DNA from: Streptomyces achromogenes
GTDB taxonomy: Bacteria; Actinomycetota; Actinomycetes; Streptomycetales; Streptomycetaceae
Length of the DNA stretch: 64,000 bases
Direction of reading: 5' to 3'
Assembly: GCF_030816715.1 (NCBI RefSeq)
Contig: NZ_JAUSYH010000001.1
Span: forward strand, 8,804,001 to 8,868,000
Below, in pieces: positions 1-64,000 of the stretch. Positions within the stretch are counted from its first letter, which is position 1; every line of letters begins with the position of its first letter. Both the position numbers and the translations under genes were made by a program. The notes under the pieces are model-generated. The model was not told the DNA's origin, made no database searches, and saw only the letters and a list, made by a program, of their open reading frames with translations.

Positions 1-462
1 CGGCAGTCTTCGCCGACGACCACCGGTTGCGCTTCGCAACCCGTTTCGCACCATCACCCTGCCCTGGGGCACCGTCTCCGGCCTGCGGGCAGGTCACTCC
101 AACGAGGTCTTCGGCCAGACCGGCGCCAAGTACCAGTTGTGGGCCGTCCCGGTCTCCGTGCGTGGCGTCAGACAAGCCGGCTACGAGCAGCTGAGGATGG
201 TGGAGTCCTCGCTGGTTGCGGGTGGCCAGCCCCTTAACCGCCGAGGGCTGTTCGACGCGGGACGGCCCGATGCGCCAAGCGCGGAGACGGAACGCCTACG
301 GCCGCGGTCCGGCAGAACCACCGACAGTTTGCGTGCCCTCCAGGAGGCAGGCGCCACGACCAAGAAGGGTCAGGCCGGCCAGAGGTGCGCTGGGCATACG
401 AAATCATCGTCCCGGCGGCCGTCGGGTGGGTACTGCTGACCGTGCTGCTCGCCGCGGTCTAG
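1..462 (+). pseudogene. PH-domain membrane protein, decayed (two frameshifts, 5' end outside window)
   Basis: The reading is broken over three frames. An AVFADDHRLRFA-like start in frame 3 passes near base 48 into frame 2 (NPFRTITLPWGTVSGLRAG, then SNEVFGQTGAKYQLWAVPVS). Near base 375-385 it passes into frame 1 (RPEVRWAYEIIVPAAVGW, then VLLTVLLAAV and a stop at 460-462). The first part matches the bacterial PH domain of actinobacterial membrane proteins and the last part is their C-terminal membrane helix. Each shift fits a one-base indel; the first looks like a lost C in CGCTTCCGCAAC. Sequencing error could mimic this, but the surroundings are full of decayed genes. Confidence 0.6.
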
Positions 463-477
463 GACTTGTCCGGGCTG

Positions 478-557
478 TCAAGTTCGCAACCAGATGACCA
501 AGGCTGCTGCTGTGGCGGTGCCGAGGAAGACGTACCCGCGCTTGTCGTAGCGGGTGG
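478..557 (-). pseudogene. IS5-family transposase, C-terminal exon-like piece
   Basis: Read on the minus strand this encodes ATRYDKRGYVFLGTATAAA then LVIWLRT and a stop (478-480). That is the C-terminus of actinobacterial IS5-family DDE transposases. The reading resumes at 2723 on the other side of the group II intron, which separates the two pieces. Confidence 0.75.
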
Positions 558-1162
558 GTGCGCCACGAGGCGCCATGGAATCGAGTGAGGTGAGAGACCT
601 TCACCACCGGGTTGTCGTAGCAATCCGGTTGAAGCTGGGGGCAGTTCGGTTCGGGGGATGCCGAGCCGAGCGGTAAGCAGCCCCGACAACGCCGGGACGG
701 GTTGGTACTGCCAGACGACCCGGGTCCGGCTAGCGAGACAGGAAGGTGCACGCGAGAAATCAGTGCCTGACGCCCCGTAATTACGACACCGGCTCGAACC
801 TGGCGGATCTGGGCCGGACGCAGTGCACGACCACCAGCGCTCGTCGGTGGTCGACTCCGAAGCCGACTCTACTCATCGGTGGGGAGGCCACGCCGAAAGT
901 CTGCGGCGTAAGCGTGGCGATGCTGCCGGGGTAGAGCTGGGCACCTCACCTGTCGATCGATTTCGTGGTGAACGTGGGAACTGTCCGCGGTCGCCCTCAT
1001 ATCGGACATCCAGTTCGATCGGGAGCAGGCCCATCGCCGGCTGATGGCCGTCGGGCAGGACGGAGGCTTCGTAGTACTCCGAGGCCGGGAAAGCCGGTCA
1101 CATGGGGAAGGGGGCCAGCAAGTCAGCAGTAAGGAAACTGGAATGCCAGGAGGCTGTCGCCG

Positions 1163-2593
1163 GTGAATACCGACGAGCTGGAATGGGCCTTGATGAAGGC
1201 CGAACGCCGGGTACTGGAGATCCAGACCAAGCTGCACCGTTGGGCTGCCGATGATTCTCATCGCAGGTTCGACGACCTGTTCAACCTCGTGGCCGACCCT
1301 GCCTTCCTGTTGGTGGCGTGGGACCGTGTCCGGGGAAACAAGGGTGCCCGCACGGCCGGAGTAGACGGGAAGACCGCCCGCTCCATCGAAGCCGGGCAGG
1401 GAGTCGAGGCGTTTCTCGACAAGCTGCGGACCCAGCTCAGAGACCGCAGCTTCCATCCGGTTCCTGTCCGCGAGCGGATGATTCCCAAGGCGAACGGCAA
1501 GCTTCGTCGTCTCGGGATTCCGACCGTGGCGGACCGAGTGGTCCAGGCGTCCTTGAAACTGGTGCTGGAGCCGGTATTCGAAGCGGATTTCCTCCCGTGT
1601 TCCTATGGGTTCCGCCCGAACCGCCGAGCTCACGATGCGATCGCCGAGACTCGCTACCTCGCCAGCCACGGATACGAGTGGGTGGTGGAGGGCGACATCA
1701 CGGCGTGCTTCGACGAGATCGCGCACCCGGCCCTCATGGAGCGGGTGCGGAATCGAATCGGGGACAAACGGGTGTTGTCCTTGGTGAAGGCGTTCTTGAA
1801 GTCTGGGATCCTGTCCCGTGACGGAGCCTTCACGGACACACGCACCGGGACCCCGCAGGGCGGGATCCTGTCGCCGCTGCTGGCCAACATCGCACTCTCG
1901 GTCCTGGACGAGCACATCGCCCAGGGCCTCGGAGGCCCAGATGGCACCTCCGAGGATCGGCGCAGGAGACGGCGCCGAGGATTGCCCAACTACCGGCTGG
2001 TCCGGTATGCGGACGACTTCCTCGTACTCGTCTTCGGGCGCCGAGATCATGCCGAGGAACTACGCGACGAGGTCGCAGAGGCATTGAAGCCAATGGGCCT
2101 TCGCCTGTCGGTGGAGAAGACAAAGATCACGCACATTGACGAGGGCCTTGATTTTCTCGGATGGCGCATCCAGCGTCACCGGAAACTTGGCACTGATCGG
2201 CAGTACATCTACACCTACCCGGCACGGAAATCAGTACGTTCCGTCACGGGCAAGGTGAAGGAACTGACCGGACGGCAGAACGTCGGCTTGTCGCTGGAGT
2301 CCTTGCTCCACCGACTGAACTCGGTGTTGCGAGGATGGTGCGCGTATTTCCGCCCCGGAGTTTCGAACGTCGCTTTCTGTTACCTCAGCCACTACGCGTG
2401 GATGAGGGTGACACGATGGATCCGACGCAAGCACCCCGGGATCACTTGGAAACAGCTCCGTCGACGCTATTACGGCGGCGGCTGGTGGCCCGTCACAAAG
2501 GAAGCGGAACTGTTCAACCCGGCAAAGGTAAGCACGACCAGATACCGATACCGGGGAAAACTCATTCCGGCTCCGTGGCCCACTACGGCATGA
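1163..2593 (+). CDS. ltrA: Group II intron reverse transcriptase/maturase
   Basis: This 476-residue protein is the intron-encoded reverse transcriptase and maturase, which helps the intron RNA fold and copies it at a new DNA site. The reverse-transcriptase core is visible: RVRGNKGARTAGVDG near residue 55, PCSYGFRPNRRAHDAI near 145, GTPQGGILSPLLANI near 228 and the catalytic YADD at about 282-285. Then come DFLGWRI and the maturase X domain with LNSVLRGWCAYFRPG and a basic C-terminus (RRKHPGITWKQLRRRY). I see no HNH endonuclease domain. The GTG start at 1163 has AGGAGG at 1148-1153. The frame is intact from start to stop, so the intron may still be mobile. Confidence 0.93.
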   Translation: MNTDELEWALMKAERRVLEIQTKLHRWAADDSHRRFDDLFNLVADPAFLLVAWDRVRGNKGARTAGVDGKTARSIEAGQGVEAFLDKLRTQLRDRSFHPVPVRERMIPKANGKLRRLGIPTVADRVVQASLKLVLEPVFEADFLPCSYGFRPNRRAHDAIAETRYLASHGYEWVVEGDITACFDEIAHPALMERVRNRIGDKRVLSLVKAFLKSGILSRDGAFTDTRTGTPQGGILSPLLANIALSVLDEHIAQGLGGPDGTSEDRRRRRRRGLPNYRLVRYADDFLVLVFGRRDHAEELRDEVAEALKPMGLRLSVEKTKITHIDEGLDFLGWRIQRHRKLGTDRQYIYTYPARKSVRSVTGKVKELTGRQNVGLSLESLLHRLNSVLRGWCAYFRPGVSNVAFCYLSHYAWMRVTRWIRRKHPGITWKQLRRRYYGGGWWPVTKEAELFNPAKVSTTRYRYRGKLIPAPWPTTA

Positions 2594-2625
2594 GGAACTG
2601 AACACCCCGGAACGGGATTTGTGGA

Positions 2626-2720
2626 GAGCCCGGTGCCCGGAGACGGGCACGCCGGGTTCGGGAGGCGGCTCGGGGAAACCCACGGGTGGAAACACCAGCA
2701 GGGCGCCCCGAGTCGACCTC
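2626..2720 (+). ncRNA. Group II intron domains V and VI
   Basis: Domain V is the 34-nt hairpin 2626-2659: GAGCC at the 5' side, a GAGA-type tip, and GGGTTC at the 3' side. Domain VI is 2662-2720: GAGG pairs with CCTC (2717-2720) and CTCGGGG pairs with CCCCGAG. The A at 2716 is left bulged next to CCTC, which is the position of the lariat branch point. Confidence 0.8.
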
Positions 2721-2722
2721 AC

Positions 2723-2895
2723 CGACCGCCCGGGACTCTTCAGGCGGTTGATCGCCCGTTCGACGGTGTTGCGCTTCTTGTAGCGGTCGGTCTTCGTCGA
2801 AGCCGGGCGGCTGTCCGCCGCGCGAGGCCTTTCGCAGGCGCGCGACCTGGCTGTCGGTCTTCTCCGGGATCGTGTGGCCGATGGCCCGGTGCCAC
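2723..2895 (-). pseudogene. IS5-family transposase, internal piece upstream of the intron
   Basis: On the minus strand this reads IGHTIPEKTDSQVARLRKAS, then RGGQPPGFDE, then, after a frameshift, DRYKKRNTVERAINRLK. This is the part of an IS5-family transposase that precedes the C-terminal piece at 478-557. A base is also missing after RLK (CTGAAGAGTCCCGG where CTGAAGCAGTCCCGG is expected). The element therefore carries lesions besides the intron. No N-terminal half is visible. Confidence 0.7.
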
Positions 2896-3383
2896 TCTCG
2901 AGGAAATCGTCAAGGCCTGGCGAGGAACGGCTTCCTTCCCAGCGGGTGGGCCGTGCGCTGCTGTTCACTCAGCTCTCGTCGTCAGCCTCCTCCTGCGCCT
3001 GAGACCTCCTCTGGTCCTTGCGGTCACGAAGGAATATCGCGCGCCCATCCAGAACCAGGCGGTGCCTGCCGTGGCAGGGGGGTGGATGAGTTCGTGCTGG
3101 CGCTGGCCGCGCGGGGGGCGACGGACCGGTGGGTAGGCCAGTGTCGGCGCGGGATTATGTGGCGGCGTCGTTGTGGCGGCGGGGAGCAAGCGGCGGGTGA
3201 AATACGAACGGTGCGGGCCGGCACGACAGTGGGCGTGCTACGTGCCAGACTGAAGAGTGATGGAGACGAACGGGCGTGAGTCCGTGACCGGGCCTCTGAC
3301 GATCTCCCCAATTCCTTTCAGCACACCCGCCTTTGCCGATCGTGTCACCGGCGCGCTTCGGTGTTACAGGGAGGAAAGCTGCG
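2896..3383. other. Intergenic stretch without a convincing gene
   Basis: Several open frames cross this stretch but none shows family motifs or a good ribosome site. A short plus-strand piece near 3086 (DEFVLALAARGA) could be a transposase scrap, but it is too short to assign. Confidence 0.4.
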
Positions 3384-3986
3384 ATGACCATTACCAACAG
3401 CCGCATCAAGCGCGGGCTGCCGCCGCGAGCCAGCACCATTATGGATCTGGGGGACGACCACGCCTTGCAAATCCTCGACTTTCCCTCCGGAGTGCGGGCG
3501 ATCGTGGAAGGCGGACGAGCTGTCGACCAACTCCCCGCCACCACCGGCGACATCGCGCCCCCGCCCGAGGCGGGAGTGCATTTGGCAGGCGAACCGGCCG
3601 ACTACAGCGAGGGGATCGTCCGCACCACGGGCGAACAAAGCTGGTTCAAGGACACTTTCTGCAACGGTGCCCAAGCCTGTGTGCAGGGCTGGGACTGGGC
3701 CATCTGCGGCACGGATCACGCCGTGGGCTACGGGACCGGGATTGCGATGGTCGGAGCGGAAGGGTCGCGCAACGGCACCCTGTTCGTCGACGTGTGGGAG
3801 TGCATCTGCGTCGGTCCCTTTTGCATAGGCGGCCACGAGTGCTTCTGGGTGGAGAACTGGCACGGTGCCGTCGTCCCCGGACACTGGTTGTCCGTGAACA
3901 CGAACGCGCCGGACCGCAAGTGGCTGCGATGGCGTCTCGAAGGGGCCGGCGGCGACACCCAGGTAAGTCTGGCCGCCAAGTACTGA
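3384..3986 (+). CDS. Unknown protein, 200 residues
   Basis: I do not recognise this protein. The ATG at 3384 is chosen because GGGAGGAAAG (3370-3379) lies just upstream; the same frame is open further upstream without a better start. There is no signal peptide. The C-terminal half is rich in cysteine and tryptophan: FCNGAQACVQGWDWAICGTD, then VWECICVGPFCIGGHECFWV. At least seven cysteines lie within about 75 residues, suggesting disulfides or a metal site. It stands alone between an intron-bearing remnant and an unrelated operon. Confidence 0.6.
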   Translation: MTITNSRIKRGLPPRASTIMDLGDDHALQILDFPSGVRAIVEGGRAVDQLPATTGDIAPPPEAGVHLAGEPADYSEGIVRTTGEQSWFKDTFCNGAQACVQGWDWAICGTDHAVGYGTGIAMVGAEGSRNGTLFVDVWECICVGPFCIGGHECFWVENWHGAVVPGHWLSVNTNAPDRKWLRWRLEGAGGDTQVSLAAKY

Positions 3987-4366
3987 CCCTCCTCTGTCGG
4001 ATGCGCTCGAGCAGGCCCGGCCACTGACACCCTCCGGACCACCGTCACCACGGCGGAGATCGCTCTCGGTCCGTGGCGGCGCTGCGCGGAGTGCTGCCCT
4101 GGCTCAGCCGGCAGGGCTGTTCCTTGGGCTTCCCGGTGCGTCGAGGCCGGCGAGAGACCCGCTTGACCTGGGCGTTGAGGGCGCGGAGACTGGTATACGC
4201 AGTACGTGTGCAACGTAGGTGTACGTCGAGCACCGCTGCGTCCGCTCGCCCCGCCGAGGGCGCCCGGCGCCGCGGTGGCTCCGGCACCGAGCCCTTGTCG
4301 CGAGCCCGGCATCCGTCCGGGGCGGCCTGACGGTTCGTCCCCGGGTGCAGAGAAGGGAGGCTCCAA
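3987..4366. other. Intergenic stretch, no gene seen
   Basis: Only overlapping short frames with no motif. The promoter of the plus-strand run that starts at 4367 should lie here; I could not pick out confident -35/-10 boxes. Confidence 0.4.
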
Positions 4367-4639
4367 ATGGGCTTCCATGCCTTCCAGGAGGGGCGGCCGG
4401 TCCGCAGGCGTTTCTGGGCGGAGATCGCCCTGGGAGCCCTCTCCGGACTGCTCTTCCTCGTCACGCTCATCTGGCGCGACTGGATCGAAACACTCTTCGG
4501 CGTCGAGCCCGACGCCGGGAACGGAGCCGTCGAGTGGCTCATCGTGGCCGTCACGGCCCTGGTCACCGTCTTGTGCGCACTCGGCGCCCGGACGGAGTGG
4601 CGGCGAACCCACCCGGCCGCGGCGCACGCCTCGCGGTAG
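4367..4639 (+). CDS. Small membrane protein with two helices
   Basis: A 90-residue protein with two predicted membrane helices: about residues 18-36 (FWAEIALGALSGLLFLVTLI) and 56-74 (VEWLIVAVTALVTVLCALGA). A charged loop lies between them and the C-terminal tail is polar. GGGAGG sits just before the ATG. It opens a plus-strand run with the genes at 4671 and 5445 (31-bp and 6-bp gaps), so the three are probably co-transcribed. Function unknown. Confidence 0.7.
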   Translation: MGFHAFQEGRPVRRRFWAEIALGALSGLLFLVTLIWRDWIETLFGVEPDAGNGAVEWLIVAVTALVTVLCALGARTEWRRTHPAAAHASR

Positions 4640-4670
4640 CGCGGCCGGCTGAGGCGAGAGGAGGCCCGTC

Positions 4671-5438
4671 ATGCCCGATGGTCCTGAAGATGTGCTGGGA
4701 CTGGTCCGGCGGACTCCGCTGAGCTTCCTGGGCACGGTCACCCGCGTCGGTGACACACGGCTCGCGGAGGTACCGGCCGGCGAACGCACGGCTGTGGTCA
4801 AGGTGGACACGGTGCTGCACGCACCCGACGCCTTCACAAGGCTCGGGGGAAGCGAGGTCACCATTCAGCTGTCGGACGACCTCGATCCGCCGGCCGTCGG
4901 CGACGCGGCCGCGTTCTTCACCGACGGAATGGCCTACGGCGAAGGGCTCGCCGTCCGGGAGGTCGGACGCCTGCCCGCCGACGCCGTGGCCCCGAACGTC
5001 TCCCGGGTCGCGAGGACCGCCGATGCGATGCCGTTCTCCGCGATCGAGCGCGACATCGAGGACGAGGGCCTGGTCACGCACGCCGACGAGGCGAACGCGG
5101 TCGTGATCGCCGTGGTCGTGGGCCTGGAGCAGGCGGGCAGCGGGCGGGCCCCCGACGAGAGGTTCAGCGAGCATGCCCCCGACTGGTGGCGCGCTCAGCT
5201 CGACGTGTCTCATGTGGAGCAGGGGGAGCTCGCTCCCGGGCGGATCACGGTGCTCTATCCCAACAGCCGGGACTTCCAGTGGTATCAGGCGCCCAAGCCA
5301 CAGCCCTCGCAGGAGGGGATGTGGATGCTGCACGCCACCGAGGGAGCGCTGGCTGAGTGGGCCCCGTTCCAAATCCTTCACCCCGGGGACTACCAGCCGG
5401 TGCAGAAACTTCAGACGCTGCAGGCGGCACGGAGGTGA
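4671..5438 (+). CDS. Unknown protein, 255 residues
   Basis: Not recognised. The N-terminal third (LSFLGTVTRVGDT, then ERTAVVKVDTVLHAPDAF, then VTIQLSDDL) has the alternating pattern of a small beta barrel or OB-like fold. The middle is acidic and helical. The C-terminus carries WYQAPKPQPSQEGMWMLH. No signal peptide or membrane helix is seen. A ribosome site (GAGAGGAGG) precedes the ATG, and it ends 6 bp before the sialidase-like gene, so it is probably made together with it. Confidence 0.65.
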   Translation: MPDGPEDVLGLVRRTPLSFLGTVTRVGDTRLAEVPAGERTAVVKVDTVLHAPDAFTRLGGSEVTIQLSDDLDPPAVGDAAAFFTDGMAYGEGLAVREVGRLPADAVAPNVSRVARTADAMPFSAIERDIEDEGLVTHADEANAVVIAVVVGLEQAGSGRAPDERFSEHAPDWWRAQLDVSHVEQGELAPGRITVLYPNSRDFQWYQAPKPQPSQEGMWMLHATEGALAEWAPFQILHPGDYQPVQKLQTLQAARR

Positions 5439-5444
5439 GTGGGC

Positions 5445-6842
5445 ATGCCCACGCTCAAAGTCGTCAACATCACTCCCGCCGCGCTGAGCGGCGACCGCAG
5501 CCAGGACGCCGAGCCCAACCTCGCGGTCAATCCCGAACGCCCCTCAGAGATCGTCGCGACCGCGTTCACGCCCGACCCCATGGGAGGCCCTCTCGCCCCG
5601 ATCTACGTGTCGACCGACGGCGGGCAGACCTGGGGTCTCAGGAGCATCGTCCCGGGCGCGGCCGCCGAGACGGGCACCGGGGACATCTCGGTCGGGTTCG
5701 CGTCCGAGGGAGGGGCCCTGTACGCGGGCATCCTCAGCGGACGGCACCCGGCCAAGACGACCCGCATGCAGATCCTGCGCTCGCCGGGCATCTCCTCGAC
5801 GGCTCCGATGGAAGTCCTCGTCACCCGGGACAGGCCGGACCAGCCGTGGGTGGTGGCGGGCAGCGTCCGGCTGCACGACGGCACCCGTGACCGTGTCTAC
5901 GTCGCCAACAATGACCTGGGTCGGCAGCCGCAGACCGCCGCGGTCGACGTCTCCGACAACGCTCGCACGGCGTCGGCGCCCGCCGGGTTCAAGCCCAGCG
6001 TGATCGAGCGGCGCGCGCCGTCCGGCCAGGACGGGCCGCCGGTGCGGATCGCGCTGCATCCCGACGGCACGGTGTACGCGGTCTTCGAGAGCTGGCGCGA
6101 CGTCGGCGAAGCCGGCGGGGACATCCTGAACATCACGTTCGACGTCGTGGTCACCCGTGACGACGAGGGGGGCGTAGGGCCGAACCCGTTCCAGGATCTG
6201 AAGGACGCCGAGGATTCCGAGATCGGCCAGCGGGTGGCGGCAGAACGCACCGAGAGGTTCAACGCCTCCATGGGACAGGAGCGCCTCGGCGGCGATCTCG
6301 CCATCGCGGTGGACCCGACGGATCCGGCCGGCGTGTGGGTGGCCTGGTGCGACCGCGGCGGCGCGGCGCCCGGGGTCGGCTGCACGCTGCACGTACGCCA
6401 CTCCACCGACCACGGGCAGACCTGGTCGGCCGATGCCCGCACCGTCACCGACGCCAAGAACCCGGCGCTCGCGGTCAGTACGGACTCCCTGCTGGGGCTG
6501 GCGTACCAACAATTCAAGCAAGGGCAGTGGGTGACGACGCTGGAGCTGACCGGCGACGGCTGGCAGACCCCGGCGGAGCGCCACGTGCTGCACCAGGCGC
6601 GGGCGGACGTGCCGCGGGCGCACTTCCTGCCGTACCTGGGCGACTACATCCGGCTGCTCTCGGTCGGCCGGGACTTCTACGGGGTGTTCTCCGGCAACAA
6701 CACGCCCGACCCCGCCGACTTCCCCGAGGGAGTGACGTACCAACGGCACGCCGACTTCGTCAGCCACCAGCTGTTCGACCTGGACAACGTGACGCGTGTG
6801 CCGCCGTCGATCGACCCGTTCTTCTTCCACCGCGCCGCGTAG
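5445..6842 (+). CDS. BNR-repeat (sialidase-fold) protein
   Basis: A protein of about 465 residues with Asp-box (BNR) motifs of the six-bladed sialidase propeller: STDGGQTW at residues 56-63 and HSTDHGQTW near 325. Partial versions of the repeat lie between them. Asp boxes mark the fold, not the activity; I do not see a clear sialidase arginine triad or catalytic Tyr/Glu pair, so hydrolase activity is unproven. There is no signal peptide, unusual for a glycosidase of this kind. The ATG at 5445 is preferred to the GTG at 5439 because GGAGG (5431-5435) is better spaced. Last gene of the 4367 run; ends in a shared hairpin. Confidence 0.75.
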   Translation: MPTLKVVNITPAALSGDRSQDAEPNLAVNPERPSEIVATAFTPDPMGGPLAPIYVSTDGGQTWGLRSIVPGAAAETGTGDISVGFASEGGALYAGILSGRHPAKTTRMQILRSPGISSTAPMEVLVTRDRPDQPWVVAGSVRLHDGTRDRVYVANNDLGRQPQTAAVDVSDNARTASAPAGFKPSVIERRAPSGQDGPPVRIALHPDGTVYAVFESWRDVGEAGGDILNITFDVVVTRDDEGGVGPNPFQDLKDAEDSEIGQRVAAERTERFNASMGQERLGGDLAIAVDPTDPAGVWVAWCDRGGAAPGVGCTLHVRHSTDHGQTWSADARTVTDAKNPALAVSTDSLLGLAYQQFKQGQWVTTLELTGDGWQTPAERHVLHQARADVPRAHFLPYLGDYIRLLSVGRDFYGVFSGNNTPDPADFPEGVTYQRHADFVSHQLFDLDNVTRVPPSIDPFFFHRAA

Positions 6843-6851
6843 GCCTGGCTC

Positions 6852-6897
6852 GCGCCTGACCGCTCTCACCCGGCCCCGGGCGGGAGCGGTCAGGCGC
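6852..6897. terminator. Bidirectional hairpin terminator between convergent genes
   Basis: Perfect 14-bp arms, GCGCCTGACCGCTC (6852-6865) and GAGCGGTCAGGCGC (6884-6897), enclose an 18-nt GC-rich loop. They lie between the stops of the BNR protein (+) and the carboxypeptidase (-). No long U tract is present, as usual in Streptomyces. Confidence 0.7.
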
Positions 6898-6900
6898 GGG

Positions 6901-6934
6901 CGCGAGGCTAGGTGACACGCGAGGCTAGGTGACA
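6901..6934. repeat. Perfect 17-bp tandem duplication at the carboxypeptidase stop codon
   Basis: CGCGAGGCTAGGTGACA occurs at 6901-6917 and again at 6918-6934. The second copy contains the stop codon (6925-6927) of the minus-strand carboxypeptidase; the first copy repeats it just downstream. It looks like a recent slippage event. Confidence 0.9.
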
Positions 6935-7995
6935 GCGGTCAGGCAGAACTGCAGCAGGCCGGCGTCGACATCGAGGATGATGCGCTCCATCTCGGGCCAC
7001 GGCGGGTGGAAGCTCTTGCCCCATTCCACCGTGAAGGCCAGGACCTTGCCCTTGCCCGACTCCATGAGATGGCGCGCGTAGGCGTAGTCGTCGCTGGTTC
7101 CGCAGGTCGGATACAGGTCGAAGCCGGGCATCGGGGTGTAGTCCTTGCCGCGTACGCCCTTCGCGCCCCGGCTGAACTGTTCCGCGAGGACGACGGAGTC
7201 GTCGGCGTCGGCCTTGGGCACGAACTCCCCGTACAGCAGGTCGTCGGCCAGTCCGCGCTTGTGGTCGAAGTCCGGGTTCTGGAAGTTCCGGCTCGGGTCG
7301 AGGGACTGGTTGTCGTCGTCGCCCCAGACGAAGAGCATGTCCTCGGAGTAGCTGTGCAGGTCGACGAACCAGCGGGTGCGCGGGAACCGGTCGAGCAGCC
7401 AGCGGACGTTGCGGGTCTCGGGTTCCGAGAAAGGGCTGGGGCCCTGGTACACCTGCTGGGGGTGTGCCGGGTCGGTCGAGACCCGCACCGGAGCGGCCGG
7501 GTGGAACGCGGTCCCGAAGTCGAAGAGGAAGTCGTAGTTGCGGTTGATGTCGACGCCGACTCCTGCCGGGTCGCCGCCGGACAGCGCAGGGTTGCGGTTC
7601 TTTCGCCACAGGGGGTCGACGGTCTGGCTGTAGTGCCGGCCGTCGGGATTGACCAACGGGAAGACGACGACGTCGAGCCCCTCGAGGATGCCGCGCACCT
7701 GGGCGGGTGTGAAGGCGGTGCCGCCGTAGGTGAGTCCGGTGCCGTCGCGGTGGGCCTCCAGGAGGTCGGCCGCAAGGCTGACCAGGATCTCGCAGCTGCC
7801 CCATTCGCGGGCGTGCACGCCGCCGATCAGCACGACGGCGTCGTTGACGTCCCGGCCTCCCGTACCGATCCTCAGGGCGTGCGCGGTCCGGCCTTCGACG
7901 GAGGGCTCGGGGAGTTCGGTGAGTTCTGCGGCCGGGTAGACAGCGGCCAGACTGGTCACGGCCGACTCGACCTCGGTGACGTTCAGATACGGCAT
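6925..7995 (-). CDS. M14-family zinc carboxypeptidase
   Basis: A 356-residue metallocarboxypeptidase expected to remove C-terminal residues from peptides. The catalytic set of the M14 family is complete: zinc ligands H61 and E64 in GVHAREWGS, H214 in DLHSYSED, substrate-binding R152 in NRNYDF, and the general base E324 in TVEWGKSFHPPW. No signal peptide or propeptide is seen, so it is probably cytoplasmic or exported by another route. It follows the gene at 8005 by 9 bp and is certainly co-transcribed with it. It is convergent with the BNR-protein run and the hairpin at 6852-6897 separates them. Confidence 0.9.
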   Translation of the reverse strand: MPYLNVTEVESAVTSLAAVYPAAELTELPEPSVEGRTAHALRIGTGGRDVNDAVVLIGGVHAREWGSCEILVSLAADLLEAHRDGTGLTYGGTAFTPAQVRGILEGLDVVVFPLVNPDGRHYSQTVDPLWRKNRNPALSGGDPAGVGVDINRNYDFLFDFGTAFHPAAPVRVSTDPAHPQQVYQGPSPFSEPETRNVRWLLDRFPRTRWFVDLHSYSEDMLFVWGDDDNQSLDPSRNFQNPDFDHKRGLADDLLYGEFVPKADADDSVVLAEQFSRGAKGVRGKDYTPMPGFDLYPTCGTSDDYAYARHLMESGKGKVLAFTVEWGKSFHPPWPEMERIILDVDAGLLQFCLTAVT

Positions 7996-8004
7996 GTGTC
8001 CCTC

Positions 8005-8319
8005 CTAGGCGCGCGTCGCCTTGAGGGCGAGTCCGTGCGGAACCGCGTCCTCGGGAGCGAACCGGTCTCCCTCGCCGACCTCGCTCTGGCGGGCTCTGCC
8101 GGTGGCCGTGGCGTCGTCGTGGACGGTGACCACCACGCCCTCGCGGTCGAGGGCCTCGGCCTGCTCGGGCGACACGTAGGCGTCGATGCCGAAGGTGCCG
8201 TCCTCACTCCGTCGGACGCCGCCACCGACGTCGGGACGGACCTCGCGCAGAAGTGCTCGCAGCGTGTCGGCGTCCTCGGCCGTGACACGGACGCGGAGGG
8301 TGCTGTTCTCGCTGGACAT
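8005..8319 (-). CDS. Small unknown protein paired with the carboxypeptidase
   Basis: A 104-residue acidic protein (begins MSSENSTLRVRVTAEDADTL, later DAYVSPEQAEALDREGVVV). The N-terminal 70 residues have a beta-alpha-beta pattern like small ferredoxin-type or inhibitor-propeptide folds (REGVVVTVHDD). Given that it is the upstream partner of a peptidase by 9 bp, a role as chaperone, inhibitor or prosequence in trans is possible, but that is inference. The ATG at 8319 was chosen because the frame upstream of it loses coding character. Confidence 0.6.
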   Translation of the reverse strand: MSSENSTLRVRVTAEDADTLRALLREVRPDVGGGVRRSEDGTFGIDAYVSPEQAEALDREGVVVTVHDDATATGRARQSEVGEGDRFAPEDAVPHGLALKATRA

Positions 8320-8869
8320 GGCGGCCACTTCCCGGGCGCCGTCGTACTCACCTCGGCGGTGTCGACGACGCACTTGCCGACGTAGGTGTATGTCCGATGT
8401 GTACCTCGTGTTCTCAGCGTGCTCTTCCGTCGTGGAAGGCGTCAAGGGGAGGCTCGGACACGCGGCTCAGCAGGCTGTCGAGACCCTCCACCAGACCCCG
8501 TTCGCCGTCGTGGTCGGCGAGGCGTGGGACAAGGGCGCGCAGCCGCGGGTAGTCGGCGGCGGGCAGCCGGTGCAGCCCCAGACGCAGCATGAGGTCCGGT
8601 TCGCCGGGTCGCCCTCCCAGCCGCTCGTCGCCCTCGCGCCCTCGGTGAAGTCGCCGACGATGGCTTCGCCTCACCCGGCCGCCGCTGCTGACCTCCGCCG
8701 CCCCTGGGAGAATGCCGCCGAGCTCGGTCGGCTCACTCCCGCCCGGGTTCGCCGGGAGTTCAGGAACCTCCGCCCCAACTTGCCCTGTCCGGCCCGTGCG
8801 CCGACACACAACCGGGCCGGCCCCGGCAGGCCGCGCGGCTCGAAGAACCGACACCCCGCCACCCACTAT
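8320..8869. other. Degenerate stretch, possible TetR-regulator scrap
   Basis: No intact gene. On the minus strand around 8430-8600 a frame reads LHRLPAADYPRLRALVPRLA followed by ERGLVEGLDSLLS. This resembles the C-terminal ligand domain of TetR-type regulators, without any DNA-binding half. The match is weak. Confidence 0.3.
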
Positions 8870-9424
8870 GACGTGGGCAAAACGGCCAGGAGGCCCGGGA
8901 CAGGCGTTCGTGGTCCCGGCAGTGCCGACGGGCCCGCACGATCCACGACCAACACCGTTCCACTGCCCACCTGCGCGGCAGGACGACAATCGATCCGCCG
9001 CTGGTGGTGCGGCCAGGGCCGCGTCGCCTGCCCGCAGGCGACGCGACTGCTCATCACCGCCGACGCGGGCGGCTCGAACGGCTGCCGCACCCGGGCCTAG
9101 AAGCTCGAACTTGCCCGGCTCGCGGCCGAAACAGGACACGATCACCGTCTGCCACCTGCCGCCCGGCACACCGAAGGGGAACAAGATCGAGCACCGCCTC
9201 TTCTCCCACATCACGATGAACTGGCGTGGCCGCCCGCTGACCAGCCATGAAGTCATCGTCCAGTCCATCGCCACGACCGCCACCCGCACCGGACTGCGTG
9301 TCATGGCCGAGCTGGACACCAGCCTCTACCCCACCGGAGTCCAGATCGGCGACGCGGAGATGGCGTCCCTGCCACTGACCCGACACGCCTTCCACGGCGA
9401 CCGGACTATGCCCTGCACCCCCAG
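8870..9424 (+). pseudogene. ISAzo13-family transposase remnant
   Basis: The C-terminal third of an ISAzo13-type transposase is legible: QSIRRWW, then ATRLLITADAGGSNGCRTRA, a stop (9098-9100) where the family has tryptophan, then KLELARLAAET. After a frameshift near 9140 come GNKIEHRLFSHITMNWRGRP, then LTSHEVIVQSIATT, and LTRHAFHGD before a further shift. The N-terminal two thirds are missing or unreadable. Confidence 0.75.
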
Positions 9425-9574
9425 CCCTGCCGAGCCGTCCCAGCACCCCGGGCTCCGCAGGATCCGGCCCCGGAGTGGGACCACTCTCTCCCGTCCGACC
9501 CCGCTCTGATGGCACGTCCCGGCAGCAACTGAGCGCTCTCACCGACACTTTGAGACGGCGACGTCAAGCGCGGC

Positions 9575-9836
9575 CGCGCGCCCCGGCTCGCCGCCCCCGA
9601 CCAGGTCCTGGCAGCCATCCTTCACCTCCAGGTCGCCCTGGCCGCGGACCCCCTCGCCGTGCTCTTCGGCAGCAGCCGCACCGCCATGCGCCGCACCCTG
9701 CTGAAGATCTGGAGACTGCTCGATGCGCACGCCAAAAGCGTCCCACCGGCGACCACCCCACCCGCTGCCCTCGCGACCCTCCATGCCCGGGTCATCGCCC
9801 TGAGCATCGACCCCAACAGCAAGATCAAGACGCCAT
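9575..9836 (+). pseudogene. N-terminal HTH region of another transposase, remnant
   Basis: APDQVLAAILHLQVALAADP, then LAVLFGSSRTAMRRTLLKIW, then RLLDAHAKSV, resembles the helix-turn-helix domain found at the N-terminus of several actinobacterial IS transposases. The downstream part (ALSIDPNSKIKTP) loses the pattern and no catalytic domain follows. Confidence 0.45.
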
Positions 9837-9871
9837 GTCCCTGGACGAGCCTGTGCTGGCAGTCTGCCCGA

Positions 9872-10725
9872 TCACGGGCGCGGATCCTCTTGCGGAGCGT
9901 CGGCCTCCGGAGTCGTGTTGGTCTCCCCGCGGAGTTCCTCCGCGACTTCGTACGCCCGATCCGGGTTGTAGACCGTCATCGTCTTGGCCGGTGAATACAG
10001 CGCCATGGCCCGGGGCGTGTACTGGTAGCTGCGGACCCCCCGTGGCGGACAGCCAGCTCGTCGACCGCGCCGACGGGCACGTGCCACAGGGCAGCCAGGT
10101 GTGATCGCGTCCACCATTCCTCCGGGCATGCGAAGTACCGGTCGACCTTCGCCAGGTACTCCACCGCTACATCAGCCGAACCGAGTTGGCTGGTCAACCA
10201 GGCGAGCAGTGCCTCTGCGCCTATCCGGGACATCGGGGCCTGAAACCCCGGCGCGCACTGCACCGTCCCGCCACGCGTGTGCAACACCACTTGGAGCGAC
10301 TTTCGTTGGCCCAGCCTGAGCTCTTCGACGACGACGATGCGTCGCAGATCAGCCGCAGCGACGGTCGACGAACGCAGGGAGCGCGCGATCACGAGTTGTT
10401 TCGCATTCCCCTGAGGGCGGAACTCGATCCACCGCACCATCGTGGCCGACACGGTGAACGTCAAGGCCAGGGCGAGCCCGATCACGGCCAGGGCTGTCAG
10501 CCCGAGACCGGCCCAGACGATGGCCCATAGCAAGCCGGACTCCGTGAGCAGGGCGATCACCAGCATCGGCAGCAGCAGGGGGGTCGCCACCCACAGCGGG
10601 ACCATGACGCTCCCGCCGAGCGTGACACCGAACTCCCGGACTCGACTTGGCACGAACACCAGCCGACCACCCGCTGCCGTGGCGGACACAACTCCCGCCA
10701 GCGGGTTCGTGCTTCGAGTGACCAT
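9872..10725 (-). pseudogene. Two-helix membrane protein, frameshifted in a G tract
   Basis: The first part (ATG at 10725) begins MVTRSTNPLAGVVSATAAGG. It has two adjacent membrane helices around residues 38-85 and continues through CPEEWWTRSHLAALWHVPVG and AVDELAVRHGG. The natural continuation, GVRSYQYTPRAMALYSPAKT then YNPDRAYEVAEELRG with a stop at 9872, lies in the next frame. The switch is at a run of six C on the plus strand (about 10037-10042); seven or four would restore one reading frame. Everything else looks well conserved, so this may be a very recent mutation, a sequencing error or a phase-variable tract. Function unknown. Confidence 0.65.
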
Positions 10726-10824
10726 GGGGCAAATATAGGTATCAGTCGAGACACGCGTAAGAGGTCTGAACAGCACGGCAGTTCAACGTCCGAAGAGGAA
10801 TCCGCCCACGCCCTCCTCCCGTCC

Positions 10825-10982
10825 CGCCACGTGGTGGCGAGGACTCACAAACTCGTCGAGTCCGCCCAGCAGCGGTGGCGGGCCGTGAACGCACTCCACC
10901 TCGTCGCTCTCGTCAGCGTCAGCGCCGGCGCAAGCTTCGAACGCGGCCGCTCGTCGAACGCCCCAAACTTCTCGCAGCATGA
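10825..10982 (+). pseudogene. IS256-family transposase, C-terminal remnant
   Basis: VARTHKLVESAQQRWRAVNA then LHLVALV and GASFERGR match the C-terminal end of actinobacterial IS256 transposases. After a one-base loss near 10950 it continues LVERPKLLAA and a stop at 10980-10982. Only this tail remains. Confidence 0.6.
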
Positions 10983-11271
10983 CAGGCCCGCTAACAAGGG
11001 CCTTCTTGCTCGCAGGCCGTCGGTCCGCGTGCAGGAAAAAGGCCCGGTACTCCGGGGCCTGCCCAGGGCGCGCACGACCTGCGCGGCTGCGGGAATTCAC
11101 CGAGAGATCCCCGCTCAACCCTGTGACCTGCGAGAACCACCGCGGAGCACGTGAGCGGCTTTGCGACGTCACCCGCGGAGGCGACGTTGATGTCGGAGAT
11201 CTGCCAGCCTTTGTTCCGCTCCGCCTGTTGAACTGATCACGCAAGAGCACACTCATCACAGGACGGAATCC

Positions 11272-12494
11272 ATGGCTGCATCCACCACCGCCACCACGCA
11301 CGACCTGGGTGGGGCGGCCTTACCGCCTCGCTCCCCGGTGATCGGATGGCTGGCCGTCGTCGCGGTGACGCTGGGCATCTTCTCCATCGTCACCACGGAA
11401 ATCCTTCCGATCGGGCTGCTGACCAAGATCGGGGCCGGCTTCACCATCTCTGACGGCATGGCCGGTCTGATGATGACCATGCCCGGCCTCCTCGCAGCGA
11501 TCGCCGCGCCCGTCGTCACGGTGGCGACCGCGCGGATCGACCGCCGCCTGATGCTGTGCGTCTTCATGATCCTTCTCGCCGTCGCCAACTTCCTGGCCGC
11601 GGCAGCACCCGCCTACTGGATGGTCCTGCTCTCCCGCGTCCTCGTCGGCATCGTCATCGGCGGCTTCTGGTCCATCGGCGCCTCCCTGGCCGAACGCCTG
11701 GTACCCGCCGAATCCGTCGGCCGGGCCACAGCGGTGATCTTCTCCGCCGTCCCCCTCGGCTCCGTATTCGGCGTGCCCGCCGGCGCCTTCATCGGCGACC
11801 TGGCCGGATGGCGCACCGCGTTCATCGCCATGGGCGCCCTCACCGTCGCCGTGCTGATCATGCTGCTGATGGTCATGCCGCCCCTGCCGCCCCGCCGGAC
11901 GACCCGCCTGACCGTGCTGCGCGGCATGCTCAACAGCGTCGCCACCCGCGTCGCGCTGCTGCTGACCGTTCTGGTCGTGCTGGCGCACTTCGCGACCTAC
12001 ACCTACGTCACACCGTTCCTCGAGGAGGTCACCGACGTCAGCTCCGGGCTGATCACCGTCTTCCTGCTCGTCTACGGCGCGGCGGGCATCCTCGGCAACT
12101 TTCTCGGCGGCTCACTGGTCGCGCGCCACCCGCGCGCCACCTTCGGCACGGCCGCCGGCATGATCGCGGCCGCCACGTTGCTCCTTCCCGTGCTGGGGCA
12201 GTGGAAAGCCGGAGCCGTCGCTCTCCTCATCGTCTGGGGCGTGGCCTACGGGGCCGTTCCCGTCTCGTCCCAGACCTGGTTCACCAAGGCGAGCCCCGAC
12301 ACCCCCGAAGCCGCGTCCGTCATGTTCACCGCTTCCTTCCAGGCCACGATCTCCCTCGGCGCCCTGCTCGCTTCGCCGTCGACGCCGGCTCACCCTCGAC
12401 GGTCATGACCCTGGGCGGCATGACAGCCGCACTCATGGTCATCGCCGTATGGGCCCACCACGCCCGACGCCTTACCTGGCCCGACAACACCTGA
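11272..12494 (+). pseudogene. MFS exporter (DHA1 type), frameshifted near its C-terminus
   Basis: Eleven or so membrane helices of a major-facilitator drug/sugar exporter are readable from the ATG at 11272: GWLAVVAVTLGIFSIVTTEI, RVLVGIVIGGFWSIGASLAE, GRATAVIFSAVPLGSVFGVP and others. At about 12368 the frame changes. The original frame runs off into PSTPAHPRRS with a stop at 12406. The true last helix (SPSTVMTLGGMTAALMVIAV then WAHHARRL) is in the +2 frame and stops at 12494. About four bases seem lost within CTCGGCGGCTTC. The truncated product lacks helix 12 and is probably inactive. Confidence 0.75.
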
Positions 12495-12574
12495 TCCCAC
12501 ACGGCCACCGGTGAACCGCCCGGCACGCCCCGGACCCGCCGAACCGCGTACGGCCCCGCAGCGGCCGATCTCGG

Positions 12575-12976
12575 ACGGCGATCCTCGCCAACCCCGATAT
12601 CCCGCGCCGCGTCAACGCCGACGGTCTCAGTGAGATCCTCGACATGGTCAGGCCCCCCGAACACGCCATCTTCACCGGCATGTTCGAGGTCCGTCCCGGC
12701 CATTTCATCCGTGTGCGCCGCAAGGGACCGACCAAGCACTGGTACGGGGCCCTGGAGGCCAAGGAGCACATCGACCCCCGGACCGGACGATCCTCACCGT
12801 ATGAGAACTCCTCGAGGACATCGTCTCCCGGCAGCTCATCCCCGTCGTTCCCCTGTGCAGCCTGCTGTCCGGGGGCCTGGACTCCTCGGCCGTCACCGCC
12901 CTGGCCGCCAAGGCGCTCAAGGACCAGGGCGCGCCGGCCCGTCCGGTCCTTCTCGGCCGGTTTCGTCGGCGCAGTT
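12575..12976 (+). pseudogene. asnB: Asparagine synthetase B fragment
   Basis: LANPDIPRRVNADGLSEILD, then RPPEHAIFTGMFEVRPGHFI and RVRRKGPTKHWYGALEAKEH, are the end of the glutaminase domain and linker. After a frameshift near 12790, LEDIVSRQLIPVVPLCSLLS then GGLDSSAVTALAAKALKDQG carries the PP-loop SGGLDSS of the synthetase domain. The gene is cut at both ends and has at least one further shift near 12950. Confidence 0.8.
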
Positions 12977-13165
12977 GAGAACGGCCGACGACTCCGGCGA
13001 CGTCCTCGCCTGACGCCACGGACAGCGGGCACGCACAGCGCAGGAAAGGGGCGGCTGTCCGGGTCTCCCGGGCGGCCGTCCCTCACCCACTCATACGTGT
13101 GTATTGCTTCTGGTACGGGCCGCAGCGATGCGAGCGGTGAACGCCGGCCCTTCTCAGCCGCGTGC

Positions 13166-13199
13166 GGCTGCCCGCAACCGTTGTCGGTTGCGGGCAGCC
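13166..13199 (-). terminator. Hairpin terminator of the small secreted protein gene
   Basis: A perfect 15-bp stem (13166-13180 with 13185-13199) closed by a TTGT loop sits 19 bp past the stop codon of the minus-strand gene at 13218. Confidence 0.8.
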
Positions 13200-13217
13200 C
13201 GCCCCTCAGCGTGCGGT

Positions 13218-13535
13218 TCAGAAGTCGATACAGACCGGGCCCTGGTTGACGTTGACCAGGCCGACCTGGGTGACGGCTGCGTTGCAGTCGAAGTTCACGT
13301 CGTCGCCACCGCCCTTGTTCTCACCTGCTTCGTCGAGAGGGCCGAAGTTGATGCAGACCGGGCCCTCGTTGACATTCACCACTCCGAGCTGCGTGGTGAA
13401 GTCGTTGCACTGCCCGTAGGGAGCCGGCCCTTCGCCCCGCTCGGAGTGGTCGTTGGCCGAGGCGATGCCGGGACCGGCCATCACCGCGGCAGCAGCAAGG
13501 GCAACGCCCGCGAAGGTCTTACGGAAGGACAGCAT
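13218..13535 (-). CDS. Small secreted protein with two repeats
   Basis: A 105-residue precursor with a typical signal peptide (MLSFRKTFAGVALAAAAVMA, cleavage after ASA near residue 28). The mature part holds two imperfect copies of one unit: TQLGVVNVNEGPVCINFG and TQVGLVNVNQGPVCIDF, each with one cysteine preceded by another (GQCND, NFDCN). Short hydrophobic, Asn/Val-rich repeats with paired cysteines recall the chaplin and rodlin surface proteins of Streptomyces, but the consensus is different and I cannot place it in either family. The ATG at 13535 has GGAG nearby; a longer upstream frame has no sensible start. Strong terminator downstream. Confidence 0.8.
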   Translation of the reverse strand: MLSFRKTFAGVALAAAAVMAGPGIASANDHSERGEGPAPYGQCNDFTTQLGVVNVNEGPVCINFGPLDEAGENKGGGDDVNFDCNAAVTQVGLVNVNQGPVCIDF

Positions 13536-13940
13536 GATGTATCTCCAATGAGTGGAGGTCAGGGACACAGCAGACTCCACCAGCATCCGCCTCCACTCGC
13601 ATGCCGTGATACGCCACTTGGACCGCTGGACGCCCCGATGCGCTTCCTTGATGACCCGGCGCCGGTGGCGGTGACGGCCTGGGGCGCGGCGCTGCGCTGC
13701 TTACGACGGGCTCGGGCACGGGACCGGTGCTGTTGTCAGCAGATCCGGGGACGCGACTCGGCCAAGTGGGTGCCTCGTCTGGCGGGCGCCGCCGGTCATC
13801 CTGAGTCTGGGTTCCGCAGCCCGCGGCCGCAGGGACATCCATGTCCTGTACTCCAGCCGGGGGCTGCCCGCACCCGCATCCCCCACGCGAGGAGAGCCAT
13901 CATGCCCACAGGCGCGGTGGACTTGTGTCATTCGGCACCC
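13536..13940. other. Intergenic stretch, no gene seen
   Basis: Lies between the small secreted protein's start and the stop of the SARP-type regulator, both on the minus strand. Open frames here show no family motif. It should hold the promoter for the 13535 start. Confidence 0.4.
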
Positions 13941-16900
13941 TCAGGTTCCGGTTGTCGCAGGCGGGGGTTGGACGGCGATTCGGTGGTGTTCCTGATCGGC
14001 CAGCTCGGACAGGGCGAGGGCTCCGCAGGTGACGGACAGAGATTTGGCTTGTTCCAACTGGGCGAGTCCTTCGGTCTGGCGGCCGAAGGCAGACAGCGCG
14101 GTACCGGCCGTCAGCCGGGCCATGCCCTCGTTGAGGAGCATGCGAGCCGCGCGAAACTCGGTAGCAGCCTCGCACGCGGTGGGGCCCGCTGCCGGATTCT
14201 GCCGGGCGAGTTGTACCTCGGCGCGGGCCAGCAATGCGAAACCGCGCCGACCGGGCGGTCCGTCAGAGGTTGCGGCAGCGGCAGCGCGGTCCGCCCATCC
14301 TTCGGCAGCCGTCACGTCACCCAGAGCCAGTTGGGCGACAGACAACAGCCGGAACCACATAGGGCGGACCGGGGCTTCGAACCCGAACAGGTGCGGGCCG
14401 CCGCCCGCTTCGAGCACCTTGCTGACACAGCCCTTCGGATCGTCGTTGAGCAGCAGCGTCTGCCCGAGCATCCCGACCATCGCCGACCGGTGCGCGCCCA
14501 GTGCAGGGCCGTCAGGCGACAGCGACTCCTCACAGATCTTCAGTGCCTCGGCGAAGTCTCCCCGCCACATCGCGACCGCCGCGCTCACCACCTCGGCCAG
14601 CGAGCGCGGCTCGCTGCTGCCGACGAGTGAGGCCGCCTCCAGCGCGTCGCTCGCATATGTCGCCGCCTCGTCCAGCCGCCCGAGCCACATGTAGGTGTAC
14701 GCGGAGGCGGCGAACAGGTCCGCGAGCACGAGGCTCTGGCCGGTGCGGCGTGACACTTCCAGGCCTCTGTCGAGATGCCCCAGTGCGGCGTCGTACCGTT
14801 CGTGGAGCATCTCCGTCCAGCCCGTCATGACGAGGGTGTCCATCTGCCCGGCCAGCTGCTGGTCGTCGGTGTCGTCGAGGGTTGCCGCCACCAGGTCGAG
14901 GTAGTCGGTCGCCCGGGCGTCGCCGGCGCAGGTATGCGCCAGTGCCAGCAGAGCGCGGACGGCGGTGGCCTGCGGCGGGTCGCCGATGCGTTCCGAGGAG
15001 CGCAACGCGCGTTCGCCCCAGTCGACGGCGGTGGAGAAGTCGTTCGTGCGGAGCGCGACCACTGCGACCCCCAACTCCAGCGCGGCGGTCTCCGGCGTCA
15101 GCCGGCCCTCGTGATCGGCCAACTCCCGAAGCAGCAGAGCCGTGGCCTCTTCGTACCGGCCGAGCGCCCACTCCATGGTGGCTCGTAGGGCAGTCACCCG
15201 GGCCCGCTGACCCCGGGCCGGCGCGGGCAGGAAAGAGGAGGCCGTGCGCAGGACGTCACGGCTTTCCAACACACGTCCCGCCATGCCCAGCGCATTGGCC
15301 TGCTGGATCCACAGTTCGGGCCGTAGCCGACTCTGCGTGCCCAGCAACCGCAAGGCTTCGTGTGTCCAGTGCGCGGCGGTGGCCGGTGCGACCGTCATCA
15401 CCTGACGGGCGGCCCGTACAAGTACGTCGACGGCGCGTTCGTCTCCTACGCGCGCCGAACGCTGCACATGCGACGCCTGGACGGTCAGCGGTGCGCCGCG
15501 CAGCGCCAGGCCGACCGCGGCCCGGGCATGCGCCTCGATCCGCCAACCGCCGCCCGCTCCTTGGTACACCGCTGCCCGCACCAGCGGATGGCGGAACTGG
15601 AACTGCCGCGTGGAGCCGATCTGGCGTATGAGGTCCCTCTCCGCGGCCTCGTCCAGAGCGGCGAGGGCCTGCGTCTCACCGGTCTGGGCCACGACTGCCA
15701 CCATGTCGGCTTCGAAGGAGTCGCCGAGCACCGCGGCCGCCTCTGTACAGACCCTCGCAGTGGCCGACAGACCTCCCAGTTCCTCCAGCAGTGCGGCATG
15801 CACCGACTGTGGCAGATCGCCGGCGACAGGGGCCGGGACAGCCGACGGGCTTTCGTGTGCGACGCTCCGGGTCAGCGCCTCGAGGTAGAAAGGGTTGCCG
15901 CCACTGGCCTCGTACAGCCGTTGGAAACGCCAGTGATCCCTCCTGGCCCCGCACAGCTCCGCTCCCTCGGCTGGGGACAGCGGACCCAGCTCAACCCTGG
16001 CCACTCTTTGCTGTGTTCCCGCCCGGGCCAGAGCTGCGGCCAGTCGCGGCGGGGCCTGCCGGGGCCGGTAGGCGAGGGCCAGCAGCAGTGGTGTCCTCGG
16101 CGGGTGCCGTACCAGATGGTCGATCAGCTCGGCTGTACCGTCGTCCGTCCACTGCAGGTCGTCCAGGCTGAGCACGAGCCCGCCGTCGGCACTCAGCGCC
16201 TCCAGTAACGTCCGTACCGCCCGGTGGAACCAGTACCGTTCGACCGTCACCGGATCGGGGCCGGTCGGGAGACGCTCACTGAGCGCGGGGAAGACGGTGC
16301 TCAACAGGGCCAACGCGCCGGACGGTGAGCCATCCTGCCGGAGTCTTCCGGAGTCCAGGTTGCCGAGGTGGTCGTCCAAGGCGTCCACGAACGCACCATA
16401 CGGAGCCCGGTCGAACTCCACGCTGCGGCCGGCCAGGGACACGAAACCGCGCTGTCTCGCCCGCTCCTCCAGTTCGCCGAGCAGCCGTGTCTTGCCGATA
16501 CCCGGTTCTCCGACTACCTCGACCACCCCTGGCACACCGGCAAGGGCATCCTCGATCGCCCCGTCGAGAACCGCCAACTCCGCTGCCCGGCCGATCAGGC
16601 GGTTACCCGTCCTGGGGCGCTGCGGTGTCTGCGGACCGGGCAGGACAACGTCGAACCGTGCCGTGGGGCCCGGGTGGGGTGCGGGTAACTGGCGCGGCAC
16701 GAGGGCGGGTGCAGAGCCCGTGGCGCGCCCGGCGGGTGGGACGTTCAGTGCGGGGTCGGTGGTGAGGATCTGCTGGTGCAGTTGCCGCAACGGGACGCCG
16801 GGATCACAGCCGAGTTCTTCGGCCAGCAGCAGCCGGATTCGCCGGTACTGGCTGAGGGCGTCGGCCGGGCGGCCGGAGCGGTACAGGGCAAGGATGAACT

Positions 16901-17492
16901 GGCCGGCCAGCCGTTCGTCCAGTGGGTGCCTCTCGATCCGGGCGGACAACTCGCCCAGCAATCCGCTGTGGTGACCGCGGCGGAGCCGAACGTCGGTGTG
17001 GTCGAGTTCGGCAGCGAGCCGGTCCCGGTCCACGGCATCGCGGAGGGCGTTGATCCAAGGGGTGTCCAAACCCGCGAAGGCGTTTCCCCGCCAGAGGCCG
17101 AGTGCCTGCCCGAACAGGGCCGCAGCCTGCTCGTCCTGCACACTCCGCGCGGCTGCCCGAGCCCGGGCGACAAGGTCGTAGAAACGGTGCAGGTCCACTG
17201 CCGTCGCTTCGACGTCGAGGACATAGCCACCGGATCGCCGGACGATATCCACACCCTCGGTGACGGCCAGAGCCTGCCGCAGACGGGAGACATAGCCGTA
17301 GAGCGTGTTCCGGGCCCGCTGCGGAAGACGGTCGGCCCAGACGCGGTCGACAAGCTGGTCCACCGAAACCACCTGGTTGGCGTCGACGAGCAGCACGGCC
17401 AGCACACCCCGCTGCCGGGCGTGGCCCAGATCGACGATTCGGCCGTCCACGCGCGCCTCAACGCTGCCGAAGACAGCGAACTCAACCCCCAC
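13941..17492 (-). CDS. AfsR/SARP-type transcriptional activator with ATPase domain
   Basis: A large (1183 residues) regulator of the SARP-BTAD-ATPase architecture. Residues 1-90 form an OmpR-type winged helix (FAVFGSVEARVDG, then LGHARQRGVLAVLLVDANQV, later TLYGYVSRLRQAL). Residues about 95-245 form the BTAD helical domain (ALYRSGRPADALSQYRRIRL). An AAA/STAND-like ATPase follows with Walker A GEPGIGKTRLLGELEER and the B-like VLSLDDLQWTDDG. The C-terminal 500 residues are helical repeats of TPR character. No C-terminal LuxR helix-turn-helix is present. The GTG at 17492 is chosen because the winged helix begins right after it. It is divergent from a small secreted protein gene and near the 18.6-28 kb tailoring genes, which it might control; that is inference. 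Confidence 0.9.
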   Translation of the reverse strand: MGVEFAVFGSVEARVDGRIVDLGHARQRGVLAVLLVDANQVVSVDQLVDRVWADRLPQRARNTLYGYVSRLRQALAVTEGVDIVRRSGGYVLDVEATAVDLHRFYDLVARARAAARSVQDEQAAALFGQALGLWRGNAFAGLDTPWINALRDAVDRDRLAAELDHTDVRLRRGHHSGLLGELSARIERHPLDERLAGQFILALYRSGRPADALSQYRRIRLLLAEELGCDPGVPLRQLHQQILTTDPALNVPPAGRATGSAPALVPRQLPAPHPGPTARFDVVLPGPQTPQRPRTGNRLIGRAAELAVLDGAIEDALAGVPGVVEVVGEPGIGKTRLLGELEERARQRGFVSLAGRSVEFDRAPYGAFVDALDDHLGNLDSGRLRQDGSPSGALALLSTVFPALSERLPTGPDPVTVERYWFHRAVRTLLEALSADGGLVLSLDDLQWTDDGTAELIDHLVRHPPRTPLLLALAYRPRQAPPRLAAALARAGTQQRVARVELGPLSPAEGAELCGARRDHWRFQRLYEASGGNPFYLEALTRSVAHESPSAVPAPVAGDLPQSVHAALLEELGGLSATARVCTEAAAVLGDSFEADMVAVVAQTGETQALAALDEAAERDLIRQIGSTRQFQFRHPLVRAAVYQGAGGGWRIEAHARAAVGLALRGAPLTVQASHVQRSARVGDERAVDVLVRAARQVMTVAPATAAHWTHEALRLLGTQSRLRPELWIQQANALGMAGRVLESRDVLRTASSFLPAPARGQRARVTALRATMEWALGRYEEATALLLRELADHEGRLTPETAALELGVAVVALRTNDFSTAVDWGERALRSSERIGDPPQATAVRALLALAHTCAGDARATDYLDLVAATLDDTDDQQLAGQMDTLVMTGWTEMLHERYDAALGHLDRGLEVSRRTGQSLVLADLFAASAYTYMWLGRLDEAATYASDALEAASLVGSSEPRSLAEVVSAAVAMWRGDFAEALKICEESLSPDGPALGAHRSAMVGMLGQTLLLNDDPKGCVSKVLEAGGGPHLFGFEAPVRPMWFRLLSVAQLALGDVTAAEGWADRAAAAATSDGPPGRRGFALLARAEVQLARQNPAAGPTACEAATEFRAARMLLNEGMARLTAGTALSAFGRQTEGLAQLEQAKSLSVTCGALALSELADQEHHRIAVQPPPATTGT

Positions 17493-17771
17493 CGTGCCCC
17501 CCGAGTTTCGAGACCACCCTGGCACAGCGCCTTCGACCAGCCAATTCAATGTTCGTCCAAGGTTAGCCGATGGCCCGGCGCGCACCTTGGTACACGACAG
17601 AGAACAACGCGACGGACACCCCCAAAGGCCCCGCCCCGGCAGCACAGCGGACGGACGAGCCCGACGAGGGGGAGTCGGCGAACCCGGGATGGAGCCGTGC
17701 CTTCGCAGAAGCCACCCCGGACACGCACAGACCCAAACAGCGGCACCACTCACGGAAGAAAAGGACCCACC

Positions 17772-18182
17772 ATGCGAAATGACGCCATCAAGGGCGCGCT
17801 GCGGCTACTGGCCACGGCAGTCACTGCTGCCGGCCTGCTGGTTACGTTCACCGGCACCGCCCACGCCTCGGGCGGAACCTTCTCGGGCCGTACCGCCAAC
17901 GGTTGCGGAACCGCCTCCGGCACCTACCACTGGTACGAGACCATCCAGTACAACGGCAAGCAGGCCTACAAGACCGACTGGGACATGGCGGTCGTTGACC
18001 ACTGTTCGAGCGACGGGGTGAGCGAAGGCCTCTACACCAAGTACTCGAAGTGGAACGGCTCCGCCTGGACCAACGACGGCAAGTTCCACAAAATCAAGCC
18101 TGCGGATCACGCCAAAGACGTGGCCGATGTCCGCCTGTACATTTGCCACGTCGGAGACGCCGACAGCTGCGTGATGCTGTAG
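17772..18182 (+). CDS. Small secreted protein, 136 residues
   Basis: The precursor begins with a clear signal peptide (basic MRNDAIKGALR, hydrophobic LLATAVTAAGLLVTF, cleavage after AHA near residue 33). The mature part of about 100 residues is rich in Tyr, Trp, Lys and Asp with four cysteines (NGCGT, DHCSS, YICHV, SCVML), so two disulfides are likely. I do not recognise the family. It is divergent from the SARP-type regulator with 279 bp between the starts, which may hold shared control sites. Confidence 0.75.
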   Translation: MRNDAIKGALRLLATAVTAAGLLVTFTGTAHASGGTFSGRTANGCGTASGTYHWYETIQYNGKQAYKTDWDMAVVDHCSSDGVSEGLYTKYSKWNGSAWTNDGKFHKIKPADHAKDVADVRLYICHVGDADSCVML

Positions 18183-18249
18183 GGCTGACGCACGCGCCAC
18201 CCGGCCCCGCCACTGGGCCACTTCGCGGCTACGCGGTCCGCGTCTGCCT

Positions 18250-18513
18250 GGGAGGGGCGGGCCGCGTGCACTTGTCAGACGCACCACACCATGATGGGCT
18301 CGCCCGGCATCACGTCGGGCGGGCCGGGACGATGACATCCCGTCCCTGGACGGCGTCGGCGAGGTCCGCCGCTCGGGCCCCGGTCTCCGGCACGTCCGCC
18401 CGGACGGCCTCGGGGCCGCGGGCACCGGCCCTCTGGGCGTCGTGACCGGCCGTGCTGAGCTTGGCGGCGAGATTCCCGCCGACGGCGCCGGCGCCTCTGA
18501 CAGTAATTTTCAT
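18250..18513 (-). pseudogene. NADPH-dependent F420 reductase-like, N-terminal fragment
   Basis: From an ATG at 18513 (GAGGAACACCTC upstream) it reads MKITVRGAGAVGGNLAAKLS then GPEAVRADVPETGARAADLA and VQGRDVIV. This is the NADP-binding Rossmann start of F420H2:NADP oxidoreductase-like proteins (the family GxGxxG is GAGAVGG). The reading decays after about 75 residues. Confidence 0.65.
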
Positions 18514-18619
18514 GAGGTGTTCCTCGAGAGGTCGTGCCGCCTCCCGAGGGCAGCGCGATGTGATGGCCGTGTGGTGACGCCACGCGGTGTTGCGGGGGTC
18601 GGGCGGGGTGTCCGGCGTT

Positions 18620-19339
18620 CTAACGGACGGGGAATGTGTCCCCTGCCGGATTGCCGACGATCCCTTCCAGCTCCTGCCGCACGCCAGGGTCGATGCCGCC
18701 TCTGCTCCAGTACCACCTGCACAACTGCGGCACCTGCGCCGTGTGTGCGTCGTACCAGGCGAACGCGGTGCAGTGGGTGGCGAAGGCGTGGGCACCGAGC
18801 ACGTTGAACTCGGAGAAGCCCCGAGGCGGCCGACCCGCCACATAGCGGTCCAGCGGCATTCCGTGACGCTCCAGGGACAGGGCGCGCACTTGCGCATAGA
18901 GTCGGCGCGGGTAGGTGAAGGGCGGCTGCTGCATGAAGTCGTAGGCGACCGGCCGGCCCAGGAACTCCTCCGTCGGGGCGACCCAGGGCCGGTGCCGGCC
19001 GAGCTGGGAAACCGCCCGGCGGACGATCCACGGGCGGCCGCCGTCCAGAAGGTCTGCGGGGGAGACGGGGCGGGTGAAGATGACATCCGAGTCGACGTGG
19101 CAGATGAGGCCGGCGGCCGTGAACTCGTCCGCGTACAGCTTGCTCACCTGCTGCCCCAGGTAGTCGTCCCGGTAGTCCGGGCAGATCTCCAGACGTACGT
19201 CGCCGCCGACCGCTCGGCGCACAGCGGCCGATCCGGTGCGCGGGGTGATCACGACGACTTCGGCGAACCCGTGGCACCACGTCTCGATGGCCGCCAGCGC
19301 GTACCTCAGCCACGGGACATCCCGGTGGTAGGTGCGCAC
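18620..19339 (-). CDS. DUF6492-type glycosyltransferase-like protein
   Basis: About 240 residues. It looks like a GT-A-fold glycosyltransferase of the DUF6492 group: VRTYHRDVPWLRYALAAIET at the N-terminus, VVVITPRTGSAAVRRA as the first Rossmann strand, and CHVDSDVIF, a DxD motif, for metal and sugar-nucleotide binding. Later come PRGFSEFNVLGAHAF and GGIDPGVRQELE. The start is uncertain. The only in-frame usual start is the GTG at 19339, but the conserved reading seems to begin a few codons earlier (CSERTALLVRTYH). A non-standard start or a lost ATG is possible. It is divergent from the pyruvyltransferase gene with only about 24 bp between. Confidence 0.65.
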   Translation of the reverse strand: MRTYHRDVPWLRYALAAIETWCHGFAEVVVITPRTGSAAVRRAVGGDVRLEICPDYRDDYLGQQVSKLYADEFTAAGLICHVDSDVIFTRPVSPADLLDGGRPWIVRRAVSQLGRHRPWVAPTEEFLGRPVAYDFMQQPPFTYPRRLYAQVRALSLERHGMPLDRYVAGRPPRGFSEFNVLGAHAFATHCTAFAWYDAHTAQVPQLCRWYWSRGGIDPGVRQELEGIVGNPAGDTFPVR

Positions 19340-19363
19340 GAGAAGGGCGGTCCGTTCGCTACA

Positions 19364-20137
19364 GTGAGTGACGTGGTCGATACCGTACCCGCCTTCTGGT
19401 GCCGGGCGCCCAGTCAGGGCAACGTTGGTGACCGGCTCACCCCCTGGCTGATCCGCCGGATCTCCGGAGCCCCGGCCCGGTGGGTCGCTCCGCATGCCCC
19501 GGGCCGCAAGCACTTCGTCACGGGCAGCGTGGTCGCGCTCGCGGGGCCGGGCTGCGTGGTGTGGGGAGCAGGGGTGATGGAGGCCGGCGAGTACGTGGAT
19601 CCGCGGGCCGAACTGCTCGCGGTCCGGGGGCCACTCACCCGGGAGGCGGCCCAGCGGTCGGGTGCGGCGTGCCTCCCGGTCTACGGTGACCCCGGTCTGC
19701 TGGTGCCCAGATACCTGCCGCGTCGCCCCGCCCGGGCGGGCGCAAGGCCCGCTGTCGTACCGCACTTCGCCGACAAGGCCCGGGCCCGGCGCGGCGTTCC
19801 GCAGGGCTGGCGAATCATCGACGTGCAGAACAGCGTCGAGGACGTCGTCGAGCAGCTCATGGGTGCCTGTCTGGTCGCCTCGTCCAGCCTGCACGGCATC
19901 GTCCTCAGCCACGCCTACGGGATTCCCGCTGTCTGGATCAGCTTCCGGGACCTGCCCAGCGGCGACGGCAGCAAGTTTCACGACTACTTCCTCTCTGTCG
20001 GGGTGCCGGTACCGCCCCCGGTGTCCGTCGGTCCGGTCGGCGCCGGTTTGGACGCGGTCGCGCTGAGTGATTTCGCGACGCTCCCCACACATTTCCCTGA
20101 CCTGGACCTGCTCCTCGAGAGGTGCCCCTTCCGTTGA
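19364..20137 (+). CDS. Polysaccharide pyruvyltransferase family protein
   Basis: A 257-residue member of the polysaccharide pyruvyltransferase (CsaB-like) family, which adds a pyruvyl ketal to a sugar from phosphoenolpyruvate. Family marks are FWCRAPSQGNVGDRLTPWLI at the N-terminus, VWGAGVM, VRGPLTREAAQRSG, VYGDPGLLVPRYLP and the C-terminal SSLHGIVLSHAYGIPAVWI. The start is the GTG at 19364. It overlaps the next gene by 16 bp, implying translational coupling with the hydroxylase. Confidence 0.85.
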   Translation: MSDVVDTVPAFWCRAPSQGNVGDRLTPWLIRRISGAPARWVAPHAPGRKHFVTGSVVALAGPGCVVWGAGVMEAGEYVDPRAELLAVRGPLTREAAQRSGAACLPVYGDPGLLVPRYLPRRPARAGARPAVVPHFADKARARRGVPQGWRIIDVQNSVEDVVEQLMGACLVASSSLHGIVLSHAYGIPAVWISFRDLPSGDGSKFHDYFLSVGVPVPPPVSVGPVGAGLDAVALSDFATLPTHFPDLDLLLERCPFR

Positions 20138-20970
20138 CCGGTGAAGATCGAGACCAGCACCACGATCAGGACCATCCTCCGGATCCGCGACTGCTCCTGG
20201 ACGGCATCCGCGACGCCAACTACCACCGCGCCGGCATCCGCTGTCTGCGGCTGTTCTCCGCGGACGCCCCGACCGCGAAGAGACTTGCCGCGGAGGTGGA
20301 GCGGTTGCGCGCCCGGCACACTCCCTCGCTGGCGAGCGCCACGGGCCATGTGACGGCATGGGCCGGTCCGCGGGGCCGGGTGGAGCAGTTCAGTCTGCTC
20401 AACGCCTCCGGGCGCTGTGACGACTTCTCCCGGGATCACGATCTGTCGTGTTTCGGCAAGGGCTTTCACCATCGCGCGCACTATCCCGCGTTGGCCGCGC
20501 TGGTCGAAGCTCTGCCGCACTTGGTCAACTTCCGGATCAACGTGCTCGGCCCAGGTGCCGCGCTCGCGCCGCACGAGGAGCACAGTGTCGTGCGGACGCG
20601 GACCGGCACCGTAGGCGTACGAGCCCGATTCCACCTGCCGCTGGTCACCAACCCGCAGGCGTCCCTGCAACTCGAGGGCGATATCCACCACTTGGAGGCC
20701 GGCAACGTCTACCTGGTCAATCACGGCTGTGTGCATGCGGCCGCGAACGCCGGGGCCGCGGACCGGATCCACCTCGTGTGGGACATGCTGCTCACCGCCA
20801 CCGCCGCCGAGGTGATGTTCGGGACGGCAGCGGCGCCCGAGGGATTCACCCGTACGCGGGTACGCGCCGTACGCCCCGCGGGTCGGCGGACGGTGACCCG
20901 GTGGGAACGGATCGCGCCGCAGGTCACGGAGGCCGAGGCCCGGCACGTCGGCTTCCTCGAGCCGCAGTAG
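20122..20970 (+). CDS. Aspartyl/asparaginyl beta-hydroxylase-type 2OG oxygenase
   Basis: A 282-residue iron(II)/2-oxoglutarate oxygenase of the aspartyl/asparaginyl beta-hydroxylase fold. LVNFRINVLGPGAALAPHEE is followed by RARFHLPLVTNPQASLQLEG and VYLVNHGCVHAAANAG with DRIHLVWDM. The RFHLPL arginine and the distal HAAANAG histidine followed by the R of DRIHL fit the family; the first ligand is probably in APHEEH. The GTG start at 20122 lies inside the end of the pyruvyltransferase gene. It may act on a peptide or small molecule made by the locus. The stop is 6 bp from the convergent fusion gene. Confidence 0.8.
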   Translation: MPLPLTGEDRDQHHDQDHPPDPRLLLDGIRDANYHRAGIRCLRLFSADAPTAKRLAAEVERLRARHTPSLASATGHVTAWAGPRGRVEQFSLLNASGRCDDFSRDHDLSCFGKGFHHRAHYPALAALVEALPHLVNFRINVLGPGAALAPHEEHSVVRTRTGTVGVRARFHLPLVTNPQASLQLEGDIHHLEAGNVYLVNHGCVHAAANAGAADRIHLVWDMLLTATAAEVMFGTAAAPEGFTRTRVRAVRPAGRRTVTRWERIAPQVTEAEARHVGFLEPQ

Positions 20971-20975
20971 CCGCT

Positions 20976-23057
20976 TCAGTACAGGGTCCTGGAGAACTCG
21001 GCCGGGACGTAGTGGAACAGCAAAGAGGTGTGAGTGCTCCCGTCCGGCAGCGGCGGGCGCCAGTGCGCTACCCGGGTGCCCCTGAAGAGCACGGCCTCGC
21101 CGGGACACTGGAGTAGGGAGACGGACCCCCGGCCCGTGTCGAGGTGCAGCGGCCAGCCGCCTGCAATTCCCGATCCCGACTCCCCGAGCAGCAGGGAGAC
21201 CGTGTACTCGCACTGCTCGCGGTCAACGTGCCGGTCCAGGACGGCGCCGCCGCGGTACGCGGAGACGTAGGAGTACGAGGGTCGTACCGGCCGTCCGGCC
21301 AGGCGGCCCACCAAAGCGCGGAACTGATGGTGGAAGAAGCGCGACAGCGACTCGTTGTACCAGCCGTAACGGCCTTTCACCTGGGCGTCTCCGAGCGGCC
21401 AGGAGCCGGTCGCGATGAGCCGTTCGTAATAGTCGAGCAGCGCCTCGCGATGGCGGGGGTGCAGCAGGCGGCCCATACCGCAGACATCGGTGCGGGCGAA
21501 CTCCTCGGAGGCGGCGGCCACGGTGTCTTCGGCCCGAGCCGTCCGCCGGGCGCGCACCTCCGCAGCCCCGAGCGCACCGGCTCCGGCGAGCGAGGCGCGC
21601 AGCCGTGCGGGGAACCCTGGAGGAAGGGGGCGTCCGGGGGTGAGTTCGCGCAGCGCCCAGAACTCCTCGAAACGGATCCAGTACGGAACGAGTGCCCCGG
21701 TGGCGGGTTCGTCGGTCCACAGGATGGGGTGGCCGGGCAAGAACCGGTCCCGGAAGCGCGCGCGGCGCGCCAGCCCCAGGGGGATGGTGACCCCTGCCTG
21801 GAGCACCACGGCCGGATCGAGCACCATGCCATCGCGATGGCTCATCGTCTCGACGGTGGCCGGCGCATCGGGGTCCACGTCGTGTAGCCAGCAGGCGAAG
21901 GAGGGGAGATCACGGGTGGCCGCACGCGTGGCCGGCGCGCCCTGGGCTGCCGGGGAGGCCGGGGTGGACTTGGGCATCGTGGTGCGTCCGTTCGTGAGGC
22001 GCTGCAAGGTCTCCTGCACGGCATCGAGCGCCGACGGGTCGAAGCCGGGGGTGTGGCGCCATTTGCCGGAGCGTGGGGGGCTGATCGTCGTGGCCGACAG
22101 CGGCAGGTCCCAGCCCCGCGGTGTTGCGGGCAGTCCGAGCACCGCCTCCAACCACCGCAGCGTTCGAGCCGGTGCACTGCGCAGTTCGGCGTAGTCGACG
22201 TCCACCCATGGGACGTCCGGACGAAGGGCCCGGGCATCCAGGATCGCCTCCACGGCAGCGGCCCACTGTCGGGCCGCGATCCGGGTGAGGTCCTCGCCGG
22301 CCCACGCCCGCCAGCCTGTCGGCAGCAGGAAGTGCCAGGCCCGCCGGGGCCAGCCGGGCAGGTCCGGGATGTTGACGAATCCCGGGTGGGCCCATGCCCG
22401 CACCATGCTGGCCACCGTGTCGCGGGCCTCGCGGTGCAGGTGGACGACCGTGGCATCCGGAAACAGGTGCAGCAGGAAGGGGAGCCGCAGGCTGTTCTCC
22501 GGGGTTTTCTCCAGCAGCCTGAGAGGCGCGGACCGCGGGCCGCCGTTCTCGAGCCGGCTTCGCCCTCGTGCATCGAGCAGATCGGCGAGGAAGCCCGCGC
22601 GCACCGGCCCAGCCCATGCTTCGGCATCCCGGGCACCCAGCGCGTGCGAGGCGTAGCCGCAGGCCGCCGGATGGAGTCCGGGCACCCCCTCGATCACCCC
22701 CTCGCTCTCCCCGCCGACCGTCCACAGGGCAGGGTTGCGGGCCAGGGCATCGAACAGCGCGGTGCTGCCCGAACGAGGCGGGGAGACGATGATCACGGGC
22801 GCCCCGAGCGCGGCCGCCGGGACGGCGCGTACCGGCCCGGTGACCGGTGTTCCCAGACCGGTCATTGCGGGGTCCCGTGCCGCGGAGAACCCCGAGGCCG
22901 CCGCGGCCGAGGCGAAGAGGAAGCGTGCGCGCACTCCACGGGCGTCGGCCCGCACACTGCGGGCCAGTAGCCCCGGCACATCAGGGAAGGGCCCGTGGTG
23001 CGTCGTGCGCGCCTCCCGCCGCGCGCGGCCGGAGGGGAGCTCCACATGGCCCGTCAC
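20976..23057 (-). CDS. Sulfotransferase fused to a 2OG-Fe(II) oxygenase
   Basis: A single unbroken frame encodes about 693 residues (724 if it starts at the ATG 23150, which overlaps the upstream stop). The N-terminal part is a sulfotransferase with the 5'-phosphosulfate loop VSPPRSGSTALFDALARNPA near residue 95 and the 3'-phosphate motif ATVVHLHREARDTVASMVRA. The C-terminal 300 residues are an oxygenase: VLDRHVDREQCEYTVSLLLG gives HxD, and LFRGTRVAHWRPPLPDG then HTSLLFHYV gives the distal His region. I know of no standard family with this fusion. The GTG at 23057 is chosen because GACGGGAG precedes it. It is downstream of and probably co-transcribed with the gene at 23132. Confidence 0.8.
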   Translation of the reverse strand: MTGHVELPSGRARREARTTHHGPFPDVPGLLARSVRADARGVRARFLFASAAAASGFSAARDPAMTGLGTPVTGPVRAVPAAALGAPVIIVSPPRSGSTALFDALARNPALWTVGGESEGVIEGVPGLHPAACGYASHALGARDAEAWAGPVRAGFLADLLDARGRSRLENGGPRSAPLRLLEKTPENSLRLPFLLHLFPDATVVHLHREARDTVASMVRAWAHPGFVNIPDLPGWPRRAWHFLLPTGWRAWAGEDLTRIAARQWAAAVEAILDARALRPDVPWVDVDYAELRSAPARTLRWLEAVLGLPATPRGWDLPLSATTISPPRSGKWRHTPGFDPSALDAVQETLQRLTNGRTTMPKSTPASPAAQGAPATRAATRDLPSFACWLHDVDPDAPATVETMSHRDGMVLDPAVVLQAGVTIPLGLARRARFRDRFLPGHPILWTDEPATGALVPYWIRFEEFWALRELTPGRPLPPGFPARLRASLAGAGALGAAEVRARRTARAEDTVAAASEEFARTDVCGMGRLLHPRHREALLDYYERLIATGSWPLGDAQVKGRYGWYNESLSRFFHHQFRALVGRLAGRPVRPSYSYVSAYRGGAVLDRHVDREQCEYTVSLLLGESGSGIAGGWPLHLDTGRGSVSLLQCPGEAVLFRGTRVAHWRPPLPDGSTHTSLLFHYVPAEFSRTLY

Positions 23058-23131
23058 GGACCAGGCCGTGAACTCCCGTCGTTCCTTCAGTCCGTTCCGC
23101 CCGCTGTCTTCCCGAGCGTCCTGCCGGCCGC

Positions 23132-24493
23132 TCACTTCCGGTGGATCCAACCGGTCACGCTGAACCGGCTGTCGGCGAACGCCTTGCTCGGCACCCGGAT
23201 GGGCAGGACCTCGTGGTCGTGCCGGCTCGGGAAGAACATCGCCAGGTTCGAGCGCGGCACGATCGTCTGGCTGCGATCCGTGGGGACGACCTGCCCGTCC
23301 TCCACGATCGTCTCGAAGACGCGCAGTTCCCCACCGGAGAACCGGCGGGGCTCGGCAGAGAAGAAGTAGACGAACGTGAGCTCGCGTGTGTCCCCGCCAT
23401 CGCTGTCACGGTGCATGCCGAAGTAGTCCCGGTCGCCGTTTGCCGTCACCTGCAGTTCGATACGGCCCAGCGGGAAAGCCGGGTGGCCCAGGCGGGACCG
23501 TACCGCCTCGAGTTGCTCCTTGATGCGCTCCGTGAGCAACGCTTCGAAACGACCGAGCCCGTCGAGGACCAGGCTGCTGCGGATCCGCTCATCCACCACC
23601 GCAGAGCGAGTCCCGCGCGGCTGGACGGTCGCCGCCGAAAACTCGGATTCCCTGCCCAGCACGTACTGGAGAAGCTCGTGCTGCTCCGCTTCGGTGAGGA
23701 ACTCGCGCACCCCCTGGGCGACCTCGGCGATCACGTCCCTCTCGAACCGGCCTGTCCCCGTCGGCACTCCCGCCGGCTTGCTGTAGTGGCCGCCCCGCAC
23801 CAGGCGGGCGATCTCGGACGGGACGCTCACCCGGTCAGCCGTCCATTCCGCGCGCGATCCCAGATACACGGTCCCGTGAAAGGCGGCGTTGCGCTCGTAC
23901 ACGTCATCCTCGACCGCGCCCGCGAGCACGTCGACGGAGTCGGTCCCGGCCAGACCGAGGCTCTCCAGCAGCTCACCGGCCGGCGCGCGGTAGGTGAGAT
24001 AGCGCGCCGCCTCGGTGAGGAAGACATCCTCCGTGCGCTGGAAGCCGACCCGGCGCAGGGTCAGGTCTGCAAGCCTCGAGTCCTCGGCGATGAGGTAGTG
24101 CACCTCGGCGCCGGGGTCGACGGCCAGAGTCTCCAGCGCCTCCTTGTACAGCGCGGCGCACAGCCCGGTATTCGTCAGACTCTCATCGCCGACGTGCACC
24201 GGGCTCAGCCCCCAACAGCCGTCGGAGACCAGGTGCGTCTGCAAGACGGCGACGATGTTGCGCGCACCCAGACCCCACGGCGGCCACGGCCGGTCGCGGA
24301 CCGCGGCGAAGATCTGCGAATCGCCGTCATAGAACATGGGCAGCACCACCTCGTCCATCAGATGCGGTGCGCCCGTCCGTCGGAAGAACTCGTACAGGGC
24401 CGCCTTCGCGGTGTCACTGAGCTCGTCGAAGATCTCGATCCGCGTGCCGCCGTTGCGATCCGTGAAGAAGTCGCGTCTGATGAGCTGGGTCAT
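23132..24493 (-). CDS. 2OG-Fe(II) oxygenase with GNAT-like N-terminal half
   Basis: 453 residues. The C-terminal 200 form a prolyl-hydroxylase-like oxygenase: H361 and D363 in GMHRDSDGG, distal H427 in SRHDHEVLPI, and 2OG-binding R443 in SRFSVTGW. The N-terminal half (ALYKEALETLAVDPGAEVHY then LADLTLRRVGFQRTEDVFLT) has the helix-strand and lGF pattern of GNAT acyltransferases; that is a weaker call. The ATG at 24493 is the native start, but an IS30 copy begins 7 bases upstream (24500), and the old ribosome site (AGGAG) is now at the far side of the element near 26002. The open frame continues into the IS, so expression may now depend on readthrough from the transposase gene. Confidence 0.85.
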   Translation of the reverse strand: MTQLIRRDFFTDRNGGTRIEIFDELSDTAKAALYEFFRRTGAPHLMDEVVLPMFYDGDSQIFAAVRDRPWPPWGLGARNIVAVLQTHLVSDGCWGLSPVHVGDESLTNTGLCAALYKEALETLAVDPGAEVHYLIAEDSRLADLTLRRVGFQRTEDVFLTEAARYLTYRAPAGELLESLGLAGTDSVDVLAGAVEDDVYERNAAFHGTVYLGSRAEWTADRVSVPSEIARLVRGGHYSKPAGVPTGTGRFERDVIAEVAQGVREFLTEAEQHELLQYVLGRESEFSAATVQPRGTRSAVVDERIRSSLVLDGLGRFEALLTERIKEQLEAVRSRLGHPAFPLGRIELQVTANGDRDYFGMHRDSDGGDTRELTFVYFFSAEPRRFSGGELRVFETIVEDGQVVPTDRSQTIVPRSNLAMFFPSRHDHEVLPIRVPSKAFADSRFSVTGWIHRK

Positions 24494-24499
24494 GGCCTC

Positions 24500-25995
24500 G
24501 GCGAGTTCAACCAGTCGTTGCAACACCGGGCTGTTGCAGCGAGCGTAGCTGTTCTTCGAAGACCTCGGTCGGCGTCCGCCAACCCAGGACTTTGCGGGGC
24601 CGGTTGTTGATCGCCATGGCGACGGCTTCGAGGTCCGTGAACGACCAGCGGGAGAGATCGGTGCCCTTCGGGAAGTACTGGCGCAGCAGCCCGTTCGTGT
24701 TCTCGTTCGTCGGTCGTTGCCAGGGCGAGTGCGGATCGGCGAAGAACACCTTCGTCCCGGTATCGAGGGCGAACTGGGCATGAGCGGAGAGTTCCTTCCC
24801 GCGGTCCCAGGTGAGGGTTTTGCGTAGCTGCTCAGGCAATTGCGTCATCGACGTGGTGAGCGCTGTGTTCATCGCGATCGCGCCATAGCCCCCGAGCGAG
24901 GGGCCGTTCTTCACGGGCGGCTTCTCGCCCCAGCCCTCGAGCCGGGGCAGGTGCACCAGGAGCGTGGAGCGGCTGCTGCGCTCGACGAGCGTGCCGATCG
25001 CGGAGCGGCCCGTCCCGATGATCAAATCGCCTTCCCAGTGTCCGGGGACCGCGCGGTCCGTGGCCTCGGCGGGGCGTTCGCTGAGGACGACGTCCGCGGT
25101 GACATGCCCCTGCGGTTTGTTCTGCGACCGTGCACGGGGAGTCCGCAGCGCCCGGCCGGTACGCAGACACGTGACCAGCTCCCGCTTGAGCGCGCCACGG
25201 CCCTCGATGAACAGCGCCTGGTAGATCGCTTCGTGGCTGATGCGCATGGACTCATCATCGGGGAAGTCGGCATGGAGACGGTGCGAGATCTGCTCCGGGC
25301 TCCATGCCGTCGCCCATCGTCTGTCCTGCCGGTGCGGCTTGTTCAGCCCCTTCCATGCGGGCGTCCTGGGTCCGGGGACGATCGTGCTGTCGGGGCGGCG
25401 GATGCTGTCGGCGAGCCGGTCCTGCACGTACTCACGCAACCTGTCGTTGCCTGCGAGCTTCGCGGTCTTCGGCCGCTTGGCGGCCTGCTGTGCTTTCCAC
25501 TGGGCGACCGTCGCGCGGTACTCCTGCTTGCCGCTGCGCGTGGCGGCGTTGCGGCGCAGTTCGCGAGAGATCGTTCCGGGGTCACGCCCCAGGGCGCGGG
25601 CGATCTCGCGCACGCCCTTGCTCATCGCCCTGAGGATCGCGATCTCCTCGCGCTCTTCGAACGTGAGGTACCGGCCCGTGGGCTCGGCCAACGAGATCGG
25701 AGGCATGCCGCCAGCGTGACGAAACCACCTCGCACCCACCGGCCACGACACGCCGACCGCCAACGACGCCTCCACCGTCGTGACCCCCGTGGCGATCAGT
25801 CGCCAGAACTGGCGCTGCACGACCCGAGACGGATCAGGCCGCCCCGGCGAACGCATCGCCGGCCGCAACGCACGGTCAGCGCGCCACTGCCGACGCCGCC
25901 CCTCCGGGACATCGCTGGTCTTCAAACTCCAGTCCGCCGTAGCCACGTCGCACACCTCCGAGATCAGGGTGTTGCGACGACCAGTTGAATCCACC
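24500..25995 (-). mobile_element. IS30-family element, copy 1 (1496 bp)
   Basis: Both ends are fixed by comparison with copy 2. The left end reads GGCGAGTTCAACCAGTCGTT and the right end, reversed, GGTGGATTCAACTGGTCGTC. The 28-bp inverted repeats match at about 22 positions and share CGCAACACC/TGCAACACC inner ends. A 3-bp direct repeat CTC flanks it (24497-24499 and 25996-25998). It sits in the divergent promoter region between the oxygenase operon and the glycosyltransferase at 26042. Confidence 0.95.
24507..25946 (-). CDS. IS30-family transposase, copy 1
   Basis: About 479 residues. It has the IS30 helix-turn-helix (RYLTFEEREEIAILRAMSKG, then VREIARALGRDPGTISRELR) and the DDE catalytic core: VPGHWEGDLIIG holds the first Asp, LTWDRGKE the second, and FADPHSPWQRPTNENTNGLL the Glu. 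GTG 25946 is preferred because GGAGG lies 8 bases upstream; the frame is open to 25994 inside the inverted repeat. It differs from copy 2 at two nearby bases, giving KPQGHV here against KPHGHV there. It appears intact. Confidence 0.95.
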   Translation of the reverse strand: MATADWSLKTSDVPEGRRRQWRADRALRPAMRSPGRPDPSRVVQRQFWRLIATGVTTVEASLAVGVSWPVGARWFRHAGGMPPISLAEPTGRYLTFEEREEIAILRAMSKGVREIARALGRDPGTISRELRRNAATRSGKQEYRATVAQWKAQQAAKRPKTAKLAGNDRLREYVQDRLADSIRRPDSTIVPGPRTPAWKGLNKPHRQDRRWATAWSPEQISHRLHADFPDDESMRISHEAIYQALFIEGRGALKRELVTCLRTGRALRTPRARSQNKPQGHVTADVVLSERPAEATDRAVPGHWEGDLIIGTGRSAIGTLVERSSRSTLLVHLPRLEGWGEKPPVKNGPSLGGYGAIAMNTALTTSMTQLPEQLRKTLTWDRGKELSAHAQFALDTGTKVFFADPHSPWQRPTNENTNGLLRQYFPKGTDLSRWSFTDLEAVAMAINNRPRKVLGWRTPTEVFEEQLRSLQQPGVATTG

Positions 25996-26041
25996 CTCTC
26001 CTGTCATGTCGCTGTGGTGATCCGGGTCTGGAGGACAACGG

Positions 26042-26968
26042 GTGGACCTCGCCGCCGGCGCACCTTTTCTGCGGGTGACCCGTCCCTGCGGCCAGGTACT
26101 GCCGTGGCTGGTGGTCCGGGCGCCCGTCGTCACACGCGCCCAACACGTACGCCTGGATCAGCTGGCCGCCGAGGGCTGCCGCTTCATCGGCGCCACCAGT
26201 TATCTGGGCTTCCCGGGGGCGGGCTTCCGTGACGAACGCGACTACGGGCTGCTCTGCGAGGCGTGGCTGCACTGCTTCCGGGACCCGGACCGCTTCCTGC
26301 CGCCGAACGGGTCGCGGGCCCGCGTGAGCGAGTCCGACTTCACCGACCCGCTCCGCGTCGCCCCGCGTATGGCGACACGAACCCTGCCCCCGGAACTGGT
26401 CGCGGACGTGGTCCACGTATCCGGTTCGGAACCCTGGCGGCAGCGGGCCAAGAACTGGCCGCTCGCCGCGCGCTGCCTGCGTCGGCTGGCCGAGGAGACG
26501 GGCCTGCGGATCCTGGTTGTCGACGCCCCTGACGACGCGGAACCGCCGCCCGGCGTCAGGCTGACAGGACCGCTGGAATGGCCGCTGCTGCTCGCCGCGA
26601 TCTCCGCTGCGCGCTGCCTGTTCGTACCGGCGGTTCTCGACGCGTCGCCGAGGGTGCTCGCCGAGGCGCTCTGCCTCGATGTGCCCGTCGTCGTCAATCA
26701 GGCGATCCTCGGCGGCTGGCAATACGTCAACCCGTTCACCGGGATCTTCTTCGACGGCACGGACGACGTGGTGCCCGCAGTCCTCGAGGTGGTCGCCGCC
26801 GAGAGCCGGCCGAGGGCCTGGTTCATGGCCCACCACGGGCCGGCGCGCGCGGGCGCGCGCCTGCTTCGCCTGCTGCGTACCCTCGACTCCTCGCTGCCGG
26901 CCCTCACCCACGTGCTTCTGGCCTCCGACCGCGGCGAGCGGGAACAGGCTGTGCCGGGGACACGTTGA
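26042..26968 (+). CDS. Glycosyltransferase (GT-B-like)
   Basis: 308 residues. The C-terminal domain has the shape of a GT4-like nucleotide-sugar binding half: VRLTGPLEWPLLLAAISAAR, then CLFVPAVLDASPRVLAEALC with the E of LAEAL, and LDVPVVVNQAILGGWQYVNP. The N-terminal acceptor half (TRAQHVRLDQLAAEGCRFIG) is short. GGAGG (26035-26039 region) precedes the GTG at 26042. It was divergent from the 24493 oxygenase before IS30 copy 1 entered between them. Its last 65 bp overlap, tail to tail, the DUF1826 gene. Confidence 0.7.
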   Translation: MDLAAGAPFLRVTRPCGQVLPWLVVRAPVVTRAQHVRLDQLAAEGCRFIGATSYLGFPGAGFRDERDYGLLCEAWLHCFRDPDRFLPPNGSRARVSESDFTDPLRVAPRMATRTLPPELVADVVHVSGSEPWRQRAKNWPLAARCLRRLAEETGLRILVVDAPDDAEPPPGVRLTGPLEWPLLLAAISAARCLFVPAVLDASPRVLAEALCLDVPVVVNQAILGGWQYVNPFTGIFFDGTDDVVPAVLEVVAAESRPRAWFMAHHGPARAGARLLRLLRTLDSSLPALTHVLLASDRGEREQAVPGTR

Positions 26969-27746
26969 GAACCAGCCTCGGAACGCCCTGCATGGGCGAT
27001 CGGTGGATCCACACGTCCGTCACGGGATGCGGCGACCAGTGCTGTCGTACGTCGATGTGCTTGAAGTAGACGGTCGCATCCCGTGGCACCCGGTGAACGG
27101 GGGCGCGGGGCCGCAGGAACGAGGGTGCCTCGTCCATGGCGATCAGCCGGCCGGGCGCCGAACTGGCGGCTCGCACGCTGCAGGTCCCGGCACCCGCCAT
27201 CCGTGACAGCCGCTCCCTGCGAGACAGGTAGGTGTAGAAAGCCGCCATGCTCAGCACGTCGTCGCAGGCCACGTACTCGGTCGTCGGACCGTTGTAGACC
27301 CGTACGGCACCGATCGTCGGCGCCTGAGGTGGGACCGTGTCGACGTGGAACCCGCAGCGGCGGGTGGGGGCCTCGGTGAACACCCGCACCATCACGCGCC
27401 CGACATAGGCCGTGGCCATGACCTGCTCCACGATCCCCGTCATGTCGTCCAGGAGTGGACCCGACACCGCCTTGGCCGTATCGGCGAGGGCGGTGCGGGA
27501 CCAGTGGGCGAAGTCGTCGAGGGAGGCCGCGGGCAGGGTCGTACGGGCGATGACGAGCCGCCGCGTGACCACCAGCTCGGCCAACTCGTCCAACCAGTCG
27601 GCATGTGCCTCCGGGGGGACGATGACCGCGGTCAGCCCGGGGTCCGTCAGCCGCGCGATGTCACGTGCCGTGGATCCGTGCAGGACACCTGAGGGGAACG
27701 TCTCCCCGTTCCGGATGATTGGGACCACGGGTCGCACCGTAGTCAC
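26904..27746 (-). CDS. DUF1826-type protein, probable 2OG-oxygenase-like fold
   Basis: 280 residues from the GTG at 27746. GFHVDTVPPQAPTIGAVRVY, then NGPTTEYVACDDVLS, matches the DUF1826 pattern, with a possible metal pair HxD in FHVD. A later PVTDVWIHRSPMQGVPRLVL has a histidine followed by an arginine at the spacing seen in jelly-roll oxygenases. The function of the family is not settled; the oxygenase fold is my inference. It is convergent with the glycosyltransferase at 26042 and downstream of the haem peroxidase on the same strand. Confidence 0.65.
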   Translation of the reverse strand: MTTVRPVVPIIRNGETFPSGVLHGSTARDIARLTDPGLTAVIVPPEAHADWLDELAELVVTRRLVIARTTLPAASLDDFAHWSRTALADTAKAVSGPLLDDMTGIVEQVMATAYVGRVMVRVFTEAPTRRCGFHVDTVPPQAPTIGAVRVYNGPTTEYVACDDVLSMAAFYTYLSRRERLSRMAGAGTCSVRAASSAPGRLIAMDEAPSFLRPRAPVHRVPRDATVYFKHIDVRQHWSPHPVTDVWIHRSPMQGVPRLVLNVSPAQPVPARRGRRPEARG

Positions 27747-28134
27747 CGGCTCGTCCGACAACCGGCCGACAGGCGAGGCACGAGGCGCGAGCACCCGTTC
27801 GGCTCAGACGCCGGTCCCGGCTCCCTCGGAATCAGGCCTCGAGGGGTGCTGCGGCAGGTTGGTCGGTGTCGTTCGACACCGACCTGGACGGCGCTCTTCA
27901 GGTCGCGTACGTAGCGGACGTGAACGGGGCCGGTGGCGACGAGGAGACGGCTCCTCGCCGGAGGGGCTCCCCGACGCCGCGTCAGAGATGGTCGCGTACG
28001 ACGTGCAGGAGGGGGGAGAGGTCCTGGCGGACGTCGGTACCGGCAGCGTGCCGGTACCGACGGCGTGGGTCACGCGCTCGACCAGGTCAGGTCAGGGTTG
28101 TGGACGGCGGCCAAGGCCAGAGGGCTCTCAGCTG
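27747..28134. other. Intergenic stretch holding a perfect inverted repeat
   Basis: Between the haem-peroxidase stop and the DUF1826 start. No convincing gene; a minus-strand open frame at 27804-28073 lacks motifs. Apart from the inverted repeat at 28033-28061 nothing stands out. Confidence 0.4.
28033..28061. promoter_or_regulatory. 13-bp perfect inverted repeat, operator or terminator
   Basis: GTCGGTACCGGCA and TGCCGGTACCGAC are separated by GCG; each arm holds a GGTACC palindrome. It lies 74 bp past the haem-peroxidase stop and about 290 bp before the DUF1826 start. It could end the first transcript or be a protein-binding site; there is no T tract to decide. Confidence 0.5.
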
Positions 28135-29988
28135 TCAGGAATCACCCGTGCCGGACTGCGCCTTGTGCCATGGCACGAATGCATTTGTCAGCCCCGCGAG
28201 GGCCGGGCGCAGCTCCGGGTGGTGCCGCAGGATCACCGTGGCCATGGAGTTGTCGTCGATCCAGGCCATGCCGGCCTTGGAGTACACCTCCGGGGTGTAG
28301 TACGAGGTGAAGAAGCGGTCACTGCTCAGCCTGACCGAAGCCATCAGGATGAAGATGCGGAACGCGGTGTTGCTGAAGGTGAACCCGGCCGGAAGCCTCT
28401 CGGCGTACATTCCGATCGTCAGGTCGACCTTCTCGATATCGTTCTCGTACAGCCGCTTGATCTCCTTGGCCCACGCCGCGTTGTCCGTAAGATCCTCGAA
28501 GTTCGCCGCGGGCTTCATCCGCAGAAGCCGGCGGAACTCGTTGTAGCGGGGGATGCCCAGCTCCCGGCTGCGCAGGATGTCGGTGGCGGCGAGGTCCTGG
28601 AGGTGCCCGTCGGGGCGCTGGTACTCCTGGAGAAACTTCGGGAAGTTGTGCAGGGTGACCAGTCCCGGGTGGAGTGTGCCGAAGCTGTAGAGCAGATCGC
28701 CCATGTTCGTGGTCTGGAGGACCTTCAGCGCCTCGGGTCCGGAGATGTCGCGCAAAGAGCAGTGGCGCAGGGTCTCGTTGTCGACGGCGGAGCGCAGGTC
28801 CCAATCGTCGCGGATCAGCGGATGCATGCGGTAGATGGCCACGAACTCCTCGGTGAGGGCGAACGGGGCGCCGTAGTGATCCGTTTTCGCGCCGGGGATG
28901 CCGCTGACGATCTCGCTGTCGCTGATTCGGCCAAGGAGGTTGTGGATGCGTTCCCCCGCGAGGCCCCACCAGTTGGTCTGCAGGGCCTTGACGGTCGTGG
29001 GATGGCTGATCACAGCCGGCGTCCACTCCACGGTGTGGATTTTGGCGATGAGCGCGGAGTTGACGAGCCGCGCCCGCTGGAACAGCTCCTCGTCGTCCCA
29101 GGACGGGTACGCGGCATGCAAGTGGTCGCAGACGGCGTTGTGCTCCCGGGCGAACAGGTTCTGCATGATCACCAGGCCCAGCCAGAAGCCGGGCACCCGC
29201 GACGGGTCACGAGAGGGGTCGGGGAACGGGGTCTGCTCGTCGTCCCACAGCCGCAGTCTGCCCAGCTCACCGGTGCGCAGTTGGCGTTGCTCCGCGTCAC
29301 TCGACCCGTAGATCTGCGAAGCGTCCCACCAGTGGGAGGAGACGTTGACGCGCGTGTCGGGCATCTCGGCATCCGCCTGCGGATCCCGGGTCGGGTCCTC
29401 GGGTGTCCGCATGATCCGCATCGGACGCTCCGGCCAGGGATCGTCGTCCATGAGGGGCACTTCCCAGGGCCGGTCCTCAGGATTCGTACCGTGGCTGAAC
29501 CAGTCGCGGATCATGAACTGCAGCCAGGTGGAGACGAGGGAGTTCACGGACTCGGCCGGGATCAACTCGTGACGGGTGAGCAGGGCTCGGCTGACGTCGC
29601 GCGGGTTCGGCCGGGATAGGACGTCCTCACGCGTGGCCGGCGCGATCTTGTCCAGCGGGATATTGCGGTTGAAGCGGGTGCCCGCCATGCCCATCCGAGG
29701 CTCGTCGAGGTCGTTGTAGCTGCCGTCGGCACTTCGGTTGACCTTGTGTTTCTCCAACTTCGGCCCGGGATCGGGAAGGTTGACCGAGGGTAGGTGCGTG
29801 GTGTCGTGGAGATTTTCCTGACGGAGCCTCACGCGCAGTCCGAAGAGGACCGCCAGGCCAGGAATCACGGCCAGCTTGTCCCAGCCGATGCGCCGGTCGA
29901 CATACTCGGCCAGATCGCCGGCGATCTTCCACGGAAGAGAGGCGGATGAGGAGCGGGAGCGGCGGAAGAGGGAACGTAGTGTGCTCAT
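28135..29988 (-). CDS. Animal-type haem peroxidase / fatty-acid dioxygenase-like protein
   Basis: 617 residues of the peroxidase-cyclooxygenase superfamily. WLQFMIRDWFSHG holds the distal haem residues in the place where alpha-dioxygenases have FMxHDW; here the usual His-Asp is Arg-Asp, with the histidine three residues on. SSHWWDASQIYGSSDAEQRQ is the calcium/substrate loop seen in the family. REHNAVCDHLHAAYPSWDDE, HTVEWTPAVISHPTTVKALQ and FVAIYRMHPLIRDD (proximal His) follow. No signal peptide is seen. ATG 29988 has AAAGGA upstream. It probably oxidises a lipid or small molecule; whether it belongs to the tailoring locus is inferred from position only. Confidence 0.85.
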   Translation of the reverse strand: MSTLRSLFRRSRSSSASLPWKIAGDLAEYVDRRIGWDKLAVIPGLAVLFGLRVRLRQENLHDTTHLPSVNLPDPGPKLEKHKVNRSADGSYNDLDEPRMGMAGTRFNRNIPLDKIAPATREDVLSRPNPRDVSRALLTRHELIPAESVNSLVSTWLQFMIRDWFSHGTNPEDRPWEVPLMDDDPWPERPMRIMRTPEDPTRDPQADAEMPDTRVNVSSHWWDASQIYGSSDAEQRQLRTGELGRLRLWDDEQTPFPDPSRDPSRVPGFWLGLVIMQNLFAREHNAVCDHLHAAYPSWDDEELFQRARLVNSALIAKIHTVEWTPAVISHPTTVKALQTNWWGLAGERIHNLLGRISDSEIVSGIPGAKTDHYGAPFALTEEFVAIYRMHPLIRDDWDLRSAVDNETLRHCSLRDISGPEALKVLQTTNMGDLLYSFGTLHPGLVTLHNFPKFLQEYQRPDGHLQDLAATDILRSRELGIPRYNEFRRLLRMKPAANFEDLTDNAAWAKEIKRLYENDIEKVDLTIGMYAERLPAGFTFSNTAFRIFILMASVRLSSDRFFTSYYTPEVYSKAGMAWIDDNSMATVILRHHPELRPALAGLTNAFVPWHKAQSGTGDS

Positions 29989-30069
29989 CGGGGTCCTTTC
30001 GTGGCACCGCCGGCTTCAGCCGGGGGAGGAGACGAAGCCCCGCAGGTTTGATGTTCACCTGCGGTCTGG

Positions 30070-30290
30070 CTGGTTTGTGCGCGCGACCGCGGACCATGCG
30101 AAGCGGGCGTACTTCCATCCGACCGATGCGCGGGCGGCCGCGCCGTCGCGCATGTTCGGCTGCGTGCGGACGGTCTGCAACCTGGCTCTGGCCGCCCTGG
30201 CCGAGGCGTGGGCGCGGCAGGAACGGGTCAACTACAGCGCCACGTCAGTGATCGCCGTGGACCGCTTCTTCCCCTCCTCCAGGGTGGTGC
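30070..30290 (+). pseudogene. TnpB (IS200/IS605-type) remnant with internal deletion
   Basis: AYFHPTDARAAAPSRMFGCV then RTVCNLALAALAEAWARQER and VNYSATS is the N-terminal domain of TnpB-like proteins. It is followed directly by VIAVDRFFPSSRVVL, which in full TnpB lies in the RuvC-like C-terminal half (DRxFPSSKxCS). The middle of the gene is gone, so this is an inactive scar. Confidence 0.6.
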
Positions 30291-31226
30291 TCCTTCGTGC
30301 CGCTGCACGCCGCCGACGCCGCCACCGCGCCGCGTGATAGCGGCGCGATGTGGTCGGATCCCGTGCCGGGCTCGCGGAATACCGGACTCCGCCGTCACCG
30401 GGGCGCGGTCCGGGTCGAGGCGCCGGATGAGCAGGGTGGGCGCCGGCAGGCCAGCGATCCTGTTGACGAGCCGGGCGCCGACTGGCAGATGCCCGAGGTG
30501 AGCGGCCGGAAGGCGCGTTGCTTGGCCACGGTGGCTCCTCGGATCTCGGATTGCGTTGACCATTGCGCTGACCTCTGCCGCGATGGCGCACATGCGTCTC
30601 GACATCACATCTGAATCGGTCTGGCATTCACACTAGGAGACGTTCCGATCGCCTGCATGTCGGAACAGCGCCGTGAGGCTGTGGGTGAACTCCGGACAGC
30701 CCGGAAGGGAAGGGTGGTAGGCGAACGTAGGGCGCGGTGTGCCGGTCCACCTCAGTGGTAGGCCGGTCCGCTCGGAATCAGCAATTGTTGACGGCTTGAA
30801 TAGTCGCCGTTCATGACCTTCTTGAGGCCATGGGAGGTATCCACTACGCAGTGCGGATCCCGGAGGCGGCGGTTACGGTGGTATGCGGAAAGGGGCGTCG
30901 AGGTGCCGTCGCCCACTCAATGTCCCGTACATGTGCTGCAAGTCGCGGTCGGTAAATCCTGAAAGAACAAATCTGTGCCATCGAGAAATCCCCGACGGGG
31001 GATTTCGGGCTTCACGGGGGTGGTGGGCGTTCCGTTTCCGCTGACCTCCGTTATCGGCCCGGAGAAGCGGGGCAGTGAGTGTCGGCCGTTCGAGCGTTGT
31101 CACGTCCACCGCCGTCCGAGGGGCTTGCTTGTCGATGACGGGGCGATCGCCTCCGGCTGTGTCTCGACACGAGGGGATCGGCCCGCAGCTGAATCGGCCG
31201 AGGCCTCAAACGGAAGGGATTCGGAA
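30291..31226. other. Long stretch without a supported gene
   Basis: Nine hundred bases with only short, motif-free frames on both strands. A minus-strand frame at 30873-31109 has a passable composition (RFVLSGFTDRDLQHMYGTLS) but no family. A hairpin with 9-bp arms (GAAATCCCC 30985-30993, GGGGATTTC 30998-31006) lies about 220 bp upstream of the gene at 31227 and may act in its leader. Confidence 0.4.
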
Positions 31227-31688
31227 GTGCAAGCACAACTCACATTCGACGAGGTGCTCGGATACCTCAAAGACAGACCTGACGTGACCCGGACGTACCA
31301 GGTGCCGAGGGGGTCCATCTCCAGGCTTGCATGCGACGAGGCAGCGGGTATGCGAGAGATGGACGAGGCCGAGACTTCGCAGCTGGCCGACTATCTGGAC
31401 GTACCCGCCAAGGACCTCAGGGGACCCTTGAAGGTCGTTGACGTTCGGTGCTCCTACTGCACACACCACCTGTCCTTCCTCGACTTCGCCAAAACAGCGG
31501 TCGAATCAGGAGCACACGGGAAGGAAGGCCTACGTCAAGTGCTGACCGGCAAGAGTGGTGAGTGGATCACCATTCGCGGCCGGGACGGTGGTCGCCCGGT
31601 GAGCTGCGCGCAATGCGGCAACGACGTTCCACGCCCGATGGCCGGCTGCTATTCGGAGTACTCGTCGTCCGACTACGCATACGCCTGA
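31227..31688 (+). CDS. Unknown protein with paired CxxC motifs
   Basis: 153 residues. Two CxxC pairs, RCSYCTHH and SCAQCGND, about 60 residues apart suggest a zinc ribbon. The N-terminal part is acidic and helical (LTFDEVLGYLKDRPDVTRTY, then DEAETSQLADYLDVPA). The C-terminus ends in a Ser/Tyr-rich tail, CYSEYSSSDYAYA. The GTG at 31227 is chosen because CGGAAGGGATTCGGAA precedes it and coding character begins there. I do not recognise it. It stands alone between an IS scar and a recombinase scar. Confidence 0.65.
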   Translation: MQAQLTFDEVLGYLKDRPDVTRTYQVPRGSISRLACDEAAGMREMDEAETSQLADYLDVPAKDLRGPLKVVDVRCSYCTHHLSFLDFAKTAVESGAHGKEGLRQVLTGKSGEWITIRGRDGGRPVSCAQCGNDVPRPMAGCYSEYSSSDYAYA

Positions 31689-32250
31689 CCTCTGCAGCAC
31701 CTGGTTGCCACCCAGCGCCGGTCGGGCTGCCCGGCCGACCTGGTCGTGACTCGCATCAACGATCAGTAGCCACGCTGAAAGCTTCTTGTACGTTCGGCGG
31801 TAATCTCCGCCCAGGCGGAACACGCAAGCAGACCGGACCACCACGGCCGGCTGCCTGGGGGAGTGACAGTGCAGCTGCCTCCTGCTCCGCAGCTGGGACG
31901 GACAGTTGGTCCAAGGCCGCTTCCAGCCGCCGGGCACGGTGATCGGACTGGTGACGGTGGGGGCTGTTACCGAGGGGGTCGATGAGGATGGAGCGGCGGA
32001 TGGCGGCGAACAAGCCTTCGTTGGGGCCGTTGCCCAGCACGGCGGAGCTTGGCCATCTCCGTTCCCTCGGCGTCGGCCGGCAGCTGACGAGGGGCGTTGT
32101 AGAGTGCCGCGACCTTCCCCGAGACAGCGAAGTACTCGTCCGCGACGGCCCGGTCGGCGATCCGCTCGTACACACGGGTCATGGACAGCGACCTGTGCCG
32201 CGCCGCCCCGCGCCGCCCCGCCGGGCGGGGCGGGGCAGGGCCCGTTGACG
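31689..32250 (-). pseudogene. Tyrosine recombinase, C-terminal remnant (best seen at 32040-32190)
   Basis: On the minus strand from about 32190: SMTRVYERIADRAVADEYFA then VSGKVAALYNAPRQLPADAE and GTEMAKLRR, the C-terminal extension of actinobacterial tyrosine-type integrases. It follows the usual position of the catalytic tyrosine, which is not preserved. The rest down to 31689 contains open frames but nothing I can assign. Confidence 0.55.
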
Positions 32251-33240
32251 TCACGGTTCGAGGTCGACGACCCCCTTGCCGCCCAGGATGTCCAGCGGTA
32301 CGGAGATCTGGTCGTGCGTGATCAGCCATTCGCCGTCGATCTTCCGGAAGCAGAAGGTGACCCGGACCCACATGCCGCCCGCCGCCGTCCCGTCGGGCAG
32401 CGTGCCGCTGAGGCGGCCGAAGCCGTGTGTGTACGCCACGTCTTCGCCCACGGTGGGCATCAGGTCGCGCACCTCGTAGGTCACCTCCTGGAAGAACGTG
32501 AACACGTTCGCCCAGTTCTTGAGTTTCGCGTCGATCCCCACGTGCTGGAGCGGCGGATCGATGTCGAATGACACCACGTCCGTCGAGTAGAGCCGCCTCA
32601 GACCCTCGAGGTCCTTGGCCTCGATCGCGTCGATGATCCCGTCGATGTGGCGGCGGATCGCGGCTTCGTCCGTCTCGCGCTGTGTGGGGGTGGCTGTCTG
32701 TCCTTCCGTGCTCTGGGCGACGACGTGATCCAGCAGTGTGTCGAGGGCGCTGACGTGGTGGGCGCCCGGCTTGAGTATCGCGTGGTCCTCGAAGTCGGTG
32801 TGCAGGGACAGCGAGACCTGCGGGGTCACTGCACCCATCTGGAGGAGCTCACACAGTGCCCGCAAGTGACGGGCCGCATGGGCGCCGCCGCCAGCGCCGT
32901 AGGAGACGAACCCAACGGCCTTGTGGGTCCACTCCGCGTACAGGTAGTCGATCGCGTTCTTGAGCACGCCGGGGATGGAGGCGTTGTACTCGGGGGTGAC
33001 CATGACGAATCCGTCGAAGCGGCCGATGGTGTCAGCCCATGTACGGGTGTGCCCGTGCTGGTACCGTCCAGCGAGGGCGGGCAGCGGCTCGTCCAGATGC
33101 GGCAGCGGGTGGTCGAGCAGGTCGATCACCTCGAATGCGGCGTCGCCGCGGCGGGCCGCCCGCTCGTGGACCCACCGGGCGACCTGGTCGCCCTTGCGGC
33201 CGGGGCGGGTGCTGCCGATGAGTATTCCGATCCTGGTCAT
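32251..33240 (-). CDS. NADPH-dependent FMN reductase fused to a SnoaL-like domain
   Basis: 329 residues with two domains. Residues 1-185 form a flavodoxin-like NADPH:FMN reductase: GILIGSTRPGRKGDQVARWV is the FMN phosphate loop and FVMVTPEYNASIPGVLKNAI the flavin-ring loop. Residues about 195-329 form a SnoaL-like alpha+beta barrel (IIDAIEAKDLEGLRRLYSTD, later FGRLSGTLPDG and VTFCFRKIDGEWLITHDQIS). The family usually has the two as separate proteins. GGAG precedes the ATG. It is divergent from an ECF41-type sigma factor; oxidoreductases next to such sigma factors are often their regulon, which fits. Confidence 0.88.
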   Translation of the reverse strand: MTRIGILIGSTRPGRKGDQVARWVHERAARRGDAAFEVIDLLDHPLPHLDEPLPALAGRYQHGHTRTWADTIGRFDGFVMVTPEYNASIPGVLKNAIDYLYAEWTHKAVGFVSYGAGGGAHAARHLRALCELLQMGAVTPQVSLSLHTDFEDHAILKPGAHHVSALDTLLDHVVAQSTEGQTATPTQRETDEAAIRRHIDGIIDAIEAKDLEGLRRLYSTDVVSFDIDPPLQHVGIDAKLKNWANVFTFFQEVTYEVRDLMPTVGEDVAYTHGFGRLSGTLPDGTAAGGMWVRVTFCFRKIDGEWLITHDQISVPLDILGGKGVVDLEP

Positions 33241-33409
33241 CGCTGTCTCCTGAGGTGTCCCACCCGGGTTCCCCGGGCCGGTGGTGTCTGTGAGCGGTAC
33301 GACGACACAACCCCGCGGAACGTCAGGGAGAGTCGAAGACCTGACAATCGGACGTGCTGTCTCGTCGGACCGCCGAGGGACGATCCGAGATCAGGGAGCC
33401 ACCGGAACC

Positions 33410-34357
33410 ATGACCGATCACGTGAAGTCACGGCACGACGAGTCCGACGCGGGCTTGGACGCGATCATCAGCGAGCGGCGGCGGCTGATCGGTCTCGCCT
33501 ACCGGCTCCTCGGTTCTCTGGCCGAGGCCGAAGACGCGGTCCAGGAGACCTACACCCGCTGGTACGCCATGTCCCGACAGCAGCAGGACGCCATCGAGTC
33601 TCCCGGCGCCTGGCTGACGACGGTCGCCACCCGCGTGTGCCTGGACCTCCTCGGCTCGGCGCGGGTCCGGCGCGAGCGTTACATGGGCGAATGGATCCCG
33701 GAGCCGCTGCCCGAGCGGACCGACTGGATCAGCGGGCGCCCAGGCGCCGCCGCGACCGACCCCGCGGACCCGGCCGACCGGGTCACACTCGACGAGTCGG
33801 TGAGCATGGCGTTTCTCGTCGCCCTCGAATCGATGAGCCCGGCTCAGCGCGTCGCACTCATCCTGCATGACGTCTTCGGCTACCCGTTCGCCGAGATCGC
33901 CGGGATCACCGGCCGCACCCCGGCGGCTTGCCGCGAACTGGCCTCCTCCGCCCGGCGCCGCGCCCGCGCCTCCCTGCCCCCTGCGGCCCCGGCAGCCCAC
34001 CAGGCGCGCCTCGTCAGGGACTTCAAGCAGGCGTGGGACGCGCAGGACATCAACGCCCTCGTCAGACTCCTCGCCCCCGGCGCGACGTTCACGGCGGACG
34101 GCGGCGGCGTGGTCGCCGCCGCGCTCCACCCGATTGAGGGCGGCGAAGGGATCGCGCGCTACCTTACCGACCTCGCCGTCCGGGCGTCCGGAAGCCTGAC
34201 GGTCCTGGAGCGCACGGTCAACGGCCGGGCCGGTCTGGTGATCGAGCACGAAGGCGTCACCGTGGCCGTGTACGCGTTCGACGTCGCGGACGACCGGATC
34301 GCGCGCATCTGGGCGGTGCGCAACCCCGACAAACTCCGCCCGTGGACGGCTGGCTGA
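33410..34357 (+). CDS. ECF41-type sigma factor with SnoaL-like C-terminal domain
   Basis: 315 residues. Region 2 (LIGLAYRLLGSLAEAEDAVQ then ETYTRWY) and region 4 (MSPAQRVALILHDVFGYPFA then EIAGITGRTPAACRELASSA RRRA) are clear. The 110-residue SnoaL-like extension follows. The three signatures of the ECF41 group are present: WIPEPLPE between regions 2 and 4, DGGG in FTADGGGVV, and NPDKL at the C-terminus. In this group the extension controls sigma activity in place of an anti-sigma factor. ATG 33410 has AGGGAG upstream. The divergent neighbour at 32251 is the probable partner gene. Confidence 0.93.
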   Translation: MTDHVKSRHDESDAGLDAIISERRRLIGLAYRLLGSLAEAEDAVQETYTRWYAMSRQQQDAIESPGAWLTTVATRVCLDLLGSARVRRERYMGEWIPEPLPERTDWISGRPGAAATDPADPADRVTLDESVSMAFLVALESMSPAQRVALILHDVFGYPFAEIAGITGRTPAACRELASSARRRARASLPPAAPAAHQARLVRDFKQAWDAQDINALVRLLAPGATFTADGGGVVAAALHPIEGGEGIARYLTDLAVRASGSLTVLERTVNGRAGLVIEHEGVTVAVYAFDVADDRIARIWAVRNPDKLRPWTAG

Positions 34358-34379
34358 CCGGCTGGACCACGACAGCCGG

Positions 34380-34681
34380 CCCGCGTCCCGTCGTACGCGG
34401 GCGCGTCCTTCGTCCTCAACCGTACGCAGAAGTCCGCGGTCAACCCCTCGCTCGCCCGCGGCCCCTACACCGTCCTGCATACCAGCGCGGGTCTGTGGAC
34501 GTACGACCGCAGCGGTGTCTTCAACGGCCGGTACCTGCCGCTGGCCCCCCTGCCCGGCAGCGGAGTTCTCCCGGCCGGGACCTACCGGCTGAACATGCAG
34601 AAGCTCGACTCGCCGCTGCGGTCGCTCAGCACCCCCTGGTTCAACGTGGTCGTGGCCGCCCCCCGACCCCTCCACGGCTGA
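34380..34681 (+). pseudogene. C-terminal fragment of an unknown protein
   Basis: A frame in good codon use reads SYAGASFVLNRTQKSAVNPS, then YTVLHTSAGLWTYDRSGVFN and LPAGTYRLNMQKLDSPL, and stops at 34679-34681. No start codon or ribosome site fits, and it begins right behind the sigma-factor stop. I take it as the tail of a beta-rich, perhaps secreted, protein whose front was lost. Confidence 0.4.
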
Positions 34682-34729
34682 CCGGCTTCACCCCCGAACG
34701 GCCGCTCCGGCGAATGCGGAGGGCGGGAG

Positions 34730-35368
34730 TCATCGCCGGGAGTCGGGCTTGTTGAGGTCGACTGACTCGCCCAGTGGGATGCGGGCGTAGTCAGTTGGGT
34801 GTTCCTCCGTCAGCCATGCGTCGAAGTTCTGCATCCCGATGTCGCTGAGGTTGGCGTCGTGGATGGGGAACGCCCGGGTCGGCCGTACGGCGCGGACGAA
34901 CTCGATGGCTTCGCGGAGCTTCAGCCATGGACCGGATGCCGGGACGAGCAGTGTGTCAACCGGTTCGACGGGGACGAACAGGGAGTCCCCGGGGTGGTAG
35001 ACGCCGTCGACGATGAAGCCGATGTTGGGGCAGCCGGGCAGGCCGTCGATGATCTCGGCGTGCTCGCCGCCGACGGCGCGCACGGTGAACCCGGCCGCGG
35101 TGAAGGTGTCTCCCGCTGCGACGGCGGTCGCGCCGTTGCCGAGGGCTGCGGCAAGGGCGGCGTGGGTGTGGACGGTCAGCGCGGGATGGCTCTTGCGGGC
35201 TGCGGCGAGCTTGCCCACGTCGATGTGGTCCTCGTGCTCGTGGGTGATGAGCACGGCGGTGGCGCCGGACAGGGCTTCCGTTTCGGAAAAGGTGCCCGGG
35301 TCGATCACGAGCACCCGATTGCCGTCCTCGATGCGCACACAGGCATGGCCATACTTTGTTAAACGCAT
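34730..35368 (-). CDS. MBL-fold metallohydrolase
   Basis: 212 residues of the metallo-beta-lactamase fold, UlaG-like branch. It opens MRLTKYGHACVRIEDGNRVL, has the metal motif HxHxDH in LITHEHEDHIDVGKL, GGEHAEIIDG with the third histidine, and YHPGDSL with the bridging Asp. The last ligand is in FPIHDANLSD. A weak ribosome site (GGTAGG) precedes the ATG. Substrate unknown; members act on phosphodiesters or lactones. Confidence 0.88.
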   Translation of the reverse strand: MRLTKYGHACVRIEDGNRVLVIDPGTFSETEALSGATAVLITHEHEDHIDVGKLAAARKSHPALTVHTHAALAAALGNGATAVAAGDTFTAAGFTVRAVGGEHAEIIDGLPGCPNIGFIVDGVYHPGDSLFVPVEPVDTLLVPASGPWLKLREAIEFVRAVRPTRAFPIHDANLSDIGMQNFDAWLTEEHPTDYARIPLGESVDLNKPDSRR

Positions 35369-35589
35369 CTGATCAACCTACCGTCAGGAGCCGGTCAGCA
35401 TCAGCGATATGGGATGGGGCCACCGATCCCCGGGTCAGCCCGCGGCACCCACGAGATCGACGGTGGCCGCACCCGTCCTCGCACCGACTTTCGCCAACAG
35501 GATCAAGACCCACAGCCGGAGTATGAGGGGGAGTCGGCAAGGAGTGTGACCTCACATTCGACAACCACTGCCCTCTCTTCTGATGACGA

Positions 35590-35830
35590 ACGCCTTCCCC
35601 GGATCGTCCTCATCGCCTCCTCCAAGGGCGGAGCGAGGGTGGACAGAGCCGCGACGGCTTCACGTATGTAACGGCAAACAGTCGCGACCCCGATGCCGAA
35701 TTCTGCGGCGAGTTTGGGCGTATGTGTTGCGTCACCGCAGGGGGGCCGGGGCGAGCAGGGCCTGGCGTGCGGCGGAGAGTCGCCGCCAACGCGTCCTGGT
35801 CTCGCGTCGTCCGGCCCTCAGTTGTCCGGC
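35590..35830 (-). pseudogene. IS5-family transposase, N-terminal HTH remnant
   Basis: On the minus strand, across shifted frames, it reads RWRRLSAARQALLA..LR, RNTYAQ, and IGVATVCRYIREAV with LSTLAPPLEEAM. This is the helix-turn-helix N-terminus of IS5-type transposases. There are at least two frameshifts and a stop, and no catalytic part. Confidence 0.5.
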
Positions 35831-35923
35831 TGAAGCTCACTGGCCGAGCTGCTGGATTTGCTCCCGCTCAGTCGCCCGCTATGGGAGATACCAGCCTTGA
35901 AAGAGTGCGGATGCGCCCGGTGC

Positions 35924-36271
35924 TCAGCTGTAGTAAGCGATCTTCTCGTCGAGAACTTCCATGGCCCGGCGCAGAGCCGACACCCGTTGCTCCAGGGCGG
36001 CACGGCGCTCGCGAAGGAAGGCGACCCGGTGCTCCGGAGGATGCTCAGCGCGCAGAATGGCGATGAACCCCCGCAGGTCCGCGATGCCGAGGCCGGCCTC
36101 GCGGAAGCACGTGACCAGGCCGATCCAGAAAAGGTCGTCCTCGGTGTACTCTCTGCGCCCGCCGGCGGAGCGCCGGATCGGGCCGATGAGCCCTTCGCGC
36201 TCGTAATAGCGCAGTGTGTCGATGGAGACGCCAGTGCGCTCGACGGCTGTTGCCGGGGTGATGGTGGTCAT
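35924..36271 (-). CDS. MerR-family transcriptional regulator
   Basis: 115 residues. The N-terminal winged helix reads TITPATAVERTGVSIDTLRY then YEREGLIGPIRRSAGGRREY, followed by the coiled-coil dimer helix (VAFLRERRAALEQRVSALRR). There are no metal-binding cysteines, so it is a drug- or redox-type sensor rather than a metal sensor. It starts 19 bp after the aldo/keto reductase stop and probably controls that promoter through the palindrome at 37247-37262. Confidence 0.92.
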   Translation of the reverse strand: MTTITPATAVERTGVSIDTLRYYEREGLIGPIRRSAGGRREYTEDDLFWIGLVTCFREAGLGIADLRGFIAILRAEHPPEHRVAFLRERRAALEQRVSALRRAMEVLDEKIAYYS

Positions 36272-36290
36272 GAGGCTCCTTTGGCAGCTG

Positions 36291-37229
36291 CTACCGGGCT
36301 TCGTCGAAGCGCGCGACGTGTTCGTCGCTGAGCCGCACCCGGCGTGCAGCGAGTGCCTCCTCGATCTGCTCCACCCGGCTCGCGCCGACGATGGGATCGA
36401 TCCCCTGCCGCATCAGCCATGCCAGGACGACCTGGTTCCTCGTGGCCGAGAGCTCGTCGGCGACGTCATTCAGGACCGCGAGCACCTGAACGGTCCCAGG
36501 ATGATCATATGTCTGCGGAAGCTGCTTGTCCGCGCGCACGTAGGAACCCCACATCAGCGAGCTGTAGGACCACACGGCGAGCCCCTCCGACCGCGCGAGG
36601 TCCAGGTCCTCGGCGCCGAGCAGGCGATGGCCGGCCTCCGCGAGGGAGGTGAGCGGGCGCGGCTGGACGAGTGAGTGGCGCAGTTGCAGGGCCGTCCACG
36701 GTTCCACGCGCTGCTCCCGCGCGAGTGACCGGGCGCGCTCGACGCGCCAGGCGGCATGGTTGGCCGCCCCCACCCGCCGGGCCGCCCCCTTTGCGACCAG
36801 TTCACCGAAGGCGCCGACCGTCTCTTCCAGCGGCACGGTGCGGTCCTCGGCGTGGGCCCACAGCAGATCGATGTGGTCGACTCCCAGACGTCCCAGGCTC
36901 TCCTCCACGCCGGCATGGACGGCGCGGGCGGAAAGCCCTTCGGCGCTCTTGGGCCAGGAGTGCGGGACGAGCGGGTTCTGCCGGACCTTCGTCGCGATCC
37001 GTACCACGTCGCGAGCACCCGGCCGTGCCCGGAGCCACGCGCCGATCAGACGCTCACTGGCGCCGCCGACGCCACTGGGGTCGGTCCAGAAGGAGTAACA
37101 GTTCGCGGTGTCGAGCCAGATACCGCCGCCGGCGACGAAGGAGTCGAGGATCGCGAAGGCCCGGTCGGGATCGACGCGGGTGCCGAAGTCCATTGTTCCG
37201 AGGATGATTTGGGGGTCGGTGGTGTTCAT
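36291..37229 (-). CDS. Aldo/keto reductase
   Basis: About 312 residues of the NADPH-dependent aldo/keto reductase barrel. IILGTMDFGTRVDPD opens the barrel. WLDTANCYSFW holds the catalytic Asp and Tyr, and RIATKVRQNPL the Lys. IDLLWAHAEDRT holds the His, and QVVLAWLMRQGIDPIVGASR the C-terminal NADPH loop. ATG 37229 is preferred over ATG 37238 because the promoter overlaps the latter and would give a nearly leaderless message. First gene of an operon with merR. Confidence 0.9.
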   Translation of the reverse strand: MNTTDPQIILGTMDFGTRVDPDRAFAILDSFVAGGGIWLDTANCYSFWTDPSGVGGASERLIGAWLRARPGARDVVRIATKVRQNPLVPHSWPKSAEGLSARAVHAGVEESLGRLGVDHIDLLWAHAEDRTVPLEETVGAFGELVAKGAARRVGAANHAAWRVERARSLAREQRVEPWTALQLRHSLVQPRPLTSLAEAGHRLLGAEDLDLARSEGLAVWSYSSLMWGSYVRADKQLPQTYDHPGTVQVLAVLNDVADELSATRNQVVLAWLMRQGIDPIVGASRVEQIEEALAARRVRLSDEHVARFDEAR

Positions 37230-37236
37230 GCCGCCC

Positions 37237-37267
37237 ATGCTCGTATCTGGAGCGCGCTCCAGGTCAA
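37237..37267 (-). promoter_or_regulatory. MerR-type operator/promoter of the aldo/keto reductase operon
   Basis: On the minus strand TTGACC (37267-37262) is the -35 box. It is followed by the perfect 16-bp palindrome CTGGAGCGCGCTCCAG (37262-37247) and a -10-like TACGAG (37245-37240) or, at the longer 19-bp spacing usual for MerR promoters, GAGCAT (37242-37237). A palindrome lying between -35 and -10 is the hallmark of MerR-controlled promoters. Confidence 0.75.
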
Positions 37268-37539
37268 GAGCGGTTGTGGCGGAAGGGCCGGGGCCTTGTC
37301 TCCGGGGGGCCGGTGCAGCGTGTGACAGACGCGCGTGACGATGCCCCCTGGACGACGATCCCCTTGGGCAGGTCTGGTCGCGCGCTGAGCTGCGTGCCTC
37401 GGACGCTCCCGGCCTGCGCGCCGACGAGGACTCAGGCGGAGCGGAGAGCCGACAGCTGAGGGTGTGGTGGAACGGGCCACAGCGCCTCTGAACTCCGCTC
37501 CGTCATCGACGCGTTAAAACTGCGCCGCCACAGGACACC

Positions 37540-37865
37540 CAGCGGCCTCTACTTCCACCAAGGCGAACACACCGTCTCGGACGCCACGTTGCGCATCGCG
37601 GCCACACACTCGCAAAGCCAGGGCCAACGGTCATCCTGGCTGCCCTGGAACACCTCCGCCGCCACGACAACCCCCGCTGGACCAAGGACGCACCTTCGGC
37701 GAGGACGCGGCCCAGGCCCGGCGGCACAACGCTCCGGTGGTCGCGACGGCCCTACGCGATGGCGTCCGCGGCGTCGTGTGGTTCGCTGGCCGGACCAACA
37801 CGGCCAGTGGTCGACGCGCTCAAACCGGCCCGGAAGCATCCGCGTCATCCCCGGTATCCCTTGAC
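37540..37865 (+). pseudogene. ISAs1-family transposase, C-terminal remnant
   Basis: ALEHLRRHDNPRWTKDATFG then EDAAQARRHNAPVVATALRD and GVRGVVWFAGRTNTASGRRA, across shifted frames, correspond to the W-x-x-D-x-TFGED end of ISAs1 transposases. No N-terminal half is present; the segment 37268-37540 shows nothing else. Confidence 0.55.
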
Positions 37866-37956
37866 CGAACCCGGACGAGTCCGGAGAACTCCGGGGCTGT
37901 GCCGGCGGTCTGGTTGTGGCTGGGCCACGGCTGTGGCTGCGGTTGTCGGGCCGTGG

Positions 37957-38556
37957 TCAGAGCTGGAACTCCGCCGGCGACACGCCCAGCACACCACAGG
38001 CCTCCCGGAGAATCGCCTGTTCCGCCTGGGAGAAGTGGCCGTCGGCACCGGCGATGACGATCCCGGTCTGGACGACCGCGCGGGCCTCGGTAGGCTTCTT
38101 CGCGGCCTTGGCGATCTCCTGCAGGGCCTCGGCCCTGCCCTGCGGGAAGTTGCGGGTGAGCTGGTCCACATGCCGGTTGAAGCGCTGGCGCAGCTGGTCC
38201 GGCGGAAAGTTCTGCAGCACGTCGTTGCTGAGGATCATCGACTCCATCTGCTGGCGCTCGGCGGCGTCCACATGCCCGTCCGCCGCCGCGACCAGGGCGC
38301 ACATCGCCATGCTGGCGTCCCGGTACGCACCGCTCTTCAGCTCCGTCTTCAGGGAGCCGAGCTGTGTCTTCAGCAGGCCCACAAGCTGGGCCTTCGAACC
38401 GCCCCGCGAGCTGCCGTGCGAACCGCCGGCCGCCGAGGCGCCATGGCCCCCCTGGCTGCCGTGACCGCCATGGCCTCCGGCCGCGCCGTGGCCGCCGCCC
38501 TGGACCTGCTGTTGCAGCTGCTTGGCCTGGTCCTTGAGCCGGTCGAACAGTGCCAT
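37957..38556 (-). CDS. TerB-family tellurite-resistance-type protein
   Basis: 199 residues. The N-terminal 50 begin MALFDRLKDQAKQLQQQVQG and then run into a Gly/His-rich linker. The TerB helical domain follows: ASMAMCALVAAADGHVDAAE, then RQQMESMILSND and TGIVIAGADGHFSQAEQAIL, with two ADGH(V/F)xxAE acidic motifs that can bind metal ions. No other ter genes are nearby, so a link to tellurite is only by family name; stress or membrane-associated metal sensing is as likely. Confidence 0.88.
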   Translation of the reverse strand: MALFDRLKDQAKQLQQQVQGGGHGAAGGHGGHGSQGGHGASAAGGSHGSSRGGSKAQLVGLLKTQLGSLKTELKSGAYRDASMAMCALVAAADGHVDAAERQQMESMILSNDVLQNFPPDQLRQRFNRHVDQLTRNFPQGRAEALQEIAKAAKKPTEARAVVQTGIVIAGADGHFSQAEQAILREACGVLGVSPAEFQL

Positions 38557-39041
38557 TGACGTCACCTCGGTATTCGTCGGGTCATGCATGCTCATTTGAT
38601 CAACGTCCACCCCCGGGCAAAGGTTCCGCAAAGGCGCGGAGGATTGAGACGCCGGCGGAGGGGGTTGCCCGCGCCACGGCCCGATCGAGGCCGACGGCCG
38701 AGGGGATTGATCAATAGCCCCTCTGATCAGGACATCAGTCAAACGACCCTCAGCCGCGTGCACCTTTCGGTACGTGCGTCCTCCACTGAGTCGGCGTCAG
38801 CTCACCGCTGCCGTGTACCCATCGCAGACCCGCGCGGCCCTTCGGTCGGGAAGGGCTTCACGGTGCGGGTCACCGCGCCGCTCAGCGTCCACTGTGCGGT
38901 GTTGGAGGCGTGCGCCGCCCTCGCCGCAGAGGGGGCGCCCGGCCGGCCGCAATGCTTACCAGGTAAATGCAGACCGGGCTGCCGGCCAGTTCCCGGACGT
39001 ACCTCTTCTTGCCGGCCTTCTCCGCCGGCGTGGTGGGGCCG
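38557..39041. other. Intergenic stretch with a palindrome, no gene seen
   Basis: Between the TerB start and the EF-hand gene stop. The only structure I see is AGGGG-ATTGATCAAT-AG-CCCCT (38701-38722), a perfect 10-bp AT-rich palindrome inside a pair of G/C arms, 145 bp upstream of the TerB gene. It might be an operator. Confidence 0.4.
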
Positions 39042-39599
39042 TCAGGCGGGGATCCTGCCGAACAGGTGGTTGGCAGGAGCGTTGGGGTCGTTGCCGTAGA
39101 AGAACTCCGTGACCGCCTGGTGGAACTCGGCGCGGTCCAGCGCACCGGAGCCGTCCTGGTCCAGAGCGGCGAAGACCGCGGCGCAGTCCTCGCCGGGAAC
39201 ATCGGCGACCGCGCCGAACATCTGCTTGAACTCGGCTTGATCGATCTTGCCGTCCGCGTTGAGATCGACCAGGTCGAAGAAGCAGTTGGTCACCGGCTCG
39301 ATCTGTTCCGGATACAGGGCTGGGTCGGTCAGGACCCGTCTGAATCCTTCGGTCATCTCTCGCAGGTCGACCTTCCCGTCGCCGTCCTGGTCCATGGGGG
39401 CGATGACGTTGGTCCAGAACCCGTCCATCCCGTCGGTGAGCAGACGGGCGGTCGTCGAGTCCGGCGCGACGCTACGGGCACCGATGTAGCGCTCGCTCAT
39501 CATGCGAACATCCCGATGGGTGATAAACCCGTCGCCGTCGACGTCGGCGCCCCTGAACCACTGGGCGTACTTGAGGTCTTGAAGTGCAGTCACGAACAC
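39042..39599 (-). CDS. Calcium-binding protein with four EF-hands
   Basis: 185 residues, of the calerythrin/sarcoplasmic calcium-binding type. Four canonical EF-hand loops are present: DVDGDGFITHRD (19-30), DQDGDGKVDLRE (70-81), DLNADGKIDQAE (112-123) and DQDGSGALDRAE (147-158). All have acidic residues at positions 1, 3 and 12 except that loop 1 ends in Asp. Starts possible are GTG 39599 or GTG 39593. No signal peptide, so it acts as an intracellular calcium buffer or sensor. Confidence 0.92.
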   Translation of the reverse strand: MFVTALQDLKYAQWFRGADVDGDGFITHRDVRMMSERYIGARSVAPDSTTARLLTDGMDGFWTNVIAPMDQDGDGKVDLREMTEGFRRVLTDPALYPEQIEPVTNCFFDLVDLNADGKIDQAEFKQMFGAVADVPGEDCAAVFAALDQDGSGALDRAEFHQAVTEFFYGNDPNAPANHLFGRIPA

Positions 39600-39734
39600 G
39601 TACGGTATTCACTCCATCACTCAGACACAAACGGGCTCGTGGAGAGCCTGTCTCTCGGCGGCCCGGGCCGGCCTGCCGCGCACGTGACGGTGGCGGACCA
39701 CAAGGCGTGCACGCAGAGGGAAGAGGGTTTCGTG

Positions 39735-42059
39735 TCAATGCTCGAGGTCTGGCGGTGAGAACGCCTGCACCTCGGGAAGCGGATCGTCGTAGCGCTCCAC
39801 ATCGACCAGCGCACTGAGCGCACTCGGCCCCTGGGACAGGCGCGAGCACGGTCGATCCGCCGTGAGAACGTTCGGATTGCCGTGGCGGTCCAGTGTTCCG
39901 CTCAGGCCCGGCCGGACCGGATCCCACCACGCTCCCGTGGACAGTTGCACGACGCCTGCCATGACGTCGTCCGACAGGACCGCGCCCGCCAGACAGCTGC
40001 CCCGATCGTTGTAGACGCGTACGATCATGCCGCTCTCGATGCCCCGCGACGCGGCGTCCGACGGGTTGATCGTCACGGGCTCACGGCCGTGGATCTTCGA
40101 ACTGAGGCTGTGGCCACCGTTGTCGTACTGGCTGTGCAGGCGTGAGGCGGGCTGATTCGAGATCAGGTGCAGCGGGAACCGGGCCGACAGGTCAGCATGA
40201 AGCCACTCCACTGGCTCGTACCACGTCGGATGCCCGGCGCAGTCGTCGTAGCCGAACGAGTCGATCTCCTCGGAGAAGATCTCGATCCGGCCCGACGGAG
40301 TCGGCAGGGGGAAACGCTGTGGATCTGAGCGGAGCGCCTCGAAGCTGCCGGGGAACGGTCCGGTCAACGCCGGTAGGGCAGCGGTGGAGTTCCGCCAGAA
40401 GTCGTCGAAATCCGGCAAGGCGGCATCGCCGCCGAGCTCGGACCTCGTCTGCTCGTAAAGGTGCCGGACCCATTCGAGCTCGGAACGCGACTGGGTGAAC
40501 TCCTGCTCGTATCCGAGCCGGGAGGCGAGGGCGGCGAAGATCTGGTGGTCAGTGCGCGACTCGCCCTCCGGCTCGCGGACCTTCGGCATCGCAACGAGGT
40601 GGGGGTCGCAGAATCCAGCGGCGAAGTCGTCGCGCTCCAAGGTGGTGGCGACGGGCAGGACGATGTCAGCGAACTTGGCCGTGGTGTTCCACCAGGCTTC
40701 GTGGACCACCACCGTGTCAGGGGTCTGCCAGGCGCGGGTCAATCGATGCAGGTCCTGATGGTGGTGGAACGGGTTGCCTCCGCACCAGTAGATCAGGCGG
40801 AGCTCGGGCAACGTGAGGCGCAGGCCGTCGTAGTCGATGGTCTTCCCCGGGTGCAGCAGGGTGTCGGCGATCCTCGCGACCGGGATGAAGTCCGCAACGG
40901 GGTTGGAGACCTTGGGCACTGCCGCCACGAAAGGGCGGCCCGGGGCGACGCCGGTCGCGTCCATCGTCGCGTAGCCTGCGCCCCAGCCGCAGCCGGGCCG
41001 GCCCATGGAGCCCGCCATGGCGGCCAGCACGACAGACATCCAGATCGGTTGTTCGCCGTGGTCCGCCCGTTGCACCGCGTAGTTGACCATGATGAGGGAA
41101 GGCTGGGTGGCCAGGCGGCGGGCGAGGTCGGTGATCGCGCCGCGGCTGATGCCCGTGATCTCCGCTGCCCAGGCGGCGTCCTTGGGGATGCCGTCGAACT
41201 CACCGCCGAGGTAGGAGGCGAAGCGGTCGAAGCCGACGCAGCACCGGCGGAGGAAGTCCTCGTCGTGCCACCCGTTGACCAACATCGTGTGGGCGATGCC
41301 GAGCATCGCGGCGGTGTCGGTGTTGGGGACGACGGGCAGCCACTCGGCGTCGAGGAAGCCGGCGACGTCGCTGCGGATGGGACTGACGTTGACGAACCGC
41401 ACCCCGGACTCACGGCACCGGCGCTGCAGGTTCTGCGTCTGATGCCTGGCCAGCCCCCCGGGGTTGATCTGGCTGTTCTTGAGGGCCAGCCCTCCGAAGG
41501 CCACGACGAGCTCGCAGTTCTCGGCGATCTCGTGCCACATCGGCATCCGGGACTGGTAGCTCCACGGGTGCCCGCCGATCACATGGGGGAGGACGACCTC
41601 CAAAGCTGCGGTGCTGTACGTGTTGCGAGAGTCGGTGTATCCCCCGCCCAATGCCAGAAACCGTTGGAGTTGACCTTGTGCGTTGTGGAAGCCGCCCGCA
41701 CTCGCCCAGCCGTAAGATCCGCCGAACACCGCGCTGTCTCCGTGCTGTGAACGAACTCGACGCAGTTCATCGCTCACCAGCGTGATCGCGTCGTCCCAGC
41801 TCACCTCCACGAAGGCGTCCGCGCCTCTGGCCGTGTCGTGGACACGGGGCAGGCCGTTCAGCCAGCCTTTGCGTACCGCGGGGCGCAGCACGCGAGCGTT
41901 GTCGTCGGCGGCTGTCACCATTCCGGGGCCGATAGGTGACGGCGCCGTGTCATCACCCCTCGGCTCAATTCGTACCAGCCGGCCGGAATCGACCACCGCG
42001 ATAAAGCTGCCCCAGTGCGTGGCAACCGACATGCGTCGTTCCACGTGCATCAACTCCAT
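39735..42059 (-). CDS. Molybdopterin oxidoreductase, BisC/TorZ type
   Basis: 774 residues of the DMSO-reductase family. It lacks an N-terminal iron-sulfur cysteine cluster, as in biotin-sulfoxide and TMAO reductases. The molybdenum ligand region GGSYGWASAGGFHNAQGQLQ matches their SYGWxSxGxxHNxxxLLQR, with serine as the Mo ligand. Pterin-binding motifs GGLALKNSQINPGGL, GCGWGAGYATMDATGVAPGR, WCGGNPFHHHQDL and HEAWWNTTAKFADIVLP are complete. No Tat signal is seen at the N-terminus, so it is probably cytoplasmic. ATG 42059 and 42032 are both possible starts. Likely reduces an S- or N-oxide. Confidence 0.9.
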   Translation of the reverse strand: MELMHVERRMSVATHWGSFIAVVDSGRLVRIEPRGDDTAPSPIGPGMVTAADDNARVLRPAVRKGWLNGLPRVHDTARGADAFVEVSWDDAITLVSDELRRVRSQHGDSAVFGGSYGWASAGGFHNAQGQLQRFLALGGGYTDSRNTYSTAALEVVLPHVIGGHPWSYQSRMPMWHEIAENCELVVAFGGLALKNSQINPGGLARHQTQNLQRRCRESGVRFVNVSPIRSDVAGFLDAEWLPVVPNTDTAAMLGIAHTMLVNGWHDEDFLRRCCVGFDRFASYLGGEFDGIPKDAAWAAEITGISRGAITDLARRLATQPSLIMVNYAVQRADHGEQPIWMSVVLAAMAGSMGRPGCGWGAGYATMDATGVAPGRPFVAAVPKVSNPVADFIPVARIADTLLHPGKTIDYDGLRLTLPELRLIYWCGGNPFHHHQDLHRLTRAWQTPDTVVVHEAWWNTTAKFADIVLPVATTLERDDFAAGFCDPHLVAMPKVREPEGESRTDHQIFAALASRLGYEQEFTQSRSELEWVRHLYEQTRSELGGDAALPDFDDFWRNSTAALPALTGPFPGSFEALRSDPQRFPLPTPSGRIEIFSEEIDSFGYDDCAGHPTWYEPVEWLHADLSARFPLHLISNQPASRLHSQYDNGGHSLSSKIHGREPVTINPSDAASRGIESGMIVRVYNDRGSCLAGAVLSDDVMAGVVQLSTGAWWDPVRPGLSGTLDRHGNPNVLTADRPCSRLSQGPSALSALVDVERYDDPLPEVQAFSPPDLEH

Positions 42060-42941
42060 CCCTGAAGTTTCCGCTGCCCTCGGAGAACGGATGTCGGTCG
42101 ACGGTCCGCGGGACAGAGACTTCCCCTATGGCCCGCTGCGCAATCCCGCCGGTGGGCGCGATCGCCATCGGCCGCACAGAGCCCCGACCGACTCGACTCG
42201 CATCAAGGCATCTCCGTCGGCAAACGATTCGTTTGCCGACAGGCGGTCGACGCGTCCAATGAACCCGTTTGCAGTCCGGGGGTTTCCGGCGGAGCGGGCA
42301 TCCGGGTTCGCAATAGACGCGAAGTGACAGATCTTGTCCGTGCAGCATCTATTCGTCAGCCAGCCTCCGCAGCCGCCCAGCCACACCCCGCACCAGAAGG
42401 TGCGCCCCACGTGGGTCCGGCGAAACAACTCGAGGCCGAGCGCATCAGTGGGAAGTTCGGACTGGTTCTTCGGAGCCGACGTTGTCGAGCACCGCGGTCT
42501 TCACACGGCGGAATCCCTGTCCATGATGCCTCCGGTTCAGAACCGTACTTGCTCCAAGGCGAGGGTACAGATGGCCACCGACAACGGCCCCGGCGAGGGT
42601 TCCGCTCCAGGACGCCACCGCAAGGGCACTGACGGGACATCCGCCTTCTTGCGCAAGGGGAGGCGCACGGTGGTGCACCCGGAGCCGGGTGGCGTGCGCG
42701 GTGATGCGGAACTCCAACCCCCTGTTCCTGTACTCCTTCAAGGTCCTGGCCCGATGCCGGCACGCCAACGGACACTGACGAGCTGGAGCGGAACTGCACC
42801 AGGATCCGTGCGCGGACCGCCCTCGGCTACCTGGTCCAGGGCAGACCGACAGCGGACCAGACCCGCCGGCGGCCCCATCTGCCCGTTCTCAGCTCCGCCA
42901 GGTGAGTTGCCGACCAGCCTCCGGGCCCGGGGACGGACCGT
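42060..42941. other. Long stretch without a supported gene
   Basis: Open frames on both strands lack motifs and ribosome sites. It contains the palindrome at 42216-42240 and the promoter of the molybdoenzyme gene. Confidence 0.4.
42216..42240. promoter_or_regulatory. 25-bp palindrome upstream of the molybdoenzyme gene
   Basis: GTCGGCAAACGA and TCGTTTGCCGAC are perfect 12-bp arms around one T. Placed 157 bp upstream of the molybdoenzyme start, it looks like a binding site for a dimeric repressor (TetR- or GntR-type). Confidence 0.6.
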
Positions 42942-43844
42942 TCAGCCGCGCTGGGCGGCGTCGTAGACGGCCCGCGCGGTGCTGTCGAACGTCGGCCCGT
43001 ACATCGGGGTGCCACCGCCGTGGCCCTCGCCGTGGCTGTTGACCGACACCACGGTGCCCTTGCCGGTGGCGGAATCGAAGCCGGCGAGCCAGGGACCGCC
43101 GCTCGCACCGCCGCCGAGGTCGCACGGGACGCGGTCCTCGCCCTCGGGGGCACGCTGAGAGGTACCGGCGCAGTACAGCAGCTCCTCGCCTCGCTGGGGA
43201 GTGGTCGCCGGATAGCCGAAGGCGGTGACCCGCTCACCGGCCGAACGGCCGAAGGCGACGTTCTGCGCCCCCACCGCGTCGGTGAGCCGCTTCCCGTACG
43301 CCGGGGTGGCGACGACCATCGCCGCTACGTCATTGACGGTGTCCTCGGCCCAGGAGCGCGGTGTCATGGTCGCCTTGACGGCGTAGCGGCCATATGGAGT
43401 CTTGCCCTTGACATAGCCGGGGACGAAGACGATGTCGCTGTAAGTATTGACCGGCGAGGAGCCGAGGCGCGCACAGTGAGCGGCGGTCATGATCACTGAG
43501 TGGTTGCCGCTGGTGACGACGCTGGCCGTGCACCAAGTGTCCTGCCCGCTCGAATCGACGAAGAAGAGCCGGCCGATGCTGGGGATGGCCTTGCCGGTCC
43601 AGGGCTTGCTGAGCGGACCGGTCGGCCCCAGGTCGACGGCGCGGCTGACCTGCTTCATGCGCGCGGGCGTCCAGTACGAGAGGGCTCCGGTTTGATCCGC
43701 CGCCGAGTAGGTGACCGTACTGACCTGACCGGTTGCGGCGGCTGCGGGCAAGGCCGGGGCCGCCAGGGGGCTGGCCAGGGCCAGCAGTCCGGTGGCGAGA
43801 CCGGAGACGGTGCGGCGGGCGCCTCGGGACGAGCTGGGCGACAT
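42942..43844 (-). CDS. Secreted trypsin-like serine protease
   Basis: 300 residues. A long signal peptide (basic start with GARR, then VSGLATGLLALASPLAAPAL, cleavage after AAA near 37) is followed by a prosegment and a chymotrypsin-fold domain. The catalytic triad is complete: H123 in VIMTAAHC, D172 in TVNDVAAM and S248 in CDLGGGASGGPWL. Three cysteines near the active site fit disulfides (C105-C124 and C225-C241). GAGGACACTC precedes the ATG. Confidence 0.93.
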   Translation of the reverse strand: MSPSSSRGARRTVSGLATGLLALASPLAAPALPAAAATGQVSTVTYSAADQTGALSYWTPARMKQVSRAVDLGPTGPLSKPWTGKAIPSIGRLFFVDSSGQDTWCTASVVTSGNHSVIMTAAHCARLGSSPVNTYSDIVFVPGYVKGKTPYGRYAVKATMTPRSWAEDTVNDVAAMVVATPAYGKRLTDAVGAQNVAFGRSAGERVTAFGYPATTPQRGEELLYCAGTSQRAPEGEDRVPCDLGGGASGGPWLAGFDSATGKGTVVSVNSHGEGHGGGTPMYGPTFDSTARAVYDAAQRG

Positions 43845-44207
43845 GAGTGTCCTCGGATGATCGGGATCGGGTCTTCACCCGGAAGGACGCGATTCCGGCG
43901 AGTGGCGTGCATCCGCTGTTTGATCTTTGTTGTCACGGCCATCTCGTCCGGAGTGGCAGGGGCGACCGGGCCAGCGCCGCGGCCGTGGTCGATCAGCCCC
44001 CGGACGACCTGGGCACCGTCGACCTGCACCAGACGCCCCCGACCGACCCTGCTCGGGCGCGCGGCGCACATCCGCGAGGCGTGAGCTCACGTCGTGCGCT
44101 GACCGGGCGGGCACGGCACGGCACCTGACCGTGGCAGACGGTCCGGCCGCGGCAGCGCCTTCTCGGTCGCAGGGACTGCCGTAGGCGGCAGAGGGCGGGT
44201 GCGCAAG
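43845..44207. other. Intergenic stretch, no gene seen
   Basis: Region upstream of the protease and downstream of the small secreted protein at 44261. No motif-bearing frame. Confidence 0.4.
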
Positions 44208-44236
44208 GCCCCGCCGCCGGGTGTCCGGGGCGGGGC
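44208..44236 (-). terminator. GC-rich hairpin after the gene at 44261
   Basis: GCCCCGCC (44208-44215) pairs with GGCGGGGC (44229-44236), loop 13 nt, 24 bp past the stop codon. A plausible intrinsic terminator. Confidence 0.5.
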
Positions 44237-44260
44237 GCTGGAGTGGCTGGGGTCGGGTCG

Positions 44261-44623
44261 TCAGTTGCCGCGGATGGCGTAGACGCTGATGCCGACGGTG
44301 CTGGAGGCGCTCTGCCTGCCCAGGGCGATCCAGCCGGTTCCGTCGGGAGTGGGGAAGCTGCCGACGAGGATCGCGTCGTTGCCCTGAGCTTCGGCCCCGC
44401 CGCCGACGACGTGCTTGCCGGGCGGGCAGTAGACGGTACGGCGCTGGAAGTTCGGGACGTTGTCGTTGGGCAGCGTGACGATCTGGTGGCCGTCGACGAC
44501 ACGGGTGTGTGTGCGGGCTTGGTGGAGGGGGTGTGCTCGGGGGCTGCCAGGGCGGCCCCACCCGGCTCCGGCGGCGAGGGTGAGCGCCACTGCGCCGGAG
44601 ATGAGAGCCGTCTTTGCCCGCAT
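44261..44623 (-). CDS. Small secreted protein, 120 residues
   Basis: A signal peptide (MRAKTALISGAVALTLAAGA) precedes a mature part of about 95 residues with VYCPPGKHVVGGGAEAQGND, later FPTPDGTGWIALGRQSA and VGISVYAI. The CPxGxxVxGGGA pattern followed by small beta strands resembles domains found in secreted actinobacterial proteins of unknown function. A perfect AGGAGGAG site precedes the ATG. Single gene. Confidence 0.8.
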   Translation of the reverse strand: MRAKTALISGAVALTLAAGAGWGRPGSPRAHPLHQARTHTRVVDGHQIVTLPNDNVPNFQRRTVYCPPGKHVVGGGAEAQGNDAILVGSFPTPDGTGWIALGRQSASSTVGISVYAIRGN

Positions 44624-45243
44624 GCGTCTCCTCCTGGTCGTGCGGGCGCCTGTGCTGGTGTCCCGTCACTGGTGCAACGGTGCCGGGCGTGGGAGGTGCA
44701 GGCCGGGCTGTTGCTGGTCAAACGTCCTGATCGCGGGATGTGGGTACGTGGGGTGCGTGAGAGGCGCGGGCCCCCGGGATGATGCAGACGGTGGCCGGGA
44801 TGGGGGCGGCGGGATGGTCGATGACCGACCGTGCCGGGGAGGCCCGGCCCGCCGGAGGGAGCGTGCTGGACCGGTGGCCGGGGCCGCCGCCCGCCAGGCC
44901 TGGCTCGCGTCCGGCAATCGCTCGATCTGACGTTCAGGACTCTCGCCGCACCGCCGAGGGGAACCACTTGTCCGCTGCGGACATGGGAGCCCTGAGCACG
45001 CTCGACCCCCCAACCACCGAGCGTCGGACCGCTGACATCGCTGCCCCGTCGTCATCCCTGGTAACGCGGAACGAGCGCCGCGTGACTTCCTGGGTGACGC
45101 CGACAGGCAGGACACAGACCGTGCGCCGGCGGCCGGACCCCGACCGACGGCCTGTGTCCCCCTGTCCGGCCACCCCGAACGGTGTGGCCCATTCCCGGTG
45201 GTGCAGCATGTGCTCAGCTATCGCCTTCCCGTGAGGGGACGTC
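44624..45243. other. Intergenic stretch without a supported gene
   Basis: Divergent promoter region between the genes at 44623 (-) and 45244 (+). A minus-strand frame (44934-45215) contains RRRTVCVLPVGVTQEVTRRS with acceptable codon use but no known family or good start. Confidence 0.35.
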
Positions 45244-45906
45244 ATGCGCTCCACCCACCGCCTTGCTGTGCCCATGCTGCTCACCTGCCTGTTCCTGGCG
45301 GGCTGTTCGCCGCTGGACGCATCGGACCCGTCCGCATCACACGCTTCGACGCCGACAGCCTCCGCGCCAGGTGCCGCAGGGTCGGGGCGTTCGATCGCGG
45401 TCGGCGCCGGCCCGCAGAGGAAGTACACGGTGCAGCAGCAGCCTGCAGCGGGCAGTTGCCGCTACCGGTATGAGAAGGGGGAGCCCCTGCCGGACGCAGA
45501 GTGCACCCCGGGTGCGATCTCTCCGGCGGTGACGCAGGCGAACCTGAAGTCGACGATCTGCCGCAAGGGCGGCTACACCTCCGGTGTCCGGCCCTCCGCC
45601 TACGTCACCGGCAAGGAGAAGAGGCTGGACGCGGCCTCCTACGGCTACACCGGTCGTATGGGGGACGCCGAGTACGACCACCTGATCAGCCTGCAGCTCG
45701 GCGGCGACCCCAACGACCACCGCAACCTGTGGGTCGAGCCCGCCGACCCCGGCCACCGGGCGGGCTCCGGGGTCAACAACCTGAAGGATCCGGTGGAGAC
45801 GAAGCTGCATACGGCGGTCTGCTCGGGCAGGATCACGCTCGCGCAGGCGCAGCAGGCGATCGTCACCGACTGGACCACCGCCCTGAGCGTCCTGCACCTC
45901 AGCTGA
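45244..45906 (+). CDS. Lipoprotein with HNH-nuclease-like core
   Basis: 220 residues. The N-terminus is a lipoprotein signal with the lipobox LFLAGC (C20 would be lipidated) and a Ser/Ala/Thr-rich linker to about residue 60. The C-terminal domain has DAEYDHLISLQLGGDPNDHR then NLWVEPAD. This is the DH-x6-LGG-xxxxxNL pattern of secreted HNH endonucleases, with D-H and the later H-x-N as candidate metal residues. It is probably a cell-surface nuclease; activity is inferred. GAGGGGACGTC precedes the ATG. Confidence 0.8.
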   Translation: MRSTHRLAVPMLLTCLFLAGCSPLDASDPSASHASTPTASAPGAAGSGRSIAVGAGPQRKYTVQQQPAAGSCRYRYEKGEPLPDAECTPGAISPAVTQANLKSTICRKGGYTSGVRPSAYVTGKEKRLDAASYGYTGRMGDAEYDHLISLQLGGDPNDHRNLWVEPADPGHRAGSGVNNLKDPVETKLHTAVCSGRITLAQAQQAIVTDWTTALSVLHLS

Positions 45907-46242
45907 CAGCCCGCAGGCGGCGGCGCCCGGCCGAACTGTCCTGTCATGGGGCGTTGTCATCGCCGGGTATCTGCGGGTGTCGCAGGTGCTGCCCGCCGAA
46001 GGCCCGTCGGGCGAAAACGACGCGCCCGCCGCGGCGTGCACATCCTGCTGGCGGGCGCGGGACACCCCCGGCGTCCTCGTCCCCGCGGCCCTGACCGACC
46101 AGCTGGCCCGGTTCGGGCTGCCGGCCCGCCTCCCGGAGGAGTTCCATACCGTCCGCGGCTTCGCCGTCGACGACCGCGCCCCGGCCGTAGACGCCTGGTG
46201 CGGTGAAGACGTCAGCAAGGCCCGATGCGCAGGAGAGCAGCC
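45907..46242 (+). other. Degenerate coding-like stretch
   Basis: A plus-strand frame reads VLVPAALTDQLARFGLPARL then PEEFHTVRGFAVDDRAPAVD and ends at 46244-46246. Codon use is good but there is no start, and the front is out of frame. It may be the end of a lost gene; family unknown. Confidence 0.3.
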
Positions 46243-46404
46243 ATGACGGACGCCTCCATCTCCTGGATGCCGCTGCCCGTGAAACCACCCGGTCAGGCTC
46301 TCGCCCACATCGTCTCTACGGTGAACGCGGCCGGGAATGCGGCCTTGCGCGCCGCTTACCTCGATCGTCGGCTTGTCGGGGAGCCGCTGTGGTGCTCCTG
46401 GTGA
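46243..46404 (+). CDS. Possible 53-residue protein
   Basis: ATG 46243 has GGAGAG seven bases upstream. It reads MTDASISWMPLPVKPPGQAL, later NAAGNAALRAAYLDRRLVGE, and ends PLWCSW. It could be a genuine small protein or the truncated start of a longer one; no family recognised. Confidence 0.35.
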   Translation: MTDASISWMPLPVKPPGQALAHIVSTVNAAGNAALRAAYLDRRLVGEPLWCSW

Positions 46405-46533
46405 GGGGACCAAGCTGGAAGGTTACGAAGGACGGAGTTCTCCTGGCCGTTTCCACCCCAGCTTTCGGCGTTTCTGAGGGGGCATTGTCGCCGTTGGAGC
46501 AACGGTTGCGTGTCTCGCTGAGTTCCGAGCGCG

Positions 46534-46973
46534 TTGTCGGTGACCTGCGGCGATACTTCGGCCATAGGCATACCGCCCGGCGGGACGCCGTTCACCGGCA
46601 GCCGGTTCGAACATCTGGCTGGTGGGGGAGACCGGCCGGAGGTTGCCGACCGGTTCACGGCGGAGGACCTGATCACGGTGCAGACCTTGTCGGTCACCCT
46701 CGCGGTGCCGGTCGCGCTGGACATTCTGGAAGGCCGCCTCGGCACGTGACCGTCCGCGCTGCTACACGCCATTGCCAAGGACATCGAAATGACTGATGCC
46801 GATGTGTCCGTCCTGGGCGACGACTCGCCGGCGGACCAGGCCAGGCATAGCTCCTTCGTAACCAGCCCGAGGTCGGATGGGTGATCGCGGGCAAGCTCCT
46901 GGCCCGCAAGCGCCCGCGCCTGCTCCCGGTCTACGACCGCGTCGCCCGCTGCGCCGTCTGGCTCCGCACATGA
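46534..46973 (+). pseudogene. DUF6308 protein, decayed
   Basis: GTPFTGSRFEHLAGGGDRPE then ADRFTAEDLITVQTLSVTLA and ALDILEGRLGT is the front of a DUF6308 protein. After a stop at 46747-46749 and a further frame change, it continues VGWVIAGKLLARKRPRLLPV then YDRVARCAV. At least two lesions break the frame. Confidence 0.65.
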
Positions 46974-46988
46974 TCGACCCGGCAGCGG

Positions 46989-47411
46989 CTACTCGGCGGA
47001 GTGCGGGCCCGCCTTGCCTGTGAACGGGAAGAGCGGATAGCCCTCCGTGCATTGGCCTCCGGGCGGGTGGTACGGCCAGCCCATCCCGAACCGGTACAGC
47101 AATGTCAGGGCGATGACAGCCGCGAGCGGTGCGAGCCACATGGCTGCCCGACCACCCCGAAGGAGCCACCTTCGCTGTGCGAGTTGGAGAAGAAGCAGCA
47201 ACAGAGTCATGCAGAGCCACACGACAGGCAGCGTCATCAGCAGCCCTACGTTGCCGCTGGCGTCGTTCCCGAGGGGACAACTCGCCCACGACCGAACGGT
47301 CCACACTGTGCCGCCGTACGCGCCGAAGGCGGCGAGGGCGGGAGCCGGCAAGTACCAGCCGAACCCCGGGGCAGAAGCGGGCGCCCCGTCTTCCGCCCTC
47401 GACACGTGCAT
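46989..47411 (-). CDS. Small membrane protein downstream of the NACHT ATPase
   Basis: 140 residues with three predicted membrane helices: PAPALAAFGAYGGTVWTV, VGLLMTLPVVWLCMTLLLLL and AAMWLAPLAAVIALTLLYRF. A short tail follows (GKAGPHSAE). ATG 47411 has GGGGGAGG nine bases upstream. It lies 128 bp after the NACHT gene on the same strand. NACHT systems can pair with small membrane effectors, but the pairing here rests on position alone. Confidence 0.7.
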   Translation of the reverse strand: MHVSRAEDGAPASAPGFGWYLPAPALAAFGAYGGTVWTVRSWASCPLGNDASGNVGLLMTLPVVWLCMTLLLLLLQLAQRRWLLRGGRAAMWLAPLAAVIALTLLYRFGMGWPYHPPGGQCTEGYPLFPFTGKAGPHSAE

Positions 47412-47539
47412 CCCTGCGCCTCCCCCGCTAGGCATGTTCCTGCTCGCAGCTGGTGAGATACGGCCTCTCGTTTCGCTCGCCGGGTTTCCTCGGCTTGAAC
47501 GCTGGCGGTTGTGTCTCCAGCCTGGCCGGCCCCGTCTGC

Positions 47540-50500
47540 TCACTCCGGCGGGCCTGTGGCCGGATCGTGGTGGCGCGCGATCAGGGCGCGGTCTTCCGCC
47601 GATACGAGGGCGTGCACCAAGGGTCGGTGGGACGCCAGCGCATGGGACAGTGCATCGAAGACGGAGACCGGCAATGGCTGCACCCTCTCGCTGTCACTGA
47701 ACATGAGCTGAATGAGCTGTGCGAGAAACAGCAGGACGTCGTCGTGTGCGTCGCCGGGGACGCGCCCCCTGTCCTGGCCGAAGGCCGTGAGAAGGGCGTG
47801 CACGGCCGACACCAGCTGGGGGTGGCGCATGTCCATCAGCAGCCGCGTGCCCTGGAGCGCCCGCTCGTACAGATCGCCGAGCTCCGTGTCGCTCATGGTC
47901 GTGCGATCGGCCAGCAGTAGTTCGAGCAGGTCGTGGGCGAGCGACGAGGCCGGAGCACCGTCGACCGGACTGAACACGGTCACAGCCTGGCCGAGCCACC
48001 GGAACACCGGGTCCAGGACATGCCGCATCACCGAGTCGTTGGTTCCGCCGGACACGGCCGTCTTGTGCCACAGCTCATCCCAGTACGACCGTGACCAGCC
48101 TGGGCCTGCGCTACCTCGCGGATAGCGGAAGTGCCAGTTCATGTCGAGCGGCTGCGGTGGGGTGCCCGGCTCGGAGCGAAGCGATATCTCCAGGGCCCGG
48201 CCCTCGTCGTCCCACGTGTGATGCACGTCGAGAGACAGAGCGAAGTCCGTCCACTGGCTCTCGTTCATCGCCGAGCGCCACAGCAGGCAGTGCCGGTGCC
48301 AGGCACCCGGCGGGTCCGCGGAGCCTGGGAACAGCTCGGCGGCGGAGCAGCGCTCGGCGAACAGCACCGTCAAGAGCACGAGGTTGGAGCCGTACAGGCC
48401 GTGGCGTGTCGTGGTGCGCAGCAGGGCGGGCCGGTAGGCCGGGTGCTGGTCGCCGGTGCGCGTCGTGTGCTGGGTCAAGACCTGGATGAGGGTCCGGGTC
48501 AGCCGGCGCCGTTCCGCCGCGGACAGCCTGCCGGTCAGCGACCGCGCGAAGCGCAGCATCTGCCGCGACGCCAGGGAGGTGTAGGAGAGCAGCGCGTAGG
48601 CGAGGTCGTCGTCGATGCGGGTGTCCCCGAGGGAAAGCGCGGGGCGGGGTGCGAGCAGGTCGGTGAGCAGATGCAGGGTGAGGCGCACGGCCAGATACTC
48701 GCCGAAGGTCGCGTGCAGGAACTCGTAGGTGGCGAGTACCTGGCCGTCGCGTACTGACTGGGCTCGCTGGACGAAGAAGAAGCGGCCGAGCGCTGTTTCG
48801 GCGGCGGTGAGCGGGGTGCGGAATCCCGGTGGCCGCACCGTCTGCCTGCCCAGTACGGCGGTCAGGTCCTGCTCGAGTTCGTCGGCCGACACCCACTGGC
48901 GGCCCCGGTTCAGCTGGGCGAAGGCCACGAGCGACAGGCGTTGCAGTTCCTGCTCGACGAGGGCTGCCGTGTCCTCACCGGGGAGGGCATGGAGTGTCGT
49001 CTTGCCGACCTCGCGTCGGGCGAAGGAGGACAGCAGCTGCTCGTACAACTCGGTGACGTCGAAGTCGTCGGCGCGCCGCAGAGCACCCTCGGCGGCGTCG
49101 TACAGCGCGAGCATCGTCAACAGCAGTGGCTGGGCGGCGAGTTCCGCGTGCCGTTCGAGGTGCTGCCAGGTGAGCGGGCCGCGGCCTTGCGCCGAGAATC
49201 CGGCCGTGTTGGCCTCGTTCCACACCGTCAGCCAGGTCGTGATCTGCTCGGCGCGGAAGGGCTCCAGGCGCAGGACGACCATGCCGGTGGGGTATCGGGC
49301 CCGGTCGGCCACGGAGGTCCGGCTCGTCACCAACGCCAGCACGGGCCGCCCTTGATCCGCCTCACGCCGCTGGAACTGGGACACGCGCTCCAGGAAGTTG
49401 GTTTGGTGGACGCCGGTCGTCTGCAGCAACTCGTCGAAGCCGTCCAGGAGCAGAACAGGGGTACTGCCGCCCGCCGCGCGCACCAGTTCCGGCCAGCTGA
49501 CCCGTTCGCCGGTGGAGGCGCGGATCGCCTGTTCGATCTGGTCCTGCAGTTCGTCCTCCACCCGGACGTCCCGCAGCGGCACGCGCACAGGGAGGAAACC
49601 GACGGAGGGGAGCCGTGCGGCGAGAACCCGGGTGAGGACGGATTTACCGGCACCGGGCTGCCCCAGGATCAGCAGGGGCGCCTCGGCGAGCTGAGGAGAG
49701 GTGAGGGCTCCGGCCAGGTAGCGGGTGAGGTCTCGGCGGACGAGCAGTCGATCCCACCACTCGTGGTCGGCCGGAGCGGCCTGCCCGGACACGGCACTGA
49801 CGCGGAAGTCCGGGTCGAGGTAGAGGTCCTGAAGGGTAGGGATCCGGATGCCGTCCGGCGCCGATGTGGCGTCCAGCACCGGGTGGGCGAACGCCGCCCG
49901 GTGAGCGCGCGCCAGCGCGGAGGCCACGTCGACCGGCGGGCGCAGCGCCTCGCTGGTTCGGGTGAGGAGAGTCTCGATCCCGGACAGGGCACGGCCGACG
50001 TCTGTGTGGATCGCCTGCTGCGCCACATGTGTGACCCAGAAGCCGAATTCGGGTGCCTCCTTCGCGAGTTCGACGTACAGACCCTGGTATCGCTCAAGAG
50101 CCGCGCTCGGCAGGTCATCCATGAGAGCCGCATGGGCCCGAAGGCGTCGCAACGCGTCCATGTGCTCCCAAAGAGCAAGGCCTTCCAGGAAACCGTGGAA
50201 CCTGCGGGCGTAGTCCGCGTAACCCGCGAGCAGCATCGCGGTGAGCGCCGGAGCCGGTATGTGCGGTGCCGGGCATGGCAGGTCCGTGGCGAGCAGCAGC
50301 GACACCAGGTCCGATGCCTGGGGGGCCGAGCCCGATTCGGTTCGGGCGAGGCCGAGTTGCTCGTCCCGGGTCAATTGCACCTCGGAGAGGGTGAACGGAA
50401 GCTCCAACTCCTCCACCGCCTCGAAGAAGGCCACCACGACGATGACCGTGTGCGCCGCGCGCAGCACATCGGTCCGCTCCGCACGCCCCTGGGTACGGTC

Positions 50501-50710
50501 CAGACGGGCGCCGACGCCGCGGATCGCGTCGCGTCCGAGGCCGAGGAGGCGTCCGTTGGCGTCGGCCATGCCGATCACCGTGCCGCTGACCCCGCCGGTC
50601 GCCAGATTCAACGCCCCACCGAGCGCCCGATCCAACGCCGCCAGCCGCGGCGGCTCGGCACCCAAAAGCATCAACGCGTCGGCGAACGCCAGGAGTCTGC
50701 GTGCCACCAT
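47540..50710 (-). CDS. NACHT-domain STAND ATPase, candidate antiphage protein
   Basis: 1056 residues. The N-terminal 300 are helical and match the NNH7-type NACHT N-terminal domain (LLAFADALMLLGAEPPRLAA, then LDRALGGALNLATGG). The NACHT module follows: Walker A GQPGAGKS at about 349-356, Walker B VLLLDGFDELL at about 418-428, VTSRTSVADRAR as sensor, and FRAEQITTWLTVWN then QPLLLTMLALY of the helical and winged parts. FEFLHATFGEYLAVRL-type motif (YEFLHATFGEYLA) closes the module. The last 350 residues are a sensor region without clear repeats. Proteins of this class in bacteria recognise phage proteins and trigger defence. It is flanked by IS scars, as defence genes often are. Confidence 0.88.
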   Translation of the reverse strand: MVARRLLAFADALMLLGAEPPRLAALDRALGGALNLATGGVSGTVIGMADANGRLLGLGRDAIRGVGARLDRTQGRAERTDVLRAAHTVIVVVAFFEAVEELELPFTLSEVQLTRDEQLGLARTESGSAPQASDLVSLLLATDLPCPAPHIPAPALTAMLLAGYADYARRFHGFLEGLALWEHMDALRRLRAHAALMDDLPSAALERYQGLYVELAKEAPEFGFWVTHVAQQAIHTDVGRALSGIETLLTRTSEALRPPVDVASALARAHRAAFAHPVLDATSAPDGIRIPTLQDLYLDPDFRVSAVSGQAAPADHEWWDRLLVRRDLTRYLAGALTSPQLAEAPLLILGQPGAGKSVLTRVLAARLPSVGFLPVRVPLRDVRVEDELQDQIEQAIRASTGERVSWPELVRAAGGSTPVLLLDGFDELLQTTGVHQTNFLERVSQFQRREADQGRPVLALVTSRTSVADRARYPTGMVVLRLEPFRAEQITTWLTVWNEANTAGFSAQGRGPLTWQHLERHAELAAQPLLLTMLALYDAAEGALRRADDFDVTELYEQLLSSFARREVGKTTLHALPGEDTAALVEQELQRLSLVAFAQLNRGRQWVSADELEQDLTAVLGRQTVRPPGFRTPLTAAETALGRFFFVQRAQSVRDGQVLATYEFLHATFGEYLAVRLTLHLLTDLLAPRPALSLGDTRIDDDLAYALLSYTSLASRQMLRFARSLTGRLSAAERRRLTRTLIQVLTQHTTRTGDQHPAYRPALLRTTTRHGLYGSNLVLLTVLFAERCSAAELFPGSADPPGAWHRHCLLWRSAMNESQWTDFALSLDVHHTWDDEGRALEISLRSEPGTPPQPLDMNWHFRYPRGSAGPGWSRSYWDELWHKTAVSGGTNDSVMRHVLDPVFRWLGQAVTVFSPVDGAPASSLAHDLLELLLADRTTMSDTELGDLYERALQGTRLLMDMRHPQLVSAVHALLTAFGQDRGRVPGDAHDDVLLFLAQLIQLMFSDSERVQPLPVSVFDALSHALASHRPLVHALVSAEDRALIARHHDPATGPPE

Positions 50711-50974
50711 GCCCCCACTTCCGCATCTGTACAGGCTCGGCCGAGGCCGACGCTACCGCCCGCCCGTCGTCCCGTCGGTATGATCGCGAAGAAAGCGAAG
50801 AACCGCGAAGCGGAGTGCTCAGCATCACCCAGGAGCTCGGCTACCACGTCGCTCCGCTGGAGGCGTACCTGCGCCTGGTGATGTAGGCGACGGTCTGCAT
50901 CTGGTATCAGGCCGGACCCGTCGGCCATTCCCCGGTCGGCGTGAACGTGCGGTAGATCCTTGCCACGGCCCGAA
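50711..50974. other. Degenerate stretch upstream of the NACHT gene
   Basis: A plus-strand scrap (SITQELGYHVAPLEAYLRLV then a stop at 50884-50886) has good codon use but no start. I cannot name the family. Confidence 0.3.
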
Positions 50975-51090
50975 CCCGCGCTGGGTGAGCCCCCAGATCG
51001 CTACCGGGTTCGGCATCTCCGTCGGCACCGCGCGCGCCTACGTGGCAGCCGTCATCGACATGCTGGCCGACGTAGCGGTAGGCCGTCGTG
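50975..51090 (+). pseudogene. IS5-type transposase, HTH scrap
   Basis: SPQIATGFGISVGTARAYVA then AVIDMLADVA is the helix-turn-helix region (the family has FGxxxxTAxRYV) of an IS5-family transposase. Nothing else of the element remains on this side. Confidence 0.45.
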
Positions 51091-51790
51091 TGCCCACGCT
51101 GAATCCTTCTGCAAGCTGGGCATACGCATGACCCACCCGAAAATGGGTGAGTGTGAGCAGGCTTGGCGGCCGGACGCGGTCTCTTGGTCGAAAACCCATC
51201 TACCAGGGGCTTCACCACGTTGTGAGGTCAACCACGCAGCTGCTGCGGCAAGTTGAAAGGCATCTGTGCGGCAACTGAGCGTCCTGGTTGATCATATTCG
51301 ATGCGGCGATGGCTGATCGGCTCGAGGTCGACTACCAGTGGTTGCAGCACTGGTGGTCAACCGCGTTGAACCGGCCCGACCCGCTGGTGGTCACGCCCCG
51401 GTCGGCCCCAGGAAATCAGAGGCTGCGGGTGGTCTTGACGCCTGCCCTGCGGTGCGGTGCCATGGCCTTGTCGAAGGAGGGGCCGTGGCACCCGATGGGT
51501 ACGGTGACGCCGGGGACCGTGCTGGTGAGGGCGGCGGTGACCGGCCGGACAGCTCACCGGATCCGCACCGTCCGGGACCTGCGGACAGTTTCTGGGTGGG
51601 GGTGCTCGTCCTGATCGTGGTGGTACTCCTCCTGACCGTCCTCGTGGCCCACATGGACTGGACTCCTGGAGACCCGACCAACAACATGCCGCCCTACAAG
51701 TGACACTTCCGGCGCCAGCGTGAGCCGATGGCCCGACGGTGCCGCCGCAGTTGCCGGCTGAGAGGACCTTCCGGTTGAAGACGGGATAGT
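51091..51790. other. Stretch with one possible membrane peptide
   Basis: No named gene. A plus-strand frame ending at 51701-51703 encodes a single strong membrane helix, FWVGVLVLIVVVLLLTVLVA, with the tail HMDWTPGDPTNNMPPYK. No start codon with a ribosome site is convincing, so it is either a very small membrane protein or the tail of a lost one. Confidence 0.3.
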
Positions 51791-51945
51791 TCATGGGTTG
51801 TGCCAAGTTATGGGCGTTTCTCCGGTCGCTCGTTTCGCGAGGTTGGAGATCATCGCGAGGCGGATCATGCTCTCCGAGTGAGCGGGTTTGGTCTCGTAGT
51901 CCCGGGCGAGGCGACGGTGCATCATGATCCAACCGAAGGATCTCT
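51791..51945 (-). pseudogene. IS5-family transposase, C-terminal remnant
   Basis: On the minus strand RSFGWIMMHRRLARDYETKP then AHSESMIRLAMISNLAKRAT and ETPITWHNP, stop at 51791. The family reads ERTFGWxMxHRRLARDYE and ends TPTW. The break point lies exactly where the DUF3885 reading starts on the other strand. Confidence 0.7.
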
Positions 51946-52412
51946 GGGTGCGCTTCCACAGCCTGCCGGAGTCGAAGCGATACGCAGAGGACGAGAGCGA
52001 ATACGCCGTCGTCCTGGAGCGGTATAACACTGTCCTCGACGAGTTGTTCGCCGGTGAGGGGGTCTACGTGATCACCCCAGTTTGGGCGACAGAAGCCGAG
52101 GTTCCGCCATCCCAGCCAGACGATGGCTACTGGCAAACCCTGCTGGTCGAGGACGATCCAGACCCGGAGTTCCGCACCTACTGCCATCTCTTCGCCGCCC
52201 GCCGGTCCTGGCGATACGGCTGCCTCGACGAGCTGCTCCGTGACATCGCCGACGACAAGGTGGCGGGAATCCTCATCACCGACACCCAGATGCGACGCAT
52301 CTACCACCCCTACGACGGCGGCGCCGATGTCTTCCTCCCTACGCCCGGGGAACGGGATCGAATGCGCGATCGGCATGCCGACTGGCTTTCCAGCCACCCT
52401 TCGGGTCTCTGA
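51924..52412 (+). CDS. DUF3885 protein, 5' end replaced by an IS remnant
   Basis: 162 residues. WVRFHSLPESKRYAEDESEY then AVVLERYNTVLDELFAGEGV, and at the end RRIYHPYDGGADVFLPTPGE and RHADWLSSHPSGL, match DUF3885. The family usually has about 30-40 more N-terminal residues before WVRFHSLP. Here the first residues, MIQPKDL, come from the antisense of a transposase tail (51791-51945). The gene has lost its own start and promoter and gained a chance ATG at 51924. Whether it is translated is open. Confidence 0.7.
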   Translation: MIQPKDLWVRFHSLPESKRYAEDESEYAVVLERYNTVLDELFAGEGVYVITPVWATEAEVPPSQPDDGYWQTLLVEDDPDPEFRTYCHLFAARRSWRYGCLDELLRDIADDKVAGILITDTQMRRIYHPYDGGADVFLPTPGERDRMRDRHADWLSSHPSGL

Positions 52413-52448
52413 CGGGACGGGCTCACCACCGCGCCCGCGTAGCCGGAT

Positions 52449-53257
52449 TCAGGTAGTCAGCCGACGGAAGCAGATGCGGAGTGCCGCTATGCCGACGAAG
52501 GCGAGAAAGTGTTCGGCCTTGCGCTCGTAGCGTCGGTGGAGCCGTCGGCAGCCGGCCAGCCAGGACACTGTCCTCTCTACCACCCATCGGTGGTGGCCGA
52601 GCCGCTGTGAGGGCTCGACGCCTTTGCGGGTGATGCGGTGGCGGATGCCACGGCTGAGAAGCCACCGACGCAGATGGTCGTAGTCGTACCCCTTGTCGGC
52701 GTGCAGCTTCGCCGGGCGCCGGCGGCGTGGGCCGCGACGGGAGCGGATGGGCGGGATTCCGCGCACGAGCGGCTCCAGGCCGAGGCTGTCGTGCATGTTC
52801 GCACCGGAAATGCCCAGAGACAGCGGCAGTCCGTTGCGGTCCGTAATCAGGTGGATCTTCGATCCCGGCTTGCCACGATCGGTCGGATTCGGTCCCGTCA
52901 AAGGCCCCCTTTTGCAGCCCGGACACTGACCGAGTCGATCGCACACCGCGACCAGTCAAGCTCACCCCGGGCACCGAGTTCGTCGAGCACGACCCGATGC
53001 AACCGCGCCCAGACCCGTTCCCGGTTCCACTGGGCGAAGCGCCGGTAGACCGTGGGCCCGGCCGGTCCGAACACCGGCGGGAGCTGACGCCAGGTACAGC
53101 CCGACGTCGCCACGAAGATGATCGCGGCCAGAGCCTCACGGTCACCGGCCCGGCGCCGACCCCCACCCTGCGGACGCTTCACCTCAGTCGGCGGCACCAC
53201 CCGCCGGAACAGCACCCACAACTCGTCCGGCACCAACCGCTCAACCAGATCCGTCAT
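52449..53257 (-). mobile_element. IS5-family (IS427-like) transposase gene with -1 frameshift
   Basis: Two overlapping frames make one transposase. Frame A, from ATG 53257 (MTDLVERLVPDELWVLFRRV), carries the N-terminal domain and the first catalytic Asp in WSRCAIDSVSVRAAKGG. Frame B continues GPNPTDRGKPGSKIHLITDR, then KLHADKGYDYDHLRRWL with the second Asp, and RWVVERTVSWLAGCRRLHRR with the Glu; it stops at 52449. The switch is at AAAAGGGGG (minus strand; plus 52905-52913), where a -1 slip joins the frames. Programmed frameshifting is normal in this group, so the element may be active. Terminal inverted repeats were not resolved. Confidence 0.85.
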
Positions 53258-53466
53258 GCACGGTTCAACGAACCATGTCGCCAAAAGAACCGATGCCTTA
53301 TGGGCCGCTCTTGGGGCAGCCTGCCCACGAGTTTCCGGAGCGGAGACCGTCGCCGACGTCGATCACACCGTCTCCGTACGGATGCGCTGACCAGCTTTGC
53401 GGAAAAGGTTGGTGCTGCAACTGACACCGAGATCGACTCGGCGGACCTTGGACTCGTCCCGACTTG

Positions 53467-54189
53467 TCAGCGTCGGCGCTCGACTGCTACCGGCTCGGCA
53501 TCCGGCCGGGGGGTGGGGTGTGCGTCCTTGAAGTGGTCGTACGCCACCTGTGCCGCGGCCAGGACCTCGTCGTAGATCCGGTCCATGTACGGGCCGGCGC
53601 AGACGGTCGAGGACCAGTGGTGGTGGTAGAAGAGGTTGCTCCTGCTGGGGCGCTCGCCGATCACCTCGGCGAAAAGCCAGCCGGCGAGACGTGCCGCGTT
53701 CTTCCAGGTGGCCTCGCCGACCGTCCAGTTGGGCGCGAGCGTCGCGTTCGCCATTTCGATGCTGATCGAGCTCTGGTTGCCGGCCGTGTTGCCCACGGCC
53801 CAGGCGTACTCGTTCACCTTGACGTACTGAGCGACGGCGCCAGCGGCGTCCACGTCGAAGTGGGCCGAAGCCGGACGTACCGTCCAGACATCGAGCACAT
53901 CCTGGTGCGAAAGCCGGCCGGCGTTGTGGTGCAGCGTGACCGACGTCTTCTTGTACGACGTGTGGGTGACGTGGCCCGTCGCGCTGAGCTCGTCGATGAA
54001 GTTCGCGACGGGACAGTCGTAAGGGATGGTGGCGGTCGCTTGCGGGCCGGCTCCCGCGTCGTCCTCGGCGCAGCCGACGAAGTCGCTCTCCGGAAGGTCG
54101 TCAAGGTTGTCGGTGCCGGGTCCGTCGCCGGTGTCGGTCCTCTCGATGGCCGCCTTCACGTCCTCGTCGCCGACGTTCTTCTCGGGCAT
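53467..54189 (-). CDS. N-acetylmuramoyl-L-alanine amidase (T7-lysozyme type)
   Basis: 240 residues. The C-terminal 170 form the zinc amidase_2/PGRP fold that cuts peptidoglycan between MurNAc and L-Ala: TLHHNAGRLSHQDVLDVW has the first zinc His (H87), VRPASAHFDVDAAGAVAQYV the substrate strand, GNTAGNQSSISIEMANAT the family NxxxIGIE-like motif. FYHHHWSSTVCAGPYMD holds the second His and Cys ligands. The N-terminal 55 residues are acidic and unstructured and no signal peptide is present, as in phage endolysins. It follows the gene at 54280 by 90 bp. Confidence 0.88.
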   Translation of the reverse strand: MPEKNVGDEDVKAAIERTDTGDGPGTDNLDDLPESDFVGCAEDDAGAGPQATATIPYDCPVANFIDELSATGHVTHTSYKKTSVTLHHNAGRLSHQDVLDVWTVRPASAHFDVDAAGAVAQYVKVNEYAWAVGNTAGNQSSISIEMANATLAPNWTVGEATWKNAARLAGWLFAEVIGERPSRSNLFYHHHWSSTVCAGPYMDRIYDEVLAAAQVAYDHFKDAHPTPRPDAEPVAVERRR

Positions 54190-54279
54190 GACGCCGTCCT
54201 TTCAGTTGCGCAACTTCGCGTCACAGATGATCCGGGGGCCGGACGAGGAGGAGATGCGGCCCGATGGCCATGAGCCGGG

Positions 54280-54600
54280 TCAGGTACGGCCCATCAGGCG
54301 TCGGCCCGCGCGCGCCGTATCCGCGAACTGGGCCCACGGGACCAGATGGTGGTCGAGCGGGACGGTGCCGTCGACGACCACCTCGGTGACCAACGACGGC
54401 TGCCGGCTGTCCGCGGGGTCGAGCGAGTGATGGGTGTCGAACCGGACCATGACCCTCTCGCCGGCGGGCACGTCGACGCTGTACGAACCGTCGGCGCTGG
54501 CGCTGGCGCAGGCGATGAGCGCGAGGTCGGGGCGGTAGACGCTGACCTTGATCATGGAGATCGGCTTGTCCCCGGTGATGGTTCGCACATGCCCGTGCAC
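54280..54600 (-). CDS. Small beta-sandwich (prealbumin-like fold) protein
   Basis: 106 residues from GTG 54600, chosen because GAGAGGAGA precedes it. ISMIKVSVYRPDLALIACAS then ADGSYSVDVPAGERVMVRFD has the D/ADGSYxVxVPAG pattern of carboxypeptidase-regulatory-like (transthyretin-like) domains. No signal peptide. Probably an accessory or binding partner of the amidase encoded next to it; the function is not known. Confidence 0.65.
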   Translation of the reverse strand: MHGHVRTITGDKPISMIKVSVYRPDLALIACASASADGSYSVDVPAGERVMVRFDTHHSLDPADSRQPSLVTEVVVDGTVPLDHHLVPWAQFADTARAGRRLMGRT

Positions 54601-55299
54601 GCGAGTCTCCTCTCGGGCGCGGCCGGAGTCGACGAACGCAAGTCTGGTTGCAATACCAATTTCTGAGATGCCGTTCAGGGCGTCTGATTCCAGGTTCGCC
54701 CCGTGTGCAAACCCTGTCAATTTCGGTCGGCGCGCGCGTCCGCACTGGGCAGCGCCTCCGGCCTCACACCACCCACTTCACAGAGTCCGATGGCAGCCGC
54801 CCTGGCCATCTCGGCGAGGTGTTGGCCCCCGCTGCGACGTGAGGCCCCACCCCATGGCACGCCGCGGCGCCGGTGAGACGTGTGCTGCTCGGTCGTGGGC
54901 AGCACGACCGGGAGCGGTGTCACTCGTAGGGGTTCCGGAGATGGTGAGTGTGCTGCGGGTATGCGACGTGGTGGTGGGGAGGGGGCACCGGGCGGAGGGG
55001 CACGCCTGTCCTCGCTGATGATCTGCGACCTGTTCGGCCTCGGTATCCAGGCCGCCAGCCGGTATACCCCAGTCTCACCTCATGGCCAAGGCCCGTACGG
55101 CCACCAGCGCGGTGAACGGCGTCATGACGCGGAAAAAGGCGAACCTGCCGAGCGGGTGGCCGTTTGATCGTCCATGGGCGGCTTGCGGCGTGCTTACGGT
55201 CGTCGGAGCAGGGGAAGTGATGATCTCCATGACGAGCGTGATGCAGTACTACGGTCTGCTGTGGACCGACCCGGACGGCGCTGCGCAGGCGTCGGCCGG
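54601..55299. other. Long stretch without a supported gene
   Basis: Promoter region of the amidase operon at its left, then degenerate sequence. A plus-strand scrap near 55010-55070 (SSLMICDLFGLGIQAASRYT) recalls the end of a tyrosine recombinase or transposase but is too short to assign. Confidence 0.35.
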
Positions 55300-55615
55300 C
55301 AGGCACGACAAACGGTCCGCGAAGCATTGTGTACGTGTCGTCCAGCAGCCGCAGCGCCGCTGCGTTCCGGGGGCTGCGGCGGGAGCGGAACTCCGTTAGT
55401 AAGCCGCCGATTTCCCGAGAGAAAGCGTCCTTCGGCTCGCGCGGGATGCGCCGGAGTCGGTCCAGGGTCCAACGGAGGAGCTCGTCTCCTTCTTCCGCTG
55501 CGAGGTCGAGCGGCTCCGGCGGGAGCGAGGCGTCCGTCGCATCCCACAGTGCCTCCAGATGGGCGTCCAGCAGGTCCAGGGCCGCCCGGTCGGCAGGTGC
55601 CAAGCATCTCGCCAC
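55300..55615 (-). pseudogene. Helical protein fragment, unknown
   Basis: From ATG 55615 it reads MARCLAPADRAALDLLDAHL, then LAAEEGDELLRWTLDRLRRI and GLLTEFRSRRSPRNAAALRL with good codon use for about 100 residues. After that the frame stays open but loses coding character. Probably the intact front of a gene whose end was replaced. Confidence 0.4.
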
Positions 55616-56009
55616 TTTAGGCCGTCGCCGTCAGGCGGCGCCGGTCCGGGGCGAGCGGTGGGAGATTCACTGCCCCGGTCCGTCACCGCCGCGGTTTCCT
55701 CAGCGTGGCTTTGCGGGGACTGGCCGTTGTCCTTCCCGTGGGGCGCCTTCGGGTGATCGTCCATGACGGGGGACGTGACGGGGTGGGCTGCGCCATCAGT
55801 GCCGGGTTGTGCCACCGGTTTTACTCCCATTCCCGAATGGTGAGGAAGTCTGGATGGTGTCGCCGTTTCCGGTTCTCCTCCCGTAGATCGGAGATCTCCG
55901 AAACTGTCCGCGGCGGCAGCGAGTCTGACCGGCTTTGTAGGACGACGGGTCGTGATCCTTCGCGGCATGCCGGGCAAGGGGACGCTCACCCGGATTGTTG
56001 AGATCGGCG

Positions 56010-56394
56010 ACAGCTGGGCCTCCCAGGCCATGCGCTGCTTACCGTCCACGGACGATGCCAGTACATCTGCGCGCCAGGAGCCGTCCTCGGCCGGCGCTTC
56101 CAGCGCGGCGTACCACCCGGCCGCCCGGATCGCGGCCGCCATCTCCAGCTTGAGCATGTGGTGTTCCCAGGACTCATTCGACAGCTCGCACGACGGCGGC
56201 CGCCCTGGGTCGTGGCAGAAGAACCGCACGCCGTACCGCGAGACCTTGGGATGCAGGCTCCAGGAACACTCGGGGCAGGCCAGCGGGATGCGTGGACGGA
56301 CCTTGTGGATTTGGCTCCAGGCCAGACCGCCACCGAGGTCGGGAAGAGTGGCATCGACCCGGCCCAGATCGGGGTGCAGCGCGGTGAAGGGCAT
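56010..56394 (-). pseudogene. CoiA-like competence/nuclease protein, truncated
   Basis: From ATG 56394: MPFTALHPDLGRVDATLPDL, then CPECSWSLHPKVSRYGVRFF and ESWEHHMLKLEMAAAIRAAG, then GSWRADVLASSVDGKQRMAW and EAQLSPIS. This matches the CoiA-like family, with the zinc-ribbon CPEC and the restriction-nuclease-like core D...E-x-Q (RADV, WEAQ). After LSPIS the family continues DDIRERT; here the frame turns into Pro-rich sequence, so the rest is lost. The segment 55616-56009 shows nothing else. Confidence 0.6.
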
Positions 56395-56727
56395 GAATCG
56401 CAGTTCCTGGCGATCCGGCGTGACCCACGACGTACCTGACAGGACAACACATAAGCAGGCACCACTGACAGAGCGCCTGAGTGCCCACCTGGCCGACGGG
56501 CCCGGAGTAGCCATGGCTGCTTCCTTCTCTGTCGCGGATCGAGGTGGCCCTGGCGGCTCGCACGGTCACAAGCCATGGGCGGCCCGTCCGCCGATGGTTG
56601 ATCTGCCCGATATTCCTGGGATGCAGGTTGTTCCGTCCCTCAACGGGTGCACGGGCTGGGTACGGCGGGGGAGGGACGCTTGGGTCCCGCCTGGCGCAGT
56701 GTGCTGCTCTGTTTGGGGGATGCCATG

Positions 56728-57057
56728 TCAGACCTGATCCCTGCTGGGCTTGTTCCGCTTTGACGGACACCATCGGTGTGGTGGCCAGGCTGCGGGTGCG
56801 GTCTCGTATTCGGCGGGACTGAGGTAGCCGAGGCTGCTGTGCAGACGGTGCAAGTTGTACCAGCCCTCGATGAAATCGAAGATCGCGGTCCGGGCGGCGG
56901 CCCGGCTGGGCCAGCAGCTCGTGTCGAGCAGCTCCCTCTTGATGGTGGCGAAGAACGACTCGGCGAGTGCGTTGTCCCAGCACTGGACGGTGCGGCCGAC
57001 CGATAGACGCACTCCCCACCGGTCTGCCAGCGTGGCGAGTTGATGACTGGTGTATTG
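56728..57057 (-). pseudogene. IS3-family transposase (OrfB), C-terminal part
   Basis: On the minus strand YTSHQLATLADRWGVRLSVG, then QCWDNALAESFFATIKRELL with the catalytic Glu, and HSSLGYLSPAEYETA, stop at 56728. It is the continuation of the piece at 58554-58816; IS30 copy 2 lies between. Confidence 0.85.
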
Positions 57058-58553
57058 GGCGAGTTCAACCAGTCGTTGCAACACCGGGCTGTTGCAGCGA
57101 GCGTAGCTGTTCTTCGAAGACCTCGGTCGGCGTCCGCCAACCCAGGACTTTGCGGGGCCGGTTGTTGATCGCCATGGCGACGGCTTCGAGGTCCGTGAAC
57201 GACCAGCGGGAGAGATCGGTGCCCTTCGGGAAGTACTGGCGCAGCAGCCCGTTCGTGTTCTCGTTCGTCGGTCGTTGCCAGGGCGAGTGCGGATCGGCGA
57301 AGAACACCTTCGTCCCGGTATCGAGGGCGAACTGGGCATGAGCGGAGAGTTCCTTCCCGCGGTCCCAGGTGAGGGTTTTGCGTAGCTGCTCAGGCAATTG
57401 CGTCATCGACGTGGTGAGCGCTGTGTTCATCGCGATCGCGCCATAGCCCCCGAGCGAGGGGCCGTTCTTCACGGGCGGCTTCTCGCCCCAGCCCTCGAGC
57501 CGGGGCAGGTGCACCAGGAGCGTGGAGCGGCTGCTGCGCTCGACGAGCGTGCCGATCGCGGAGCGGCCCGTCCCGATGATCAAATCGCCTTCCCAGTGTC
57601 CGGGGACCGCGCGGTCCGTGGCCTCGGCGGGGCGTTCGCTGAGGACGACGTCCGCGGTGACATGACCATGCGGTTTGTTCTGCGACCGTGCACGGGGAGT
57701 CCGCAGCGCCCGGCCGGTACGCAGACACGTGACCAGCTCCCGCTTGAGCGCGCCACGGCCCTCGATGAACAGCGCCTGGTAGATCGCTTCGTGGCTGATG
57801 CGCATGGACTCATCATCGGGGAAGTCGGCATGGAGACGGTGCGAGATCTGCTCCGGGCTCCATGCCGTCGCCCATCGTCTGTCCTGCCGGTGCGGCTTGT
57901 TCAGCCCCTTCCATGCGGGCGTCCTGGGTCCGGGGACGATCGTGCTGTCGGGGCGGCGGATGCTGTCGGCGAGCCGGTCCTGCACGTACTCACGCAACCT
58001 GTCGTTGCCTGCGAGCTTCGCGGTCTTCGGCCGCTTGGCGGCCTGCTGTGCTTTCCACTGGGCGACCGTCGCGCGGTACTCCTGCTTGCCGCTGCGCGTG
58101 GCGGCGTTGCGGCGCAGTTCGCGAGAGATCGTTCCGGGGTCACGCCCCAGGGCGCGGGCGATCTCGCGCACGCCCTTGCTCATCGCCCTGAGGATCGCGA
58201 TCTCCTCGCGCTCTTCGAACGTGAGGTACCGGCCCGTGGGCTCGGCCAACGAGATCGGAGGCATGCCGCCAGCGTGACGAAACCACCTCGCACCCACCGG
58301 CCACGACACGCCGACCGCCAACGACGCCTCCACCGTCGTGACCCCCGTGGCGATCAGTCGCCAGAACTGGCGCTGCACGACCCGAGACGGATCAGGCCGC
58401 CCCGGCGAACGCATCGCCGGCCGCAACGCACGGTCAGCGCGCCACTGCCGACGCCGCCCCTCCGGGACATCGCTGGTCTTCAAACTCCAGTCCGCCGTAG
58501 CCACGTCGCACACCTCCGAGATCAGGGTGTTGCGACGACCAGTTGAATCCACC
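57058..58553 (-). mobile_element. IS30-family element, copy 2 (1496 bp)
   Basis: Same ends and length as copy 1. It is flanked by a 3-bp direct repeat TTG (57055-57057 and 58554-58556). Removing the element and one TTG restores the IS3 transposase reading HSDRGCQYTSHQLA exactly. Confidence 0.95.
57065..58504 (-). CDS. IS30-family transposase, copy 2
   Basis: About 479 residues and the same as copy 1 apart from KPHGHV for KPQGHV, from two base changes within five bases (plus strand near 57665-57669). DDE residues are intact (VPGHWEGDLI, LTWDRGKE, the Glu in RPTNENTNG). Two intact, nearly identical copies 32.5 kb apart in the same orientation indicate recent transposition. Confidence 0.95.
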   Translation of the reverse strand: MATADWSLKTSDVPEGRRRQWRADRALRPAMRSPGRPDPSRVVQRQFWRLIATGVTTVEASLAVGVSWPVGARWFRHAGGMPPISLAEPTGRYLTFEEREEIAILRAMSKGVREIARALGRDPGTISRELRRNAATRSGKQEYRATVAQWKAQQAAKRPKTAKLAGNDRLREYVQDRLADSIRRPDSTIVPGPRTPAWKGLNKPHRQDRRWATAWSPEQISHRLHADFPDDESMRISHEAIYQALFIEGRGALKRELVTCLRTGRALRTPRARSQNKPHGHVTADVVLSERPAEATDRAVPGHWEGDLIIGTGRSAIGTLVERSSRSTLLVHLPRLEGWGEKPPVKNGPSLGGYGAIAMNTALTTSMTQLPEQLRKTLTWDRGKELSAHAQFALDTGTKVFFADPHSPWQRPTNENTNGLLRQYFPKGTDLSRWSFTDLEAVAMAINNRPRKVLGWRTPTEVFEEQLRSLQQPGVATTG

Positions 58554-58816
58554 TTGGCAGCCGCGATCCGAGTGAAAGATCACCGGACCGATGGGGCGGC
58601 GCTTTCGGCAGGCGGCCATGAGGGTATCGGCGACCAGATCGGTGCGCAGGTGGTCGGCCGTCGCCCAGCCGACCACGCGACGGGAGGCGATGTCGATGAC
58701 GGTGGCCAGATAGAGCCAGCCCTCGTCCGTGGCGATGTAGGCGATGTCGCCGCACCAGCGGGCATCCAGGCCGGCAGGATCGGGCTGGAATTTGCGGAGG
58801 ACCGGTCCACGGCGAA
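58554..58816 (-). pseudogene. IS3-family transposase (OrfB), middle part
   Basis: VLRKFQPDPAGLDARWCGDI holds the first catalytic Asp, then YIATDEGWLYLATVIDIASR and GPVIFHSDRGCQ the second. The front of OrfB and all of OrfA are missing; at about 58817 the sequence changes into IS21 DNA. Confidence 0.85.
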
Positions 58817-58833
58817 GCTGAGGGAAGCATCTG

Positions 58834-59617
58834 ATGAGCGTGATGGACACCGCCCTGCGAGAGTCGCTGAAGTCGCTGCGGCTCTCGGGCATGCTCGAAA
58901 CTCTCGATGCCCGCATGGTCCAGGCCCACGGCGGCGAGTTCGGAACACCTCGACTTCCTCCAGGTCCTCTGCCAGGACGAGATCACCCGGCGCGAGACCG
59001 TCGCCTTCCAACGGCGCTTGCACCGGGCGAAGTTCGAGCAGCTGGTCACACTGGAGGAGTTCGACTTCGCGGCGTCGTCCAAGCTGCCGGCCGCCCAGAT
59101 CCGCGATTTCGGCGCCTTGCGCTGGCTGCACTCGGGCGAGTCGGTCATCCTCTTCGGCCCGGTCGGGGTCGGCAAGACACACATCGCCCAGGCCCTGGGA
59201 CACCTCGCCATCCGGCAAGGCGCGAACGTCCGATTCGCCAAGACCAGCCGGATCCTCGCCGACCTGACCCGCGGACACGCGGACCGCACCTGGGACAAGG
59301 GGATCCGCGAGCTGGTACGTCCCGACGTGCTCATCCTCGACGACTTCGCAAGGTGCCAGCTCAGCGCGTCCCAGGCCGACGACCTCTACGAACTCGTCAG
59401 TGAGCGACAGGGACGGTCTCTGATCATCACCAGCAACCGGGCACCGAGCGACTGGTATCCCCTCTTCCCCAACCCCGTCGTCGCCGAGTCACTCCTGGAC
59501 CGGCTCATCAACACCAGCCACCAGGTCATCATGAACGGCCCCAGCTACCGGCCGAACAAGCGGCCCAAGAACCCCACCGACAAGACCGACAAGACCGGCA
59601 AGACCACCATCAAGTGA
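58834..59617 (+). pseudogene. istB: IS21-family istB (helper ATPase), frameshifted, without istA
   Basis: ATG 58834: MSVMDTALRESLKSLRLSGM then LETLDARMVQAHGGE. Near 58940 an extra A (GGAACACC where GGACACC is expected) shifts the frame to HLDFLQVLCQDEITRRETVA, then the Walker A GPVGVGKTHIAQALGH, DVLILDDFARCQLSASQADD as Walker B, and LIITSNRAPSDWYPLFPNPV. It stops at 59615-59617. No istA transposase gene is present; the left end of the IS21 element was lost at the junction with the IS3 remnant. Confidence 0.85.
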
Positions 59618-59666
59618 GACGCCTTCGGGCCGGCAGCGTCGTCTCACAGGCCATCGTCGGGGAAGC

Positions 59667-59981
59667 TCAAGACACGCCGTTGGCCTGACGGCTATCACCC
59701 GCGAGCTGGCCCACCATCATCACGATGAGGCCGACCACGAGGACCACGCCGCCGGTCAGCGTGCCCCATGCCCGGGTGCCGGGGTCACTGATGATCAGCC
59801 CGAAGACGACCTGCCAGCACAGCGCGAACGCACCTATCAACTGGCCCCAGCCATAGAGGCGGGGGTTACGGACATGACGCCGGTTCACGGGAAGCACCCA
59901 GCCACGGGCCACCGCTGCCATGCCGGAGGCTGCGAAGAGCAAAGCCAGCAGCACAAGAGGTATAGCGAGGAAAAGCTTCAC
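59667..59981 (-). CDS. Small membrane protein with three helices
   Basis: 104 residues from GTG 59981, with GGGAG eight bases upstream. Helices are at FLAIPLVLLALLFAASGMAA, LIGAFALCWQVVFGLII and LTGGVVLVVGLIVMMVGQLA. Unknown function. Divergent from peptidase E; the region between carries the direct repeat at 60059-60099. Confidence 0.7.
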   Translation of the reverse strand: MKLFLAIPLVLLALLFAASGMAAVARGWVLPVNRRHVRNPRLYGWGQLIGAFALCWQVVFGLIISDPGTRAWGTLTGGVVLVVGLIVMMVGQLAGDSRQANGVS

Positions 59982-60058
59982 GGTCTCACTCCCGGGCGCC
60001 GGACCCACGCCGCACACCAGCGTGATCATGACACCCCCCGCGACACGCGTCCACAAGG

Positions 60059-60099
60059 TGGGGAATTACGTGAACTTACGCCTGGGGAATTACGTGAAC
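60059..60099. promoter_or_regulatory. 17-bp direct repeat in a divergent promoter region
   Basis: TGGGGAATTACGTGAAC occurs at 60059-60075 and 60083-60099, a 24-bp period. It lies between the starts of the membrane protein (59981) and peptidase E (60210), where a regulator that binds as tandem units could control both. Confidence 0.65.
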
Positions 60100-60209
60100 G
60101 TCCACATGGGGACGCAGCGATGGTGGACTGCCGTCTATTGGGTTGCAGATGGGTCCCGTGGCACGGCAGTGTGCGCGCAGGTTTGACCCGCAGCTCAGGA
60201 GGCACTCTC

Positions 60210-60932
60210 GTGGTGGTCGTTTCAGCTCGTCGTGTCGCCCTTCTGGGGGGAGGCTTTTCAACAGATGAGGACGGCCTGCTCGACGACTGGCTGCTTAACC
60301 ATGCGAGGAGCCCCCGACCCAGGGTGTGCTTCGTTCCAACTGCCAGTGGCGACGCGCCCGCATACATCGATCAGTTCTTGAGCGCGTTCAAGCCACGTAA
60401 CTGCGAACCGTCTGTCTTGTCGTTGTTCCGGCGAGAGCTGGACGACGAGGCGCTGCGGACGTTTCTGCTCAGCCAAGACGTCGTGTACGTCGGCGGTGGC
60501 AATACTGCGAACCTGCTGGCGGTCTGGCGTGCGCATGGGGTCGACCGGCTGCTGCGCGACGCATACAGCAGCGGGACGCTGCTGTGCGGAATCAGTGCTG
60601 GCGCCAATTGCTGGGCGGAGGGCTCGCACACGGATTCCTTCGGGCCGCTGACGTGCCTGCAGGACGGTCTGGGCCTCCTGCCGGGCTCGGTGTGTCCGCA
60701 CTACGACAGTGAACCAGGGCGCCGCACCTCCTACCAGGAAGCTGTAGTTACTGGCATGCTGTCCGCCGGCTGGGCGGTTGAGGACGGGGTGGGGGCCCTC
60801 TTCACGGACGGGCGCCTTGAGGAAGCCGTCGCCCGGACTCCGGAGGCCCGCCTGTACTTGGTGCAGGCAGATGAAGATCACGAGGTCATCGAGCGACCAC
60901 TGTCATGCCGATTGCTCAATGAACGAGAGTGA
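60210..60932 (+). CDS. pepE: Peptidase E (family S51, Asp-dipeptidase-like)
   Basis: 240 residues. The class-I glutamine-amidotransferase-like fold has the nucleophile S129 in CGISAGANCW and VVYVGGGNTANLLAVW forming the oxyanion loop. The catalytic His is in SVCPHYDSEPGRR. Family members cut Asp-X dipeptides or cyanophycin-type links. GTG 60210 follows AGGAGG (60197-60202) with 7-bp spacing; a second GTG codon comes next. Divergent from the membrane protein at 59667. Confidence 0.88.
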   Translation: MVVVSARRVALLGGGFSTDEDGLLDDWLLNHARSPRPRVCFVPTASGDAPAYIDQFLSAFKPRNCEPSVLSLFRRELDDEALRTFLLSQDVVYVGGGNTANLLAVWRAHGVDRLLRDAYSSGTLLCGISAGANCWAEGSHTDSFGPLTCLQDGLGLLPGSVCPHYDSEPGRRTSYQEAVVTGMLSAGWAVEDGVGALFTDGRLEEAVARTPEARLYLVQADEDHEVIERPLSCRLLNERE

Positions 60933-60965
60933 TGCATAGGTCATAGTCCTTGGGCTGGCTGGCGG

Positions 60966-61430
60966 GTGGCCAGGCAGTCGGACCAGCTGTCGCCCGCGAG
61001 CCGGGCCCAGCGGTGGGCCGTGACTGGGCTGATGCCGAAGGGGCCGAACCGCGGGGTCTTGCGGTTACGACGCAGGTCCACCAGGTCCACTTTCGAAGCC
61101 CGAAGGCGTAGACCGTTTCAACACCGCAGCATCGCGCAGCGCGGTGATCGTCCCCTTGCGCCCTGGCCCCCGGATCTTCCCGGGCCGGGCGTCCGCCGCG
61201 TCGAACAGTGCCTGGACCTCGTCATACGTCAGCGGTCGGCGCCGTGGGTCACCCTCCTACTCAACCGTTTGTAGCACCGAGTTGCCCTCATGGAACACCA
61301 CTTGCGGCGCCTCACCGAACCGCTCTGGGCAAGCCTCGATCCACCCGTAGCGGGGATCACGCAGATACGCCATGAACAGGGAGATCGTCACAGGGTGACG
61401 GTGCTGGCGCCACCTGTGCAGCGTGACCTG
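60966..61430 (-). pseudogene. Tyrosine recombinase, decayed
   Basis: On the minus strand FMAYLRDPRYGWIEACPERF then HEGNSVLQTVE, an in-frame amber stop (61257-61259), then EGDPRRRPLTYDEVQALFDA and ALRDAAVLKTVYAFGLRK with the position of the catalytic Arg. A frameshift then gives DLVDLRRNRKTPRFGPFG. The C-terminal catalytic half is lost. Confidence 0.65.
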
Positions 61431-61554
61431 GACGGCCACGTCTACCGGTACCGGCTGCACAGTCTCGCATTCAAGGGTGCGGAGGCCCACCGCGTGGGCG
61501 ACCTGGATCGTCACTGCCCCGGTAGCCCGCGCCGTCGCAGTCCTGGAGCGGCTT

Positions 61555-61800
61555 CAGCCAGACGAGGAGCCCTACCTGGTCGCCAAACCGTCCAGCTCGC
61601 CCACCCTCCGGTAAGGCCAGGACCAACACCACGTGCCGGGCAGCAGCACCACCATCAAGGACATGACGGCACTGATCACCTGGATCAACGCCTACTGCCT
61701 GGCCCATGACGGGCCGGACGGGATCCCCGCGGACCGAGGACGACAGCCGCGCCTGGCCACCCGGCAATTTCGCCGCAGCCTGGCCTGATGCTCCAGCCGT
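61555..61800 (+). pseudogene. Recombinase (integrase) C-terminal remnant
   Basis: TTIKDMTALITWINAYCLAH then GPDGIPADRGRQPRLATRQF and RRSLA matches the IxxWINxYC...TxRFRRTLAW region of large actinobacterial site-specific integrases. Preceding frames are broken. It is on the opposite strand to the neighbouring recombinase remnant. Confidence 0.5.
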
Positions 61801-61895
61801 AGATCGTGATTCCGATGGTGAGAGGCGCTGAGGCGACAGTCGGACAGCGTCGACCATCTGGCCGAGACCGCCCACGCCGTCGGCTACTTCTCCCT

Positions 61896-62300
61896 CTACC
61901 CGAGTTCACCGAGACGGAGGGCGTCCCTTATCTCGCTGAGCTTCGCGGTCGTCGCCGGGGTCTGCTCCTGCGCTTGTTCAGCGAGTCGGAGCGCATCGTC
62001 AATCTCGCTGAGCTTCGCCGAGGACAGGACGGCCGCCCGCTCTATCAGGTCGTCCCGTGACACAGTGGTCAGCCACGTGCAAGGGGTGAAGCCTGGACGC
62101 GGGAACGCAAGCCGCAGCACGCCTTCGAACGGCACTCCTTCACCGGCGCCCACCATCACTTCGATGCCCAGACCGCTGATGTCGACGCCCGCCGGAGCGA
62201 CGACCTGCATCACCCGGATCCCGGACGCGTCGTCTCCCGACAGCAGCACGACCAACCTCCGCTCGTCGAACTGGACCCACCAGACTTCGCCACGTTGCAC
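61896..62300 (-). CDS. PemK/MazF-like toxin-family protein with a duplicated C-terminal tail
   Basis: 134 residues from GTG 62300, directly after GGAGGACTT. MQRGEVWWVQFDERRLVVLL opens the PemK/MazF barrel. FEGVLRLAFPRPGFTPCTWL then TTVSRDDLIERAAVLSSAKL is the central and C-terminal part, where RxALPRPGLxPCTWL is typical. MazF-fold proteins are mRNA endonucleases in toxin-antitoxin pairs. No antitoxin gene is visible on either side. The C-terminus has two copies of a 24-residue unit beginning AKLSEI(D/R)DALRL; the DNA shows the same 72-bp duplication. Confidence 0.75.
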   Translation of the reverse strand: MQRGEVWWVQFDERRLVVLLSGDDASGIRVMQVVAPAGVDISGLGIEVMVGAGEGVPFEGVLRLAFPRPGFTPCTWLTTVSRDDLIERAAVLSSAKLSEIDDALRLAEQAQEQTPATTAKLSEIRDALRLGELG

Positions 62301-62439
62301 AAGTCCTCCAGACACGGGACGACAGACAGACGCTGCGCGAGCCTGACGCGTTGTGGAGACGGGTGGGGCCACCGTGGATCATCGGTGTGTGAAGACTGAA
62401 GATCACGCGGTGGCCGCAGGTCACAGCGTAAACCCTGCC

Positions 62440-62790
62440 CACTGGCAGGAGGCGTTCGAGGGCCTGCGAGCCGGACAGCGGGAGGGTTCACGCGGGTCGA
62501 ATCCCGGTGCCGAGCCCGGAAGTCGGTACTGGGCCTGCTGTCGGACCTGTCGCGCAGGACCTGCTGGACCATCGCCGAGTGGGCCGGGGACAGGACCCCG
62601 GACAGCATGCAGCACCTGCTCGGGCGGGCCAGGTGGGACGCCGACCAGGCTCGGGACGACGTGGGTGACTACGTGGTGGAGCATCTGCACGACGCCGAGG
62701 CGGTGCTGGTGGTCGACGAGACCGGCGACGTGAAGAAAGGCACCGACACTGTCGGTGTCCAGCGCCAGTACACCGGCACCGCCGGGGCTC
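62440..62790 (+). pseudogene. IS701-family transposase, N-terminal remnant
   Basis: WQEAFEGLRA, then, after shifts, SVLGLLSDLSRRTCWTIAEW and MQHLLGRARWDADQARDDVG, then YVVEHLHDAEAVLVVDETGD with the first catalytic Asp and GVQRQYTGTAGA. It is cut after this point; RISIS onward is unrelated. Confidence 0.8.
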
Positions 62791-62794
62791 GTAT

Positions 62795-63172
62795 TTCAAT
62801 AAGTGCTCGGCAGAGGGGTGTTGGTGGGAGTCTGAGATATGACCCCGTGTCTGTCAGGCCGCGTTGCGTTCGAGGCGATGGCCACACTGTTCTTCTCCTC
62901 TCGTTCCGTCACCGAGGCAACCGGCCGAAACCGGATCCCAGGGGCGCCCGTACGATGAGCGCCGTGACCACCCGCCGCACTCTCGGCGCTGGCCCCGAGA
63001 CTTCTGCCCGGGGCGTCCGCGTCACCCAGGCTGATTCACTCGCGGCCCTGCCCGGCGTCCGCAATCCCGGATTTCAGCGAACTCCGGCCAGGCGTGCGGT
63101 ACGGAGTCAACGAAGCGGACGGCAGCTCGCGGCGCTGCCGTTCGAACCGCTCCGATGGGACGGTGATTGGGC
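62795..63172. other. Intergenic stretch without a supported gene
   Basis: Follows the break of the IS701 remnant. A plus-strand frame from ATG 62955 (MSAVTTRRTLGAGPETSARG) is open for some 160 residues but runs antisense through the YCII gene and has no motif. Confidence 0.35.
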
Positions 63173-63520
63173 TCAGGCTGATTCGAGGATCTGGCGGATC
63201 TCGATCGTCTCCGGGGTAGGCAGGGCCTTGGCCAGTTCGACGGCCTCCGCACGGTCGGCCACCTCCAGCACGAACCAGCCGCCGAGGGTCTCCTCACCGG
63301 TGTGCGCGGGCCCGTCGGTCACTGATGACGCCCCGTCGGTCGTCTTGCGCACGGTCGCCGGGCTGTTGTGCTCGGTTTCCAGGGCGTCGCCGCCGACAAG
63401 CTTTCCGGCCGTCGCAAGGCTGCCGATCCACGTCTGGTAGTCCGCGCGGTAGGCGTCCCGGTCGGCCTGGATCCGGCGGCGTGACTCATCCGTCTCAAAG
63501 ATCACGAGTGCGTACTTCAC
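63173..63520 (-). CDS. YCII-domain protein
   Basis: 115 residues of the YciI-like ferredoxin fold: MKYALVIFETDESRRRIQAD, then GKLVGGDALETEHNSPATVR, then EETLGGWFVLEVADRAEAVE and PTPETIEIRQIL. These match the DGPFAETKE(x)LGGFFxxE pattern of YCII proteins; here it is TDGPAHTGEETLGGWF (close variant). GTG 63520 has GGAGAGGAA upstream. Function within the family is poorly known. Confidence 0.88.
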   Translation of the reverse strand: MKYALVIFETDESRRRIQADRDAYRADYQTWIGSLATAGKLVGGDALETEHNSPATVRKTTDGASSVTDGPAHTGEETLGGWFVLEVADRAEAVELAKALPTPETIEIRQILESA

Positions 63521-63587
63521 TGATGTTCCTCTCCGGCCGCTGTGCGGGCGGCCGCTGTTGCTGGTGGCGGGTGTGAGGGTGTCCTTG

Positions 63588-64000
63588 TCAGGTGGCGCTG
63601 TCCACAGTGACGATGCGGGCCAGCACACCGATCTCCAGAGCTGTCCACAGCGCGCCGTCGGGACCGACGGTGATGCCGTGCGGCTCGGAGCCAGGGGTGG
63701 GCAGGTCGTGCACGGTGATGGTGCCGTCCGGAGTGATCGAGCCGACGCGGTTGCCGCCCCACTCGGTGAACCACGCAGTGCCGTCGTCGGCGACGGTGAT
63801 GGCGTGGGGTCGGGCTGCGCGGTCGGGCAGGGGAAATTCGATGACTTGCCCGTCGGGGGTGATCCGCCCGATCTGACCGGCGGCGATCTCGACAAACCAC
63901 AGGGCCCCGTCGCGTCCCGCGGAGATGCCCACCGGCGCGGCGTCCTTGGTGGGCAGTGAGTGGAGGGTCACTGCGCCGTCCATGCCGATCCGCCCGATGG
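63588..64000 (-). CDS. Virginiamycin B lyase-like protein, C-terminal part (runs off window)
   Basis: About 137 residues are inside the window. Propeller-blade repeats are plain: GISAGRDGALWFVEIAAGQI then GRITPDGQVIEFPLP, AITVADDGTAWFTEWGGNRV then GSITPDGTITVHDLP, and GITVGPDGALWTALE. This DGxxWFTE...GRITPDG unit is that of Vgb lyase/streptogramin lyases, which open the ring of type B streptogramins. Many family members are not lyases. The frame is open to the window edge, so the N-terminus lies beyond 64000. It ends 67 bp before the YCII start on the same strand. Confidence 0.8.
   Translation of the reverse strand, partial: IGRIGMDGAVTLHSLPTKDAAPVGISAGRDGALWFVEIAAGQIGRITPDGQVIEFPLPDRAARPHAITVADDGTAWFTEWGGNRVGSITPDGTITVHDLPTPGSEPHGITVGPDGALWTALEIGVLARIVTVDSAT

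What the first reader, a model, noticed from the sequence alone, without database searches (positions are those of the whole stretch)
18620..29988. Candidate undescribed tailoring locus with several iron/2OG oxygenases, a sulfotransferase and sugar enzymes
Within 11 kb, apart from the inserted IS30, there are eight intact genes: a DUF6492 glycosyltransferase-like protein, a polysaccharide pyruvyltransferase, an Asp/Asn hydroxylase, a sulfotransferase-oxygenase fusion, a GNAT-like/2OG protein, a GT-B-like glycosyltransferase, a DUF1826 protein and a haem peroxidase/dioxygenase. Three to four of these carry HxD...H iron sites. No PKS, NRPS or polymer synthase is seen in the window. The set suggests sulfation, pyruvylation and multiple hydroxylations of a glycan or glycosylated peptide. 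A SARP-type activator lies next to it at 13941-17492. The grouping is inference from position and overlapping genes.
Basis: partly seen in the sequence, partly recalled or inferred. Interest (0 to 1): 0.85.

Follow-up and report, generated by a model that had tools for sequence, protein, structure and literature searches.

The report
Seven-gene hydroxylation, sulfation and glycosylation cassette
A rare set of seven neighbouring enzyme genes, found together in five actinobacteria and one unrelated soil bacterium, looks like a portable kit that oxidises, sulfates and sugar-coats some still unknown molecule, most likely a peptide.

Summary
The locus is real but its borders differ from the finding. 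Seven genes form a conserved unit: DUF6492-like glycosyltransferase, pyruvyltransferase, Asp/Asn-hydroxylase-like protein, sulfotransferase-2OG fusion, GNAT-like-2OG fusion, GT-B-like glycosyltransferase and DUF1826. The same order and orientation occurs in four other actinobacteria (50-87% identity) without the IS30, SARP or haem peroxidase. The complete set, reshuffled, sits on a plasmid of the betaproteobacterium Eleftheria terrae (41-53%). No flanking ORF matches in more than one other of the six loci, so no precursor, exporter or regulator travels with it. It is rare: among 392 Streptomyces genomes the GNAT-like domain occurs in four, two of them with the full set.
The sulfotransferase-linked oxygenase has no Pfam match but models as a prolyl-4-hydroxylase-type fold. 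Relatives of both fused oxygenases sit together in one lasso-peptide-like cluster; other relatives lie beside lasso enzymes or a Nif11 precursor, but nine Streptomyces relatives do not. Smaller 2OG + GNAT-like + glycosyltransferase cassettes occur in other actinobacteria. Best reading: hydroxylations create acceptors for sulfate and sugar on a peptide or protein encoded elsewhere. The substrate is not shown. In this strain IS30 splits the ribosome-binding region of the GNAT-2OG gene.

The parts
18620..19339 (-). DUF6492-like GT-A-type glycosyltransferase; probable GTG start at 19339, next to the divergent pyruvyltransferase start
   Evidence: Pfam DUF6492 19.2 bits, below cut-off; orthologues in L005-L008 and L023 and relatives in mini-cassettes L044 37% and L052 35%; invariant D83 and D85 in 7 sequences
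19364..20137 (+). polysaccharide pyruvyltransferase family protein (PF04230); start 19364 or 19373
   Evidence: PF04230 2.4e-11; 47-87% identity in five other loci; start candidates
20122..20970 (+). aspartyl/asparaginyl beta-hydroxylase-like 2OG oxygenase (PF05118)
   Evidence: PF05118 2e-13; H151, H171, H205, R215 invariant in 6 sequences
20976..23045 (-). fusion of an N-terminal sulfotransferase and a C-terminal 2OG oxygenase domain (C-terminal part 20976-21977); probable GTG start near 23045
   Evidence: PF13469 1.1e-19; C-domain without Pfam match but AlphaFold2 model pLDDT 78 matching P4H/PHD2 folds at Z 16-17 (Foldseek); H250, D252, H305 invariant in 9 sequences
23132..24493 (-). fusion of a GNAT-like N-terminal domain and a C-terminal P4H-type 2OG oxygenase
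   Evidence: PF13640 8.6e-15 at residues 348-451; H361, D363, H427, R443 invariant in 6 sequences; N-domain found as a separate gene beside a 2OG gene in L034, L035, L044, L051, L052
24500..25995 (-). IS30-family insertion sequence, not part of the cassette; identical to the copy at 57058-58553; ends 6 bp upstream of the GNAT-2OG start codon, splitting the ribosome-binding region
   Evidence: 1496 bp identical block, GAG on both sides; no IS30 match in L005-L008 and L023
26042..26968 (+). GT-B-like glycosyltransferase
   Evidence: Glycos_transf_1 E 0.0015, below cut-off; Glyco_trans_1_4 2.8e-5, below cut-off, for the E. terrae orthologue; 49-79% identity in five other loci
26904..27746 (-). 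DUF1826 protein with an HxD...H...R pattern like that of 2OG oxygenases; probable GTG start at 27746
   Evidence: PF08856 22.5 bits, cut-off 22, E. terrae orthologue 37.5 bits; H134, D136, H248, R257 invariant in 6 sequences

Best explanation
The seven genes are one horizontally moving pathway cassette that decorates a peptide or protein made elsewhere in the cell. Shown: the seven genes travel together, even when reshuffled. Inferred: up to four 2OG oxygenases (GNAT-2OG, sulfotransferase-2OG, Asp/Asn-hydroxylase-like, DUF1826) hydroxylate side chains. The two fusion proteins couple hydroxylation to the next step, so the sulfotransferase domain sulfates and the GNAT-like domain may acylate the residue just oxidised. 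The two glycosyltransferases place sugar on a hydroxyl, and the pyruvyltransferase adds a pyruvate ketal to that sugar. The core is hydroxylase plus GNAT-like plus glycosyltransferase, which exists alone in smaller cassettes; the other genes enlarge it.
For: All seven genes in the same order and orientation in S. gardneri, S. flavotricini, S. smaragdinus and [Actinomadura] parvosata. All seven in E. terrae with a changed order. dN/dS of window genes against S. gardneri 0.17-0.49. Relatives of both fused oxygenase domains recur as a tandem in a Terriglobia MAG and inside a lasso-like cluster of Hyphomicrobiales UR115 with Asn synthase, PqqD, an HPr-kinase-like protein and a separate sulfotransferase. 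Of the six plasmid records matched by the GNAT-2OG query, three hold lasso-type genes (UR115, Azospirillum, Tistrella), one a Nif11 precursor, one an NRPS gene, one is E. terrae. The model of the sulfotransferase-linked domain matches prolyl hydroxylases of proteins, among others. Mini-cassettes of 2OG + GNAT-like + GT2 in L034, L035, L051, and with a DUF6492-like gene in L044 and L052; GNAT-like and 2OG are separate neighbouring genes there and fused here.
Against: No precursor peptide was found: of 1086 flanking ORFs of 20 aa or more none matches in more than one other of the six loci. The nine Streptomyces places where the GNAT-2OG query matched only its 2OG half (stretches L030-L033, L036-L040) show no lasso-type gene by tblastn, nor do the five mini-cassette stretches, so the link of this oxygenase family to ribosomal peptides is not general. 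The own genome has no lasso B2 match, nor do three others of the six genomes or records searched. The model also matches enzymes acting on free amino acids or small molecules (HalB, BesD, SnoN) at similar Z. No invariant Arg or Lys stands 8-12 residues after the distal His in the sulfotransferase-linked domain (the usual spacing is recalled). GNAT activity is unproven. The relatives in peptide clusters are only about 30-38% identical to the window's oxygenase domains.
Confidence: 0.42

Rival explanations
1. The cassette makes a free small molecule: a glycosylated, sulfated and pyruvylated derivative of an amino acid or amino sugar, assembled stepwise on free metabolites.
For: No precursor, carrier protein, exporter or regulator in the conserved unit. 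The modelled oxygenase domain also resembles amino-acid halogenases and hydroxylases (HalB, BesD homologues) and SnoN. Pyruvyl and sulfo groups are usual on sugars (recalled).
Against: Several oxygenase relatives with informative context lie in ribosomal-peptide clusters; no ligase or sugar-nucleotide gene is in the set.
Confidence: 0.29
2. The cassette modifies a cell-surface polysaccharide or glycoprotein (sulfated, pyruvylated surface glycan), with the oxygenases acting on the protein anchor.
For: Pyruvyltransferase, two glycosyltransferases and a sulfotransferase in one unit; no secretion genes would be needed if a resident glycan is used.
Against: Four 2OG-type proteins are not expected for a surface glycan (recalled); no flippase or polymerase gene is among the seven.
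Confidence: 0.15
3. The grouping is only a genomic neighbourhood of unrelated accessory genes in a chromosome arm.
For: The window lies 0.3 Mb from the end of a 9.17 Mb contig, and Streptomyces arms collect accessory genes (recalled); the peroxidase, the SARP and the IS30 beside it are not conserved with it.
Against: Seven of seven genes conserved in all six loci, including a reshuffled set in another phylum, with no other shared ORF in more than two loci.
Confidence: 0.03

Closest known systems
Lasso-peptide clusters with 2OG tailoring enzymes (UR115, Azospirillum, Tistrella here; canucin CanE in print)
   Same: 2OG oxygenases related to the window's are encoded there; UR115 has relatives of both fused oxygenase domains plus a sulfotransferase. 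CanE beta-hydroxylates Asp14 of canucin A (passages of PMC9266682).
   Different: The window locus has no Asn synthase, PqqD, B2 protein or precursor; it adds glycosyltransferases, a pyruvyltransferase, DUF1826 and two fusions. In UR115 itself no B2 match was found in the stretch held.
Mini-cassettes 2OG + GNAT-like + GT2, with or without DUF6492 (L034, L035, L044, L051, L052)
   Same: Same GNAT-like domain (28-30% identical, W70 P71 P72 invariant), a PF13640 2OG protein in the three tested, a DUF6492-like glycosyltransferase in two of five.
   Different: 2OG and GNAT-like are separate genes; no match to the sulfotransferase fusion, pyruvyltransferase, Asp/Asn hydroxylase or DUF1826; a family-2 glycosyltransferase instead of the GT-B type.
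Prolyl 4-hydroxylase / PHD2 fold family
   Same: The C-domain of the sulfotransferase fusion matches P. putida P4H (4j25_F, Z 16.7, rmsd 2.7, 165 aligned) and PHD2.
   Different: No Pfam model recognises it, identity 14-18% to these chains, fused to a sulfotransferase.

Membership tests
Ribosomal peptide (lasso) biosynthetic cluster | precursor peptide gene in or beside the cluster | tested here: not met
   0 of 1086 flanking ORFs match in more than one other of six loci; the lasso-leader pattern hit 2 ORFs in the window and 3 in L023, none in L005-L008; I judge them chance, four of the five lying in or against other genes. A precursor unique to each strain is not excluded.
Ribosomal peptide (lasso) biosynthetic cluster | lasso B2 protein (PF13471) available in the genome | tested here: not met
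   0 matches in the own genome; 2 of 6 genomes or records with the cassette have one, the E. terrae record being a plasmid only
2OG-Fe(II) oxygenase superfamily, sulfotransferase-linked domain | double-stranded beta-helix of the P4H type | tested here: met
   AlphaFold2 model pLDDT 78, pTM 0.78; best Z 17.6 over 177 residues, P4H Z 16.7 over 165
2OG-Fe(II) oxygenase superfamily, sulfotransferase-linked domain | HxD...H iron triad | tested here: met
   H250, D252, H305 invariant in 9 sequences; by sequence only
2OG-Fe(II) oxygenase superfamily, sulfotransferase-linked domain | basic residue for 2OG after the distal histidine | tested here: inconclusive
   No invariant Arg or Lys 8-12 residues after H305; R299 and R307 are invariant
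2OG-Fe(II) oxygenase superfamily, GNAT-2OG protein | Pfam match above cut-off and iron triad | tested here: met
   PF13640 55.9 bits against 27; H361, D363, H427, R443 invariant in 6 sequences
DUF1826 as a 2OG oxygenase | HxD...H...R pattern | tested here: inconclusive
   H134, D136, H248, R257 invariant in 6 sequences, but the PDB profile search gave only unrelated weak matches and no model was made
Aspartyl/asparaginyl beta-hydroxylase family (PF05118) | profile match above cut-off | tested here: met
   50.9 bits against 22.6
Polysaccharide pyruvyltransferase (PF04230) | profile match above cut-off | tested here: met
   44.5 bits against 25.3
PAPS sulfotransferase (PF13469) | profile match above cut-off | tested here: met
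   72 bits against 27
GNAT acetyltransferase | profile or fold match | tested here: inconclusive
   No match for the window domain; FR47 17 bits against 22.1 for L044; profile comparison empty (only 3 poorly related rows on the other side); model failed, pLDDT 33
SARP-regulated secondary-metabolite cluster | SARP conserved with the cluster | tested here: not met
   No SARP match in L005-L008 or L023; but a SARP-type regulator, 31% identical, lies directly before the mini-cassette of L052

The most novel reading that the evidence does not exclude
A new class of post-translational pathway in bacteria: a self-contained, horizontally moving kit that hydroxylates a ribosomally made peptide or host protein and then sulfates and pyruvyl-glycosylates the new hydroxyls, using bifunctional hydroxylase-sulfotransferase and hydroxylase-GNAT enzymes, with the target encoded elsewhere.
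Probability: 0.28. Interest if true: 0.85.

Novelty: new variant of a known kind. Interest (0 to 1): 0.6.

Why it matters
If right, it gives a defined seven-gene unit, with natural smaller versions, in which hydroxylation is coupled to sulfation and glycosylation. Sulfated and pyruvylated peptides of this kind would be new to me as natural products. It also suggests chemistry for DUF1826 and DUF6492-like proteins in this setting and for an oxygenase domain without a Pfam match. The unit is small enough to express in a laboratory Streptomyces host, so the question of its substrate is directly testable.

Tried and rejected
Peroxidase and SARP as members: rejected for the seven-gene unit. Two facts against a clean rejection: in unnamed Streptomyces G1013 (L051) a peroxidase 88-90% identical to the window's lies about 2 kb from a mini-cassette, and in unnamed actinobacterium G972 (L052) a SARP-type regulator, 31% identical to the window's, directly precedes a mini-cassette. 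Lasso peptide in trans: not supported. A shared precursor in the flanks: none; 10 of 1086 flanking ORFs have a match in one other locus, none in two, for example window about 31206-31469 with L006 14291-14866, and L007 with L023. One search was printed with cuts, so I repeated the comparison with all ORF lengths. A repeat peptide next to the mini-cassette of L052 has no match in the own genome; an empty answer there is weak. Lasso-type genes near the nine Streptomyces 2OG-only relatives and the five mini-cassettes: none by tblastn. Phage or viral carriage: no match with the GNAT-2OG query in phages at E 1e-8 or viral contigs; the other six proteins were not tried there. Defence role: PADLOC gave only a generic 2OG model for the GNAT-2OG protein, none for the other six. 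GNAT-2OG structure model: useless, pLDDT 33. PDB sequence profiles: one P4H for GNAT-2OG at E 0.00027; only weak matches for DUF1826, the GNAT-like domain and the sulfotransferase-linked domain. Literature: searches listed no description of the locus; only an open-licence library was searched, long result lists were shown in part, and of these papers I read only passages of PMC9266682 and PMC2770081; the others I saw as listings with the start of the abstract. dN/dS values are NG86 on diverged, GC-rich genes and rough; the DUF6492 value includes about 29 codons upstream that overlap the pyruvyltransferase.


Full report
WHERE IT LIES. The window is positions 8804001-8868000 of a 9.17 Mb contig, so the locus is near one end. 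That the organism is a Streptomyces is inferred: G690, listed as of the same genus, has a contig of the same length (180121) and the same tblastn scores as the S. gardneri record L005.

WHAT IS THERE. Codon-position GC content and Pfam give the following genes: DUF6492-like glycosyltransferase (18620-19339, -), pyruvyltransferase (19364-20137, +), Asp/Asn-hydroxylase-like protein (20122-20970, +), sulfotransferase-2OG fusion (20976 to about 23045, -), GNAT-like-2OG fusion (23132-24493, -), IS30 (24500-25995, -), GT-B-like glycosyltransferase (26042-26968, +), DUF1826 (26904-27746, -), haem peroxidase (28135-29988, -). Starts were chosen by comparison with the orthologues and are inferences; one search was printed with cuts.

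THE UNIT IS SEVEN GENES. One scan of genome contigs with the sulfotransferase fusion returned six loci. Four hold the full protein: S. gardneri, S. flavotricini, S. smaragdinus and [Actinomadura] parvosata. In these four, tblastn finds all seven genes in the same order and orientation and no match to IS30, SARP or peroxidase. The other two (a Terriglobia MAG and a Sulfotelmatobacter MAG) hold only the 2OG half. Comparing 1086 flanking ORFs of 20 aa or more from the six loci with the full set, 10 have a match in one other locus and none in two (earlier versions).

SAME SET, OTHER ORDER. In the plasmid collection six records match the GNAT-2OG protein; one is Eleftheria terrae, a betaproteobacterium, with 52.7% identity over 99% of the query. 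Its plasmid carries all seven genes at 41-53% identity, but DUF6492, pyruvyltransferase and hydroxylase are now co-directional, and DUF1826 with the GT-B gene lies between them and the GNAT-2OG gene. Retention of seven genes through rearrangement and transfer between phyla is the strongest evidence for one pathway. dN/dS of the window genes is 0.17-0.62 against the four actinobacteria (0.17-0.49 against S. gardneri) and 0.40-0.56 against E. terrae.

HOW RARE. Among 199 Streptomyces genomes (own included) 11 match the GNAT-2OG protein at 1e-15, but only the own one over its full length; nine of the other places match the 2OG half and two the GNAT-like half. The sulfotransferase-linked 2OG profile matches 1 of 396 actinobacterial genomes, the own one. 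The GNAT-like domain profile matches 4 of 392 Streptomyces genomes, 4 of 394 of the class and 3 of 396 of the phylum; these draws overlap and the own genome is in each. Of the four Streptomyces, the own genome and G690 carry the seven genes and two carry mini-cassettes.

MINI-CASSETTES. The GNAT-like domain occurs as a separate gene that overlaps or adjoins a 2OG gene and is followed by a family-2 glycosyltransferase in L034, L035 and L051; L044 and L052 have a DUF6492-like gene in between. So the two halves of the window's fusion are neighbours elsewhere. The 2OG half is of the same Pfam family (PF13640) in the three tested, L034, L035 and L052. This argues that hydroxylation, the GNAT-like step and glycosylation are the core. 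In L052 a SARP-type regulator directly precedes the cassette, and in L051 a peroxidase lies about 2 kb away; both resemble the window's neighbours, so a loose association of such genes is not excluded.

THE OXYGENASES. The C-domain of the sulfotransferase fusion has no Pfam match. Its AlphaFold2 model from seven sequences has mean pLDDT 78 and matches P. putida prolyl 4-hydroxylase, PHD2, SnoN and amino-acid halogenases at Z 15.8-17.6 in the rows shown (Foldseek). H250, D252 and H305 are invariant in nine sequences. The GNAT-2OG protein keeps H361, D363, H427 and R443 in six, DUF1826 H134, D136, H248 and R257 in six, the Asp/Asn-hydroxylase-like protein H151, H171, H205 and R215 in six. That such residues bind iron and 2OG is recalled family knowledge.

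CONTEXT OF RELATIVES, FOR. In Hyphomicrobiales UR115 a relative of each fused oxygenase domain (31% and 35% identity) stands beside ATP-grasp, Asn synthase, PqqD, sulfotransferase and HPr-kinase-like genes (the kinase match is below its Pfam cut-off). A 58-codon ORF there (L026 13990-14166) fits a lasso precursor by a recalled pattern; a B2 gene was not found in the stretch. Azospirillum and Tistrella relatives also stand with lasso-type genes. A Pseudanabaena relative follows a Nif11-type precursor. A Gloeocapsa relative lies near an NRPS gene.

CONTEXT OF RELATIVES, AGAINST. A Terriglobia MAG holds the two oxygenases in tandem where I recognised no peptide-cluster genes. Nine Streptomyces stretches with a 2OG-only relative (L030-L033, L036-L040) lie in varied neighbourhoods and have no match to lasso-type Asn synthase, PqqD, B2 or kinase queries; nor have the five mini-cassette stretches. 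One of the nine, L038, stands next to a collagen-repeat protein. The peptide reading is thus favoured by part of the evidence only.

WHAT IS MISSING. No precursor, exporter, regulator or assembly enzyme is conserved with the seven genes. The own genome has no lasso B2 match. The target therefore is encoded elsewhere, or differs in each strain, or is not a peptide.

THE IS30. A 1496-bp block identical to a second copy at 57058-58553 ends 6 bp upstream of the GNAT-2OG start codon. In S. gardneri the same place reads through an uninterrupted ribosome-binding sequence; here it is split, with GAG on both sides of the insert. The transposase runs in the same direction and its stop codon ends 13 bp before that start, so read-through expression is possible. 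Whether the pathway works in this strain is open.

VERDICT. The seven-gene unit is near certain as a unit (about 0.95 by my judgement), the peptide or protein target is the best reading (0.42), and the exact chemistry is inference. I file it as a new variant of a known kind, because each recognised enzyme family is known while the combination, the two fusions and the absence of a linked substrate are not described in the papers that my searches listed.

Noticed in passing
L038 8727-9569 (-) and 9627-10334 (+), unnamed Streptomyces G093: A collagen-repeat protein (PF01391, 4.3e-21) lies divergent to a P4H-type 2OG oxygenase (PF13640, 1.9e-18): a possible bacterial collagen with its own prolyl hydroxylase.
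   Followed up: partly
L026 7090-14166, Hyphomicrobiales UR115 plasmid: A lasso-like cluster with two 2OG oxygenases and a sulfotransferase; the candidate precursor at 13990-14166 (-) has Asn, Pro, Thr and Ser in the likely core. A sulfated lasso peptide is possible.
   Followed up: partly
L052 12941-13150 (+), unnamed actinobacterium G972: A 69-residue peptide with four near-identical 12-residue repeats and an AGGAGG ribosome-binding sequence, 1 kb from a mini-cassette and followed by an MFS transporter and a TPR protein; possible multi-core precursor.
   Followed up: partly
L051 4920-6773 (-), unnamed Streptomyces G1013: A haem peroxidase 88% identical to the window's lies about 2 kb from a mini-cassette, although the peroxidase family is far commoner than the cassette (29 of 121 Streptomyces genomes, against 4 of 392). 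Unexplained.
   Followed up: partly
L052 4931-8494 (+), unnamed actinobacterium G972: A SARP-type regulator (BTAD and AAA_16 domains) directly precedes the mini-cassette, as a SARP lies next to the cassette in the window.
   Followed up: partly
L051 8192-8713 (+): A type-I signal peptidase (PF10502) lies between that peroxidase and the mini-cassette.
   Followed up: no
L009 8769-9944 (+), Terriglobia MAG: The 2OG protein carries a long Pro-rich stretch before its oxygenase domain, possibly a fused substrate.
   Followed up: no
window 24500-25995 and 57058-58553: Two identical IS30 copies (1496 bp), each with a 3-bp repeat at its ends, hence recent transposition.
   Followed up: yes
window 1163-2593 (+): ORF of 476 aa that looks like a group II intron reverse transcriptase (recognised from memory; one search lists it).
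   Followed up: no
window 19340-19363: The divergent pyruvyltransferase and DUF6492 genes probably start only about 24 bp apart, so their promoters would lie inside each other's coding sequence.
   Followed up: no
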